Source: Stropharia rugosoannulata
Taxonomy: Eukaryota; Basidiomycota; Agaricomycetes; Agaricales; Strophariaceae
DNA: 64,000 nt
NCBI GenBank assembly: GCA_028532985.1
Contig: JANCIK010000005.1
Coordinates: 248,001 to 312,000, forward strand
Reading direction: 5' to 3'
The position numbers were made by a program, and so were the translations under genes. Positions within the stretch are counted from its first letter, which is position 1, and each line of letters starts with the position of its first letter. This document shows, piece by piece, positions 1 through 64,000 of this stretch. The notes below the pieces were generated by a model. The model ran no database searches, was not told the origin of the DNA, and saw nothing but the letters and a program-made list of their open reading frames with translations.

Positions 1-769
1 CACATCCACTACAGCCGTTTCTTCGCTACGAGAAAGCCTTAGCCACATAAACACATCAAGATCCATGGCGCTGGAAACAGCCGACACCCCTGTACGGGAT
101 GTAACAGGGATGAGTTCTACTGCACTGGAAGTACAGCCAACCAAGGCGGCTTGCCACACACGGTCACCCTATAATAATTTTCCATTATAATACGAATACA
201 TGCTGTCACTAGAAACTCACTGAGCGAAGAGACGAACGAAGCCAATAGCGTTTCTGGTCGACTACAGACTGATGCATATCGAAGCGAAAGGAGCTGAACA
301 AAGGCGCAATACGATTCATATGCTGAACGGAAGATGCCGAATGCCGAACAGTGAGTTGTGCTGTTTGTCTTCGAATAACGGAATCTCCTGGCGGGTTGAC
401 TATGGTGTGAATAAAGAGCGTAACACAAACAGTGAAATGGGTCAGTAAGTCACGCAGACACTACGCCCCGGTCTTCAATAAGGGAATAAATCAAGAAAAA
501 AAAACCTGGTGAACAAGAAATGTCCACAGTGAGGAAACCATGAAGAGGAAACAAAGAAAACTCCACCTAAACTGCCAGCATGAACTCAGCTCGGGCGATT
601 TTCGGTGGAGTGGATAATTAATAGCATTGGAAGAGGACGATACTTATACATATTCTAAATAAACAACGAGGTCACGTCTTGACGCGACGCGAAACGGCTA
701 ACATGATGACACGTGATATCCCAAAAATCTGGTAGCGGGCTTTGCCGTGCGCAGCGCGGCCTTACGGTT
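1..769. other. No gene recognised
   Basis: This stretch lies before the left border of the duplicated block. The only open frame of any size is on the minus strand near 117-428; it has no family resemblance, no convincing splice sites and no core promoter. I see only unassigned intergenic sequence. Confidence 0.4.
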
Positions 770-1277
770 ATTACAATCACTGCCAGGCTCGACCAAGTGG
801 ATAAAACTAATCTTTTTCCACTTTGAATGGTCTAACATTAAATATTTCAACGATGTGTAGACTGTAGATTACAATCCGACCATAAATGGTGACGTCATCG
901 TATTCACAAGGTGATTGATTATAGGGATATTTATACTCAGCCGCGTGTTGTCCTTGAGGCAGTAGGGCCTAGATGTTGAGCATGTCACTAATAGCTTATA
1001 CCATTTTGTGTTCTGCTCGTGGTATTCCCAACGAATACAGAAAGCACATAAACCGATGCATGAGATTTACTTTGGGAACAGCACTCGTATCCCAAGTCCT
1101 TACTTTCAAGATTACGCTTATATTTTGGTCAAGAACAGGCTTTCTTACATTTTGTGTTTGCCACGCTCACCCACATATCAGAGTACTGGCAGGTTGGTAC
1201 TTTTATACGCGTCATTAGTGGCAAATGATCAAGCTTCCATTCTACGTATCTATTTTTATATAATTGCAGGTGGCCAC

Positions 1278-1284
1278 TATAAAT
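1278..1284 (+). promoter_or_regulatory. TATA box of the short C2H2-like gene (copy A)
   Basis: TATAAAT lies 75 bp before the ATG at 1359 and is conserved with the same spacing in copy B (31738-31744). Position and conservation suggest a core promoter; there is no transcript evidence. Confidence 0.5.
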
Positions 1285-1358
1285 TGGCGCCTGCTCTCTG
1301 TTGTGCAACGATCACCTTCATCGTACTGTACCACGTACTTTGAGAAGGTACCCGTAAG

Positions 1359-1928
1359 ATGTACAACGACCACCAAGCCACTTCGAGCTCGAGTAAATGC
1401 CCATCGGAGAATGTGCCACCCTCTCCTCTGTGTGGCTCTGTTCATCCTCCAGCAAGAAGGCTTTCGCCTCTGCCGAGCATGGACCATCTGTGTTCCCACA
1501 ACTACTACGTGGATGCATTGCGCCACGTCGATATGAGTGGATTTACCAAGGACAGCTTCGATTATGCCGGCCATCTGCTCTACCCCTCATTCCTCATTCC
1601 TCCAACGTACGACAAAGAAAGCTCCATCAAGACCGGCGGAAATGTACTAACATCAGTTCCAACACATTACGTGGAATCATTTCTCCTCTCGCCCTCTGCT
1701 AGACAGCAACCGCTACCCGATGTGCCTAACAATCTGCACAGCTCGTTCGGTATGAGCCCCCATGGCGTGATACAATTTGAAGCGGAGGTGATTGAGCTCA
1801 TACAAACACACGGGCGTGGTAATAGCCATACGCTATGTCCCGTATGCAAGAAGAAGCTTGGAATTTGGAAGATGCAGGAGTACATTACTCACATCACTTC
1901 CGAGGTACATGAAATCTATGTCAATTAA
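1359..1928 (+). CDS. Short C2H2-like zinc-finger protein, copy A (189 aa)
   Basis: This is an uninterrupted 189-codon frame starting with ATG 75 bp after a TATA box. The N-terminal half is Ser/Pro-rich without recognisable structure. The C-terminus carries a single Cys2His2 arrangement (CPVC, then two His at the C-terminal end, C-x2-C-x14-H-x5-H), longer in its loop than a classical C2H2 finger. No signal peptide or membrane segment is visible, so a nuclear or cytoplasmic protein is likely. The paralogue at 31819-32388 differs by scattered substitutions but keeps the length and all four zinc ligands, which suggests that both copies were functional until recently. The family is not one I recognise. 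Confidence 0.65.
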   Translation: MYNDHQATSSSSKCPSENVPPSPLCGSVHPPARRLSPLPSMDHLCSHNYYVDALRHVDMSGFTKDSFDYAGHLLYPSFLIPPTYDKESSIKTGGNVLTSVPTHYVESFLLSPSARQQPLPDVPNNLHSSFGMSPHGVIQFEAEVIELIQTHGRGNSHTLCPVCKKKLGIWKMQEYITHITSEVHEIYVN

Positions 1929-2165
1929 TAATTATGTAGTATAACGAGGTAGACCGACTAGGTACTATGAAATTAAACTACTTAAATGAGACTTATATGA
2001 CGACAAATGTCGTATAGCAGGGTGAATAATGGTGGTTGCGCTCCCCATTATTTAAATGGTACAGCGTACTCTGTTTTTTTGGCCCGTCCGAGAAGAGGGA
2101 GGCTACAAGAGAGCCACATTCTCATTGTCCCAATACACGTGAAAGGAATGCATTTACAAGGCTAG

Positions 2166-2173
2166 TATATATA
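2166..2173 (+). promoter_or_regulatory. TATA box upstream of the split short gene
   Basis: TATATATA lies about 70 bp before ATG 2238 and is conserved at 32626-32633 in copy B. Confidence 0.45.
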
Positions 2174-2237
2174 CAACTACTCATCGTGTCCATTTAGCAA
2201 CTATCCACGCATTATTTCCCGACAACCTCAGTACGCA

Positions 2238-3426
2238 ATGCTCAATAGCGAGATGAGTCGACCTTGGAACCGCCACGCGCCATTCGTTCCCAGTCCTCTA
2301 CGAAACGTGCAGTATCCTTGTACAGAATTTGTGCAGTCCATCGCGTCCTTGCAGCACAAATATTCGGAAAGGCCGCCGGGATTGAAACATGACCAGGACT
2401 CGGATCAAGGGGACTGTTGTATATCTTTTGACAGTGTACGTATTATGGTGAGTTATTTGCACCATAATTCCCACGGCGCGCGACTCATTGATGGCACCGC
2501 CGCGCGCGACTCAACGGGTTCGGCAGGTTATTATTTTGACTGCTACATCCCAGAGCAGCCCATACTTACCTCATATTATGTGCTCTGCATATTATATTGT
2601 ATCAAGAAGTAGAGTTGATTGTAGTTTAATGTTGATTTAATAACATTTTGTACCTATGATGGGATTTGCCGAAATATTCCCACGACATGCCCGCCGCGCG
2701 CGACTCTCTGAAGGACTGCCGCGCGCGACTCAAACCAAGTGGTCATTTTCAAATGCACCATTATATGTTTTTTTTATCAATAGTAACAGTATATATGTGG
2801 TACATACAGTATGAGTACACAGATTCTACAGTAATATGAGGAAATACATCCATGTTTGAGAAGGAACTACTACTGAAATTTGATTAAAATATGTGCCTAA
2901 GTCCCCATGAATTGAATTTAAAGTACTTGAGCTGAAAAGGAGGAGATATATAGCTTCATTGTGTACTCAAATGCTATCATTTATGGGTGATATTGGATGG
3001 CTTAGTGTAGTTGTAAGTACAAAACAGCAGGAAAAACTCGCCCTGTATGCCTCTCAAAGGGATTGATGACCACAAACTCCAGTAATTTACTATTAATACA
3101 ATACATATACCTACATATACCTTATTTCTACTCTAAACACCCAGGATATAGTGAAACAAGCACTGTCCCCTCACTTTGAGTCGCGCGCGGCAGTGCCATC
3201 AATGAGTCGCGCGCCGTGGGAATTGTGGTGCAAATAACTCACCATAGTACGTATAGAGGCGATTTTGGCGTCTTTCAGGAGGGATAGAGCCCGTTTTGCT
3301 GCGCACAGACCTCGGCCACGACCTACATTTATGGATGTGTACTATGATTTAAGTAGGGCTCTCGACTGGTTTGGGATGGTAGACTTCACTGAAAGCTATG
3401 GTTCTGCTGCCTTTGAAATATTATAA
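2238..3426 (+). pseudogene. 125-aa short gene, copy A, split by a MITE
   Basis: Comparison with the uninterrupted copy at 32698-33075 shows that the frame runs normally for about 69 codons (ending ISFDSVRI). It is then broken by the 803-bp MITE at 2444-3246 with its 8-bp target duplication. The remaining codons resume at about 3255 and end at the TAA at 3424-3426. Readthrough into the MITE makes an artificial longer frame that ends near 2612. The function of the intact protein is unknown: it is Pro/Arg-rich, has no signal peptide, and is listed separately at 32698. Confidence 0.8.
2436..3254 (+). mobile_element. hAT-type MITE, copy 1, with 8-bp target duplication
   Basis: The element proper spans 2444-3246 (803 bp). 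It starts TATGGTGAGTTATTTGCACC and ends with the inverse complement; the inverted repeats extend about 75 bp and include GCGCGCGACTC blocks. It is flanked on both sides by GTACGTAT (2436-2443 and 3247-3254). The duplicated block at 32890-32910 preserves the empty site with a single GTACGTAT, which proves insertion. An 8-bp duplication with T at position 2 and A at position 7 fits hAT transposases. There is no internal coding capacity, so it is non-autonomous. A second copy at 20411-21213 looks identical or nearly so by eye, suggesting recent mobility. Confidence 0.9.
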
Positions 3427-3689
3427 TTGAGCTTTCTTAACGAGACTTCAAATTACATCCGAATTAGGTTTCAATCGACTTAGGTTCTGCATTAAAAACA
3501 TTTGTAAATTGTGGGAGACGTTGATTTTGACTCCCCTTACCAAGTCAATGTTGTCTGGGCCACATAGTTGCACATGTAGGCCTTTGAAGTTTAAGATAAA
3601 TGGAGATCGATGACACGCTTTGATGACGATATTCAAGCAAATACATTGACACTGCACCCTAACATAAAGCCACTCACCCATATAAGGTT

Positions 3690-3907
3690 CCAACGCATTG
3701 CTGAACACCTTGGCCCCTGTGGATACTATACCTTCGAATTCGGAGAAAAGGATGCAGCACGAACGCAGGCTGCGTAGTTTTCCTCGGAGCTCCAGGTTAC
3801 GTATGCCCCAGCGGGAGGCGACGTTCGATGACCTGTTCATGGAAATGTGTAGAGCCGTAATGCTTTGTGATAGTGAATTGGAAGCAGGACTCGTCCAAGA
3901 ATCATGA
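3690..3907 (+). pseudogene. 106-aa short gene, copy A, 5' deleted
   Basis: The C-terminal half (SRLRMPQREATFDDLFMEM onward) matches the intact frame at 33410-33730. About 140 bp that contain the ATG and first ~45 codons are missing, and sequence jumps directly from the conserved leader to the middle of the gene. A short frame can begin from an upstream ATG at 3698, but it fuses leader sequence to the remnant and differs at the join. I treat it as a broken copy. Confidence 0.65.
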
Positions 3908-4559
3908 CTTATATGGTTTAAAACTGACCATAAGTTACATTGTCAAAGATGTTGTGTTTTGTTTTTCAGAACACGATACAACCTGTTGCAGCTTGCGCAG
4001 TCTGTTTTCAGCGAATACCTCATTCCGTCAGTGCTTAAGCGCTTGTCATTTGTATTAAACATATGACACGTTGAATTTCTCGCTATTGAACCTGCATGCT
4101 GGTTAGCCAGCTACGTGTAGGTCTGTGGGTTGAGAGATATGTACTGGACATATCCACATCAAAATCAACGATTGTGAGCATTCTCGGTTTAGCACAAACC
4201 AGCTACAAGTTATTGCATCATAATTTTTCAACGATGGGGCGGGTGTGTGCGCGGCGGGCAAGTGGTGGGATAAAGCAAGTCATAAGTGGGAAATTAACGT
4301 GTTGCTTTGTACGCGATTTCTGTGGAATGGGTGTATTCTACCACCTGAATCGCGTCCAAGGGCAGTCGACTACCGTATCTGCCCTTACTATTACCGAACT
4401 GTAGACACGATATGTCGGATTCCCTCATAGTATCTCGAGTTCATGTAGATTTATACTGTATACAGGTAGGTCATGTACATATCGAACCAGGTTGAATATG
4501 TGCTTACCCCCGCAGTTAGCCACCTATATACCGTTCTTCAGACCGGTGCTCGTAGGTTG

Positions 4560-4898
4560 ACAATAAAAAATAAGTACTTACAAACGGATCACAAGCGCGC
4601 ACTTCCACTTCCTGTACTGGAGTTGCGGTTGAAACCGACGTTACCACTTAACAGATAATTAGAAAATAGGGAGGTGGTGTACATATCAATCCACGTACTG
4701 AGGATAGCAAGGGCGGCGGAGAGGATAGCTTTGAAGGACAGCATTCTTTCTTTCGATGAATTGGGGGGTTTATGCGTTGTTGTAGTTGACGGTGCTCATA
4801 ACACCCTTTTATATGGGATTGGCGGTGGGAATTCTCCAGACGCGAAATGGCAGTACAATATGATAGATAAGGTAATTATATACTCTATCTATGTGTAA
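4560..4898 (+). pseudogene. Degenerate copy of hypothetical short ORF (cf. 34381-34677)
   Basis: The peptide runs YLQTDHKRALPLP... and then ...HVLRIARAAERIALKDSI..., the same order as the single 98-codon frame in copy B. Here a stop codon separates the two halves near 4658. Conservation is at DNA level across the duplicated block, so whether it was ever a gene is uncertain. Confidence 0.3.
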
Positions 4899-5589
4899 TA
4901 CTCCACGCAAAAGATAGATCGCGGCGAGATTTCTACACCACATAAGCGTGCATTGCACCCTTATCAAGGTTCGTATCAAGTATTGATTTAGCGCAAGTCC
5001 CTTTTTATCTCTGGACAGACGCACGCAGTTCCACCGAAGTGAGCCTGGCGGGGACCTCGGAGGTGGGCGCTGGAGCGCGAAATATACATTCCTGAGAGCA
5101 CACGTTGATTTATTTTTGTAATCTATGGATGTTGTATCCGATGTCAAACAAACGTCGGTAGATACGGTCCTTGTGCTATGGTCATCGAGGGTGTGGTGTG
5201 GACAATAATAAACGTACACCTATGCTCTCTCTTCTCTGCTTCCATTGGACTGCAGCGAGACGGACACCAGGGCCGTCGTCGACGTGCCGGAGCAAATAAA
5301 TGTGGAATACCTCAGAGAATCTGTCCCATTGCATCAGTGACCATGACTGCCAGCCGGAATCTACTTACCTAATCTAAAGTAATGCTCCGCCAGTCAAATA
5401 GGTACCAGATAGATATATTAAATATAGAAGAAAGGTGATAAAGAAGAGCGTGTCTGGGTATGGTTAAAATGTGCAGCGAGGGAGTGCGTGGTGATGTGGT
5501 CTAATCTCGGGAATGTGTGGGAATAGCTGAGTCAGAACAACGGATCAGCGTGTTACGGTCTGGTGACGGTACCCTCTTGACTTGCACGA

Positions 5590-7110
5590 CGCGCCTTCGT
5601 TAGGATGGATCTCAGCTATCGACACGACACGTCTGGGCCTTTCATCACCCAACTAGCTTTCGATTCAGCGCTTCAGCTTTTTAGGTTCAGCTGCTGGCCC
5701 ACGCGTCTACCTTGGGGCCGACCCTCTCCAATGTTCTCCGGCGCCTTGCGCAGCTACTCTCTGGCCGTGGCAGTGTGCCCGCTTCAGTATCACATCGACA
5801 TGTATGGAAACTTGCTTTCCCCCTGCCCCATCCCAACTCTACGTGAACCTTTGCCCTGATCAAGGTCCCCTCGTCTCTCTCCCCCCGCCAGGCCCTCCAG
5901 TCGTCCCATCTGTCCTGGAGCAGAAGTCAGCCTCTTATCCCTCCGCGACACGCGTCCACGCCTGGCATACCTGCTCCCCTGCAACTGTCCCCCTCGCGCA
6001 CGTCCCCTGGTCCCTCCCTATCCCGCCTGCAGAACGCGGCCTCGTCGTACATCCTTCGCCCTCTGCAGCCTTGCAAAACTGTCCCTGTGAGGCGGGCGCA
6101 TTTGACTCCGTTATACCGTGCGGCTACGAGCTACTGCTCCTGTCCTCGTCGATCTCATCGTGCATCGCCGAACACGCCGTGTCTAACTAGCGCACGGTAC
6201 TTTATTTCATGCGCCTAGGTGCCCTTGTGATTTTGGGCGCGGAAACACGTTCAAACACCCATCGGACTGTCGAACCTAGCTATATGCTTCCGTTAGGTTC
6301 CCTCCCGCTGAGGCGTCCGTAATCTGCTCCCTTCTACTGTCGCCTCGGGTCCACCCTGCCTCCTGGGGCGTCCGCCCCCTCCCCTCCATATTTATCTGTG
6401 GCGCCTTGCTCGCTTTCAGGAGATAGGTCTCGCGCCTGCCTCAATCTCATCCCGTCCCCTCCCATCCCCCGTCCAGGTGACTGTAGCTTCCGTTGCGCAT
6501 TCCATCCCCGACGCGCATTGACGTAGATCTGGCACGTACCCCGCGCATACGCGTATATGTCCGCTCCCTTATAGCCCAGAGTAGTACCGACCACCTGCGT
6601 CCTCCTGATTACACCATGGCACATGGACGGGCTCACTACTGATGTTTTTCCCAGAGGGTATCCAGGCTCCCTTGGATAAAGTAGGTTAGTTGCATATAAC
6701 GGCTCCCGGTCTGAATCCGCCGCCGCCCCTCTGCATACGCACCTCGTGGAAGGACTATCTGCGTCACGAAGAGGGGGCCCTTCCTGTCTGCTCTCGTCCG
6801 CTTCCCTGCTGCCCGTTGCGCCCACCACCTGGTTGTACCACGGAATCGTGCCGCTCGCCATTTCATGAATGCGCGCCTTCGCATGACCGCCCGCTTTGTC
6901 ATGACCACGCGCTGCAATAGCCGCTGCGCGGGGGGAGTGCAGTCTCTTTCGTGTGGATCTCACCAGTTCTCAGTGCATCTATCTGTCTATGCCTGGCTTG
7001 GGTGTGTGCGGTATACGCCTGTGTGTCTTCGCACCCACACCCGCACCCTTTATCGCGATTCGCTGCAACATGGCACCGCGCAGGCACGCGCGTCCTCCTC
7101 CGGGTCCCAG
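5590..7110 (+). repeat. C-rich strand-skewed degenerate repeat (family R), copy 1
   Basis: This is a long pyrimidine- and C-rich stretch with overlapping open frames in several phases on both strands, which is expected from low stop density and does not indicate coding. Related sequence recurs at 35490-36942 (as part of the duplication) and 39690-40150. Shared landmarks include CAATGTTCTCCGGCGCCTTG and the CCCTCCATATTTAT region. I see no transposase, terminal repeats or intron structure. Confidence 0.6.
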
Positions 7111-7331
7111 TACTATCTGCGAGCACGGTTCACTTCGTCACAGAGACAGCGACGGCAATCCATGTGAAAGATCAATCCGTGGACCCTCTGCTGAAGTCAG
7201 TAAAATTCCTATGGATGAGTTCTAGAAGGTACCAACAATAGGTGACGACGTAGTTCGCGCCAAGTTGAAGCTAATCCCAGTCAGCAGCATGAATATCCAC
7301 GGTTGAACAACGGGCAGTTTATGTCACTGAA

Positions 7332-7705
7332 TCATTTAATGTGATGGCCGAGCTAAAAGAACATCAACAGAACGCCTTCAATATATACGGATTGAACGAA
7401 GGAAGCGTCTCTTACCTCGTTCTCCCTTCCTTGTGATGCGAGCAGCGCAATGACAATCAGACTGCGCTGCTTAAGCTCAAGACCCGGGCGCGTCCATATT
7501 GTATCCCATGCGGCCTGTTTTGTCCACTTAATACACAACATGAAAGGGAGTGTCGTTGAGTTCGCACCTCCGTCGCCAGTTGCTGCATTGGCTTCATAAA
7601 ATCCGACACGCTCTGTAGTCCCATCAGCACCTTCTAAATTGTATGCTATCATAGTTGACTAGAGTGCGTTACCTGTTTGAGCATGTTGTCGACAAATGCA
7701 TCCCC
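7332..7705 (-). pseudogene. Carboxymuconolactone decarboxylase (CMD) family remnant
   Basis: Read on the minus strand with four small exons (7705-7673, 7633-7568, 7514-7416, 7352-7332) joined by GT-AG introns, the sequence gives GDAFVDNMLKQ, then DFMKPMQQLATE, then AAWDTIWTRPGLELKQRSL..., then ELGHHIK followed by a stop. The order and the W-x-RPGL-x3-RSL signature match the AhpD-like CMD fold, where the expected continuation is a helix with a catalytic His/Cys region. The first ~15 residues and the C-terminal third are missing, and TGA follows directly after HIK. Family members act as decarboxylases of beta-ketoadipate-type lactones or as peroxide-linked enzymes. This copy is probably dead. 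Confidence 0.7.
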
Positions 7706-7709
7706 CTGG

Positions 7710-8049
7710 AGTGATATGTGATTAGAATGTGGAGTGCGCATGAGCCACTGGCAACGCCCATGTGAGAGTATCTTGTAACAAAAAATAATTTCCCATATTA
7801 GGAATTTTTGACCGAAAGAGATAGGGATAGACCCCTCGTCCTCAGAGCCGATGCAAAGTTTAACAGATATTCAGTAACACAAGAAAATGGAGGACACTAG
7901 TACAATTGTAAATGTCTAAAGTCCGTATGGAACCGTATGAGGTCGTATTACAGCCCCCCGATGCCGTCTCAATAATAATACCAAGTAAAGCAACTTGGCC
8001 AGCCAATGGCCAGCACAAATTAAACCTGACAGAGGATTCCTAAGTCGGC
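7710..8049. other. Spacer, no gene recognised
   Basis: This AT-rich spacer lies between the CMD remnant and the promoter of the next gene. It holds only short meaningless frames. Confidence 0.4.
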
Positions 8050-8056
8050 TATAATT
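8050..8056 (+). promoter_or_regulatory. TATA-like box
   Basis: TATAATT lies 66 bp before ATG 8116, the spacing seen for the other short genes of this window. Confidence 0.4.
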
Positions 8057-8115
8057 TGTTTTGCTTTCTTTCTACCATCACCCTGCGCCATTCAACGCCA
8101 CAACGTAAGCCAGCT

Positions 8116-8955
8116 GTCATGAACAGTGCGCAAAACTTCAGCTTTAATGGCCAGCTATTCGATGACGACCCGTCGTGGCTGGATATGCCAATGGCGCGGC
8201 TACACGAAGATTGGAAGTTGCCGTGTCAACTAAACTTCGGCTGGTCAGCAGAGTTCTGGGGAAGTAACGCGTCCATGTACCCATGGCATGGCCACTCCGG
8301 TAGCGACGCGTCTGGTCACGCGTTCGACGCGTCGAATGCTCCGGGCCGCATCACATCCGGAGAGCACGGCCCCGACGCCGCGTTGCCGCATCCACCAGTT
8401 TTGGTACCGTCGCAGCCTCGAGGTGGGACAGGTTCACCACATCACAGCAACGAGAGGCCGACAGTCCGTACCTTCTCCCCGAAAACCACAGAAATCGTAG
8501 AGCATCCAACAAGCCTCGCAGTTCCTTTCACCTGCGTCGCACATAGTCCTGTTACGCATGGCCATATCACTCCCGCACGCCAGCGCACATTACGCGCCAT
8601 ACGCAGGGAGCTAGATCCGTTGAGTGAACTAGTCTGCCGTCTACATCAACAGAAATCTGGTACAAGCAATGGGATATGTGGACACCTCTGTGCTGACGCG
8701 CGCACGTTGAAAATTCACCTGACTTCCGACCACAAGATGACCAACAACAAGAACAATAATCTGCACATGGTGTGTCCATGGGTTCTCGAGGACGTCGAAT
8801 ACGACGGTGCAGGGTATATAAGTGAGGACGATGTTTGTTATAAGAAGCTTTTAGGGTCAGGGCAGCTTATACGGCACATCGTTGAAGTTCATGGAAGGAA
8901 GAAGCGTCCTGGAGGAACAAAGAACCTCAAAAGAGCTGATCGCGCTCGTGCATAA
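8116..8955 (+). CDS. C2H2-like zinc-finger protein, intact family member Z4
   Basis: This is a 279-codon frame with ATG 66 bp after a TATA-like box. The open frame extends upstream to 8056, but the upstream methionine is too close to the TATA. The first ~200 residues are Ser/His/Pro-rich and probably disordered. The C-terminal ~90 residues hold two zinc-binding-like units: C-x3-C-x8-H-x4-H (GHLC ... LKIHLTSDH) and CPW ... C ... GSGQLIRHIVEVH. A basic tail (GRKKRPGG) may be a nuclear localisation signal. The same CW...GSG-x-L-x-RHI-x2-VH block is found at 10.5, 21.2 and 30.2 kb. DNA binding is plausible from the ligands and basic tail but is inference. Confidence 0.65.
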   Translation, partial: VMNSAQNFSFNGQLFDDDPSWLDMPMARLHEDWKLPCQLNFGWSAEFWGSNASMYPWHGHSGSDASGHAFDASNAPGRITSGEHGPDAALPHPPVLVPSQPRGGTGSPHHSNERPTVRTFSPKTTEIVEHPTSLAVPFTCVAHSPVTHGHITPARQRTLRAIRRELDPLSELVCRLHQQKSGTSNGICGHLCADARTLKIHLTSDHKMTNNKNNNLHMVCPWVLEDVEYDGAGYISEDDVCYKKLLGSGQLIRHIVEVHGRKKRPGGTKNLKRADRARA

Positions 8956-9880
8956 CCCTACTTTAGGGTGAAAGATGTAGTGGCGACCAATGTGCATGTT
9001 AACGAACAAGAGCGAGCTGGCCCTTTGCCAAGTAGAAGGAGGCGTGAGGTAAAAAAATCAATCTAGTAATCTTCCACTGATAGTTGCGACGTTGGTTTTC
9101 GTAATTGATATATAATGTACATAGCTTGACTTAATTCCCTTAATGTTAAACGTTGAATTGTAACAATTTTACTGACATGAAATGCAATATTCTACAAAAA
9201 ATCGGAGAACATAACGTGGACTGTCTTATAACATCGTTAACTTAATAAGACATAGATACCGTATAATTTCACGCTTTCTGTATAGAGAAGCCACTTGGTC
9301 AGGTATTGTGAGGCCACTGTCAGTTACCACGAAAGGACGGAAGGACCACAGCCAGAATAGGAAGTCATGATAATATCACGCCGTGTTAGGGTCAACGCTT
9401 GCTACAGAAATTTCAAAGCCAGACAAATAAGCGACAGCACGGTATATAAGGCCGACATTGTTTTCGTCTGTTCCAACTATCCCCCTCCTTATAAAGACCC
9501 CCGTTCACAGTACGCGCATCTGCCTCTGCCTAACATCATATCGACGCGATTATCTCAGTCTATTAGCCCTCTTACTATAGGGTAGCTCTCATCCTCCGGC
9601 CCCAACCTCTATACCTCGAGTGTATGGCATGCGGCTGCGACGACTATGCATGCACCACCTCCCGGCAGACGGTTATGCGTCCATGATGGATGTGGCAGGT
9701 ACCCAGTCCCAGTCTCGTGCGCAGGCATACCCACAATATTGAGGAGCTATCACAAAGCGTTGGGTAAGCTTTAGCTCATACACCTACCCGCCGCTCCTGC
9801 TGACAATGTACCCAGGGATAGTTCACGATACGAAGTCAACTGTGAACCTTACATAGGACTCACGTGAAACACTGAGTACA
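8956..9880. other. Intergenic; possible short frame only
   Basis: A TATATAA at about 9442 is followed by a Cys-containing short frame near 9646 that ends at a GTAAGC donor-like site, but I could not find a partner exon. There is no supported gene. The 8990-9300 part is AT-rich without structure. Confidence 0.3.
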
Positions 9881-9881
9881 G

Positions 9882-10138
9882 CAACATCAGTGTGGCACAA
9901 CCAAATTGTCCCCGTACAAAAATGTAAATCTATATGGGGCATGGTGGTATGGCCACTGGCCACTGGCCAAACTACCTGCCTGCATTGATACATTTGCTTG
10001 CGGCATGGTACTGTCACTCACAAAGAGGACGGATTACATATGGCGACGTCGGTGTGGCACAACCAAGCGTCCCCGTATAAAAATAATTAAATCTATATGG
10101 GGATATGGTAGTATGGCCACTGGCCTCTGGCCAAACTT
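9882..10138 (+). repeat. Tandem duplication, period about 160 bp
   Basis: The ~95-bp segment beginning near GTGTGGCACAACCAA and ending near GGCCACTGGCCA... occurs at 9882-9976 and again at 10043-10138, with small indels. Each copy contains the imperfect palindrome TGGCCACTGGCC. It is a local duplication with no coding meaning. Confidence 0.7.
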
Positions 10139-10538
10139 TTCGAAAGCAACGGCCACAACACGATGCAGATGTTTCATATGGTGCATATCCAATAGCAGAC
10201 CATCTCTATTGTCATTTCGAGGGCCAACGTTGTGATTTTGAAGGCCGACAAGCTGTTTAACCAATTCTGGAAAATATGACGGGGAACCAGTTACTACATT
10301 TGCAGAAAGGTTGTGTTTTGAGTTGCTTTGGAGAGCACCTACGGATGGTATAAATTCTGGTCCTTGGAGTAGAGAGTGGCTCATCCTTCTTCTTCTTTCA
10401 TCCCATCTACGACGAGGTCGTACAAGCCACAAACAGGTCACTGTCTGACGAACTTGCGGCGTCAATCCTTGCCCTGTCCTCCTCTTGTCTTCGGCTCTAC
10501 ATTCCTCAAGTAGCTTTGCATTTTTGGTACACTTTATA

Positions 10539-11319
10539 ATGTCTTCATATCAGAACAACTCAACGGGATACATAGTTTTCACGGACGCTGAATTTCAGGA
10601 CTTGCTGGGAACCCAACCCGACAGCAGGAATTCAAATCAACTTTATGCAGAACTACCAATGCCATTGGTAACTTCTGAACCTTCATATCCTTATGTAACA
10701 GCTAACAACCATTCTTTGAATAGTTTCTCTGCAAATTCTATGGGGGTTGCAACGTCGTCAAGCCACCGGCAGACGCGTAAATCGCGCGACGCAGCGCGTC
10801 ACATGGCAGACGCGTCAAGCTCACGTGTTCCCCACCTTGGCATGTGCGGCATAAAATGCACCAGAGGTGGCAGGCTAAGTATTTGTGGGTATGAATTTGT
10901 CGGCTTGGATGATATAGACAACCACTTGATACGAGTTCATCGTATCCGCAACAACAAAAACGACAAGGTGAGTGTCAAATGTGAGTGGACTGAAACCAGT
11001 GGGGTGACAGTGTAGTAAAGAGATGGCCGGCTCTGGGAATTTGCTAAGACATATCAAGCAGGTGCACTTGAATTTAAGGCGCGGTGAGCACAGTGTCAAT
11101 CAACATAAATCAGTGCCCAAACCATATGACAGAGCTAATGAATATTCTTCCCCAAGTCAATTTTCAGATGCCCTGGTTAGCGACCAGTACTCCCGTCAAC
11201 CTTGGGAGAATACCTCAAATTTTGAACACTGGGATCCGCATGGGCAACAGCAGCTGCCCATTATTCAATACAACCCTGACCAAAAGAAGAAACGAGGACG
11301 TCCGTCACATAATAGGTAA
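10539..11319 (+). pseudogene. C2H2-like family member Z1, frameshifted
   Basis: The first frame (ATG 10539, MSSYQNNSTGY...) runs through a finger-like block (MCGIKC ... NHLIRVH) and KCEW, then hits TAG at about 11013. The rest, GSGNLLRHIKQVH and a Gln/Pro-rich tail ending KKKRGRPSHNR (AT-hook-like GRP), continues in another frame from 11023 to 11319. At the same place the related copy at 30.2 kb reads straight through (CGTECSKEIAGSGNLL), so a small indel here is the lesion. If both parts were joined the protein would have two fingers plus a basic AT-hook tail, suggesting DNA binding. Confidence 0.65.
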
Positions 11320-11529
11320 ACATATACTTTGCTTTCCGTTTCATTGCAAGATTACATTATCACGCATTAGTATTTACTTTAGAGTATACTTCACATAGAG
11401 TACATTGGACTATTTACTACATATACCTTCGCTAATTTTAATTATCCATTGTTACATTAATTCATTCTGTAGACTTAAATTGTATAAATAATGTTCGATT
11501 TATATCATCTTCATAATCTTTGTAATTAG

Positions 11530-12610
11530 CATCGATATGTGTCATGGCGCAACGCGCGAAGCACGCTTAGGTGTGGATGCGGGATGGGCGGGGCGGGGGC
11601 GGGACGCATAGCATATACACAAGAAGACACTGAAGACGGCGCACCCAGGGCACAGATGGCAGGGAGCAGGAAGGTAGTTGTGGTGTCCCGAAGAAGATGG
11701 ACGGGACAGCGGGGCGGTAAGGCAGTGCATCCACACGTAGATAGTGAAGGGACAATAGTTGTAAGACTCTGAGAATGCAAAGCTGGACGGGAAACGCACG
11801 CGTCCCGAATCAACAGACCGACACGGGGTCGAGACTTGAAGCTTGAGGCCTTGAGGCCTTGAGGGACGTGTACTTGCCTCTGGGCGAGATTCAGAGAGGG
11901 AAGTGGGTGTATGCGGGCACGGGCCGACTGGACACAGCACATCTATTTTCCGTGCGCGTTACGAAGGAAGAGACCGTAGGACCGCACGGCGCAAGTCCGA
12001 GAGGGTGGTCGAGGGCGTGTATCCGTATTTGCCCGCCTCGTTCCAGGCCTGGGTGGAAGCGTGCGAGGGGCGTACCCATAGTGAACGGTGTAGAGGACGA
12101 AGCGAGACGGTGTTTACTCTCTTTTCTGCGGTAACCATACTCCTGAGAGGCCAACACAAACGCGTGCAGAAGGAATGAACGGACTGGGGAGCGCGAAGCC
12201 TGGTTCGGACGGAGTGTGTCATCTTCGGCGTGGATAGGGCGCGAGGGGTTGGAATAGGATAGGATAGGACAAGACGCATAGCCGCCTATGCAGGGAAAAA
12301 CAATGCGGATAAAAATGGGAGGTAGCCAAAACACGGACGGGACCCGTCGAAGCGGGCACAGCATAGGCGGACGCATGAGCAGAATGCGCGGGGAAGAGGC
12401 AGGGGGAGGTGCCGGAGATCATTGCAGAGGGTCGGGCCAACACGTCCACCAGGCAGCAGCTGCTGCCGTTGAGCCTGTGTCTTCGCATGACGGTGGGGTT
12501 GACGCGTTGGCGGGCGGGAGTTGAGGGCACGGGCCATACAGGGAGCACGGGCAGCCCATGCGCCCTGCGACGGAAGAGGACAACGAGGGTGAACCGGTGA
12601 GGCCTCAGTT
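11530..12610. repeat. G-rich degenerate repeat (family R-like), copy at 11.5 kb
   Basis: This G-rich plus strand contains GGGCGGGGGCGGGACGCATA (about 11590), found with small changes at 14.5 and 22.4 kb. Overlapping frames on both strands reflect composition. No splice-consistent gene is visible. Confidence 0.55.
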
Positions 12611-12714
12611 CAATCAATGAAGTTCAGACACGGATAATGTATACCGTCGCGCCAAAGATACAGAGCGTGATAGACCCATTCCTGACAGAAGTCTGGTCTG
12701 CAACGCAAGGCCCG

Positions 12715-12830
12715 GGTCGTTGAAGAGGACGATGTCAAGTCTCAAGAGGGTTCCGTCACCCGTGTCACACCAACTGTAACACGCCGATCCATGGGCCGAA
12801 CCCAAGTCCCACGGTTGCGTTCACGCGTGG
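12715..12830 (-). repeat. Short dispersed repeat S, copy 1
   Basis: It contains GTCACCCGTGTCACACCAAC followed by a CGATCCATGGG-type block and AAGTCCCACGG. Four copies are visible in the window (12.7, 16.0, 24.3 and 42.4 kb). No internal Pol III B box is obvious. Confidence 0.55.
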
Positions 12831-12839
12831 CAAGCTGTA

Positions 12840-14050
12840 CCCACCTCTTTGCTGTATCCTCGACATGCTGGATATGAGCGAGGAGATTCCCTCCGCCCCC
12901 CGACGGTTCATGGACAAACCACTCAAAGGACTGATGTGTTCAATATTACTATACGTGTACTCTCTCGCCGATCCACCATCTCCAATTAACTTATGTGAGA
13001 ATTTTTATCTCTTACGCTTTGGATAGCCCGGTTGGATGCAGCCACAGACTCATATTAGATTGCAGAAATTCAATTGGCAGTACATAATTGACATTCATCT
13101 CGAGACCAAAATCACCGTATGCAGCGGCGGGTTTCCATCAAATTTTTGAATGAAAAACAAAGTACAAGAATCAGATTAATGAAGATGAAGTAACAAAGGC
13201 GGTGTGTAATGAAAGTATGTATGTGTTTGTACAAAATGCGCCATAAGATATGTATCGTCAAGGGGTGTAGACGCTCGTCAAGAAGATTATCCGTCAGACC
13301 GGGAAAAAAGGTCCCTGTGGACCTATTTATGCCTCCTTTCCATATTACGCGGCCCCAGCTAACAGCGGCGAGGCATCTCCACGTTCTTGTTGACGCATCG
13401 ACAGGCTTACACGCCAAGAACACCATCGTGTACAAGCTGCACGAGGCTCGGCGCTTGCCGCCTACCTTGGGTTTATCTCTACGCCAACAGGGACAGAAAC
13501 CATTCTCGATGATGCAGATACCCAGAATCGTGAAAGTAAACAAATTATGAATGGTTAATCGACTTTGAGCATTTTCAGTCTTCATCGATATTGGTGAGCA
13601 TCGCGGGCCTCCTCCAGAGGACTGTACCCTAGTAGAAAGTCTCGTTACTCAGTTCAATTGCCCGGTGTTATCTGTGGGGCCAAGCGGTAACACACTAAGT
13701 ACACTTTACTATTGTGCTTGTGTAGCAGCAAATATATCACGGCCCATTGTTCGCCTGTCAGATAAAAAGATAGGTCCTACATAAGGCCATCCTATTTCCC
13801 GTATTAGAAATACCGGTATATTGATTTGAATGCGACACACTCCCGTGCCGATAGACTGTTATCTAAAGTACCCCGCTTTAGTATGCATACCAATGCCACT
13901 TGTCTCCACACCTTGTGCTCTAAAGGTGCTGCGCTTTAGTACTCAGCGCATGTATGCGCGTCCCCGGATTGATTTGTCTCATAATAATAATAATAACTGG
14001 TTCTATAATGTCAATACACAAGCATAGTTAAGTTAAAACTAGCGCGCTTA
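12840..14050. other. No gene supported
   Basis: Frames of 110-157 codons overlap on both strands at 13112-13585. Neither shows family motifs, and they mirror each other, so I do not call a gene. An (AAT)n-like microsatellite lies at about 13981-13996. Confidence 0.35.
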
Positions 14051-14059
14051 CGCCCCGAC

Positions 14060-15130
14060 ACTTGCTAAAATTCACTGGAGAGTCGGGACTGGCAGGGGCG
14101 CAAAGCCATGACCAGTGCATGACCATGTGTGGTACTGTATGTACACAAGTATAATGTGGAGCGCATTCATGATATGCATACCTTGCATAATCCAGAGAAT
14201 TCAGATAAGACACACATCCGAGTTGAACAGTGCGAGGTGGGCGACGGTGGTGATGACATGCATATTCATGACCAGAGTAGAATAGAGCATCTGCGAAGGG
14301 AGGAATGGCCTGTCGGGGGCGGTGCATCACGATACGGCGCGCGGGGACATGTACGCTATAGCGCCGTGTAAAGCATGGACGCATGTCAGTTGGCGAGCAG
14401 GGACGCACCGTCCGATGGAGGTGTACGGCCCAATTCCGAATTCCCTACTCGCAGGGCCCCAGAACCACAGGGCCCGAGTACTGCTGGATGCGGAACGGCG
14501 GGGGCGGGGGCAGAACGCATAGCATATATGAGGGAAGCCACGAAAGGGGGCGCACCAAGGGCACAGTTGGCAGTGTAGATACTGCAGGGCAAGAGCTTAC
14601 CTTCCGGGACGCGCGGGGAAGGCCCTGTTCATCTTGCCGGGGTTAACGCAGTGCTTGTTCGGGGAAGGTCAGAGCGGGAGGAGCAGCGGACGCACGAGAG
14701 GCGATCAGTGGTAGGGAAAGAGATACAGACGGGACAGAGGGGGGAAGCAAGGCGAGCTCTGTTCAGCGGAGACGGCGGGTGTAGCAACCGGACCGCGGGA
14801 GCACCAGGACTGGGCGTATGCGCATTGTCGAGGAACGCATGACGTCGGTTCGAATGTACTGGGGGGCGGGCCAGGATGAGACGGGCCAGAAGGGGAGCGG
14901 ACGTATCAAGTGTTCAACGGGGGACAGACACGACATGTCCTACAAACATAGCGGGCAGACAGAGCGGACAGACGGACCGGCAGACGCACTTGCGGGGCGG
15001 GGACAAGAGGATGGAAGGGGATTATGCATGTCGAAGGGCGGTAGGCCTGGGTGTATGCATGTTGGCGAGAGACGCGCAACGGACTCGGGTGCCTTCTGCA
15101 GACTGGATAGGACGTGAGGTGAGAAAATGC
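14060..15130. repeat. G-rich degenerate repeat (family R-like), copy at 14-15 kb
   Basis: It is similar in order to 22.2-23.1 kb: a GTGTACGGCCCAA block, GGGCGGGGGC with ACGCATAGCATA, a GTTCGGGGAAGG-like stretch, GGGACAGACA, and finally GTGAGAAAATGCAG. Open frames are compositional. Confidence 0.55.
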
Positions 15131-15137
15131 AGCGGTG

Positions 15138-15889
15138 TATGGTGAGTTATTTGCACCATATTCTCACGCGCCTCCCCGGACTGATCTGAGTGCCCGCCCC
15201 CCAACTCAGAGGGCCTTAACTCATGGGTCAGCAGACAATTGCTTCAGATGGTTCCTATTGTGTGAGCGTTGGATAATATCGACTCTAAATATATTTTGTA
15301 GCATTTCTTCACTGTTTAATTTCAAATTATTGATGTAAGGCAGTCACAACATATAATTCGATTTCTGCTTAGATTCTAGAGTACTTTTAAGTGTATTATA
15401 CATAAATGAAACATATAATACATATACTGTTGGAATCAAGTGAGGAAGACGCTATATTCTCTGTAAATTCTATCTAAACTTGCTTGTTGTTGCAACATCA
15501 GGAAATTGTCCTGGTCAATCTGCTTATTATGATTGATTTTTTTCGAATAAAATACACATAACTAGGTTAGCCCTTATCTATATACACTTATATGACTTTG
15601 AAACCACATATTCAAATTTGTTGCTCTGAGTCGGGGCGGGCAAACTTGAATGTCGGGGGGGAAATCAGGCGTGGGAATTCATCAGCCTCGGAATGATGGC
15701 AGTGAAAATCGAGTGAATATTGAGCGAATACATATAATTTCATTGAGAGTTTCACGCAGGGGGTTAGAAATATAAGTATGCTTGTGTACTTAAGTGATCC
15801 TTGCAAAGTACAGCACGATGGAAAGTGGTCTGGCTTGCCGAGTTGGGGGGCGGGGGCGCGTGAGAATATGGTGCAAATAACTCACCATA
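15138..15889 (+). mobile_element. MITE related to the hAT-type MITE by its termini only
   Basis: It begins TATGGTGAGTTATTTGCACC and ends with the inverse complement at 15889. The inverted repeats extend further inward (ATATTCTCACGCGCC...), but the sequence after the first ~22 bp differs from the 803-bp family. It is about 752 bp and AT-rich inside, with no coding capacity. The flanks match poorly as an 8-bp duplication (cAGCGGTG against aGTGGTGg). The related locus at 23085 lacks the insert and shows GCAGTGGTGCG, supporting insertion in an R-type repeat. Confidence 0.75.
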
Positions 15890-15984
15890 GTGGTGGGAAC
15901 CACATCCCGACTACTGATTCCATTTATGTATTGTATTGACAAGTCGTGTCAAATAGCCGGGAGGCGGTCGAGCTGGGATGGAAG

Positions 15985-16095
15985 GGTGGGGTCGGAGGCA
16001 GGGGTCGAGAGGGTGCAGTCACCCGTGTCACACAGGCTGTAACACACTGATCCGTGGGGGACAAAAGTCCCACGGCCGACGCATCCTAGGCGCTC
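15985..16095 (-). repeat. Short dispersed repeat S, copy 2
   Basis: It shares CACCCGTGTCACAC, TGTAACACACTGATCCGTGG and AAAGTCCCACGGCC with the copies at 12.7, 24.3 and (inverse) 42.4 kb. Confidence 0.55.
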
Positions 16096-16633
16096 CCTCC
16101 CAGCCATTATTGTACTCTTGGGATAGCAGTCCTCAAATAATAGACCACTGCTCCAACAGCATAACATTTTATTGAAGCTTTAAGCTCGAAAGTCAGAGTG
16201 CAGGTGTACCCCTAAAGCTTTGATGTGAGGATCATATAGTGGAACTTATCGCGTCATCCCACCGTTTAAGCCTCTTCAGAGCTTAAGCTGCTACGTCTCG
16301 CTTCCTTCCATAGCTTCCTTCCGTCCTACAGACTATAGAAATGGTGTATCTGTATCGCTATTATATTCAATACTACGAAGCTGTATAGATCACTCTAACA
16401 CATCAATCCGTTCATCGAAGCTTATATGTTGATCAACTTAATTAAATTGCTGGTCTTGCTCTTCTTGAGGTTTCACTGGTCTCATGACGGTATCCCAAAC
16501 ACCTATGAACCTGTCAAGAACAGCGGGAAGCATAAGCCACAACGCCATACTCTGGTCCATACCGGGTGTTTTACGGTCCCATAAGGACGACTAATCGTTC
16601 TCATAAGCAAGGCATCATCTCCACCGGCGCGGT

Positions 16634-17071
16634 ATAAAATGAGCTCGTAAAATTCACTTAGCAATATCATATAAACCTACCATGGCTTTTACTTCTCCAG
16701 AGCCTGAATTGACTTTTCCTCACTTCATGTTCGATGACTCCACTCTTCCGGCAATTTTATCCATAAATTATCTTACAATGCCTTCCAGGAGGCCCGTAAG
16801 CTTTTATCAGTTGCACCTTGATGTTTGTTCTCGTTTTCGTCTGACCGATCTTCCTTAATAGATATTATTATTGTATGAAGTGCCTGACATATGGATCTAT
16901 ACAGGACCATGCAGTGAGCTACAACAGGAATGGGCAGGGCAGTCTGCGTATATGTACCATCTACTTCTCAAATGTTTTAATTCTGATTATTATCTAGCTG
17001 AAAGCGAAAAACGTGATGTCAAGTATTGGAATTGCGATGCTGGCAGCTGCGGTGGTAAGACCGTCTGTTGA
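16634..17071 (+). CDS. Short TATA-driven gene family, copy 1 (hypothetical)
   Basis: GTATAAAATG lies 47 bp before ATG 16681. Exon 1 encodes a peptide containing PELTFPHFMFDDSTLPAILS and ends at a GTAAGC donor (about 16796). A branch-like CTGAC and TTAATAG acceptor lead to a second frame (about 16861-17050) with YEVPDIWIYTGPCSELQ. A third exon may follow after the acceptor at about 17134. The same promoter and first exon recur at 24.8, 25.5 and (minus) 41.9 kb. The predicted protein is acidic to neutral without a signal peptide. Function unknown; exon joins beyond the first are my prediction. Confidence 0.4.
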
Positions 17072-18850
17072 TTGCTTCCCGGCTGATCGATCCACCTAAT
17101 AACATATTTGTTAAAGCTGTCGAGTTTGCTTAGGCTATGGGGCAATCACAGACACGTACCACTCGTCAACGCCAGAGGCTTCAAGTTCGAGGAGAGCTTG
17201 TCTTTCCCCTATGTATTCGAGGAATCAACTGTATTTGGCGTGGAATATGTTCATTCATGGGGAAAGTGTGTAAGTTAATTTATTATATCGAAGTGAGAAA
17301 TAAAGGCCCTTACAACATGAAAGTCCACCACTCACTCGTCTAGCCAACTCATGGGAGCCATACCGTGTTGCTCAGTTGTGCCGTAGAGCTATCTATATTT
17401 CTCTACGCGGGCGTGACGAAAAGCTGAGCTGACTTGGAAGAAGCAATCATCAAAAAGTAAATGCACGTCCCAAACACGAGCAGATGTATTTTTATTATCA
17501 TTCAGAGAGCGAGGGTTCCCGATGCATCAAGTTCAAGGAGAGCTTGATATGTCCCTATGTATTCGAGGTACCGACCGTATTCCAACGCTATCGGTACAGC
17601 ATCACGCCAGGCTTTCTACATTATCACAATGCACAAATGATGGGATCGACCATTGGGCGCTTGGATAAACCCGAAAGCATATAAATCGCATCCTTCGTGA
17701 AACAACAGAACTTACAATGAGGTGTAGCTTTCCAGTGCCCGTATTCAAATTCAGTGCCACAGGACTGAAAGGAGTGAAATCTTTGGGGGACGTTGACTCG
17801 GGAATTCAAACAGGATCACTTGTATTTTTAAAACGAGCTCGGGGGCTTTGCGCGGAGAAGGAGATTTTATAAGGCTATAGAATTATTAATTGTCGCGGAG
17901 CTGGGGTCTTCTTTACAAACCATAAATTGTATACCGAATACTATGTCGCTTATTTCTATTAGGCAAAGCTACACCCCTCCTTTATTTATCTCAAATGAAC
18001 CATTGACAAATGGACTCTCAAGCTATGTTTTGATGAAATTGAGTACTGTCAAGATAATGTTGAAAGCTCTCTTTAATTCAAAGCTTGTATGTACACACTC
18101 CACACTGTGAGGCTGTCGCCAACGAAACTAGAACACCCTAACCTCTCATTCACTGATATTTAGTGCCGCGATACACGATGATGTGCCAGTTCCCACGGCC
18201 GATTACGGTGTGGTGCATCTTATCTTGACAATCCGGTTAGGGAGTCATTTTCACTGCCCGAGCTAGGCAAGTATCTGGACAATGCTATTTGTAGCGAACC
18301 TGACATCGTCTCAGAGTCTAACGATCCTTTTTGTGTCACATGAGAAGAGACTGCCGCTGCAGGTTCTGCAAAACTTCCCACTGCCCTTTTTTGGTCTAAT
18401 GTCAGACCAACGCCAAGAGCTCTGTTAGTCCTGGTGAGTAAACCTGTAGTAAGACCCGTGAAATTACCCGCGGGGCTGCAGCTCCCAGAAAGCTCCAGTC
18501 GCGTCCTGAACCACTCTGCGCAAAAAACGGCTCTAAGCAGGGATTAAATGGCTATACTATTAAACGCACGACCGAGGTGTGCAGGCCGCACACCGCAATC
18601 TCTGTGACGACAGCCACGGCAAAGACGAAGGCTAGCCCAACATCTGGCTTTGTGTTTGACGATGTAGTCGGGAATGGACAACAAAGAAGAGCTTGGACGA
18701 CACACAGTGTGAAGATGGAACACAGCTGCCTGAACTGCCTTTCAAATAGCATGCGTTGTTGTCATTTAGCTCCCTGATAATGCGGTAGGTTCGAAGGTTA
18801 ACGAGTCTAAGAACATGTAATGGCACAAAGCCCGGAGCCAGATTTCAGCT
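17072..18850. other. Gene-poor region with small repeated remnants
   Basis: The segments near 17178-17265 and 17510-17590 encode related peptides (GFKFEESLSFPYVFEESTVF and CIKFKESLICPYVFEVPTVF), a diverged tandem duplicate of an unknown protein piece. The 18.55-18.83 kb part has open frames on both strands and no family signal. Nothing else is supported. Confidence 0.35.
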
Positions 18851-18854
18851 GTGA

Positions 18855-19400
18855 ATGGCTCCTATGAGTCAGCGCACAGGTTTGACGAAGGTGAAGCAGA
18901 CGTACATCGTCTTCCCCCCAGAAATTTGTCCTCCCCAACGGCGACTTCGGCGGGATGATACTGCGCGACATGGTCCTCCTTCATATAAAATATTGTTGCA
19001 TAACCCGTTAGCTCCCTATTCCAGTTCAGTATGTATGGCAAGGGGTAAATCGAAACGACGCGGTCCGGACACATACGTGCGATCTGTAATAACACACCGG
19101 CCATGGACGAGTACAAGAGTTGGAGAGGGAGGCACATATATGGGACCCAGTCCCTGTTTAGCAGTAGAGAGAAGTACTATGCCTCGCATAGCACGGAAGG
19201 CACCCGAGGGGACAGTAGAGGGCTCAGCGAGCGTTCCACCATGTAAATGTTGAAGCGGGCAGGTCAGGGGAGGGCGGCTTATCACAACGAAGAATATAGG
19301 ATAATGGAGGACTCACGGGTTCTCTGCAAGCAGCAGCCAGTAGTGCAAGTGAGACTGAGGGGCGGATACATCGCGACTGCTACGTACACTCACGGATGGT
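18855..19400. repeat. Degenerate repeat shared with 23.4-24.2 kb
   Basis: Landmarks shared in the same order with 23.4-24.2 kb are a GGTCC-GACACATA block, CCGGCCATGGACG, GTCCGTGTTTAGCAG-like sequence, GGCACCCGAGGGG, and AATGGAGGACTCAC. No coding support. Confidence 0.5.
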
Positions 19401-19453
19401 ACTAATACGTCGTGATAGACAGGCGGAGCGCGGTCAACACTCAATTACTCAAG

Positions 19454-21640
19454 CTCAAGCTCGAGCGAGTGCTGAACCGGGGGGTATAAGATTGAATATA
19501 AGTTTAGCAGTGTTATTTATGAATTGAATAGTTTCAGTGATTTAACAGAGCAAGATAAAGGAAGATAAGTACACGTTGGCTATGCCCTCTCAATGAGCGG
19601 ACCGGACACGGGAGCATATCATTATTCATTATTCAGCTCAGCCCCTTGATTATTTCCATATGCTCAGGATCAACCTCAAAACTTGGCTCAGCCAAACAAG
19701 TGGCTTGATAGAGAACTCCGTCTGCCCAACCGAAGCAACGCGACATGACATGCCATAATACTGTAATAGGTCTAACTTGAAGGTTCAAGATCGAGAATGG
19801 CCAAGGACATTCACCCGCGTGGATTGTGTGAACTTTGACCATATGTAGAGGAGGGGTCGGGTTTCTATAAGGAGACATCGCTATTTGGAGAGAAAGGTGT
19901 CTTGTAGCCGACTGTGCCACTTGATTGAAATTGTGGCCATGACTCGGTTGTCTATAAACGAACAAGTGGCCCAAGGGAACAACATCGGCCACGATCGAGA
20001 ACAATAACACGACGCCACCGCTTTCACAAATTAGAGCTGTTTACTCAGAGTATTGACCCTTAAGCAACGACGTCTGCTTGGTATAAATACCTCGGTTTTC
20101 TCGAGAACTTGTCTCATCGGTCCAACAATGCAGCCATCATCAAGCTTACCATTCTATTCAGCTTCAGACGCCTTCTGTGCATGCAGACGAGTACATCAAT
20201 CCATTAACTCCTTGGTAACTTCTGAACCACCTTCATATCTTTATATAACGACTGACAACCATTCTTTGAGTAGTTTCTTCGCAAATTATGTGGAGGGTGC
20301 GACTTCGTCAAGCCACCGGCAGTCGCGTAAATCGCGCGACGCAGCAGGTCACACGGCAGACGCGTCAAGCTCACGCGTTGACCACCTTGGCACGTGCGGC
20401 ACCGGCTCTGTATGGTGAGTTATTTGCACCATAATTCCCACGGCGCGCGACTCATTGATGGCACCGCCGCGCGCGACTCAACGGGTTCGGCAGGTTATTA
20501 TTTTGACTGCTACATCCCAGAGCAGCCCATACTTACCTCATATTATGTGCTCTGCATATTATATTGTATCAAGAAGTAGAGTTGATTGTAGTTTAATGTT
20601 GATTTAATAACATTTTGTACCTATGATGGGATTTGCCGAAATATTCCCACGACATGCCCGCCGCGCGCGACTCTCTGAAGGACTGCCGCGCGCGACTCAA
20701 ACCAAGTGGTCATTTTCAAATGCACCATTATATGTTTTTTTTATCAATAGTAACAGTATATATGTGGTACATACAGTATGAGTACACAGATTCTACAGTA
20801 ATATGAGGAAATACATCCATGTTTGAGAAGGAACTACTACTGAAATTTGATTAAAATATGTGCCTAAGTCCCCATGAATTGAATTTAAAGTACTTGAGCT
20901 GAAAAGGAGGAGATATATAGCTTCATTGTGTACTCAAATGCTATCATTTATGGGTGATATTGGATGGCTTAGTGTAGTTGTAAGTACAAAACAGCAGGAA
21001 AAACTCGCCCTGTATGCCTCTCAAAGGGATTGATGACCACAAACTCCAGTAATTTACTATTAATACAATACATATACCTACATATACCTTATTTCTACTC
21101 TAAACACCCAGGATATAGTGAAACAAGCACTGTCCCCTCACTTTGAGTCGCGCGCGGCAGTGCCATCAATGAGTCGCGCGCCGTGGGAATTGTGGTGCAA
21201 ATAACTCACCATAGGCTCTGGGAATTTACTGAGACATATCAAGCAGGTGCACTTGAATGTCAGGCGCAGTGACCAGAGTGTCAATCAACATAAATCAGTG
21301 CCCAAACCATATGACAGAGCTAATGAATATTCTGTCCCAAGTCAATTTTCAGATGCCTTGGTTAACGACCAGTACTCCCGTCAACCTTGGGATAATACCT
21401 CGAATTTTGAACACTGGGATCCGCATGGCCAACAGCAGATTCCCATTATTCAATACAACCCAGACCATAAGAAGAAACGAGGGCGTCCGTCACATAATAG
21501 ATACACATATACTTTGCAAAATTACATTATCATGCATCAGTGTTTACTTAGAGTATACTTCACATACATTGGACTACTACATACATATACCTTCGCTAAT
21601 TTTAATTATCTATCGTTCCAGTGCTTCACTCTGAAGGCTT
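19454..21640 (+). pseudogene. C2H2-like family member Z2, deleted and split by a MITE
   Basis: The 5' part (19454-20130, with TATAAAT at about 20079 and ATG 20128) is shared with the copy at 28.9-29.6 kb. The frame runs to CGTGS at about 20410. There the finger region is missing, and the 803-bp MITE (20411-21213) is inserted next to the deletion. The 3' part resumes at GSGNLLRHIKQVH (21214 on) and ends in the HKKKRGRPSHNR-type tail. The flanking GGCTCTG is duplicated (7 bp) around the MITE. The deletion has removed both first-finger cysteines, so this copy cannot make a normal protein. Confidence 0.7.
20411..21213 (+). mobile_element. hAT-type MITE, copy 2
   Basis: This 803-bp element is identical in length and, by eye, in sequence to 2444-3246. 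It is flanked by GGCTCTG on both sides; only 7 of the expected 8 bp match, suggesting a one-base loss at one edge. It sits inside the Z2 pseudogene. Confidence 0.9.
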
Positions 21641-21989
21641 AGGCTTAAAATTTATAAATAATGTTCAATTTATATTATTTTCATAACCATTGCAATTAGC
21701 ATCGACATGTGTTGTGGCACAATGCGCGAAGAGCGCTTAAATGTTTGGCGGGGGCCAGACTCACGTCCGAGGCCGACATGACCGGGGGGCAGAAGGAACC
21801 AAAGATCCCCAGACGCCGTGCTTCCCTTTCGTTATCCGGGCGATTTGTGTCTAGCCCGTGTCCGCCAACTCATATCTGAGTCTCTCGCCCTCGGCCCCCA
21901 CCTTTGTTTCATCTGTAAGCGCTCTGCTAGATGCTTCCCAGGGGATCTGCAGGTCCCCCCCTCTCCAATGGGCTGGGCCTGCATGTTAC

Positions 21990-24180
21990 GAGCGGCGGCG
22001 ATCCGTGTATTACCGTCGCTCTCACTGACACTGCTATCCAGTAGCGCCAGTGAGGATGTACAGACGCAATTGTAGCACTAAGGACATCCACTCGGACAAG
22101 GTACGTCGATGGGTGTCCCATTTCTCGCTAAACTTTACGTTTCGTAACGATAGTAGAATAGAGCACTCTACACTAGAAAGGACGTGCAGGCGCACGCAGT
22201 GCAATCGCCCGGGGAGGGAGGAAGGGCCAGCCAGGGGCGGTGCATAACGATACGGGGCGCGAGGACACGTAGCTATAGCACCGTGTAAAGCACTGACGCA
22301 TATCAGTTGGCGAGCAGGGACGCACCGTCCGATGGGGGTGTACGGCCCAAATCCAAATCCCCTACTCGCAGGGCCCCGGAACCACAGCGCCCAAGTACTT
22401 CTGGATGCGGAACGGCAGGGGCGGGGGCCGGACGCATAGCATACATGAGGGAAGCCACCAAAAGGGGGCACACCCAGGGCATAATTTCTTGCCGGGGTTG
22501 ACGCAGTGCCCTGTTCGGGCAAGGTCAGAGCGGGCGGAGCAGCAGACGCACGAGAGGCGATCAATGGTAGGGAAAGAGACACGGAGGGGACAGCGGGGGA
22601 AGCAAGGCGATCTCTGTTCAGCGGGGACGGCGGATGTAGCACCCGGACCGCGGGAGCACCAGGACTGGGCGTATGCGCACTGTCGAGGAACGCATGACGA
22701 TGGTTCGAGTGTGCTGAGGGCAGGCCAGAATGAGACGGGCCAGAAGGGGAGCAGACGCATCAACTGTTCAACGGGGGACAGACATGACACGCCCTACAAA
22801 CATAGCAGGCAGACAGAGCGGATAGACGGGCCGGCAGACGCACTTGCGGGGCGGGGACAAGATGACGGAAGGGGTTTATGCATGTCGAAGGGCGGTGGCA
22901 GTCTCCCGACAAGTATGCGCGGCTACGTTCCAGGCGTGGGCAGAAGGGTGCGAGACTCTTGAGAGGCCGCCACAACTGGCGCGGGGGGTGAGCAAAAGGG
23001 CCGGGGAGCGCCAGGCCTGGGTGTATGCACATTGGCGAGGGACGTGCAACGGACTTGGGTACTGGATAGGGAGTGAGGTGAGAACATGCAGTGGTGCGTA
23101 CGCGCCCCTCGACTACTCATCAACCTGTTAGGTTCAGTGGCTGGCTCCAAGTGCTCTAAGTATCGTTAGCCTGACCCTCTCCAATGTTCTGCGGCGTTTT
23201 GTGCTGCCGGGCCTTTTGCGCCGCATTCTTGTTGTGCATCCGCCTACGCCGTTCCTGTTTCGACGTCGACTCCGTGCATGCCATGATTTGAAAGAAAACA
23301 TACGGGACGGGATATATCTGCGCCAATACACAGCACTCACTGCGGCAAATGACCGTGCGCACAAGACATGGCGGGACACTGATCAGTGTAGGATATAGAA
23401 CCAGGTTCTCCCTCCTTTCGAACCGGACATTCAAGGACCTTCCACGAGTATGTATTGGAAGAAACCACGAGGTCCAGATACATATGCGCGTTCCGCAACA
23501 ACGAACCGGCCATGGACGGATATGCGAGTCGGGGAGGGACGTACATCAGAGCCCGTGATACTATCCGTGTCGAGGGATGTACGACGAACGGGAGGGAACA
23601 CAGTCCGTGTTTAGCAGAAGATAGAAGCAGGACTATCCCTGGCGAGTCCGACGCGCCCTACAATCATACATAACTGGCAGAACCAGGGGAGGGACGCGAA
23701 GGGGCCGGGTGGAGGGGAGCATATAGGGACGCAGATGGATGGATGCGTGTAGATGTTGAATGCATCATGCATAGGCAGAGGACAAGCGCCGGGAACGGGC
23801 ACTAGAGACACGTGCATGATGGAAGCTGTAAGCTGGAGGAAGAGGAGCCGATCCGAGATGGGACAGAGAGGATTCAACCTATCCCTACAAATATGGAGGG
23901 CAAAGGTAAGAACGGACGCGGGAGCACCGGACTTGGAAAAATACGCGTTGGCGGGGGGTACGCGACAGACGCTGAGGACCGCAGGAGGCGGCACGGAATA
24001 GGACAAGCCGGGACGGATGTATGGCCTGGCAGGGCGCACCCGAGGGGTCAATAGAAGATTAAAGGGGGGTTCCACGCTGTTGAAACGGGCAGGATACGGG
24101 AGGGCAGCGAAATATCAGAGCACATAGGAGAATGGAGGACTCACACGTCCTCTGTGGGCAGCAGCCAGCAAAGCGCGTCA
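21990..24180. repeat. G-rich degenerate repeats (family R-like), copy at 22-24 kb
   Basis: 22.2-23.1 kb aligns by landmarks with 14.2-15.1 kb. 23.1-23.25 kb resembles the C-rich repeat at 5.68-5.76 kb (GACCCTCTCCAATGTTCT...). 23.4-24.2 kb resembles 18.9-19.4 kb. Several old repeat types are therefore stitched together. Frames up to 200 codons on both strands are compositional. Confidence 0.55.
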
Positions 24181-24219
24181 GGCTAAGCGGGCAGGGCAGT
24201 GGCGCAGTTGCTACCCACT

Positions 24220-24410
24220 ATGATTTATGCCCGTACCCGGATGGTATTGACAATTCGTGTAGGACGGACAGACTGCGGTCGAGCAGAGATGGAAGGGCGG
24301 GGTCGGAGGAAGAGGGTCAAGAGCGTACAGTCACCCGTGTCACACCAACTGAAACACGCTGATCCGTGGGGGACCAAAGTCCCACGGCCGGCGCAGGAGC
24401 ATCGAATATA
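24220..24410 (-). repeat. Short dispersed repeat S, copy 3
   Basis: The minus strand aligns with 42420-42565 plus over about 150 bp, including GTGGGACTTTGG, CCCACGGATCAG, ACACGGGTGACTG, and then CCGACCCCGCCC and GTCAATACCATCCGGGTA-type blocks. Confidence 0.6.
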
Positions 24411-24807
24411 GGGTAGAGCTCGACAAACCAGATTCCCGTGCCGCTATGGTGCGCAGTGTTGGTACTGCGCGACTCAAAAAGATCCGTACTACTTAGTTGT
24501 ATGACCGTTACGCGAGACTAACGTTGGTGTATTGCATGAATGCTTGAAGCAAGACCTAACGCAAGTGTAAACCACTGTCAAGCATAAGCTGCCAAGCTGC
24601 ATTTCCATCCTACCGTGTACACTAACCATCATTTAGTATGAACAATTATATATGTCTCTGAGTATCAATACATACGTAGAAGCTTACAACAATGAGAATA
24701 AGAAGTTGCAAGGCGGCTTTATAGGATAAGGAATTTTCCGGCTCTGTGAGACCGACTAATTGTTCTCTTATGTAAACAATGGCATTCGAATTTAAGTACT
24801 GATAGAG

Positions 24808-25010
24808 TATAAAATGGGCTCGGAAAATTACTCGTCATATCACATCGACCTACCATGATAAGAACTCATAACAGGACTTTCTGTGTCCCGGAATTGCCAC
24901 CCTTTCATTCTATGTTCGATTATTTCACGCTTCAGGCAATTTTATCCATAAATTATCTTCCAAACGCTTGTGTCGCTCCCATTCGAGCTGGTTATTGAAG
25001 TACTGAAGGT
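24808..25010 (+). pseudogene. Short TATA-driven gene family, copy 2
   Basis: GTATAAAATGGGCTCGG precedes ATG 24855. The frame contains PELPPFHSMFDYF and AILSINYL, like copies 1 and 4, then stops near 25001. The text CCCATTCGAGCTGGTTATTGAAGTACTGAA just after is F-box-like (PFELVIEVL) and recurs at 26.34 kb. This implies that this promoter family is related to the F-box gene locus. Confidence 0.4.
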
Positions 25011-25332
25011 AGGGAGACCATGGTGAGTCGCTTAGGGCATTCCCCCTCAGTTCCGTTCCGTCGTCATGCATGTGGAACGTGAGCGATGTACTTACTCTCA
25101 TTCACCCAACCATATGCCTGACCTTCTGTCTTTGTGCTCACTTCCTTCCAGGACCGCCAGCGATGTTGACAACCTCGAAACGTCACGTTTCTCGAGTCAA
25201 ACGATGCTTTCTATCAATGTGATCCACTTCTACTCGACCCAAATCAGCGCGGGAAACATATACGGTCTTATATGCCGGAGTACAAGTATACTTCATTAAG
25301 CTCGAGCCTTCGGATCAACGACCCATTTTACC

Positions 25333-26043
25333 ATGAAGAAATGTAGGTGCCGCTATTCCTTCTTCCCCTTTGTTCGTGTGGAATTCAGAATTTGGAGATA
25401 CAGACCAGGCGAGTCCCACCAACCAGCACGACATAACGATGGGAACAAACTCACTCGGATATACGTATTCAAAAACGGACACTTGATCTCTGAAGACGTG
25501 CCAAAGAATGGACCCACCGGACAGAGTTTAAAATGGGCTTGGAAAATTACTCAGCATACCACCATGGTAAGGAGTCGCAATTGCATAATTTATCCCCCAC
25601 TTTGTGTTCAGTTATTTCACGTTTCGAGAAAATTTATCAATGAGTTATTATGTAATGCAGTCAAGCACGTCTCCAAGCTGGGAACAGTTGCACTGGAACA
25701 GCGGGTTTTTCGAAATGAGAAGGTCAAAAGGTACCGTCACTGGCGTGTCGCAAGTCCCACAACCGCCACTGAAGAATATCAGACAAGTTGGGGTACACAA
25801 CCAACGAGCTTAATGTACGGCCCGATGGCCTTTCAATACTATCAACGTCTGTGCGCTATCAGGAGCCATATCGACAGTAGACCTGGTCGCATATATATTT
25901 GGGACTTGTTTGACGTTGATGACAATCTTCTACCAACAATCATGTCACATGGTGTTTACAATCACAGCAGGATCGCAGTACTTACAAGATTTGCTGTCTC
26001 TCTTCCTTGTTATACAGATACCATTCACTTTACAAGTAGTTAG
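25333..26043 (+). CDS. Hypothetical ORF of doubtful reality (236 aa)
   Basis: This is a long uninterrupted frame with no recognised domain. It overlaps a third copy of the short-gene promoter (GAGTTTAAAATGGGCTTGG at 25528, ATG 25563, in the same frame), so part of it may be that gene: an N-terminus MVRSRN and a PPLCVQLFHVSRKFINELL segment. The rest has Tyr/His-rich composition unlike a conserved domain. It could also supply upstream exon(s) of the F-box gene, since CTGAC and CAG acceptor-like signals sit at 26051-26063. Confidence 0.3.
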   Translation: MKKCRCRYSFFPFVRVEFRIWRYRPGESHQPARHNDGNKLTRIYVFKNGHLISEDVPKNGPTGQSLKWAWKITQHTTMVRSRNCIIYPPLCVQLFHVSRKFINELLCNAVKHVSKLGTVALEQRVFRNEKVKRYRHWRVASPTTATEEYQTSWGTQPTSLMYGPMAFQYYQRLCAIRSHIDSRPGRIYIWDLFDVDDNLLPTIMSHGVYNHSRIAVLTRFAVSLPCYTDTIHFTSS

Positions 26044-26057
26044 GCATTATCTGACAC

Positions 26058-27859
26058 ATGCAGGCGCGTATTAGACCCATGGGCCCGTCTTCATCACAGC
26101 GGGAGGCCACACCGCGTAGGTTGAGGGTGACAGGTGGCATGACGCCCGTATCCATCAAGGCACTGCAGGACCTCGTTCATTCAGCCAGACGCCAGCAGGG
26201 TATGACGTTGGAGAGCGCAATGCGCAAGCCTGTGGTCAGTGGCTTTCCTCCTTAGCGGTAGTGCCGTAAGTAACCTATTTACTCGAAATATATAGCCTGT
26301 CCGATCAATCAAAAAGTCCACCACGTTTTCGTCGCTCCCATTTGAGCTGGTCATCGAAGTACTGAAATGTATCTCATGGAGAGACATGCTTCGCGTGCGG
26401 AGGGTACGTCAATACAACGCAAAACCGCTACTATCCACTGCTGACCCCATATCATTTCAGGTGTGTAAGCTGTTCTTGTCCGCAAGCCGCGAGCGGTGTT
26501 TCTGGGAACACTACATCCACGAACACATGCTTACCAAGGAGTATCCGCCTGTCCTTGATCGGCCCACGTCCATGCAAACCGCACACGAGCTCGAGCGTAC
26601 TTTCCTTCTCTGGAAAAGCGCCGAACGGGGGTGGACATCCGGAGACGGGCGGTCTGCCCGCGAGCGAAAGCTAGCGGTACCCAGCGCGATCGAGTCCGTG
26701 TACATCGTCCCCGGCGGGCGGTGGCTCTTGATCACGTCTGCAATGGCCGAGGTGTATTACGTCGACCTCAGCGCGCCTACGCCCAGCGCGCCTCGCCTGC
26801 TGATCAACGCCCAATTCAAGATGAGGGGGAGGAAGAGTATACAGACGTCTGTCGACCTCGACCTCGCATCACCTGTGTTGAAGTTCACTGTGGCGTTCTC
26901 GCTCCAGGAGGAGTACTCTGCGGCGGGCCGGCCTAATCCCAAACGCGGTCGCGTACAGATATGGGGGGTAGAGCTAGTCCGAGGGGATTCAGACCATGGT
27001 GATTGCCTCAGGGCATCCCTCCTTGCCTCGCTTTCGTACTCGAATATGGTCAGGCATATCCAATGTATCTCCCTGCATGGCTCCGATTTTGCATTTACAA
27101 CAACCACTGCAGGCTTCACCAGGAACAGGGCTAACCTATACACCATAAAATGGCGTGAGCCGGAGAGCAAATACCGGTCGCTCGGTCTCGTCATGCGGAA
27201 TGTAAGTGCGAGGTTCCGCGTTTGTCGTCAAAAACTATACCTGACCTTCCGTCTCCTTGAAGTGTAAGATACAGCTACTCCCGGAAAGCCTGATTCTGAC
27301 GCTAGAGATATTCACCCTCACCCTCTGGAGTTACGATCCCTCGTTCGCAGCACTACACCGCGCGGACACTCAGGGGCCGGAAGGTATGCTCAAAATCTGG
27401 GAAATAGACGTCTACGGTGTGAACATCCCCCGCACCCTCACCGTCGCACGTACCCAAAAATCATGCAGGCTGCTCCTCGTCATCGGCGAGTCGCTCTGCT
27501 CACTCGAGTTTGAGCTTGAGCTTGAGCTAGACTTCAAGTTCAACAGCTGCACCAGCTCAGAAGTACCGCAGCTCCGCATGGTGCTGGACACCTGGCCTGG
27601 GATGCAGTTCGTGAACACGCAGCACATGCTCGGGTCCGCGCATGAAGTCATCGTGTCAGGCCTGGACGAGCGGGCGATCTCTATCCGTGCACGTGGCGGG
27701 TCTGATTCAGGTACGAGGGTGATTGCACTGAAAAGATATTGTGCGTCGCGGTTGTACCCACCCACCGCACCGCCTGCAATGGATGAGCATTCGGGGCGGA
27801 TTGTGGTACCGCAGTCAAATAGTGTAGTTGTTCTAGATGTTGCTTTGATTTATGGCTAA
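26058..27859 (+). CDS. F-box protein (540 aa, four exons)
   Basis: Exons are 26058-26234, 26296-26403, 26461-27201 and 27263-27859, all in frame. The introns are 61, 57 and 61 nt with GT-AG ends and CTGAC branch motifs in the second and third. An N-terminal tail of ~65 residues is followed by an F-box-like helix set (SSLPFELVIEVLKCISWRDM, LRVRRVCKLFL) at about residues 70-110. Then comes a long region with repeated beta-strand-like stretches ending in aspects of a WD/beta-propeller (for example IVPGGRWLLI). F-box proteins dock substrates to SCF ubiquitin ligases through Skp1. The size and layout are typical of expanded Agaricomycete F-box families. The start is the least certain part: an upstream exon is possible. 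Confidence 0.8.
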
Positions 27860-28359
27860 GTAGTTTAATGATTGACTTTACACATTACCCCGCCTCTCCT
27901 TTCTTCTTCGGTACTCCCATGCCCCAACTAATCTAACGTTTTTCGTCCAAGATAACACCCGCCTTTTGCACTTTTATTAATATGCCCTTCAATGAGCGAT
28001 GACTACAACGTACACGCTCGCGCACAAACGCGTCCGCTCTGGCCTGATCTATTTTATTCGACCAGTCGCAATGTCTGTAATTGTAATGCCTTCAAGTGCC
28101 CCTCATAACCTAACCTCTTCTCGAGTACTCTCTGTTATTGATACATCAATGTTGCTATATCGCTCATGAGGGCATCTTATCAGTGTTTCTGAGAACTAAG
28201 GAGGAATCCCACGTCGGAAAGAGAAGGTGGGGTCGGGTACTGCGGAGGTTTCAGACCAAATATACACAGGCACGTCAACAGGCTTTAGGCTTTCTTTCAC
28301 TGGTTTCTCACATATCAATTGAAGTGCTTCTACCATCATACTTTTGCTTAATTTAATGA
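27860..28359. other. Spacer, no gene recognised
   Basis: It contains the 3' flank of the F-box gene and a short frame at 28138-28356 without family motifs. Confidence 0.35.
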
Positions 28360-28650
28360 GTGGTCCCCAGTTTCGTTGCTATTTATATTGCCCATCTGAG
28401 CATAGAAAACCTTGAACACTCTACAGTGTTGACATCGACCATGATTGCTTACCGGATGTACTGCGTATCACGAGAGACCAAAGGCGACTCGCAGAGGCGT
28501 ACATTCGTTGCTATCCTACATAGCACCGTGCAATTAGCTGCTGTATACACCATAGTCACGATATTCTATGCCACTCAGGGAGTTAGAGTTATCTATACTT
28601 CCTTATCTACAGAAGCTACCATAACCGAAGTACAAGAGTTTACTACATAG
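28360..28650 (+). pseudogene. Fragment of a basidiomycete polytopic membrane protein
   Basis: The 96-codon frame carries TSTMIAYRMYCVSRE, a short basic loop and a hydrophobic segment with the VQLAAVYTIVTIFYA pattern. This resembles the 6th-7th transmembrane part of the large seven-helix membrane families of unknown function common in Agaricomycetes. The preceding five helices are absent, so this is a gene fragment. The assignment rests on pattern memory and is moderate. Confidence 0.4.
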
Positions 28651-28904
28651 CTGTTTCTGGTAACTGCAGTGCGTCCATTATTTGAGACCTATAACCATGA
28701 GTACTGTGCTGATTCAAGACTTTTTTAGGGCGCTGCCCCCACTATTATGGTGGCCAGAGTAGCATTAGCCACGCGGAGTCCTGAACGCTCTGGTCGAAGA
28801 CAAAATATCACCTACTTGGAGTTTCACGGGGAAGCCTCCTCGTCGGAGATGTCACCAAATATTATAGGGATTACCTATGAGGAAAAAAAGGTCTAATTAG
28901 TTAA

Positions 28905-30300
28905 ACGAGTGCTGAACCGAGGGGTATGAGATTGAATATGTATTTTGTCTTTGCCTTTAAGTAAGGTTTAGCAGTGTTATTCATGAATTGAATAGTTTGA
29001 GTGATTTAACAGAGCAAGATAAAGAATAAAAAGTACACGTTGGCTATGCCCTCTCAATGAGCGGACCGGACACGGGAGCATATCATTATACATTATTCAG
29101 CTCAGCCCCTTGATTATCTCTATAAGCTCAGGATCAACCTCAAAGCTTGGCCCAGCCAAACAAGTGACTTGGTAGAGAACTCTGTCTGCCCAACTCAAGC
29201 AACGCGACATGAACATGTCATAATACTGTAATAGGACTAACTTGAAAGTTCAAGGGCCGAAAATGGCCAAGGACATTCGCCCGCGTGGATTGTGTGAACT
29301 TTGACCATATGTGGAGGAGGGGTCGGGGTTTCTATAAGGAGACATCGCTATTTGGAGAGAAAGGTGTCTTGTAGCCGACTGTGCCACTTGATTGAAATTG
29401 TGGCCGTGACTCGGTTGTCTATAAACGAACAAGTGGCCCAAGGGAACAACATCGGCCACGATCGAGAACAATAACACGATGCCACCGCTTTCACCAATTA
29501 GAACTGTTTACTCAGAGTATTGACCCTTAAAGCAACGACGTCTGCTTGGTATAAATACCTCGGTTTTCTCGAGAACTTGTCTCATCAGTCCAACAATGCA
29601 GCCATCACCAAGTTTACCATTCTATTCAGCTTCAGACTCCTTCTGTGCATGCAGACGAGTACATCAATCCATTAACTCCTTGCTCACCTCGGCCACCAAC
29701 GCATCATCCGGAAGATGATAGAGGTTAGAACAATGCTGGAAAATGTGCCGTCGCATTCCAGAGGTTACAGAATGCCAAAGGAGTCAAAGGTACTTATTAA
29801 ATTCGTTACAATGTCCCCAGATCAGAACAACTCAACGGGATACGCAGTTTTCACCAATGACGAATTCCAGGAATTGCTGGAAACCCAACCCGACACCAGG
29901 AATTCAAATCATCAGTATGCAGAACTACCAATGCCATTGGTATCTTCTGAACCTTCATATCCTTATGTAACAACCAACAACCATTGTTTGAGTAGTTTCT
30001 CTGCAAATCTTGTGGGGGGTGCAACGTCGTCAAGCCACTGGCAGGCGCGTACATCGCGCGACGCAGCAGGTCACATGGCTGACGCGTCAAGCTCGCATGA
30101 AGTGAGCCAGAGGTGGCTGGCTGAGTATCTGTGGGTATCGATTTGTCGGCTTGGATGATATAGTTCATCGTATCCGGAACAACAAAATGACAAGCTGTGT
30201 ATGAGATGCGACTGGACTGAAACCTGTGGGACAGAGTGTAGTAAAGAGATAGCCGGCTCTGGTAATTTACTGAGACATATCATCCTGCTTATTAGAAAGT
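28905..30300 (+). pseudogene. C2H2-like family member Z3, degraded
   Basis: The 5' region aligns with 19454-20160 (GTGCTGAACCG..., TATAAAT at about 29550). The coding part from ATG 29812 (MSPDQNNSTGY...) matches Z1 but changes frame after SSSHEV, where the finger-1 block is shortened. A second in-frame piece at 30201-30290 has CDWTETCGTECSKEIAGSGNLLRHI, keeping the CW and GSG-RHI block. It loses its C-terminus, which is replaced by unrelated AT-rich DNA after about 30284. Confidence 0.65.
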
Positions 30301-31227
30301 CTATGTATCACACATTATTAGATTGTTCATACCGACCAAATTTAATTATCTATTATCTATTTCCAATATCTGAGACATTTTCCACGCTTAGTAACGGGGT
30401 ATGTACTTTATTTTCCAGGCGTTCAATAATGGCGGATTTTGTACGAACCAACCACGGTTCTGGGGCAGCGTTAGGATGATAGTGAGCGGCAGCACAAGGA
30501 TACCATCACTGCATTCTCGCTCATGTGTGTGATCAGTCTGATATACAGGACTAGCAGGGTCAGTAGCCAGTTAACTATGAACAGGGCCATAGTGTACATA
30601 CTACAGCTGTGTGCGCGTCGAGCGGCTAAGCTCCATTGACGTGGTGCGCCACTGGACGAGTGTCCGACTCGGTAAAGACGAGTCGGTTCAGCGGAAGCTA
30701 TGTATCATCGTTGGCGTTGAGAACGACAGAGGATGTAGAGTCATGGTAGTAGTTGAACGGGTACCAGACTTCCTGTTCGTATACGTCTGTATACGTTGTT
30801 CACGGCCTTGAGCTCTGCAACTTGGGTGTTCATCGTCAAGCTTGAAGCGCATGGGTCTTGGTGAATTGAACTTGGAAGTTGGTTCTGCACGCTAGTAGCT
30901 ACGATGAAGGGGCGGCGCCGTCGACTCCGGACTCTGGAGTCACAAAAGTTAAAACTTAGTCCAGACTCGAGACCAGATCTCTGCGAGTGACAAAACGATG
31001 CCCATTGGCTGGTTTGAACAACCGACCTCACCATGTCGGGAGACGTACGAGTGGCGCGCTCAGCCTTTCATGTGCGAAGCACTTGTTCGGGGTCCCGGGA
31101 TGGTTATTATCAGATTAATTCTCAGTACTTACTTAACATGGAGGCAAACTGACGTCAATCATTGATTTACCTGTCTTAACGTTACTGGTTTCCAAATATA
31201 GACCAACATCGCTGATCGTTATATCTA
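30301..31227. other. Gene-poor spacer before duplication copy B
   Basis: Short frames only, with no conserved motif. The right edge marks where homology to the 770-7110 block begins. Confidence 0.35.
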
Positions 31228-31737
31228 TTGCAATCACTGCCAGGCTCGGCCAAGTGGATGAAACTAATCTTTTCCCACTTTGTATGGTCTAACATTAAAT
31301 ATTTCAACGATGTGTAGACTGTAGATTACAATCCGACCATAAATGGTGACGTCATCGTATTCACAAGGTGATTGATTATAGGGATATTTATACTCAGCCG
31401 CGTGTTGTCCTCGAGGCAGTAGGGCCTAGATGTTGAGCATGTCACTAATAGCTTATACCATTTTGTATTCTGCTCGTGGTATTCCCAACGAATACAGAAA
31501 GCGCATAAGCCGCCGATGCATGAGGTTTACTTTGGGAACAGCACTCGTATCCCAAGTTCTTACTTTCAAGATTACGCTTATATTTTGGTCAAGAACAGGC
31601 TTTCTTACATTTTGTGTTTGCCACGCCCACCCACATACCAGAGTACTGGTAGGTTGGTACTTTTATAAGCGTTGTTAGTGGCAAAGGATCAAGCTTCCAT
31701 TCTACGTATCTATTTTTATATAATTGCAGGTGGCCAC

Positions 31738-31744
31738 TATAAAT
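31738..31744 (+). promoter_or_regulatory. TATA box (copy B)
   Basis: TATAAAT is placed 75 bp before ATG 31819, as in copy A. Confidence 0.5.
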
Positions 31745-31818
31745 TGGCGCCTGCTCTCTGTTGTGCAACGATCACCTTCATCGTACTGTACCACGTACTT
31801 TGAGAAGGTACCCGTAAG

Positions 31819-32388
31819 ATGTATAACGACCACCAAGACACTTCGAGCTCGAGTAAATGCACATCGGGGAATGTGCCACCCACTCCTCTGTGTGGCTCCG
31901 TTCATCCTCCAGCAAGAAGGCTTTCGCCTCTGCCAGGCATGGACCATCTGCGTTCCCACAACTACTACGTGGATGCATTACGTCACGTCGATATGAGCGA
32001 ATTTACCAAGGACAGCTTCGACTACGCTGGCCATCTGCTTTACCCCTCATTCCTCGTTCCTCCAATGTACGACAAAGAAAGCTCCATCAACACCGGCGGA
32101 AATGTACCAACATCAGTGCCAACACACTACGTGGAGTCTTTTCTCCTCTCGCCCTCTGCTAGACAGCAACCGCTACCCGATGTGCCCAACAATCTGCACA
32201 GCTCTTTTCGTATGAGCCCCCATGGCGTGATACAATTTGAAGCGGAGGTGATTGAGCTTATACAAACACACGGGCGTGGTAATAGCCATACGCTATGTCC
32301 CGTATGCAAGAAGAAGCTTAGAATTTGGAAGATGCGGGAGTACATTACTCACATCACTTCAGAGGTACATGAGATCTATGTCAATTAA
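31819..32388 (+). CDS. Short C2H2-like zinc-finger protein, copy B (189 aa)
   Basis: It has the same length and structure as 1359-1928, with scattered substitutions along the Ser/Pro-rich N-terminal part. The C-terminal zinc-ligand block (CPVCKKKL ... THITSEVH) is retained. It is the first of at least three consecutive short plus-strand frames in the block, each with its own upstream promoter-like region. There is no intron evidence. Function unknown; zinc binding is inferred from the C-x2-C ... H-x5-H spacing. Confidence 0.65.
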   Translation: MYNDHQDTSSSSKCTSGNVPPTPLCGSVHPPARRLSPLPGMDHLRSHNYYVDALRHVDMSEFTKDSFDYAGHLLYPSFLVPPMYDKESSINTGGNVPTSVPTHYVESFLLSPSARQQPLPDVPNNLHSSFRMSPHGVIQFEAEVIELIQTHGRGNSHTLCPVCKKKLRIWKMREYITHITSEVHEIYVN

Positions 32389-32697
32389 TAATTATGTAGT
32401 ATGACGAGGTAGACCGACTAGGTATTATGACATTAAAATACTTAAATAAGACTTACATGACGATAAATGTCGTGTAGCAGGGTGAATAATGGAGGCTGCG
32501 TTCCCCATTATTGTAATGGTACAGCGTACTCTGTTTTTTTGGCCCGTCCGAGAAGAGGGAAGCCACAAGAGAGCCACATTCTCATTGTCCCAATACACGT
32601 GAAAGGAATGCATTTACAAGGCTAGTATATATACAACTACTCATCGTGTCCATTTAGCAACTATCCACGCATTATTTCTCGACAACTTCAGCACGCA

Positions 32698-33075
32698 ATG
32701 CTCAATAGCGAGATGAGTCGACCTTGCAACCGCCACGCGCCATTCGCTCCCAGTCCTCTACGAAACGTGCAGTATCCTTGTACAGAATCTGTGCAGACCA
32801 TCGCGTCCTTGCAGCCCAAATATTCGGAAAGGCCGCCTGGGCTGATACAGGACAAGGATTCGGATCAAGGGGACAGTTGTATATCTTTTGACAGTGTACG
32901 TATAGAGGCGAATTTGGCGTCTTTCAGAAGGGATAGAGCCCGTTTTGCTGTGCACAGACCTCGGCCTCGACCTACATTTATGGATGTGTACTACGATTTA
33001 AATAGGGCTCTCGACTGGTTTGGGATGGTCGACTTCACTGAAAGCTATGGTTCTGCTTCCTTTGAAATATTATAA
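32698..33075 (+). CDS. Intact 125-aa short protein of unknown family
   Basis: ATG lies about 65 bp after TATATATA (32626). The product is Arg/Pro-rich in the middle (RRDRARF, RPRPRPTF) and ends DWFGMVDFTESYGSASFEIL. No signal peptide, membrane segment or known domain is recognised. The counterpart at 2238-3426 is split by a MITE, and its remaining codons conserve the reading frame on both sides of the insertion, which argues that this was a real protein-coding gene. Confidence 0.55.
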   Translation: MLNSEMSRPCNRHAPFAPSPLRNVQYPCTESVQTIASLQPKYSERPPGLIQDKDSDQGDSCISFDSVRIEANLASFRRDRARFAVHRPRPRPTFMDVYYDLNRALDWFGMVDFTESYGSASFEIL

Positions 33076-33409
33076 TTGAGCTTTCTTAACGAGGCTTCAA
33101 ATTGCATCTGAATTGGGTTTCAATCGACTTAGGTTCTGCCTTAAAAGCATTTGTAAACTATGGGAGAGGTTGATTTTGACTTTCCCCGCCAAGTCAACGT
33201 TGTCTGGGCCACATCGCCCGTAATGGCCCTGGGCCACATAGTTGCACGTGTAGGCCTTTGGGGTTTAAAATAAATGGAGACTAATGGCACGCTTTGATGA
33301 CAATATTCAAGCAAATACCCTGACTCACATTGCACCTTAACATAAAGCCACTCACCCATATAGATCGTCCCCGCGGCAGGTGCCAACGCATTGCTGAACA
33401 CCTTTCAAG

Positions 33410-33730
33410 ATGCCCGACGCTTCTCCAAGACAGCAAGGAAGCTACAAGCCACTCACTCCCAGCCCACTGCGCGACGTACATCCACCCATTGTAACTGTAG
33501 ATGCTCAGATCAAGCTCGAGAGAAACGAGGCCGTGCAGGCCCCTGTGGATACGATATCTTTGAATCCGGAGAAAAGGAGGCAGGACGAACGCAGGCGGCG
33601 TAGTTTTCCTCGGAGCTCCAGGTTACGTATGCCCCAGCGGGAGGCGACGTTCGATGACCTGTTCATGGAAATGTGTAGAGCCGTAATGCTTTGTGATAGT
33701 GAATTGGAAGCAGGAGTCCAAGAATCATGA
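33410..33730 (+). CDS. Intact 106-aa short basic protein
   Basis: The frame begins MPDASPRQQGSYK and continues through a Lys/Arg-rich stretch (EKRRQDERRRRSF) to a Met/Cys-containing C-terminus (FDDLFMEMCRAVMLCDSEL). It is a possible nuclear or nucleic-acid-associated protein from its charge, but no domain is recognised. Copy A lacks the first ~45 codons. No intron is apparent. Confidence 0.5.
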   Translation: MPDASPRQQGSYKPLTPSPLRDVHPPIVTVDAQIKLERNEAVQAPVDTISLNPEKRRQDERRRRSFPRSSRLRMPQREATFDDLFMEMCRAVMLCDSELEAGVQES

Positions 33731-34380
33731 CATATATGGTTTAAACCTGACCATAAGTTACACTGTCAGAGATGTTGTGTTTTGCTTTACAGAACACGAT
33801 ACAACCTGTTGCAACTTCTGCAGTCTGTTTTCAGGGAATACCTCATTCCGGCAGTGCTCAGGCGCTTGTCATTTTTATTAAACTTACGACACGGTGAATC
33901 TATCCCTATTAAACTTGCATGCTAGTTAGCCAGCGACGTATGGGTCTGTGGGTTAAGAGATATGTACTGGACATACCGACACCAAAATCTACAATTGTGA
34001 GCATTCACGTTTTAGCACAAACCAGCTACAAGTTATTGTATCATTTTTTTTCAACGATGGGGCGGGTGTGTGGGCGGCGGGCAAGTGGTGGGATAAAGCA
34101 AGTCATAAGTGGGAAATTAACGTGTTGCTTTGTACGCGATCTCTGAGGAATGGGTGTAATCTACCACCTGAATCGCGTCCAAGGGCGGTAGACTAGCATA
34201 TCTGCCTGACTATTACCGAGTTGTAGACACGGTATGTCGGATTCCCTCATAGTATCTCGAACCCACGTATATTTACACTGTATACAGGTAGGTGAGGTAC
34301 AATATCGAACCAGGCTGAATGTGTGTTAAACACCGCAGTTAGCCGCCTGTATTACCATTCTTCAGACCGGTGCTCGTAGG

Positions 34381-34677
34381 TTGACAATAACAAGTAAGTA
34401 CTTACAAACGGATCACAAGCGCGCACTTCTACTTCTTGTACTGGAGTTGCGTTTGCAGCCGACGTTACCACTTAAGAAACGATTAGAATATAGGGAGGTG
34501 ATATACAGATTATTACACGTACTGAGAATAGCAAGGGCGGTGGTGAGGATAGCTTTGAAGGACAGCATTGTCTCTTTCGATGAGTGGGGTGATTTATGCG
34601 TTGTTGCAGTTGACGGTGCTCATAACAGCCTTTTATACGGGATTGGAGTCCGGCAAGGCCAGCACTGTGAGAGTTAA
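34381..34677 (+). CDS. Hypothetical 98-aa ORF, copy B
   Basis: This is a basic, leucine-rich frame (LRIARAVVRIALKDS) ending in VVAVDGAHNSLLYGIG. In copy A the same peptide is interrupted by a stop. Codon-level conservation is weak and the first codon follows a possible splice acceptor, so it may be an exon or simply duplicated noncoding DNA. Confidence 0.3.
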   Translation: MTITSKYLQTDHKRALLLLVLELRLQPTLPLKKRLEYREVIYRLLHVLRIARAVVRIALKDSIVSFDEWGDLCVVAVDGAHNSLLYGIGVRQGQHCES

Positions 34678-35489
34678 AATGGCAGTACAACATGATAGAT
34701 AAGATAATTATATACTCTATCTATGTGTGATACATCGTCTTCCATGGAAAGCAGGAATATTCATATGATGTTATCTGAATTTATGTATGAATTTAGCTCA
34801 CGCTTTCTATCCTACTCCACGCAAATAATAGGTCCCGGCGTAATTTCTACACCACATAAGCGTGCATTGCACGGTTATCAAGGTTCGTATCAAGTATTGA
34901 TCAAGCGCAAGTCCCCTTTTATCTCTGGAGAGACGCACGCAGTCCCACCGAAGTGAGCCTGGCGGGGACCTCGGAAATGGGCGCTGGAGCGCGAAATATA
35001 CATTCCTGAGCACGCACATTGAGTTATTTTGGCTATCTATGTATGTTTTATCCGATGTCAAGCAAATATGGGTAGATACGGCCCTTGTGCTATGGTTATC
35101 GAGGGTGTGGTGTGGACAATAATAAACGCACACCTATGCTCTCTCTTCTCTGACCAAATCGGACTGCAGCGAGGCGGGGCCCAGGGCCGTCGTCGACGTG
35201 CCGCACAGAATCTGTCCCATTGCATCAGTGACCATGACTGCCAGCCGGAATCCACTTACCTAATCTACCCGAAGCCAAAGTAATGCTCCGCCAGTCGAAT
35301 AGGTACCAGATAGAAATATTGATTATAGAAGAAAGGTAATAAAAAAAAGCGTGCCTGGGTATGGTTAAAATGTGCAGCGAGGGAGTGCGTGGTGATGTGA
35401 TCCAATCACGGGAATATGTGGGAATAGCTGAGTCAGAACAACGGATCAGCGTGTTACGGTCGGGTGACGGTACCTTCTTGACTTGCACG

Positions 35490-36942
35490 ACGCGCCTTCG
35501 TTAGCATGAATCTCAGCTATCGACACGACACGTCTTGCCCTTTCACCACCCAACTGGCTCCCGCTTCAGCGCTCAGCGCTCAGCTTGTTAGGGTCAGCTG
35601 CTGGCCCACGCGTCTACCTGGGGACGTGTTGGACCGACTCGCTCCGATGTTCTCCGGCGCCTTGCGCAGCTACTCTCTGGCCATGGCGCCGTGCCCGCTT
35701 CAGCATCACATCGACAGGTATGGAAACTTACTTTCCCCTTGCCCCGCCCCAACCCTACGCTCTTATCCCTCTGCGACACACGTCCGCGCCTGGCATACCT
35801 GCTCCCTGCAACTGTCCCCCTCCCGCACGTCCCCCGGTCCATCCCCTCCCGGCCTATCCCGCCTGCAGAACACGATCTTGTCGTGCATCCTTCGCCCTCT
35901 ACAGCCTTGCAAAACTGTCGCTGTGTCGCGGGCGCATCCGACTCCGTTATACCGCGTGGCTACGAGCTGCTGCTCCTCTCCTCGTCGATCTCATCGTGCA
36001 TCGCCGAACACGCCGTGTCTAACTAGCGCACGGTACTTTATTTCATGCGCCTAGGTGCCCTTGTGATTTTGGGCGCGGAAACACGTTCAAACACCCATCG
36101 GACTGTCGAACCTAGCTATATGCTTCAGTTAGGTTCCCTCCCGTTGATGCGTCCGTATCTGCTCCCTTCTACTGTCGCCTCGGGTTCACCCTGCCACCTG
36201 GTCCGTCCGCTCCCTCCCCTCCATATTTATTTGTGGTTCCTGGTTATCTCTCGGGATATAGGTCTCGCGATTGCCTCCAGCTCATCCCGTCCCCTCCTAT
36301 CCCACGTCCAGGTGGTGTCAGCTTCTATCGCGCGTTCATCGCCGACGCGCATTGACGTAGATCTGGCACGTAGCCCGCGCTTACGCGTACACGTCCGCTT
36401 CGTCATAGCCCAGAGTAGTACCGACTACCTGCCTCCTCCTGCTTACACTATGGCACATGGACGGGCTCACTATTGATGCTTTCCCCAGAGAGTACTCCAG
36501 GCTCCCTTGCTTAAAGTGGGTTAGTTGCGTATAACGGCTCCCGGTCTGAATCCGCCGCCGCCCCTCTGTGGAAGGTCTATTTTCGTAACGAAGAGGGGAC
36601 CCGTCCTGTCTGCTCTCGTCCGCTTCCCTGCTGCCCGTTGCGCCCGCCACCTGGTTGTACCACGGAATCATGCCGCTCGCCATTTCATGAATGCGCGCCT
36701 TCGCATGACCGCCCGCTTTGTCATGACTACGCGCCGCAATAGCCGCTGCGCGGGCTAGCGCAGTCTCTTTCGTGTGGATCTCGCCAGCTCTCAGTGTATC
36801 TATCTGTCTATGCCTGGCTCAGGTATGTGCGGTATACGCCTGTGTGTCTTCGCACTCACACCCACACCCGCACTCGCACCTTTATCGCGATTCGCTGCAA
36901 CATGGTGTCGCGCAGGCACGCGCGTCCTCCTCCGGGTCCCAG
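35490..36942 (+). repeat. C-rich strand-skewed repeat (family R), copy in duplication B
   Basis: It is the counterpart of 5590-7110, with internal deletions relative to it (for example near 35760). No coding support. Confidence 0.6.
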
Positions 36943-37067
36943 GAATCATTTAATGGAGAGTGTAAAGATTCCAAGGAGATATTTGCATAAACATGTTACT
37001 CATAGTTACATATTGCACCAATCATAATGTAATTGTTAATCTATTCAAGATAATATAAAGTTTAGGA

Positions 37068-38399
37068 TTACAAATACACCGTTAAAAGCTGTAAACCATT
37101 GGACTCCAAATCACTTTCAGCTATTTCTATATTTGATTCTTCTCTGTTTGGATCTTTCGCAGATTGCAATGTAAAGACTGGAAGGGAATCACAAGCATAG
37201 TTCACTGATGTTATAGTTCGGATGCACCCCATGTGTTCATCCATTCGCCATTTAAGTGGAATTGAAAGGCAGGGATTGCGAATTGTGACCTGTCCGCCGT
37301 GTATGGAAAAGTTGACAATGCCAAAGAGGGAGCAATAAGCTGGCTCCGTTGACTCCAAGTAAATGCTTCCGTCTAATAACCATATGTCTTCAAGTTCACC
37401 ATAAATATCGCCTTTGGGGTGAGATTTGATATTCTCCATTTTCATATAATGTTTTTTAAGACCCGGAACAAGGAGGAGGCTAACACGCAGGCCTAAGTGT
37501 GTCAGTAGAAGTGGTTCAGTGGGAGTCAAGTTTCTGAACTGGGCATTAATGTCGTCACTAGCGACATCAAAGGCTTCCGAGCGATACTGGTATGCTTCAA
37601 TGCTATTTGGTATAACTCCTAGACCGTCATATGGGTATGTGTGATTGAAAATATCCAAGACACTTCTCCGTGTGTTTATGAGTTCATTGATCAACCGTGA
37701 GAAGGCAAGATGAGCGCCTTCGCCATATGCTATTGAAATGCTGACGTCAAGAAGACCCATTAGGGAATAGGCCGTGTCCTCTTCACGAGTCACCTGTCGT
37801 TTGCATGCCATCTGCAAATATCTTGATGGTTGAATAATCCATGTCATTCCTGATCGAAAGTACTCCATTTCCTTTGAAGATATCCCTGCAGCTGAGCCTA
37901 GTACCTCGTTCTCGTCGCATTCAATCTGTATCCAGTATTTGTTGTAAATCGCAACTGTATTTCGTGGGGCAACAAGTTCTTGCAAAGTCCATCCTCGTGT
38001 GAACCAAGAGTCTCCGCCAATAGTGTCGATGGTTTCTGTTTCTGACAGATATACAATGCACACCACGGCCCTACTGTACCATTTAAACATTGAGCGGATG
38101 GCCTCGTCGAGCTCGGCGCTACTCTCCTTGTTGATACAACATGTGTCAATCCATGCAAAGTGACAATTGTGCTCTTGAGCAGAAACTCTGCAGAGGTTTA
38201 TGATCTTTGTATATGCAGCAGAGAACTGCTTTCTTGTTGCCCAGGTTTGATATGAAATTTCACCGCCTACGTCTTTGGTCCAGGTGTGAGAAAGAATTGC
38301 GTATTTTGTGCATTGTGATCTCAGATGATTTATTTTTATTGCTGTGTATTCGAATGTGGCCTCTTGAAGTAAACCTGTCGTCGCATATTCTGTGATGTT
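37068..38399 (-). CDS. HET-domain (heterokaryon incompatibility) protein, main exon
   Basis: The minus-strand open frame carries the three HET signatures in order: YAILSHTW (about 38290), AWIDTCCINKESSAELDEAI (about 38120-38170) and TRGWTLQELVAP (about 37980). A ~230-residue C-terminal region follows with no recognised effector domain. HET proteins trigger programmed cell death when incompatible hyphae fuse, and in basidiomycetes they form large families. The frame is open upstream to 38399. A minus exon at 38623-38432 (FPTRLLAFDSNGTSIRLV) and another near 38888-38680 look like earlier exons separated by short GT-AG introns, but the phase of the last join could not be fixed. The gene may thus be intact or have a lesion there. 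Confidence 0.8.
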   Translation of the reverse strand, partial: NITEYATTGLLQEATFEYTAIKINHLRSQCTKYAILSHTWTKDVGGEISYQTWATRKQFSAAYTKIINLCRVSAQEHNCHFAWIDTCCINKESSAELDEAIRSMFKWYSRAVVCIVYLSETETIDTIGGDSWFTRGWTLQELVAPRNTVAIYNKYWIQIECDENEVLGSAAGISSKEMEYFRSGMTWIIQPSRYLQMACKRQVTREEDTAYSLMGLLDVSISIAYGEGAHLAFSRLINELINTRRSVLDIFNHTYPYDGLGVIPNSIEAYQYRSEAFDVASDDINAQFRNLTPTEPLLLTHLGLRVSLLLVPGLKKHYMKMENIKSHPKGDIYGELEDIWLLDGSIYLESTEPAYCSLFGIVNFSIHGGQVTIRNPCLSIPLKWRMDEHMGCIRTITSVNYACDSLPVFTLQSAKDPNREESNIEIAESDLESNGLQLLTVYL

Positions 38400-38431
38400 T
38401 TAAGACATGTTCATTGACTTGTGAATTCAAA

Positions 38432-38890
38432 TTACCTAGTAGGTGAGGCTCTACTTCTCCCCAAACTTTGTCTGTTAAAATCTGCATTACTTCCCATCAG
38501 GTTGACAAGACGAATAGAAGTTCCATTTGAATCAAATGCCAATAGTCGTGTGGGAAATTTTGACACATCCGAGCGAAGGATTGTCAATGTTTGTTGTTTG
38601 AGAGAGTCTGCGATTTCAGGCACTGTCAGTCTCCATTCAGAAAAACCTTAGAAGACTTACAGATCAGAGCGGCATATTCTGTGTAGGCAACATCTAGAGT
38701 GGTGGAATAACTGGGAACAAGATCTGAGGGATGTGGAATTTCCGAGATGGTAGAATTGGATAATGGAGATAATTCCGTATTCCGGAAGTCATCTACAGTC
38801 TTGGCGATATATGCCTTGAGGCAGTCGACGAGCTGCTGTTCGACTAATTCTACAGGAAGGCTCTCCGCTACAGGATCATTCAGAAACTAA
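38432..38890 (-). CDS. Probable upstream exons of the HET-domain gene
   Basis: On the minus strand, an exon ending EYAALI at a GTAAGTC donor (about 38660) is followed by an intron with ACTGACAG and then by the frame PEIADSLKQQTLTILRSDVS, reaching a donor-like GTAATT at about 38448. The FPTRLL...IRLV segment resembles the region that precedes the HET core in fungal proteins. Further 5' exons may extend to 39353. The splice model is partial. Confidence 0.45.
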
Positions 38891-39431
38891 TGCAAATAAT
38901 CCTAAATGTAAAACATACCTGGCTTAACATGATTCTGGTTGGGCCCTTGAATATGAGATTTTGTTGAAAAAAATGTTCACATATAGATAGGCGTTATTAG
39001 GACTTACCTGATATCATGCATTCATATACCATGGGTTTTACAAAATTGGCTAACGCTTCAAGCAGGTCCCGAGATTGTGTATTGTTTGTAACTACTGAGG
39101 CGGACATTTGAAGGTCAAACTGTGTTGGCAGCGCGGTATAGCTTTTGCAGTGAAGAATTACACAATGAACGAGGCTTGCCGTGGTGCAACACTCACATTG
39201 ACAGTCAGGACAGCTCGTTATGAGGCAATGGGGAAGAAAGAAAAAAGGTCTTGTAGGTGGACTATATAGGTAGGGCATCAATGCATCATGTGTCACACGT
39301 CCGTCATAAATCTTATGACAGGTTACAGCTAACAGGCGCTTCGTGTACATCAAGATTATTCTATTTTAGCATGATCCAATTATACTCGATGCACAATGAA
39401 ATAGGACTGCCGAACAGGGAAAAGAGACAAA

Positions 39432-39556
39432 GCAGTGTGACGGGCAGTGTGCCAGTCAATGGGGCAGTGTAAGGGCAGTGCATCAAAACACACTGACTTA
39501 TTGAGCGACCTTACACTGGCCCACTGCCTTACACTGCCCTACACTGACATGACACC
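39432..39556. repeat. Small hairpin element with (CAGTGTAAGGGCAGTG)-like arms
   Basis: The left part has GTGTGACGGGCAGTGTGCC and GGGCAGTGTAAGGGCAGTG. The right part has the inverse, TTACACTGGCCCACTGCC, TTACACTGCCC and TACACTGACATGACAC. The ~125-bp unit could fold into one long imperfect hairpin, as small MITEs do. Its target duplication is not clear. Confidence 0.6.
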
Positions 39557-39689
39557 ATCTCAAATTGTCGTGTCACGGAAGTAGACTATAACGAGCTAAC
39601 GAAGTGCTCACCGCGTGCTAACATTCATAATCAACCTATAATAGAATCGGCTGTGCATAATTACAGCTTTCGCGAGCGCATACATGAAT

Positions 39690-40150
39690 GTGTCCCCTCA
39701 TGCGTCGTGGTTCACTCTGGAGTTTTGCTCAACTGGACCCCGCATCAACTGGTTGGGGTCAGCTGCTGGCCCTGCTCGTGTTGGCCCAACACGCTCCGAT
39801 GTTCACCGGCGCCTTGCCCTGCCCCTCCCCCAGACGGTGACGCTGTGCCCTCTTCAATATCGAGGTCCCCTCGTCTCTCTTCCCACCGGCCAGGTAGTCC
39901 TGGAGCAGATGCCAGCCTCTGTACCCTCCGAGACGCGCGTCAGCGCTTGGTGTGGTCTCCCCGTTCCGCCCTCCCCTCCTGGCCTAGCTATATGCATCCT
40001 TTACGCCCCCTCTCACCGCCCCGCCCGTATATGCTTACTTCTACTGTACCCCCAGGTCAGCCCCGCGGTCCGTCTGCTCCCTCTTCCGCCATCTTTCTCA
40101 GTCTTTATCTGCGGTATATAGATAATCTGTCACACACGCACCGCTCACAG
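39690..40150 (+). repeat. C-rich repeat (family R), short copy
   Basis: It matches 5680-6400 in order (GGTCAGCTGCTGGCCC, CTCCGATGTTC-CCGGCGCC, CCCTCTTCAATATCGA, then TATATGCTTAC and a CATCTTTCTCAGTCTTTAT tail). Not coding. Confidence 0.55.
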
Positions 40151-40309
40151 TCAATAGATCCTTCGGGTTTCTTCGGCATTGGTATAGATTGACAAGGTTG
40201 GATCTCAAAGTAAAACTATCGCCCTTCAGACACTCCTAAACATTTGTATTGGATGTATGCATAAATAGTAACATCAAACACTGCATCTATTGTTGTGTTC
40301 CCGAGAAAT

Positions 40310-41076
40310 CTAGGATAAATTATCACAGATCTTGACGACGTACGGATGCTCTTGCGCGACAAGGATATTCTAAAACGAAATGAGACAAGAGAACACACTA
40401 TCAGGCTTGACGTGGTGTACCATAGGATTAAGATAACGATGCACAATCATTTTACTGTGCAGATACTGTATCAGAAACATCATTAAATGAATGGTTGAAC
40501 CAAGGAGTATTTAAGAACCATACTCAACAGTGCAGCATCGCAAATCTGGTACATAATATCCCGTGTGACAATTTAAGCTATAACATAATGAGCATAAACA
40601 TATTTGAGAAGTACTAGACAGTACACTTACCCAGACCACCTCACACACTCCCGCTGTAATTCACCACATAGTCCAGAAGAGACTCATGTGACAGGAACTC
40701 CATGACAATTTCTATGTAAAAGATTTCGGTTAGCCGAAAAAGAGAACGTCAAATTGCCAACTGTTCCCAGCTTACGGATGATTTTCTCCTGCGATGTAAA
40801 CGCCACCGCGAGCTTGCAGACGTTGGGGTGCTTCAGCCTGTTCATGACCTCTACCTCCTTCAACACACACTTCCTGGTGATTTCTGCATCGATCGGAAGT
40901 ATTTTTTCAAAAGACACGATCTTCACCGCATACACCTCCTGTGTGACGGTGTCAATTGCCTTGTGAACCTCGCTGAATTTACCCTGTGATATTGGTTCGC
41001 GGCGCTGGTAGTTTTCTACGAACGCGGATCGGTTCAACGATGCCATGACATGGTATATGTATGCTTCAGATGACAT
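40310..41076 (-). pseudogene. Decayed Ser/Thr protein kinase
   Basis: On the minus strand the first exon (ATG near 41076) encodes a kinase N-lobe: a loop ISQGKFSEVHKA (first Gly of GxGxxG lost), the lysine of YAVKIV, and helix-C LKEVEVMNRLKHPNVCKL. The intron 40775-40712 joins it to IVMEFLSHESLLDYVV. Later pieces give DIMYQICDAA (about 40545), YLHSKMIVHR (about 40445) and NILVAQEHPYVVKICD (about 40330). The catalytic HRD is broken (HRY followed by inserted codons) and DFG is replaced by DNL then a stop. The arrangement resembles CAMK/CHK2-like kinases. The gene is clearly inactive. Confidence 0.75.
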
Positions 41077-41229
41077 TAATTATTAGGTTCCTTAAAAATC
41101 TAAAGATGAAAGACGCACTAAAGTCGTTGTGGTCTTATTGGAAAGATAGACGAATAAAAGGTTGTATATTGGGTTGCCCTATGGGCGCTTAAATACACTA
41201 CGAAGTATTTACTAGAAAATTCTGTATGT

Positions 41230-41960
41230 AGGTAGATTAGTAATCTAATTACTAATGTCCATTCCAATTAATGAGCTCCATCACCGATGCTGGCTTGGCC
41301 AACTCCAACAGGTCTGTATCGAGAGATATGAAACGGATGGTGACACCGTTTCGTAGTAAGACACGGTGGCCTTGCATAGTTCGTCGTCATCAACCTATTG
41401 AGGGTTAACGAAATATGACGTATGCCAAAGGTATAAACTCACGTATATGCCGGCTTGCATAAGCGACTTGAGGGTTGTCTCCGATGTGCTCGTCGCCTCA
41501 TCCCATCGGAAGTATACGACACACTGGTGGGGAGCTTATGGAGTTAAATTAATATCCATGGAACGGAAGTCGGTACTCATCATCACTCACCAATTCTGCG
41601 CCATGTTTCGTTCAAGACAACTGCGTTGTCTTGATGCTGCCCAAATGTAATAGGGGCAAGCTCGCCTTGCTTCACGTCTACCTGCGCCCGAAGGATGATA
41701 GGGTGGTAAAGTATGAGCAAAGGTCACCAAATATGCCAACTGCATCGTCTGGTTAGCTTCTGCCTGCTTGCGTTGCATAATAATTTATGGATAAGATTGT
41801 CGGAAGCCTGAAGTACTCGAACACGAAGTGAGGGAGAGGAAATTCAAGCTCTCGAGTAGGCCAGTTATGAGCCCTTGTCATGGAGAGTTGTGAAGATATG
41901 CTGAGTCGATTTTACGAGTTCATTTTATACCGTATCGGTAAATCAAATGTCTTTGCTAAG
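41230..41960 (-). pseudogene. Remnant multi-exon gene plus short TATA-driven family copy 4
   Basis: On the minus strand, GTATAAAATGAACTCG (about 41940) precedes an ATG near 41885 whose peptide contains RELEFPLPHFVFEYFRLPTI and LSINYY, like copies at 16.7 and 24.9 kb. Further down, exon-like frames with good GT-AG borders read ELAPITFGQHQDNAVVLNE, HQCVVYFRWDEATSTSETTL and a last piece NGVTIRFISLDTDLLELAKP ending at a TAG near 41240. I do not recognise the protein and cannot fix all joins. Confidence 0.4.
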
Positions 41961-43440
41961 AAACCATTTAGGCGATAAAGAAACAAAGGCCTTATGGCGC
42001 TTTATAACTCCCGATACGGAGCGGAGTGTCTGTGTTAGTAGCTTAAGCTTTGCGGGGGTGTAAACTGGTCAGATGTCAATTACTACGCATCTGAAACCCC
42101 AAAAAATCATCAAAGAGCCACACCTGCGCTCCTCCTTCAAGCTTAAAGCTCTGCTGCAATGTTTTATACCCAAAATGGACCATGAAAGATGTTAGGATGA
42201 TGAAACCGGGAAAACGAGGTCGGCGGCAGGGGGAAGTGGTAGTTGGAGAGTTTCTCTGCTCTGTTATCGAAAACAGACTTTCTGCTGCTAAGGTGTGTGC
42301 CAAGTGTGATATTGTATTTTTGCGACACAATTGCAACGGCTGAAGAAGAGAGGAGAGGCACGGCGTGTGTCTATGTCCGTAGTGCGATCCTGGGAAGGAG
42401 CTCTTCCCCGGCGGCGGCTAGTATGGGACTTTGGACCCCACGGATCAGTGTGTTATGGTGTTACACGGGTGACTGCACCTCTTCCTCCGACTCCGCCCTT
42501 CAATTGCAGACATAGCTCGACCGCGGTCTGCATGTCTGACACAACTGTCAATACTATCCGGGTATGGACCTTAGTCATCTAATTGCGCCACTGTCGCGCT
42601 CGTCAACACGGACGTACGGACCCCGAATGAGCCTTACGCACTCTGCTGGTTACTGCCCAGAGGACGTGCGGGTCCTCTATACTCTTATTTGCTCTGGACC
42701 AGCCTATGCTACCATGTGTCACAAGTATACCAGAGCATATTCCCTGCGTTAATATTACTACCCATGACTTCCCATTTACACTTCTCAAGCTTATAAAGAC
42801 TTCACCGCGATGTGGAAAGCCCAAACCGGCGGCCTGGCAGCGGGGTATATTGGCAATGGGCTCACGGTGTGGCATCGGATCTAGGATAACTGGTGCAAAG
42901 ATGCAAGGCCAGTAAAGTGGAAAGGAAGGATTGAGGCTATCGGGGTATGTCTCTGTGTACACACTCGGATTTAACCGAGAGGAGCAGGGGATCAGGCGCA
43001 CCTGCACTAGTCCTCGCCAGATCAGCAGTGATGCACGAGATGAATTAATTCCATGCATCATTTGTGTGCAATATACATATAAGACTACATGAATGCCTAT
43101 TGTGCGCAATTAGGCTGGATGACAAGGCGATCGGGTGTGTATTTGTAGCTGGCTTGTAGTAGGAAAAGGGCAACGGATCCGATATACAATCTGGATTGGC
43201 AGGTAGTGTCGCCACACTGCGGCCTATGAGACGGTCCAGCGAACGGCCCCATGTGTACGAATGAGTCGACTTCAGCGAACTCGCCCAATCTCCCAACTTC
43301 ACATTCCAAATTGGGAAAGCGCCGAGGTGTCCAAAACGCCGAGTGTGTCTTACTACAATTATATTATATTAGATGTTGTATGTAGTATATTCATGCACTA
43401 ATACTAGTATGATCAATAAATGCTTGACCATTGGAAGCGT
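41961..43440. other. Gene-poor region containing repeat S copy 4
   Basis: 42420-42565 is the plus-oriented copy of repeat S. The rest holds only short frames on both strands with no family motif. Confidence 0.35.
42420..42565 (+). repeat. Short dispersed repeat S, copy 4
   Basis: GGGACTTTGGACCCCACGGA and ACACGGGTGACTGCACC match the inverse of 12.7, 16.0 and 24.3 kb. Alignment to the 24.3-kb copy extends to GTCAATACTATCCGGGTATG. Confidence 0.6.
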
Positions 43441-43443
43441 GAA

Positions 43444-44035
43444 TACTCGGCCATAGCAAGTTTACATACTCGGCCATAGAAAGCATATATACTCGGCCAT
43501 AAATGTGTAGATACTTGGCTATAAAAGTGCAGAAACTCGACCATAAAATCATAAATGCTCATCTACAAAATGCATGAATACTCGGCCATAAATAGTGTAA
43601 ATACTCGGCCATAAATATGTAGTAGATACTCGGCCATAAAAGTTTAGATACTCATTTACAAAATAAATAAATACTCGGCTATAAAATGCATAAATACTCG
43701 GCCATAAAGATTGTAGATATTCGGCCATAGAATGGATGGGTACTCGGCCATAAATATGTAGATACTTGGCCATAAAAGTTTAGATACTCATCTACAAAAT
43801 AAATAAATACTCGGCTATAAAATGCATAAATACTCGGCCATAGAAGGGATGGATACTCGGCCATAAATATGTAAATACTCGGCCATAAAAAAGCACAGAT
43901 AGTCGGCCATAAAAGCATAAATACTCGGCATAAATACTCGGCCATAAAAGTTTAGATACTCATCTACAAAATGCATAAATAGTTGGCTATAAAATGCATA
44001 AATACTCGGCCATAAAAAGTGTAAATACTTGGTCA
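43444..44035. repeat. Minisatellite array 1 (ATACTCGGCCATAAA units)
   Basis: More than twenty units are built on TACTCGGCCATAAA plus 5-9 variable bases. Some units read CTCATCTACAAA instead. A higher-order repeat is visible: the segment starting AGTTTAGATACTCAT occurs at 43641 and again at 43777 (period 136 bp), and it starts again at 43949. Minus-strand frames rich in WPSIYAFYSR repeats are by-products of the unit. Confidence 0.9.
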
Positions 44036-44039
44036 TTTC

Positions 44040-44800
44040 CTGCAGCTAATTGGTAACCAGCAGCATGAATTCTGATGCTTATTCTCTTATGTAGTCATTG
44101 GCCATTTCATATTAGAATGCTTAATATATAAGCATAATGGCCGATGACCACAATTTACTTAGAGATATTGTAGCCTAGTGTAGTAATTGAATTAAGTGCC
44201 AAGTGTGCTAATAGCAAAAGTCATGGTGTACTCAGAGATATTAACCTACTATGGCTTTCAAAGCATGATGTGGGGCCTGTTAACAGAGCAGGTTACAGAA
44301 AATAGAAGTTTTAAGGTGTTTTGATGTATGACCTTACCCAGTGGTTACAAGTAAGGCCTGTAAGAAATAAACTCTGGATATAAAAAAGATGGGGTTACAT
44401 GATCCATGGAGATGCGAGTACATACTAATAGAGAGAGTAAAAATATAGTAAAGAGGGATGGGAGAAGTATGTGCAATATAGAATGGTGCACGAAAGTGAG
44501 CATAACTAAACCATGGGGAGGATATAACAGTTTTGCAAGCCAGAGGTGGGTTATCTTTGTCTTTGCCTCTAGCAATGGTACAAGAATATTGTGTGTCTCA
44601 CTCAATAATAACTCCAGATTGCTGCTGAGTGGACAAGATATATAAACCATGAACAGTTGTATACAGCTGTTATAGAGACACACCCTGCCCTTTCTTCTCA
44701 TTCTAAACAACTGTTAAATACCATATCTCTCTATTCTAATTCATCTATGGACCTGCAAAGTATATGTTTGGCTATACATTTAAGCAGCTTGAATTAAGGC
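44040..44800. other. Spacer between the two arrays
   Basis: AT-rich, with frames on both strands at 44345-44710 that lack any motif. No gene called. Confidence 0.35.
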
Positions 44801-44814
44801 TGATGTTTTTACTA

Positions 44815-45555
44815 TTAATGGCTGACAATTTTAATAGTAACAGTTAATGTTTTTACTATTAACTAGTACCGGCCGATGTTTTTACTATAATTATTAACTA
44901 GTACCAGCCAATGTTTCTATTATTAATGATTAACTAGTACCGGCCGATGTTTTTACTATAATTATTATCTAGTACCAGCCGACATTTCTACTATTAATGA
45001 TTAACTAGTACCGGCCGATGTTTTTACTATTAATGGCTGACACTTTTACTAGTACTGGCCGATGTTTTACTATTAATGATTAACTAGTTAACTAGTACCG
45101 GTCGATGTTTTTACTATTAATGGCCGACACTTTTACTAGTATTGGCTGATGCTTCTACTATTAATGGCTGACACTTTTATTAGTATTGGCCGATGTTTTT
45201 ATCATTAATAGCTGATACTTATACTGATATTGGCTGATGTTTTTTTTTTGTGATAATGGCCGACATTTTCAGTCAACATTTCTACTAGTAACAGCCGGTG
45301 TATTTCTATGTAGCAGCCAATATCTTTGATAGTACAAGCTCATGTCTTACTAGTAGCAGCCAATATGCTAGTTACAGCCATACTAGTCACAGGCAATATT
45401 TTCTACAAGAATTTTTACTAGTAATGGCTGATGTTTATGCTAGTGATTTCTGCTAGTAATGGTCAATGTATTTGCTAGTAACAGTTGGCATATTGACTAG
45501 TACCGGCCGATGTTCTTACTAGTAAATGACCAATGATTTTACTACTTATGGCCGA
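44815..45555. repeat. Minisatellite array 2 (GATGTTTTTACTATTAATG / ACTAGTACCGGCC units)
   Basis: Diverged units of roughly 40-50 bp combine GATGTTTTTACTATTA with ACTAGTACCGGCC. They become more degenerate to the right (ACTAGTAACAGC forms). The array ends where the LTR of element 0 begins. Confidence 0.85.
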
Positions 45556-45560
45556 TGTTT

Positions 45561-45948
45561 TGTAAGGGGTCCAATCTGCGTGGACACAGATCCTATCGAT
45601 ATGGTATGGTACAGGGGAGTACATCTTCTAGTCTCGGACATAGTTATAGTTGCAAGAATATTCCTGAAGGAATACAGTTGGTGCTCAGGAGTCAGGAGTC
45701 AGGAGGACAATATTTTATTTATATATCTATATTTTACAGTATATAAGGACGTTGTGTACATGTAGCTAGGCAGTTAATTTACCACCCACCTTCATTTTAC
45801 GATCCAAGAAGCTCAGTATAGCTACCAATAAGATCCAGTTCATCGAGCACAGTCATTCTTTTATTCTCTCACCCTTTTCTTGAGCATCACCCTCAAGACA
45901 ACCACACAAGTCGTCGCTCGCACCTACACACACATTATCAATCTTACA
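45561..45948 (+). mobile_element. LTR of retroelement 0
   Basis: The left boundary is inferred from TGTAAGGGG at 45561. The right boundary is a terminal CA two bases before a primer-binding site. A TATATAAGG box lies at about 45740. There is no second LTR in the window because younger elements are inserted downstream. The left edge is less certain than the right. Confidence 0.6.
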
Positions 45949-45950
45949 AC

Positions 45951-45969
45951 TGGAGCCCACTGCGAGGGG
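45951..45969 (+). other. Primer-binding site of element 0
   Basis: TGGAGCCCACTGCGAGGGG lies 2 bp after the LTR end. It starts with TGG, complementary to the CCA end of a tRNA, and has the same sequence (one change) as the site of element 1. The tRNA species is not assigned. Confidence 0.65.
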
Positions 45970-46283
45970 GGGTTGTTTAAGGAACAAATATTCAGTACAC
46001 AGACACCAAAGCATTACCCAGAAATTGCACACTAAGCTGCCGCCTTGTGCAGTCCATTTTCCAATTACCACTACGGCAGCATTGCAGTTATTTACAGATA
46101 TCCCCGACACCAGCTGTCCAGTAGCTCCAGACGAAACAATCTACATAGACCCACGAAAGCCCTGCAGTACCACGCAGTTACAGAACGGTACAAAACACAC
46201 AACATCTACCAGTTGTACGCAGACTCTCTGCCAACATTTACAAGCAACAAGCTGCAAATAAGCGCCCACAGTGACACTGCAAT

Positions 46284-47384
46284 ATGGCATCAACGATGGC
46301 TCTCACATTACCCATTATGCCTGGCTGCTTGCACCCATCAGCACCGAAGTTCACAGGAGTTCCGGCACATCTTGACATGTTCTTTGACGAGCTTGAGATG
46401 CTTACACAAGCATGTAATCTGGCAGTTGAACAAATGATTAAATGGACAGTACTGTATGCACCAACAGATGACTACAAGCTATGGAAATATGCAGCTCAGG
46501 TGTGCGAAGACAACTGGGAAATCTTCAAGGCACACATCTATGGCTTCTATCCAGGGTCTGACAATGATCGGAGATACAGGCTTGCTGACCTCGAGGTGCT
46601 TAGCACACAGCAACAGCACAAGGCTATGAAAACACTAGACGATTTCGGCACATACTACCGTGAATTTTTCAAAGTCTGGTACTTTCTCAGCTGCCGAGAT
46701 CGCATCACCGACAGGGAGGCAAGCCGGCTTTTTATTCTAGGATTTAATGCACCATTTAGGACCAAGCTCAGGACACAGCTCAAGCTTCAGTATCCGAGGC
46801 ATCATGAGGACGACCCTTTTGGACTTTCAGAGTTATATGATGTGGCAATATTTGTAATCTCATGCCGCTTCCCAGATCCAGAAACAGCCACACAGGATTA
46901 CGGTACAATGGAGCAGACATCTCACAGCAGTATTGGTCAGAGCACACCCAGCCCGGAATTGCATAATCAGCACCAACCCAAGCATGATAATGATACACCT
47001 TCTGTAATGCACCAGGTTGAGAAGCAGTCATCAAAGCAAGTTCCTTCTGCTACACTATACAGCTCATTCCTTGCACAGACGACAACTACACCAGGGGACA
47101 ATGGATATCAACAGGACGCAGAAGACGTGCTCGCATCGACGGTGGAAATACGCTCAGATCTCAAGATAAGTACCAGGGTTAATTCTGAGGAACTTGCAGA
47201 CGACAGGCAGAAGGAATTGCTGTTTAACTCAGAGACAGAACATGTGAAGCCAGTATCACAGAAGCAGAGTACCTTCCCACATTCATGGCTAGAGGGCGAT
47301 TACATGAACCCATCAGAACAAGAACGAGCCGATCTGGAGAAGGTATATGTCTTAGCATGTGCCACAGTATCACAAAACCGTTGA
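46284..47384 (+). pseudogene. Retrotransposon Gag-like ORF, truncated by insertion of element 1
   Basis: ATG 46284 starts 315 bp after the primer-binding site. The first ~200 residues resemble Gypsy Gag capsid domains (FTGVPAHLDMFFDELEMLTQ, RLFILGFNAPFRTKLRTQL), followed by a low-complexity Gln/Ser/Thr region. No zinc knuckle, protease or RT follows. The frame ends at TGA 47382-47384, which is formed by the first three bases of the LTR of element 1, so the natural C-terminus is lost. Confidence 0.75.
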
Positions 47385-48585
47385 CAGGGCTGCTTTTTGG
47401 CTACGGGTGTAAACAGTTAGAAGGTCCGTTAGTGGGATAGCTGCGTGCGGGAAACACAGAGAGACTAGAGTTGAGCCTGCCTCATAGTCTATAGCTATCA
47501 GCACGCGAGCATCATGACTACAAGCGCCTGCGCGCACCGTATCGCGAGAAGGATTGGTCAGCGAGCTGCACAGTCTAGAGTGCATAGTTTGGCCGTCTGT
47601 GCGAGCGATCAGGAAAGCGTAGAACGGTTAAGCACCAGCAAAGAGCGGTGTGAGTACAGCTGAGCGGATACCAAAGGCGGTGTGAAGGGCTGTGCGCGTA
47701 TCTCATATGCGCGCATTGCAAAGGCAGAATTTGTCTAAGTCCACACATCATGTGACCGTGGCGGTGCGCATCAAAATAGACGCGCAAAAACCCGAGGGAA
47801 CAAACGACATGCGCGCAGCGAATGCCAAGGGATCGGGACACTCGAAGGGAAGCCCGGATGCGATGCACGGACCTTTGGCCGTGCGTTGCTAGTATTTACT
47901 TTACCTTACTATTAGTACACATGCGCGCATTGCATATAAACCTGTATCCTTGTCTATAGTAATTTAAGCAATTGTCTACCCACTAGATCTGTGTGCTGGG
48001 TTCTGTCTCAGGCCGTCAGCGGGCTGTGTTTAGCTTTTGTTAGGGTTTTAACTGTGAAGTATTTGTGAATCATAGGAGTTTTGGATAGCTTCTGGCCACC
48101 GGGTCATTTGGAGAGCTCAGTGAGGAGTCAGTACAACCGTGTACGGAAACTCGCACTGTAGTGTTTAGACTGTGAGACTGCACTGCCGGGTGAAAGACTT
48201 TGGAGAGTCTTGGATTGTTGGACTTTGGAGAGTCTGCACATCGTACGAGGTCACCGGACCCGGAAGTGCGCGCAGCGAAGCCGTTCGCTAAAAACAACTT
48301 ATTTCATTTATCATTTTGCTTTGTGCACGCCATTAGCGACCGGGCTATATCCGAGATTTACTAGAATTAAACCCCTCCTTACAAACGAACTTGCTGTTAC
48401 AAAGACTAGAGGAAACGAGGTGCGTGCATCGCACGCCCAGAACAGGAACCAGAGCAGAGCATAGATTATACTGGCCATTTAGTTTAGGGCGTTCGCTCGA
48501 TCTAAGGGATAGGATCTCGCTCCGCTGGGTGTGTGTGTGTGTTGTGTTTCGCGATTTCGAGTCTAGCTACGCAGTAGACCTCTCA
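47382..48585 (+). mobile_element. 5' LTR of Gypsy element 1
   Basis: This 1204-bp LTR starts TGACAGGGCTG and ends CTCA. Boundaries follow from alignment with the inverted LTR at 57268-58680 (TGACAGGCCTG... and ...ACCTCTCA) and from the primer-binding site 2 bp downstream. A conserved TATAAA lies at 47934-47939. It is rich in GCGCGC-type words (for example ATGCGCGCATTGC twice). A (GT)n run lies at about 48526-48542. It belongs to the same family as the LTR of element 2 but is clearly diverged. Confidence 0.85.
47934..47939 (+). promoter_or_regulatory. LTR TATA box
   Basis: Within GCATATAAACC. It aligns with CTATATAAACT in the inverted LTR of element 2 (about 58000-58008), so it is a conserved LTR promoter element. 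Confidence 0.6.
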
Positions 48586-48587
48586 TC

Positions 48588-48606
48588 TGGAGCCCACCGC
48601 GAGGGG
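48588..48606 (+). other. Primer-binding site of element 1
   Basis: TGGAGCCCACCGCGAGGGG lies two bases after the LTR. It is nearly identical to the site of element 0 at 45951, so the two elements prime from the same tRNA. Confidence 0.75.
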
Positions 48607-48769
48607 AAGGTTCAGAAATCTCATTTAGTGTTTCGGGAACTACGGCTTGCGCCTATTACAATAAATTTCAAAAATTTCAAATAAAACGGGGACGAGTAAC
48701 AAGTGAGGCAAATTTCCTGCGCCTTCATCGCTCGCCGAGCCAGAAGAAGCCAGACCATCCTTTGGAACG

Positions 48770-50722
48770 GTGCCTTCACGCGAGAGAACCACGAGGAGCA
48801 AGAAAGACGCTGAGCTGGTAGAGCCGTTGGTAATTACACCGACGCAAGACAGAAAAGCAAAGAAAAGAGCGAGGGAGGAAGCGCAGTTGCAGATCGAAAC
48901 TCAGGGATTAGCGCAGCGCATCCCAGGTGCGCTCACCGAAAGCGACTCGGAATTAAGAGTAGGGATTAGTGGATTTTGGGGACCACCATCTGGCATTGAA
49001 TCAGAAGACCAATTAGTGGATGGTGATATTACACTTGAAACCGCACCATTCGGTACTTCTGATAGCCAAGCTACCCAAGACACCCCTCCTCCATTCTCGG
49101 AAGTATTTGGAACTGCTAAGACATCCGCGCAGCGCACGGCAGAAAATAGCGAAAGTGAAGCAGAGCGCGTAGCGAGAGATATATTTGAAGGAGACTTGTC
49201 AGATCTCTCAGAAAGCGAACGAAATTCACCCCCACGAGAACCAGAAACTATGCCTAAGGATATGTCCATGCCAGTACGCGGTGCGCGCGGTGCGCCGAGC
49301 TTCGATCCTGCTGCAGAGCGCAATGAGCTGCCGCGGTACTTCGAAGACCTGGAGGATTGGTTTAAGCGCGCGGAGGTGACAGAGGATGATGAGAAGAGGG
49401 GATATGTAATAAAATATGTACCCATGCAGACGGCGGAGGAGTGGAAGAATTTACCAGGTTATGATACCAAGGGGTACGAGGAGCTCAAGAAAATGATTCT
49501 CAACGAGTACCCGGAGGTGATCAGCATTCAGACAGGGTCCATTGCGCGGCTCAAGAAGCTCTGCAAGGAGAATCAGCACATCTCGGAGGAAGACCTCCAG
49601 GTGTTGCTGGACTTCAAGCGCGTGTTCTTGGCCGAGGCCGCTAAGCTCACGAAGGCGCCTACCCTGCTCGCGAATCATACCTTGGTGACTTACTTCACCA
49701 ATAGTCTCACTGCGGGGTTCAGGGATCGATTGTTTAATAAACTGGACATTGATTACACGACGTGCGCATCGTTCGACAAGTTCTTGACTGAGCGCAATAT
49801 ACAGTTCACCGCACCTACTGGGGTGACGGTAGAAGCGCGCACCGAGGACATGTACCCTCTCAAACAGGTAGCCGAGATGGCGGAACAAATGGCTCGTACC
49901 AAGAACCCAAGCACTACGCTGAGCCTAGGGCGCGAGAGCACTGATGGACTCATGCCGGTGCCTGCCATCAAGACTGAGGCCGCGGATGTTGGTTCGCTGC
50001 GCGGAGAGATTGAGGACCTGAAAGGGTTCTTCGCCTCCTTCAAGGATACCTTGTCGCTAGTGGAGAAGACAGTGGCGAAGTCAAAGGAGTCGAGTAAGAA
50101 AGAGTTGGAGGACATTATCCGCAATGTCATGGCTGCGCGCGCTGCACCGATGTCGGTGCCTGTGCAACCAGTAGCCCCTATGATGCCCATGAGCGCACCG
50201 GGTTTTGGTGGACCGCCGCCTAGGCCCTTCCAATACCAACAACGCCCGGAGCCTCGCTGCTTCTACTGCAAGCAGACGGGACATGTGGTTGCTGAGTGCA
50301 TAGTAAGGCAGCAAGACTTGTCAGCGGGGAGGATTGTCATCACAGAGGCGGGGCGCTTACAGCTACCTGACGGGTCATCGATACCTTGGGACCCTTCGCG
50401 CGCGATTAAAGAGCGCGTCGATGAATGGCATAAGAAGAACGGACAGCCCGCGCAGCAAGCGTATATGGCACCCGTCCATCCCTCGTACATGGGTATACCT
50501 CCTAGCATGGTATACTCGCAGATGTACCAACCGGCCAGTTCCTTGGACGAGACCTATGAGGAGCAGATACACGCACTTCAGCAAGAGCTGGAGAGTAAGA
50601 AGGCGTTTCTGAAGGAGCGCGCATCGGCGAAGACGCCTGAGGAGGTGATAGAAGAACAGCATCAGCTAATAGCAACTATGAAAGCCGAACGCGACGCTGC
50701 ACTCAGTCAGGGTTTCGATTGA
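48770..50722 (+). CDS. gag: Gag polyprotein of Gypsy element 1 (about 650 aa)
   Basis: Structural capsid protein that packages element RNA in cytoplasmic particles. A charged N-terminal region is followed by a capsid-like domain (about residues 185-350, with LPRYFEDLEDWFKRAEV and LLDFKRVFLAEAAKL) and a CCHC zinc knuckle CFYCKQTGHVVAEC (about residue 495). The C-terminus is a Gln/Glu-rich coiled-coil-like tail. The frame is open from about 48703 but has no ATG before about residue 158: the natural start may be ACG/GTG at 48767-48770, a lost ATG or a spliced leader. The stop is TGA at 50720-50722, 5 bases before the ATG of the next frame. Confidence 0.85.
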   Translation: MPSRERTTRSKKDAELVEPLVITPTQDRKAKKRAREEAQLQIETQGLAQRIPGALTESDSELRVGISGFWGPPSGIESEDQLVDGDITLETAPFGTSDSQATQDTPPPFSEVFGTAKTSAQRTAENSESEAERVARDIFEGDLSDLSESERNSPPREPETMPKDMSMPVRGARGAPSFDPAAERNELPRYFEDLEDWFKRAEVTEDDEKRGYVIKYVPMQTAEEWKNLPGYDTKGYEELKKMILNEYPEVISIQTGSIARLKKLCKENQHISEEDLQVLLDFKRVFLAEAAKLTKAPTLLANHTLVTYFTNSLTAGFRDRLFNKLDIDYTTCASFDKFLTERNIQFTAPTGVTVEARTEDMYPLKQVAEMAEQMARTKNPSTTLSLGRESTDGLMPVPAIKTEAADVGSLRGEIEDLKGFFASFKDTLSLVEKTVAKSKESSKKELEDIIRNVMAARAAPMSVPVQPVAPMMPMSAPGFGGPPPRPFQYQQRPEPRCFYCKQTGHVVAECIVRQQDLSAGRIVITEAGRLQLPDGSSIPWDPSRAIKERVDEWHKKNGQPAQQAYMAPVHPSYMGIPPSMVYSQMYQPASSLDETYEEQIHALQQELESKKAFLKERASAKTPEEVIEEQHQLIATMKAERDAALSQGFD

Positions 50723-50727
50723 GTCTG

Positions 50728-51996
50728 ATGAAGGGAAACGCAGGCAGAGTTATGCGTAGCGGCTCTGATAAACCCAAGAACCCGGAGGGCGCAAATAAGA
50801 AGTTACCAATCAGAAATATACCCAGAGCATCAGTTGAGGACGCGAGTGATGATGAGGAAGAAGAGTTGCGAGAGGTAGTGGAGGAGCAAGGTGCGCGCAG
50901 CGCACCAGTGAAGAAGAAAGTAGTGTTTGAGGTTCCTGCAAAGGCTGGGCCTAGTGCACGACCAGCAGCAGTGCCATATGTAATGGTACCTCCGCTGCGC
51001 GTACCAGAGAAAGTAAAACCTAAGGTTAGGGAAGAGCCCATACCTGTAGTAGAGAAGAGGAAGCCGGCCTATAAGCTGCGCGCACCTATCGAAGATGAGG
51101 CGCAGGCTGACGCAGTCCTCAAACACTTAGAAAACCAGAAAATTGAGATCACGCAGGGCCAGTTGTTAGGCATATCGACTGCAGGTTTCAGAAGAAAGTT
51201 CGTTGAGCGCATAGTACCAAGAAAGGTACCATTGGATTTGAATACGATGCGCGTATTACAACAAGACTACGATGAAGAAGAGCGTGAAGTAGATGAAGCT
51301 ATCGCGCGGTTAGCAGAGGAAGAAGAGGAAGAGGAATTTATGCAGATGGATGAGCTACCAGTGGCCACTTTCCTTACTTGCTCAGATGAGCGTAGTGGAC
51401 TGCAACCTGGGACCATCATCATGGAAGACCCGTACAAGCAGTACGTCTCGACTCTGCAGCCGGGCGAAAAGCCTAAGGGGCTTATTGTGGCGCGCGAATC
51501 GCACCATCTGAAGGCGGTATTTCCGCTCATCAACGGCAAAGGACATGCGGAGACGTTGCTCGACAGTGGATCGCAGATTGTGTCAATGGCACAGGACACC
51601 GCTGAGCGCTTAGGACTTAGTTGGGACCCGGACTTCACTATACAGATGCAGAGCGCGAATAAGCAGGTGGAATCCACCAAGGGCTTAGCGCGCAATGTAC
51701 CGTTTGTGTTTAACGGACTGACAGTGTATTTACAAGTGCATGTCATCAGCGCAGCGGCTTACGAGGTACTCTTGGGCCGGCCGTTCGAGATCCTCACGGA
51801 GAGCAATGTGAAGACGCGCGGCAATGGAACGGTTGAGCTTACGCTCACCGATCCCAACACACAGCGCAAGCTGGTAGTACCCACCTATAACCGAGGGTGC
51901 AGTCCCAAGATTGTGCAGCACGAACCTAAATTGCAGGACCCTGGCACGACGGAAAACCCTAGCGCAGATCAGGATTTTCAATCCTCGATGATTTGA
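50728..51996 (+). CDS. Retroviral-type aspartic protease ORF of element 1 (422 aa)
   Basis: This is a separate reading frame between gag and pol. An acidic, disordered N-terminal half (runs of Glu around residue 205) is followed by the protease: GHAETLLDSGSQIVS (catalytic Asp at about residue 278, DSG motif) and a downstream VLLGRPFEIL, which matches the ILGR-type flap-end motif. It would cleave Gag and Pol. The ATG at 50728 is chosen because it follows the gag stop closely. The stop TGA (51994-51996) overlaps the pol ATG (51996-51998) as TGATG. Confidence 0.85.
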   Translation: MKGNAGRVMRSGSDKPKNPEGANKKLPIRNIPRASVEDASDDEEEELREVVEEQGARSAPVKKKVVFEVPAKAGPSARPAAVPYVMVPPLRVPEKVKPKVREEPIPVVEKRKPAYKLRAPIEDEAQADAVLKHLENQKIEITQGQLLGISTAGFRRKFVERIVPRKVPLDLNTMRVLQQDYDEEEREVDEAIARLAEEEEEEEFMQMDELPVATFLTCSDERSGLQPGTIIMEDPYKQYVSTLQPGEKPKGLIVARESHHLKAVFPLINGKGHAETLLDSGSQIVSMAQDTAERLGLSWDPDFTIQMQSANKQVESTKGLARNVPFVFNGLTVYLQVHVISAAAYEVLLGRPFEILTESNVKTRGNGTVELTLTDPNTQRKLVVPTYNRGCSPKIVQHEPKLQDPGTTENPSADQDFQSSMI

Positions 51997-54900
51997 TGCG
52001 TCAAGGAGAGGTCGCGTTGATGTTTGACAGAGATGATCGCACGGGGAAAATAGAGATAGCGGGGTACGCGCTACCAAAGAATAAGAAGCGGTTTGGGAGC
52101 GCTGAGCTCAGGGATGTATACATGGCTCAAGCAGTACATGAGGCAAAAATGGAGGATGATGAGAAAGAAAGAATATACAAGTATTTTCAGCAGCGCGAAT
52201 GGCGCAAAGAGGAAGTAGTCAAGGGAGAGCCTAGAGGGCAGTTCCGCGCATCGCACGAGGAACAGGTCCCTAGTAAGAAACAAGGAGTAACGCGTAAGCA
52301 CTTGACTGGCAAGAATGCCACAACCGTTACGGTGCTCGCAGGAAAGAAGTATAAGCCAGTGGCTGAGAAAGTCAGGCCCGTCTATCAAGATTTACCAGAG
52401 AAGTTTAGAATAGTGAGGGAGATTAAAGGGAACCCACTGAAGGACATGCCACAATTGTCACCACATCCGCCAGACTTCGTACCTACAGGTCGGTACACCG
52501 CTGAGTGCATGGAAGGGATTGACAAAGCGCATGAAGGGGATTTCCTGTGGTCCGAGGAGCGCAAGCTGGTGCATCAAGTTTTCATGCAGCAGAACGAGGC
52601 GTTCGCATGGGATGACACAGAGAAGGGTAGATTCCGTACGGACTTCTTCCCTCCAGTAGATATTCCCACTGTAGAGCACACGCCTTGGGTATTGAAGAAC
52701 ATTCCAATACCACCTGGGATGTATGAGCGCGTATGTGAATTCATCGCCACCAAGATTCGCGCAGGCACGTATGAGCCCTCGAGCTCATCGTACCGGTCGC
52801 GCTGGTTTACAGTGACCAAGAAAGACGGGGTCTCGTTCAGAATTGTGCACAGTCTCGAACCGTTAAATGCGGTAACCATTGCACATTCAGGACTACCTCC
52901 AGCAGCGGAGAGTCTAGCGGAACACTTTGCGGGGCGCGCATGTGGCGGCATCCTGGACTTGTATGTTGGGTACGATGAGCGGCTGTTAGCTGAGTCCTCT
53001 AGAGACTTGACTACATTCCAGACGCCATTCGGTGCGCTGTGCTTAGTAACCCTACCTATGGGATGGACGAACTCCGTGCCCATCTTTCATGAGGATGTCG
53101 CATATATACTACGCGATGAAATACCTGAAGTTACAGAGCCCTATATAGATGATGTACCTATTAGGGGACCTAAAACGCGCTACGAGTTAGAAGGAGGAGG
53201 ATACGAGACGATACCAGAGAATAAAGGAATAAGGAGATTTGTGTGGGAACACATGTTGAATGTCAACAGAATCGTGCAGCGCATGAAGTACTCAGGAGGA
53301 ACATTTAGTGGAAAGAAGTCCATACTGTGCGCAGCTGAGATAGTAGTGGTGGGGCACTTGTGCACATACGAAGGGCGCAAGCCAGCACCTGATAAAGTGC
53401 ATGCGATTCTCAATTGGGGACCATGCAAGAATATCAGTGATGTGCGCGCATTCATGGGTACAATGGGTCTGCTACGGATTTACATCTCGGATTACGCGAA
53501 GCGCGCAGAGCACATACAGCGGCTATTGCGTGGGAAAGAGCCCTTTGAGTGGGGGCCCGCTCAGCAAGCTAGCATGGACTCGCTGAAAGACGGTGCATGC
53601 AACGCACATTGCGTGAAACCACTGGACTACACATTGCCAGGGCCGATTACTTTGGCTGTAGACACATCATGGCGAGCAGTAGGATTCTATATTTACCAGC
53701 AGGACCCACAAGATTCGAAGAAAAGGGTATATGCGCGCTTCGGATCAATACTGTTAACGGAACGCGAGCAGCGTTTCTCACAGCCCAAACGGGAGTTGTA
53801 TGGACTCTTACGTGCGCTACAAGCCTGTTATTATTGGCTCATCGGTGCGCGCAAGCTGGTGGTGGAAACGGATGCCAAATACCTGAAGGGCATGTTGGAT
53901 AATCCGGGCATGGGCCCTAATGCGACTATTAATCGCTGGATAGATAAAATACTTATGTATCACTTCCAGTTGAAACATGTTGCGGGCAAAACCTTTGGTG
54001 CGGATGGTTTATCACGTAGGGAAGGGCAACCTGGAGATGAGGGGTACGCGCACTCCGAAGAAGATGATGATCAGGAGGTGGGACCGCTCGAATACGAGAA
54101 AGTCTATGAAGATGACCCAGATCCCCTGGACTTTGAGGAATTCAAGGAACAGATTGATGATCGCGGAGGGTATCTATATACAGGACTACTCAACGAGTTG
54201 TTTGAAGGTCCCTCTGCGCGCAAGTTACCAGAAGCGCGCTCTATAGGCTGTTTCCAGCAGGAGCTCGAGCGCGCACGGAAAGAGACGGAAGCGGAAAAGC
54301 GGGCCGTGCGGGACTTCATACAGAAAGAGAGTGTGCCGCTCGCGCAGCGCGAGTATTTAGAGAAATTCATACTAGCACATGCAATACCCGACTCCAAGAT
54401 AGAGGATCTGGAGGATGAGGAGTACGATGAGCGCAACAGGACGTCTGCAGGAAAAGATATGGATGAGAAATTGCCGATGATACGCTACTGGTTGCAGAAT
54501 CCAACCACTAGGCCTAAAGGCATGACAGAGCGAGAATATCAGAATTTTACGAGGAATGCTCGTAACTTCTTCTTAGACAAGGATGGGCGGATGTACTGGA
54601 GATCCATAGATGACGCGCATAAGTTGGTAATAGATCAGGCGCAGCGGACACGCATGCTGCGCTCAGCGCATGACAGCTTGGGGCACAGAGGAGCGTACGC
54701 TACGCGCAAACTGCTAGCTGAGCGCTTCTGGTGGCCTGAGTTGGAAAGGGATGTCTACTGGTATGTGAAAACATGTCATGTCTGTCAGTTAAGGCAGAAG
54801 ACGATCATCCAGATCCCGCGCACCGAGACACACACGCCATCTATCTTCCAGCAACTACACGCGGACACTATGCACATGTCCCCGGCCTCCAATGGGTACA

Positions 54901-55931
54901 ATTACATAGTGCACGGAAGATGTGCGCTGAGCTCATGGGCAGAAGGGCGGCCATTAAAGAAGGAGAATGCCCGTGCAATAGCGCAGTGGATATTCGAGGA
55001 CATTATCTGCTGTTGGGGCTGTCTACAAGAAATCATCACAGATAACGGTGGACCGTTCCGCGCAGCGCTCAAGTATTTAGAAAAGAAGTATGGGATTACA
55101 GGGATTACTATCTCCGCGTACAACTCGCAAGCGAATGGAAAAATAGAGCGTCCTCATTGGGACATAAGACAGATGTTGTGGAAAGCGTGTGGAGGGACAG
55201 AAGGCGCGCATAAGCGTTGGAGTAGATTCTTCTACCATTTGTTGTGGGCGGATCGTATCACTGTGCGACGAGGATTCGGGTGTTCCCCATTCTTCATGGT
55301 AACGGGCGTGCACCCCATACTACCATTCAATATAGCAGAAGCGACTTGGCTGGTGAAACTACCAGATCGCGTACTGACTACGGAGGAGTTAGTAGGGTAT
55401 CGCGCACGCGCACTAGCCAAACATCGCGACACAGTAGAGGAGATGCGCGCACGAGTATCAAAGACGAAAAGAGATGCGATCAGGGCATTTGAAAAGAAGC
55501 ACTCGGCTAAAATCCGTGACTATGTGTTTAAGCCAGGAGATGTAGTGCTAATGAGGAACTCGGGCATAGAATCCAGTCTGAACTGTAAGATGCTCGCACG
55601 ATGGAATGGGCCTTACATCATTATCGCACGAAAAGATGGTGGAGCGTACTTAGTGGCAGAGATGGATGGCTCTGTGTTGAAGGATAAGGTGGCGGCGTTC
55701 TGCCTCATTCCTTACTTTGCACGGAGGCAGCTGCGCTTACCAAACGGTTTGGATGATATAATTGATCAGACCAAGGAGAACCTAGCTAAAATGTTAGAGG
55801 CGCAGGACTATGAGCCAGCTATTCCCAAAGATTATATCTTTGATGAGCCCGGTGTACCCTCGGGTAGCGGTGCACTTACAGTGGAAGAGGATGAAGAAGA
55901 TGATGATGACTGGGGCGAAGAAGACACTTAG
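51996..55931 (+). CDS. pol: Pol of Gypsy element 1: reverse transcriptase, RNase H, integrase (1311 aa)
   Basis: The order RT-RNaseH-integrase defines Ty3/Gypsy. RT spans about residues 240-420, with LDLYVGYDE and the YIDD catalytic motif near 383. RNase H starts near 550 (AVDTSW, ETDAKYL, ADGLSRR). Integrase begins with the HHCC finger (HDSLGHRG ... CHVCQ, about 890-930), then the DDE core: ADTMH (about 957), TDNGG (about 1015) and GKIERPH (about 1049, catalytic Glu). An acidic C-terminus ends EEDDDDWGEEDT, and no chromodomain is seen. The frame is uninterrupted, so the enzyme could be active. Translation probably reinitiates at TGATG. Confidence 0.95.
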   Translation: MRQGEVALMFDRDDRTGKIEIAGYALPKNKKRFGSAELRDVYMAQAVHEAKMEDDEKERIYKYFQQREWRKEEVVKGEPRGQFRASHEEQVPSKKQGVTRKHLTGKNATTVTVLAGKKYKPVAEKVRPVYQDLPEKFRIVREIKGNPLKDMPQLSPHPPDFVPTGRYTAECMEGIDKAHEGDFLWSEERKLVHQVFMQQNEAFAWDDTEKGRFRTDFFPPVDIPTVEHTPWVLKNIPIPPGMYERVCEFIATKIRAGTYEPSSSSYRSRWFTVTKKDGVSFRIVHSLEPLNAVTIAHSGLPPAAESLAEHFAGRACGGILDLYVGYDERLLAESSRDLTTFQTPFGALCLVTLPMGWTNSVPIFHEDVAYILRDEIPEVTEPYIDDVPIRGPKTRYELEGGGYETIPENKGIRRFVWEHMLNVNRIVQRMKYSGGTFSGKKSILCAAEIVVVGHLCTYEGRKPAPDKVHAILNWGPCKNISDVRAFMGTMGLLRIYISDYAKRAEHIQRLLRGKEPFEWGPAQQASMDSLKDGACNAHCVKPLDYTLPGPITLAVDTSWRAVGFYIYQQDPQDSKKRVYARFGSILLTEREQRFSQPKRELYGLLRALQACYYWLIGARKLVVETDAKYLKGMLDNPGMGPNATINRWIDKILMYHFQLKHVAGKTFGADGLSRREGQPGDEGYAHSEEDDDQEVGPLEYEKVYEDDPDPLDFEEFKEQIDDRGGYLYTGLLNELFEGPSARKLPEARSIGCFQQELERARKETEAEKRAVRDFIQKESVPLAQREYLEKFILAHAIPDSKIEDLEDEEYDERNRTSAGKDMDEKLPMIRYWLQNPTTRPKGMTEREYQNFTRNARNFFLDKDGRMYWRSIDDAHKLVIDQAQRTRMLRSAHDSLGHRGAYATRKLLAERFWWPELERDVYWYVKTCHVCQLRQKTIIQIPRTETHTPSIFQQLHADTMHMSPASNGYNYIVHGRCALSSWAEGRPLKKENARAIAQWIFEDIICCWGCLQEIITDNGGPFRAALKYLEKKYGITGITISAYNSQANGKIERPHWDIRQMLWKACGGTEGAHKRWSRFFYHLLWADRITVRRGFGCSPFFMVTGVHPILPFNIAEATWLVKLPDRVLTTEELVGYRARALAKHRDTVEEMRARVSKTKRDAIRAFEKKHSAKIRDYVFKPGDVVLMRNSGIESSLNCKMLARWNGPYIIIARKDGGAYLVAEMDGSVLKDKVAAFCLIPYFARRQLRLPNGLDDIIDQTKENLAKMLEAQDYEPAIPKDYIFDEPGVPSGSGALTVEEDEEDDDDWGEEDT

Positions 55932-56056
55932 ATGCGCGAGCATCGTAGGAAGACAGCAACCACAATATAATATATTGGGTAAAGAAGATGGGGATACAAA
56001 GAGAGCTAGCTACAGACGCCCCTTTAAGGCGTGCAGCGCACATTGAGCCAGGATAT

Positions 56057-57175
56057 CTACTGGGCCGGTTTGTCCTCGGTGGCAGTAACACCAGTAACGT
56101 CGAGGCTGCGCTGCAAGATGACAAGCTGCTCGACGAGGAGCACGCGGCGCTTGAGGATGAAGTCGACCTTGTGGAGATCACAAATGATCTCTGCTTGTAA
56201 ATCACCAATGAGGCGGCGCATCACCAACTCGGAAGGGTTACCCGTATTAAGGGGCTCCTTAAGGAGGTTAGCGGCGGCATCAAGACAAGCATTGACCTTG
56301 TCATTGTCCAAAACGAGAGAAGTGCCTGGGGAAGAAGGGTTAGAAAAGATTAGTAAGAGAGTGGTGCAGTGCGCGCACCTTGCATAATAAAAGGAGAGTC
56401 GGGGAACGTAGGAACGCCCTCTGAGCCCAGCCTGGCTTTCTTAGGAGAGGCTTCACCTGCGGCGGCGTCACGGAGTGAGCGACGAAGCTCGGTCTGACGA
56501 TAAGTCATGCCTCGACCAAGGGGACGAGAGCGGTAACTAGGAGTGTCTCCGTGCTCGCGCTGATATTTCTATAAGAATCTAAGTGTGCGCAGCGGAGACG
56601 GGTCAAACACACACCTGTTTAGGAGTATCAGGAGGCGCGGTGCGCTTCTTGTTAGGGCTCGGCTCGGGTGTATGCTGCCTGCTGGGAGGACCTCCCTCAG
56701 TCACGGCTTCAACTTTATCGTCGAGGGCCATCTTTTTGAGGAGCATGTAAAGTTGCATGTTAGTGATGTCTGGTAAAGGAACCAAGGTTAGCCACACCTT
56801 GTCATCGTCAGAGTCGGGAGATGTAGTACCTCCAGGCACGGAGGCGGTCTCAAGGTCCGCAGTTGCGGAACGCGTAAGAACGCGAACATTGCGCTGTGCG
56901 CACCAAAAAGGGGATTAAGTATAGAAAGGGTTAGGAGAGGGAGATGAGCGCACCGGTCCAGTAGGGGTATGGGTGCGCTGACGAGAAGCGGCAGCCTTAG
57001 CCTTGAGGACTTGTTCATGCAAGTTGATAAAGGCATTGGCGGCAGGGGAGAAGGAGCGAATGTGGTGGTCAGCCTCGAGCGACGTATATATGGTGCGAGT
57101 CTCATTAAGGATCTCGATAGCTTCATTGTTGTTTATAACGTGAGTGATACTGCCGTGCGCGTTGCGCCAGCGGTT
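56057..57175 (-). CDS. Antisense intron-containing gene D of element 1, 5' end lost
   Basis: It is encoded on the strand opposite to gag-pol and ends 126 bp from the pol stop. Exons on the minus strand are 57175-56954, 56893-56830 (or 56798), 56769-56615, 56568-56379 and 56325-56057, with short GT-AG introns, two of which start GTGCGC. Peptides include INNNEAIEILNETRTIYTSL, QLYMLLKKMALDDKVEAVTE and a last exon rich in helix (KVNACLDAAANLLKEPL). Its first exon is missing because the element is cut at 57267. The paralogue in element 2 (63162-64000) keeps that exon. Function unknown; it has predicted helices, a Ser/Pro linker and no signal peptide. Confidence 0.75.
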
Positions 57176-57267
57176 CTGCAATCGTGCCAGACGAAGTCAG
57201 TAAAATACAACAAAAGAACTGCGCGGTGCGCGCACCAAATCAACAGCAAGTAGCTCCAGGCTGCCGG

Positions 57268-58680
57268 TGAGAGGTCTGCCGCGGGGCTAGACTCGAATCA
57301 CAAGAAACACAACACACACAACCCCAGCGGAGCGAGATCCTATCACCTAGATCGAGCGACGCTCTTCAACTAAGCGGGTTATAGATGTCTACGCTCTCCT
57401 GGTACCTCTCCGCTGAGCGGATCGTGATGTTTAAGGGTCTCGTAAGTTTCGTCCAGATGTCCGCTGTACAGTGCCTGCAAGTTCGTTTTTAAGGAGGGGT
57501 TTAATTCTAGAAGTCTCAGATTAATGTCTGGGCGACCTCCGCTGAGCGCAGGGTATCGATAGTAAGGTATAGTTTTGATGGTGGCTCCGCAGGGCTTATT
57601 CCGCTGAGTGGGTTTGAGGTCCGGTGACCGATGCAGATGCTCACACAAGCTGGTATTCCCAATTGTGCCTCGCTCCGCTGACTATTCAAAGTCGTTCCGC
57701 TGGGACTGTCCAAAGTCCTATTCCGCTGAGGCTATCCAGAACCTCGTTCACCCGGTGGTGCAGTCTCAATTCTCAAAACACTACAGCGCGAGTTTTCGTA
57801 CACGGTTGCACTGACTCCCCGCTGAGCTCTCCAAATGACCCGGTGGCCAGAAGCTATCCAAAACTTCTATAATTCACAATACACTTCACAGTAAAACCCT
57901 AACAAAAGCTAAACACAGCCCGCTGACGGTCTGGGACGGAGCCCAACACACAGATCTAGTGGGTAGACAATTGCTTGATTTCCGTAGTTACAATTACAAG
58001 TTTATATAGACGCGCGTTGTGTACTAATTTAGGTGGAGAGTAAATACTAGCAACGCCGGACCAAAGGTCCGCTGAGCGCATGTGCCTCCGCTGGGCGCCT
58101 TGATGGCTACTCCGCTGAGCGCGACCTGATCCTGTTGTTTTACCAGCCTCCGCCGAGAGCCACTGTTAAACTCCGCTGGGCGGTTCCGTCTTGGTCATCG
58201 AGGCCTGGTTACTGCTGCCAAAGTTCCCCAGCGGAGCCCGTGCTGTGTGCGTTGTTTATTCCTTCGGGCATCACACGCTCCAGCGCGCGTGCCACGGTCA
58301 CCTGATGAGTGGACTTAGGCAAATTTCGCCTTCGTGATGTGTTCCGCTGAGTCCCTTTGAGACGCCGTCTACACACAGTCCTGCTCGTCGCCTTTGATAC
58401 TTTCTGCTCAGCTGTACTCCTGCCTTCCGCTGGGACGGCAGTAACCGTTATGTGCCCCGCTGACTGCTATTCCGGGTACTTCAGCTGTGTACTTATGGCC
58501 TGTACAGTCCGCTGAACCCCACACAACCGCCCGCTGAGCACATGCGTGATGATTTGTGATGCACGCGCTGAGCGCTGAGACGGCTGACCAGGCTAGTCAC
58601 CGCTCCGCTGTACCCCTGCACTCCAGCCCAAACCACCCGCTGTGGCCACTTACAGCCTTGGTGTAAACGCAGGCCTGTCA
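57268..58680 (-). mobile_element. 3' LTR of Gypsy element 2, inverted
   Basis: Read on the minus strand it starts TGACAGGCCTG (58680) and ends ACCTCTCA (57268), 1413 bp. It aligns with the LTR of element 1 through landmarks such as GCAATTGTCTACCCACTAGA, TTTTGGATAGCTTCTGGCCA and GATAGGATCTCGCTCCGCTG. It is preceded on that strand by a polypurine tract, which makes it a 3' LTR of an element lying to the right. The sequence next to its CA end is not a primer-binding site, as expected for a 3' LTR. It carries many CAGCGGA insertions or replacements relative to LTR 1. Confidence 0.8.
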
Positions 58681-58690
58681 TCTCCCCTTC
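58681..58690 (-). other. Polypurine tract of element 2
   Basis: The minus strand reads GAAGGGGAGA immediately before TGACAGG of the LTR, the expected plus-strand priming site. It fixes the orientation of element 2 (minus) and places 58681 onward inside the element. Confidence 0.75.
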
Positions 58691-59107
58691 ACTAAAAATT
58701 TTGACTGTCCTCAGTCAAGCTCCTCCTGTATTTTTAGACCTTAGTACTGTCCCGCGTGCACTTTTAGTGCCTCATTTTCTATTTCCAGCTTCCCCGGCGC
58801 CTATTTGCCTATTTTTAGTTCTCAGTCGTCTCCGCTGGTTACTTCCATTGTTATCTGGTTCTTCCTCCGTTTAAGGATATTCCTTCCCCTTTTTAGCATT
58901 GCACCGTCGCTTCTGAACCGCCGCTCTCCATGTAGATTACCTGAAAGTTTATGTGACGCCGCCACCCGTTATTTTATCTTCCAGAAAATTCTTTCGCTGA
59001 GCGAACTTCTGTCTTATAAACATCGCGTACTGCTTTCTATCCCTCCCCATTCTTTCTTTTCCCTCCCTTCCTGCAGACCCCCTGCCCCACTATCCTCTCT
59101 AGTACTC
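58691..59107. other. Promoter-side region of antisense gene A
   Basis: This pyrimidine-rich plus strand leads into gene A. The reading frame of gene A is open upstream to 58805, but its N-terminus there would be a hydrophobic, low-complexity stretch. I regard it as untranslated leader. Several CCGCTG motifs occur. Confidence 0.4.
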
Positions 59108-61186
59108 ATGGCCTTCCGAAACTTCGACCGTCGCCAGCGCGAGAAAGAGCGCGTTGAAGCCCAGCTCGACCAGGCCGATCGATTCCGCCGCCTCCGCCCA
59201 GCGTTGGCCGTATATGATGAGTTCGAACAGCTGGCTGGGTCCGCTGCCCCTTCCGAAGAGAGCTTTGCCCGCTTGGAGGAACTTCGCGCTCTCATCACGG
59301 ACCGCGTTGAGCAACACCTTTCCGTGCACGCCTCCGATGGGCTCTATCACTCCGGCGTTCGCGAACTATGCATTATCCTCTCCTGCATCGCGGAGATGCA
59401 AGACGGAGACGACCCCGTGCTGGCCGCCAATCACCATCAGAAGCTGTGGTTCACAGGGGGCTACTCGCCTCTTGCCTCCTACTGTGAGTTTTTCAAGACG
59501 GCGTTCCCTACCCAGTGGGACGGTACCGCAATCCCTTCTCTCCGTCCTGGCCCTCTCACTGTCGTACCTCCCGCTGTGACTCCTCCTGTGGCCACTCTGG
59601 CAGGTCTCAACCTCCCGGACGACGACATTATTATGATTTCTGACCCTGAAGACGAGCGCGCGGCTTCTCCTCCGCCCGTAGTACGCAAAGACAAGCGCAA
59701 ACGCCTTCCATCCCCTCCCATCGTTAGTCTGGCTCCTCCCGCGGACAAGCCCCCCAAGCGCTCTCGCCAGGCCGCTATTGCTGCAAATGCGGCCATCGCG
59801 GGTACGTGACTTTTATTTATTCTTCCTTTTCTTTTGTCTATCACCTCACTATTCTTTTCTCAGCTGAAATGGCCGACCGCGCTTCTCCCGAGCCCTCATC
59901 CTTTCCCGCCCGTCCCAGCGCTGGGGCTTCGTCGCTCCTTACCGACAGCGGGATAGAGGAGATCGTCGTTACACGGGCTGACAGCAACAAAGTCGCTTAT
60001 AAGTCCACCTACCCGGTATTGAATGTGCTCCCCCCTGTCTACTCCGCTAAGCTGGCTCTCGCTGGCGCGCCCCTTCCCGACGCTATTGGCATGGATGCCC
60101 TCCCCGCTGAGAACCGTCTGCAAGGCGCCATTATAGTGAGTGCTTTATTTCTTCTCCTCTCCGCTGACTGTACTTATTTCTTATTTTTAGAAAGGGATGG
60201 TATGCAATCACTGCGCGCGCCCGTTCAATGCCCGTATGAACGAGGGCTTGCACCAGTGCATCTGTCGAGGGTGGGCTCGTAACTGCTGCACTTGCAGTAG
60301 TCAACAGAAGGGCAAATGTCTGTTCTGCTGCGAACCAGCGGAGCTCGACAAGGCGATTGAGGACACCACCCTCTGGCATCGCACATCGTTAACCAGTAAG
60401 TTCCTATTTATTTATTTTTGTCCTTCATTACTTATTTCTTTCTTTCTCCTAGGTCTTCTTTCCGGTTTCGCGCGCCTGAGCGCCTATACCGAGCAAGCGC
60501 GTGCCGCGGAGGAGCAGCGTCGCTCAGCGGAGCGCTTATATTTCGCCCAACTTACTGAACTCGTTCAGTTGGCGCGCGCTATGGCTCTGACGCTCCCCAC
60601 CGGCATAATTGTTGGCCCTCGTTTTCGAGACTGCGAGACTTTCGATGCGCTGCGCGGAATGGACCTCGACCAACTTCAAGAGGCTTATCGTTCCCTCTGT
60701 GCCCCCGCCTCATATGAAGATCCTGCTGTCGTCGCCCCGCTGGCGAAGTTCTATGATCCCCAGTTTCCGCGTTACGATCCTTCGACATTTATCCCTTCCC
60801 CTCAAGCTGACCAGGCGATTACCTTAGAAGCGTTTAACGCTCTGGAGTCACAAGAGTTTGAGGAGGCCGCCGTTCGTCAGGCCAGCGAGGCCGATACCCT
60901 CATCGCTGAGGAGAAGAAGAAGAAACGGCGCTCTGCCAAGAAGCTGGCCGCTGAGCGGACCCCCGCTGTGCTTGCAGAGGGTCCCACCGCCTCTTCCTCC
61001 GCTTCCTCTGGGCCGCCGCCACCCCTTGTTCCCGCTGCCTCTTCTTCCACCACCAAGGTCTCGGTTTCTGCGCCCCCTGCCCCCGCGTCCGTTCGTCCGA
61101 CACCGCAGCGCCGACCCCCTCCTCTTTCCTCCTCTCGCGTCCCCAGCGAGGTTGATGCCGACGAGGTTCCCGCGGACAGGGATTGA
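59108..61186 (+). CDS. Antisense gene A of element 2: Cys-rich zinc-binding-like protein (634 aa, four exons)
   Basis: Exons are 59108-59801, 59864-60135, 60191-60395 and 60453-61186; the introns are 62, 55 and 57 nt with GT-AG ends. All joins are in frame. The N-terminal part has charged coiled-coil-like helices (RRQREKERVEAQLDQADRF) and a basic Pro/Lys stretch (about 200-220). At about 320-370 a compact cysteine cluster reads CNHCARPF ... CICRGWARNCCTC ... CLFCC, resembling a treble-clef or RING-like zinc site. A second coiled-coil (EQARAAEEQRRSAERLYFAQ) and a disordered Ser/Pro tail follow. A nuclear or nucleic-acid role is plausible from the zinc site and basic stretches. I recognise no named family. 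Confidence 0.7.
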
Positions 61187-61634
61187 GGGATGTCACGCTC
61201 TCCGCTGGTTGTCAGGCCTTGTGGCCTTTATTTCTTTTATCTTCTTGTTCCCTTGTATCTCTTTTACTTTACCTGGCATATGTAAAGTAATTAAATGTCT
61301 ATCATAATTTATATGCCTTCTTTTTGACCCTCTTTTACTTGTGTGAACCTGAAATTTCCGAGGTCCGTTGTCATTTTCTTAAGTCTTCTGTCAGGATTTC
61401 GCCCGCTGAGCGACCTGCCGACCTCTGATTGGATGACTTAATTGTTTACCCAGGTTCTTCTACACTTGACTCTCTCCTGCTGCGTGTCCCTGGTTTCTTT
61501 CTCTTCTTCTCATGTCCGCTCAGCGGACTTCTTTCCCACACGTGCTCCGCGGCCAAATTTTAGCGGGCTCTCTCCCCTCACTATAAAATCAACTGTCCCC
61601 AGTTGACAGACTCTTACTCTTCTTTTTCTCCGTC
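61187..61634. other. Intergenic between antisense genes A and B
   Basis: It contains a perfect palindrome, TCCGCTCAGCGGA (about 61515), and other CCGCTGAG copies. A TATAAA-like CACTATAAAATC at about 61580 lies 50-55 bp before ATG 61635, a likely promoter of gene B. Confidence 0.45.
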
Positions 61635-62107
61635 ATGCAACGCTACCAGCGCACGAATGTCGCCCGCCAGTTCACCACGATCCTCAAGCAGCTGGCCGTC
61701 CACGCGGAAATCACAGAAGACTCCGCTGAAACAACAGCCCACCTGCCATTACAGTCCGCCCAGGCCGTTGTCCGCGCACTGGTAATGCCCCTGTCCCTTA
61801 GACTCTACTCCGCTGACCATCTCCACAGGACCGTATTGCTCTCCCGCTGAGATTCATTGACTTTAATCGCCAGTTTCTGGCGTTTCTCATGACCATCGTG
61901 TTTTACGAGGCCCGCGCTCAGCGGAAGTTCAGCGATGATCACTTCGACCCACGCCTACTCAGTAATGCCGCCTTACGCGTCCTCGACCGATACAGTCATC
62001 TGGGCATGCCATTCCATCTGCTGCCTTCTTCTGAGCGAATTGCAGCCGATGTTCAAGAAGTGGACCCTGATGCCGCGCTCATCGTAGATGACGTGTGCTC
62101 TGATTAG
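61635..62107 (+). CDS. Antisense gene B of element 2 (141 aa, two exons)
   Basis: Exon 1 is 61635-61781 and exon 2 is 61829-62107; the 47-nt intron (GTAATG...CCACAG) itself contains CCGCTGAC. The product is mostly helical (RQFTTILKQLAVHAEI, LRFIDFNRQFLAFLMTIVFY) and ends in an acidic tail (VDPDAALIVDDVCSD). A TATA-like box precedes the ATG. No known domain. Its position in a compact head-to-tail series with A, C and D, all on the same strand, suggests a common cargo set. Confidence 0.6.
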
Positions 62108-62176
62108 GGTGGTCCGCTGCGCTGACCGTCTTCGTATATAATATAACACCCTCTGTCTGTATTCGTATATGCCAAC

Positions 62177-62721
62177 ATGCCCTCCTTGTCCGCTGAGAGT
62201 AATCTCTTATTACGTGCCCATTCCGATCCTCGCATCCTTCGTCTCGATGCTTTGTCCCGTCGTCCGCTAAGCGACATTCCTCCTCACGATGTAGCCCGGG
62301 TCTGCCGGATCTATGTAACTGCCCTTCACTACATTCTGGACTCCGCTGCGGAGGAACAGCTACCCATGAGTGTCTGTCTCCCGCTGCTTAACCGAGTTCA
62401 AGATCACGCTGTAAGCCCATTCTCCGCTGACCATGCACTCCCACTGAGTAGTCCGCGCAGCGCGGCCTAGAGCTGACCGAGTCCACCTGTCATTCACCGC
62501 TTCTTTCTCATCTCTGCGCTCAGCTGTATTACACCGAACTTGTGCTACGTCTGTGTGGTACCAACGACGCTGAGCGCTACGGCATCCTTAATCACACCGA
62601 ACACTTTCAACGCCTCCATTATGCCGCCCAGCATTTTTACCAGGAGGACTTCTTCCCCGTCTGTCCCCTTTTCTCTTCCTTCTCCGCTGCGCTGAGACCC
62701 AGATTATGTCAGGATGTTTGA
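62177..62721 (+). CDS. Antisense gene C of element 2 (about 143 aa, two exons)
   Basis: A TATA-like TATATAATATAAC lies about 40 bp before ATG 62177. Exon 1 is 62177-62410. The 113-nt intron (GTAAGC...CTCAG, with CTGACC) leads to exon 2, 62524-62721. The predicted protein is helical (VARVCRIYVTALHYILDSAA, YYTELVLRLC) and ends near RPRLCQDV. A further intron near the end (GTCTGT...CTGAG) is possible and would change the C-terminus. No family recognised. Confidence 0.55.
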
Positions 62722-63161
62722 GGTATTGCGCCCCTTCCTTGGTTTACTCCGTAGGGTACCCTTGTTACAGTAACCAGAGTAAATGGCTATTACATGTGGT
62801 GCCTCCTTTGCTATTTGAAATGACAAGTATCTAGTTAGGCACTATGTATTGTCGGTGCCAATACCTGATTCGGACATAATTTTTCTATATGCGGTAATCA
62901 CACGATCAGCCCCCGCTGAGCGCTTTCAGCTAGGCGCGCCTCTCTGCTGGATCTCATTTCGTCTATCAACTGCTCCCGCTCTGCACCCCGTTTTATGCGA
63001 GCCTTGTCTCTACCTCCAGCGTTCATACCATAACTCCGCTGGAAGTCTGGTCCGCTGGGATGCCACATTCCTCGCTGCTGGCCGCCCTTCATTAGGTCCC
63101 CTGCGCTCTGCTGAGCCTATATATATGCCCTACTCTCCTACCTTGAATCACTCAACCACTA
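62722..63161. other. Intergenic between antisense genes C and D
   Basis: It contains several CCGCTG motifs and a TATATATG at about 63119, some 40 bp before ATG 63162. No other gene visible. Confidence 0.4.
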
Positions 63162-64000
63162 ATGTCCAACGCACCCGCTCCGCTGTACAACTTTAGTAAT
63201 GTCAAGCACCAGCTGGCATTAATCCAAGATATCAGAGGCTTGGCTTCCGCCATGCCTTCCAACTATACCGGGAGCCTCGAGCTTCTGGCTATTGACTTAG
63301 TACGCACAACACTCAGCTGGTCCGCTGGGTCTTTTACTCCGCTGACCACTCGAACTTTTTTAGAACCGCTGGCGTGATCCCCACGGCGGCATTACTCGTA
63401 TCATTAATAACAGCGAGGCTGTTGATATTCTCAACGAGACGCGTGCCATCTACACCTCCTTAGAGGCGGATCACCACTTCCGCACTTTCTCTCCCGCTGC
63501 CAACGCTTTTATCACTCTGCATGAGCAAGTTTTAAAAGCGAAAGCCGCTGCTTCGCGCCAGCGCATGCATACTCCCACTGGACCAGTACGCTGTGTGCTT
63601 GCTGCCTCTCTTTATCCTTTTAACCGTCCGCTCAGCGCAACGTTCGCCTCCTCTCGCGCTCCGCTGCCGATCCTGAGACGGTCTCTGCCCCTGGAGGTAC
63701 CTCCTCCCCCGATTCTGATGACGACAAGGTGTGACTGACTTCCTTCACCCTTTTAGATATTACTAACATGCAGCTGTACCTCCTCCTTAAAAAGATGGCC
63801 CTCGATGACAAGATCGAGGCTGCCACTGAGGGCGGAGTACCTAGCCGCCAGAATACCCCAGAACCTAGTCCTTCGAAGAAGCGCTCAGCGCCTCCTCCCG
63901 ACACTCCTCGTCAGGTTCGTTCTGTTGCGTCTTCCCTCCCTCGTTACTTTCTTACTTCTATGTCAGCGGGAGCGCACTGAGGCCAGCGGACATCGCACTC
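63162..64000 (+). CDS. Antisense gene D of element 2, runs off the window
   Basis: Exon 1 is 63162-63299 (MSNAPAPLYNFSNVKHQ...), exon 2 is 63364-63585 (NRWRDPHGGITRIINNSEAV...), exon 3 is 63636-63696 (or 63728) and exon 4 is about 63757-63914, followed by an intron starting GTTCGT. Exons 2-4 match the antisense gene of element 1 (57175-56615) at protein level, with many third-base changes. Intron 3 is ambiguous: both sides of a ~27-nt unaligned stretch look coding in both copies, and reading through gives a stop (GTG TGA) here but not in element 1. Function unknown. Confidence 0.7.

Follow-up and report, generated by a model that had tools for sequence, protein, structure and literature searches.

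Antisense, intron-bearing genes in Ty3-type LTR retrotransposons of Stropharia rugosoannulata suggest an element-borne gene-control kit

Two nested LTR retrotransposons were found in the window, i.e. the whole analyzed stretch of 64,000 nucleotides of Stropharia rugosoannulata. Element 2, a Ty3-type LTR retrotransposon of 16,082 bp on the minus strand, occupies the window from 57268 onward with its 3′ part, and its insertion point lies in exon 1 of gene D of element 1. The following features were assigned; positions beyond the window carry the prefix C5.

47382 to 57267, plus strand: element 1 (family II), interrupted by element 2; remainder to the right of element 2, up to C5:336596
47382 to 48585, plus strand: 5′ LTR of element 1; LTR pair 96.2% identical, target-site duplication (TSD) CCGT
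48770 to 50722, plus strand: gag of element 1
50719 to 51996, plus strand: protease-bearing frame of element 1
51993 to 55931, plus strand: pol of element 1 (RT, RNase H, integrase)
56069 to 57267, minus strand: gene D of element 1, antisense to its pol and cut by element 2
57264 to 57267, no strand: left copy of the 4-bp TSD CCGG of element 2; right copy C5:321350-321353
57268 to 64000, minus strand: in-window part of element 2 (family I), continuing to C5:321349
57268 to 58680, minus strand: 3′ LTR of element 2, 1413 bp, TGAG...GTCA, exact ends
58681 to 58691, minus strand: polypurine tract (PPT) adjoining the 3′ LTR of element 2; its complement TCTCCCCTTC follows the left LTR
59108 to 61186, plus strand: gene A, 4 exons, 3 introns, 634 aa, hypervariable between copies
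60191 to 60395, plus strand: exon 3 of gene A, Cys-rich domain with six invariant Cys
61570 to 61588, plus strand: TATA box of gene B with a PPT-like tract, similar to the stretch beside the 3′ LTR and kept in both families
61635 to 62107, plus strand: gene B, 2 exons, 1 intron, 141 aa, antisense to element 2
62135 to 62146, plus strand: TATA-like core promoter of gene C
62177 to 62721, plus strand: gene C, 2 exons, 1 intron, 143 aa, antisense to element 2
63118 to 63127, plus strand: TATA-like core promoter of gene D
63162 to 64477, plus strand: gene D, 6 exons, 5 introns, 342 aa, the last 477 bases past the window

The sequence-only reading had placed element 2 on the minus strand by its LTR and PPT, with the plus-strand genes A-D and their GT-AG introns antisense inside it, and had suggested a search past 64 kb for minus-strand pol and a second LTR. 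This placement was confirmed. The LTR is exact, the 5′ LTR outside the window (C5:319937-321349) is 100% identical to it over 1413 bp, and the PPT complement and the matching CCGG duplication are present. A PBS complementary to a tRNA 3′ end lies just before the right LTR, and minus-strand gag (with a weak zinc knuckle), protease, RNase H and integrase H2C2 follow to the right of the gene block. The pol frame is interrupted in element 2 and open in other copies with approximately 1320-1346 codons. Between pol and the 3′ LTR a region of about 5.9 kb holds the four plus-strand genes with 10 GT-AG introns in all. Element 1 exhibits the same layout, as had also been proposed from its gene D antisense after pol. 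Paired LTRs with TG..CA ends, TSD, PBS and PPT, the domain order PR-RT-RH-INT and a Ty3-like RT assign the elements to Ty3/Gypsy. Among solved structures pol matches Ty3 best (7q5b, E 1.3e-32), and the order gag-PR-RT-RNase H-integrase is that of Ty3 (Metaviridae). Ty3 itself is not known to have an antisense gene block. Of 17 LTR elements and solo LTRs inspected, 12 had an exact 4-bp TSD, with CpG at its centre in 11 of these 12. It is practically certain that the elements represent recent insertions of Ty3-type LTR retrotransposons with four antisense, intron-bearing genes between pol and the 3′ LTR.

The search for further copies with the order LTR-gag-pol-antisense D-C-B-A-LTR revealed many of them, belonging to two families. 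At least 96 loci of gene A, 94 of B and 92 of C (merged) and at least 95 matches of D occur in the genome, so that the opposite possibility, ordinary single-copy genes without LTRs, fails inside this genome with at least 92 loci per gene. Of the 65 gag matches listed, 49 have gene A in opposite orientation 7-16 kb to the 3′ side and 4 have it in the same orientation; by chance a mean of 0.81 and a maximum of 6 pairs were obtained in 1000 shuffles. The 65 scored gag matches were taken from 286 candidates, and the copy numbers given are minimum values. The integrase stretches found number 63; every one has gene D in antisense orientation at most 1.5 kb away, and a same-strand D is absent throughout. 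Among the matches listed, B directly follows A at 85 of 96 A loci, C lies within 600 bp of 87 of 94 B, and a single-copy source gene for A-D was not found in this genome. Identity between the two LTRs of a copy amounts to 99.3-100% for 7 members of family I and to 99.6% for the family II copy Eb2. In these 7 family I copies the introns persist, which fits the earlier proposal that antisense introns survive retrotransposition.

In the copies read, a separate TATA box lies about 40-50 nt upstream of the ATG of each of the genes B, C and D. All five introns of gene D retain GT..AG in every one of the 8 copies aligned, which come from both families. The introns vary in length, while the coding sequence measures 1029 nt in all 7 complete copies. 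Open frames prevail among the matches listed (B exon 2 91/95, C exon 1 89/93, D exon 6 92/95). B and D (about 72% and 78% between families) are the best conserved of the antisense-gene proteins. A Pfam scan of A-D gave no family above cut-off, and D and B had no match to solved structures at E up to 0.1. Kinship of A-D to one another was considered as well; profile comparisons gave a probability of at most 0.3% in 14 of 14 pairs, which argues against an origin by tandem duplication.

In protein A the Cys-rich domain precedes a long predicted helix, and basic, nuclear-signal-like stretches are present. The helix is predicted for exon 4 with a pLDDT of 73.7, and the predicted structure of exon 3 is poor (pLDDT 49.7). 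In element 2 the Cys spacing of exon 3 is C-X2-C-X14-C-X8-C-X2-C-X7-C. Fungal Zn2Cys6 clusters follow the pattern C-X2-C-X6-C-X5-12-C-X2-C-X6-8-C, and despite its six Cys exon 3 was rejected as such a cluster, with X14 (X16 in family II) where X6 is required and no Zn_clus match. Nothing in Pfam exceeded the cut-off for exon 3 (best FYVE_2, E 0.41), matches of exon 3 to zinc fingers had E 0.048 or worse, and gene A as a whole gave a weak match to DUF3526 (E 0.089). Relatives of gag and gene A were not found in viral_contigs. Gene A models were attempted for 27 regions and 22 were used, three of which (Ea, L044, L048) are short owing to broken frames; Eb, Eb2, L034, L037 and E1 remained without a model. 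Two stops in exon 1 of Ed, L038 and L047 are taken as a putative extra intron. L037 appeared to pair a family I gene A with the motif of family II. Exon 1 of this copy could not be located, probably being interrupted by other sequence, and L037 was left out.

The substitution pattern sets gene A apart from its neighbours. Purifying selection acts on genes B, C and D, whose dN/dS stays below 0.42 in the four copies of family I that were informative and below 0.46 in family II; it acts on A as well, more weakly. Of 6 family I copies, 4 have a gene A dS between 1.1 and saturation, compared to 0.05-0.14 for gag/PR/RT/INT. The family II values are 1.7 to saturated for A, about 0.3 for B, 0.22-0.25 for C and 0.10-0.17 for D, with 0.12-0.20 for gag-pol; exon 6 of gene D of one copy exhibits 0.53. 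In both families divergence is highest at A and declines across B, C and D. The Ef copy departs from this gradient with a dS of 0.04 for B, and an INT dS of 0.15 in Ea, out of line with other copies, is probably due to other sequence inside its 28-kb span. At dS below 0.35 the 22 gene A models fall into 10 clusters; dN is 0-0.11 in the Cys-rich exon apart from one divergent type and 0.05-0.38 in the rest. Gene A exists as about ten old alleles, and the backbones that carry them are nearly identical. This allele pattern and the gradient look like balancing selection inside a transposon population, and in the literature searched balancing selection of such kind on a transposon gene was not found described.

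Each family is also rich in its own 7-mer. TCCGCTG occurs 95 times in element 2 (family I) compared to 3.0 expected (maximum 8 in 100 shuffles), and GCGCGCA 79 times in Eb2 (family II) compared to 4.6 expected (maximum 17 in shuffles); in host DNA both are at chance level. The family I motif is located in LTR, gene block and gag-pol coding DNA alike. In LTR plus the non-coding part of the antisense gene block 27 of 30 copies share one orientation, and the ratio in pol is 16:10. Its copies are more often intact than those of CG-bearing control 7-mers ( 57/68 vs 841/1256 for the LTR, 60/72 vs 2115/2998 for B-D and 133/148 vs 5467/6804 for gag-pol), the p values of the four family I comparisons being rough since these share element 2 and overlapping words. 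For family II the retention is mixed: E1/Eb2 gave 30/36 vs 1751/2352 and 39/58 vs 1929/2836, not significant, and L049/Eb2 20/21 and 20/24, significant. Three features go beyond the sequence-only reading: the extreme variability of gene A, the 7-mer peculiar to each family, and core promoters of their own for B, C and D.

The closest known elements are the plant Retand/Grande elements with antisense ORFs. According to the available parts of PMC11963269 and PMC7264820, the Retand lineage comprises plant Ty3/Gypsy elements with the antisense ORF TRP28, related to maize Grande gene23, rice RIRE2 and PvRetro13; such ORFs are thought to encode DNA-binding regulators, and gene23 is furnished with a separate promoter and encodes a nuclear protein. 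A long pol-3′LTR region with antisense coding, many young copies and family-specific repeats are shared. In contrast, Retand is described there from plants only, with 104 antisense ORFs in 63 clusters and mostly one protein type (TRP28, PF04195), and splicing is named as still to be looked for, whereas the fungal elements carry four intron-bearing antisense genes, one of them hypervariable, and a short motif that is scattered rather than arranged in tandem. The fungal nature of the host agrees with the presence of hydrophobin and Fungal_trans families. A Pfam match of A-D to TRP28 was absent at E up to 1, and just one short tandem array was detected in 57268-64000.

A second parallel is provided by the VANDAL DNA transposons of Arabidopsis, which encode VANC anti-silencing proteins (PMC5735166, consulted in part). 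As portrayed there, a fast-diverging element-encoded protein stands beside a conserved transposition enzyme, and a dense short motif differs between related families, lying mostly in one orientation as reported for VANC21. A family-specific motif of high density is likewise present in the fungal elements. These are not plant DNA transposons, however, and their motif lies also in gag-pol and not, as the VANC motifs, in non-coding tandem repeats. Pfam matches to VANC kin (DUF1985/DUF287) were not obtained for A-D. By analogy, the most likely reading is that protein A would work like VANC, without detected kinship. Fungal DNA transposons with TET/JBP dioxygenases, thought in the accessible text of PMC12730594 to counter silencing by DNA methylation, are likewise fungal mobile elements with a putative anti-silencing gene; elements and proteins differ.

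The best overall explanation, to which we give somewhat less than an even chance, is that A-D would form the element's own regulatory set, with A as motif-reading activator or anti-silencer. The antisense block described earlier stands, but "cargo" is probably a misnomer for genes that behave like components of the element. They would be expressed from mRNAs independent of the genomic RNA, and the antisense orientation would keep their introns through reverse transcription. Protein A, Cys-rich and putatively nuclear, would read the family motif over LTR, gene block and gag-pol and could keep chromatin or transcription of its own family open as a sequence-specific activator or anti-silencer. 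Many A alleles might be maintained by host countermeasures or between-copy rivalry, i.e. negative frequency-dependent selection, and spread across common backbones via recombination between co-packaged RNAs. Within family I one motif is common to very different A alleles, and therefore motif co-evolution alone does not explain the allele diversity. That A or a neighbour is a motif-reading regulator we put forward with slightly less than half our confidence, and the full picture of an antisense-encoded, motif-based, allele-diversified activation or self-recognition system, in which a hypervariable Cys-rich A reads the 7-mer together with three conserved partners, is more tentative still.

The presence in a single genome of ten old A alleles whose backbones are nearly identical could also result from self/non-self or superinfection control, with A and its partners acting between copies as trans-acting repressor, capsid or packaging partner. 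Rare A alleles would then escape resident copies, and the motif would be an operator or packaging signal. The divergence gradient around A in both families and the family-specific motifs fit immunity and escape equally to an activator, but there is no sign of repression, and a pure RNA signal is not favoured by a motif that is mostly one-way in LTR and non-coding block and much less so in pol. We consider this unlikely, at about one part in four of our belief. Rather improbable is that the genes aid the element otherwise (integration-site choice, nuclear import, replication) and that the motif is separate, e.g. a host-factor site or composition bias. The high conservation of B and D, which have no recognised domain, agrees with such help, and the CpG-centred target duplications make a targeting helper possible; the hypervariability of A alone and the different, retained motifs of the two families are left unexplained. 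Intron-bearing genes with their own promoters resemble captured cellular genes, yet passengers, beneficial to the host or neutral, are very improbable in view of the prevailing A-B-C succession, the missing single-copy source among the matches listed for this genome and the selection visible across recent copies of two old families. Chance ORFs, an assembly artefact or antisense regulatory RNA lacking protein function, the latter with precedent in the non-coding antisense transcripts of other retroelements (PMC7264820, in its available part), are hardly credible and strongly disfavoured by purifying selection, splice sites conserved despite varying intron lengths and about 90 open-frame copies.

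If the antisense regulatory set with A as motif reader is true, the anti-silencing by VANC in plants would have its counterpart in retrotransposons and in a fungus, and balancing selection would act on a transposon gene. The antisense genes of plant LTR elements have gone for decades without a known function. With about 90 copies in two old families, selection, recombination and motif use can be read directly. Should A read the motif, one could test whether anti-silencing of a sequence-specific kind also arose in retrotransposons and outside plants, as the available part of PMC5735166 appears to ask.

The minus-strand placement that the sequence-only reading had given element 2, a family I LTR retrotransposon, was borne out by searching the genome (48.0 Mb, 20 contigs), in which the window is C5:248001-312000. 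The host is taken as fungal, since this genome has 46 Hydrophobin and 34 Fungal_trans matches and 14 control genomes lack both families. To the right of the window, minus-strand pol-type domains and a far LTR were found; the two LTRs are 1413 bp each and identical, and CCGG flanks the element on both sides. Since the polypurine tract (PPT) adjoins the LTR in the window and the PBS adjoins the far LTR, the element lies on the minus strand. Its frames on this strand comprise gag, aspartic protease, RNase H and an integrase zinc domain, with a zinc knuckle match in gag below the cut-off. Pol is broken across several frames here; many other copies have a single open pol frame of ~1320-1346 codons. 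The four antisense genes with GT-AG introns proposed in the same reading were confirmed as plus-strand genes in the interval from the end of pol to the 3' LTR.

Elements compared and antisense genes of element 2
C5:305268-321349 (window 57268 to equivalent 73349), minus strand: element 2, family I, 16,082 bp
C5:295382-336596: element 1, family II, LTR pair 96.2%, TSD CCGT
C11:2549856-2565709: Eb2, family II, LTRs 1211 bp, 99.6% identical, TSD ACGG
Gene A, plus strand: 4 exons, 634 aa
Gene B, plus strand: 2 exons, 141 aa
Gene C, plus strand: 2 exons, 143 aa
Gene D, plus strand: 6 exons, 342 aa

Element 2 interrupts exon 1 of gene D in element 1, whose span also holds a second insert of ~10 kb. 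The pol of element 1 matched Ty3 gag-pol in a structure database (E 1.3e-32) and retains the YIDD motif. Both families share gene order and exon layout, and Eb2 has the same PBS as element 2. Between them gag identity is ~83-87%, with synonymous sites close to saturation; the dN values are 0.07-0.13 (gag-pol), 0.16 (D), 0.19 (B), 0.27 (C) and 0.4-0.9 (A exons). We regard this anatomy, LTR elements with antisense genes, as close to certain.

Gene D and the pol frame stand tail to tail, their ends 124 bp apart. A TATA box lies ~40-50 nt 5' of the ATG of B, C and D in every copy read (E2, Ec, Ed, Ee and Ef of family I, Eb2 and L049 of family II); that of gene A is present in E2, Ec and Ef and absent in Ee. 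The five GT-AG introns of gene D are kept in 8/8 aligned copies, and the seven complete ones each have 1029 nt of coding sequence, with intron lengths differing by one to ten bases. Gene B of copy Ed carries one in-frame stop. Intron 3 of gene D (window 63697-63756) contains a conserved, coding-like acidic stretch (SPDSDDDK), which ends in TGA in most family I copies and in TGG in Ec and family II, so that alternative splicing is possible. Beside the 3' LTR, window 58681-58720 holds the PPT, an A-rich box and the inverted repeat TTGACTGTCCTCAGTCAA. In both families the gene B promoter (window 61570-61610; TCTCCCC, TATA, TCAACTGTCCCCAGTTGA) resembles this LTR-adjoining sequence and may be a second polypurine tract.

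Many further copies exist in the genome. At least 122 matches to exons 3-4 of gene A, merged into at least 96 loci, were found, with at least 95 matches to exon 2 of B, 93 to exon 1 of C, 95 to exon 6 of D and 65 to gag, and at least 63 integrase stretches, all counts being lower bounds from the matches listed. Internal stops are absent from 91/95 of the listed B matches, 89/93 of those to C and 92/95 of those to D. All 63 listed integrase stretches have an opposite-strand gene D no more than 1.5 kb away (same strand 0), in 57 of them at 127-152 bp. Gene B follows A within 2.5 kb downstream at 85/96 listed A loci, and C is within 600 bp of B at 87/94 listed B loci. Of the 65 listed gags, 49 have gene A in opposite orientation at 7-16 kb on their 3' side (same strand 4); shuffles gave a mean of 0.81 such pairings and a maximum of 6.

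Divergence is concentrated in gene A. The LTR pairs of the seven family I copies compared are 99.3-100% identical. Ea and Eb carry the A allele of element 2, whereas the alleles of Ec, Ed, Ee and Ef differ from it by dS 1.1 to saturation. In the same four copies, dS to element 2 is 0.05-0.14 for gag, PR, RT and INT, 0.03-0.11 for D, 0.17-0.22 for C and 0.04-0.43 for B. In family II, Eb2 compared with E1 and L049 gave dS 1.7 to saturation for A, 0.27-0.32 for B, 0.22-0.25 for C, 0.12-0.20 for gag-pol and 0.10-0.17 for D except exon 6 of L049; thus the peak at A and the fall-off from it recur in both families. The 22 readable A models form 10 clusters at dS<0.35, separated by dS 0.4 to saturation with dN/dS mostly 0.1-0.3. 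Between clusters, dN is 0-0.11 in the Cys-rich exon 3 (~0.2 for the Ed/L046 type) and 0.05-0.38 elsewhere in the gene. Alleles this old and constrained, on backbones that are young and almost identical, point at the level of sequence to recombination and maintained diversity, and speak against decay or fresh hypermutation of A. Separately, exon 6 of gene D in L049 (C8:1008900-1013400) is ~52-54% to family I and at dS 0.53 to Eb2, much more divergent than the rest of D, which suggests local exchange.

Each family also has its own 7-mer. Element 2, both LTRs counted, has 95 copies of TCCGCTG (mean 3.0, maximum 8 in 100 shuffles), and Eb2 has 79 of GCGCGCA (mean 4.6, maximum 17). Reciprocally, GCGCGCA is at chance level in element 2 (5 v 4.0) and TCCGCTG slightly raised in Eb2 (7 v 3.0, maximum 7); in host DNA (window 1-43000) both are at chance level (3 v 4.7; 5 v 5.0). 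Per kb of family I, TCCGCTG reaches 12.0 in the LTR, 6.1 in non-coding and 2.9 in coding cargo, 4.8 in pol and 5.8 in gag, with an orientation of 27:3 in LTR plus non-coding cargo and 16:10 in pol. It is retained at a higher rate than control words containing CG: 57/68 v 841/1256 in the LTR (Fisher p 0.003), 60/72 v 2115/2998 in B-D (p 0.018) and 133/148 v 5467/6804 in gag-pol (p 0.003), comparisons that are not independent of one another; the family II motif shows excess retention in 2/4 comparisons and none in the other 2. From enrichment and retention, it is probable that both motifs are functional.

Target duplications are 4 bp and exact in 12 of 17 elements or solo LTRs (C5:305264-321353 and 16 others). 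CG stands in the middle of 11 of the 12 (ACGT, CCGG, GCGC and similar; exception TAGG), suggesting an integrase preference for CpG; two inexact pairs each show one G-to-A change at the CG. Copy Ef (C3:3563564-3564978 and C3:3574692) has swapped flanks, TCGG/ACGA vs ACGA/TCGG, the pattern expected if two copies had recombined. Tandem arrays with a unit of ~ACTAGTACCGGCCGATG adjoin element 1 (window 43529-45515), and window 769-36754 holds long direct repeats, ~10 and 30 kb apart and 87-100% identical. Pfam gave no match at E up to 0.01 for four ORFs (293-366 aa; at 8056, 26386, 37068 and 46284).

LTR elements with antisense ORFs are a known kind; the hypervariable gene and the family motifs are unexpected. 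Plant Retand elements are described with antisense ORFs between pol and 3' LTR (104 ORFs in 63 clusters), most with TRP28 and with function given as unknown (PMC11963269). Maize Grande gene23 is reported to have an antisense promoter of its own and to encode a nuclear protein, and the same account names spliced antisense transcripts as yet to be sought (PMC7264820). TET/JBP, as far as described, are carried by fungal DNA transposons and were found in no retrotransposon (PMC12730594). VANC proteins are described as binding, in VANDAL DNA transposons, motifs specific to the family, and as removing silencing (PMC5735166, PMC10398659). Searches of the open-licence literature turned up no LTR element of a fungus that carries a block of antisense genes.

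Six Cys encoded in exon 3 of protein A are invariant; a long helix is predicted directly after that exon, and the protein has lysine/arginine-rich stretches. By these features it resembles a nuclear protein that binds DNA and dimerises. It matched no known family in Pfam. Fungal zinc-cluster proteins bind CGG/CCG triplets, and TCCGCTG contains one, but their Cys spacing is unlike that of protein A, and Pfam gave no match to them. The sequence establishes the anatomy, the selection, the age of the alleles and the motif enrichment; expression, binding and effect are inferred. Somewhat short of an even chance, in our estimate, is a regulatory mechanism in which protein A would read the family motif and keep its own family active, with B-D as its partners. 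Negative frequency-dependent selection, through host defence or rivalry of copies, would then keep gene A diverse.
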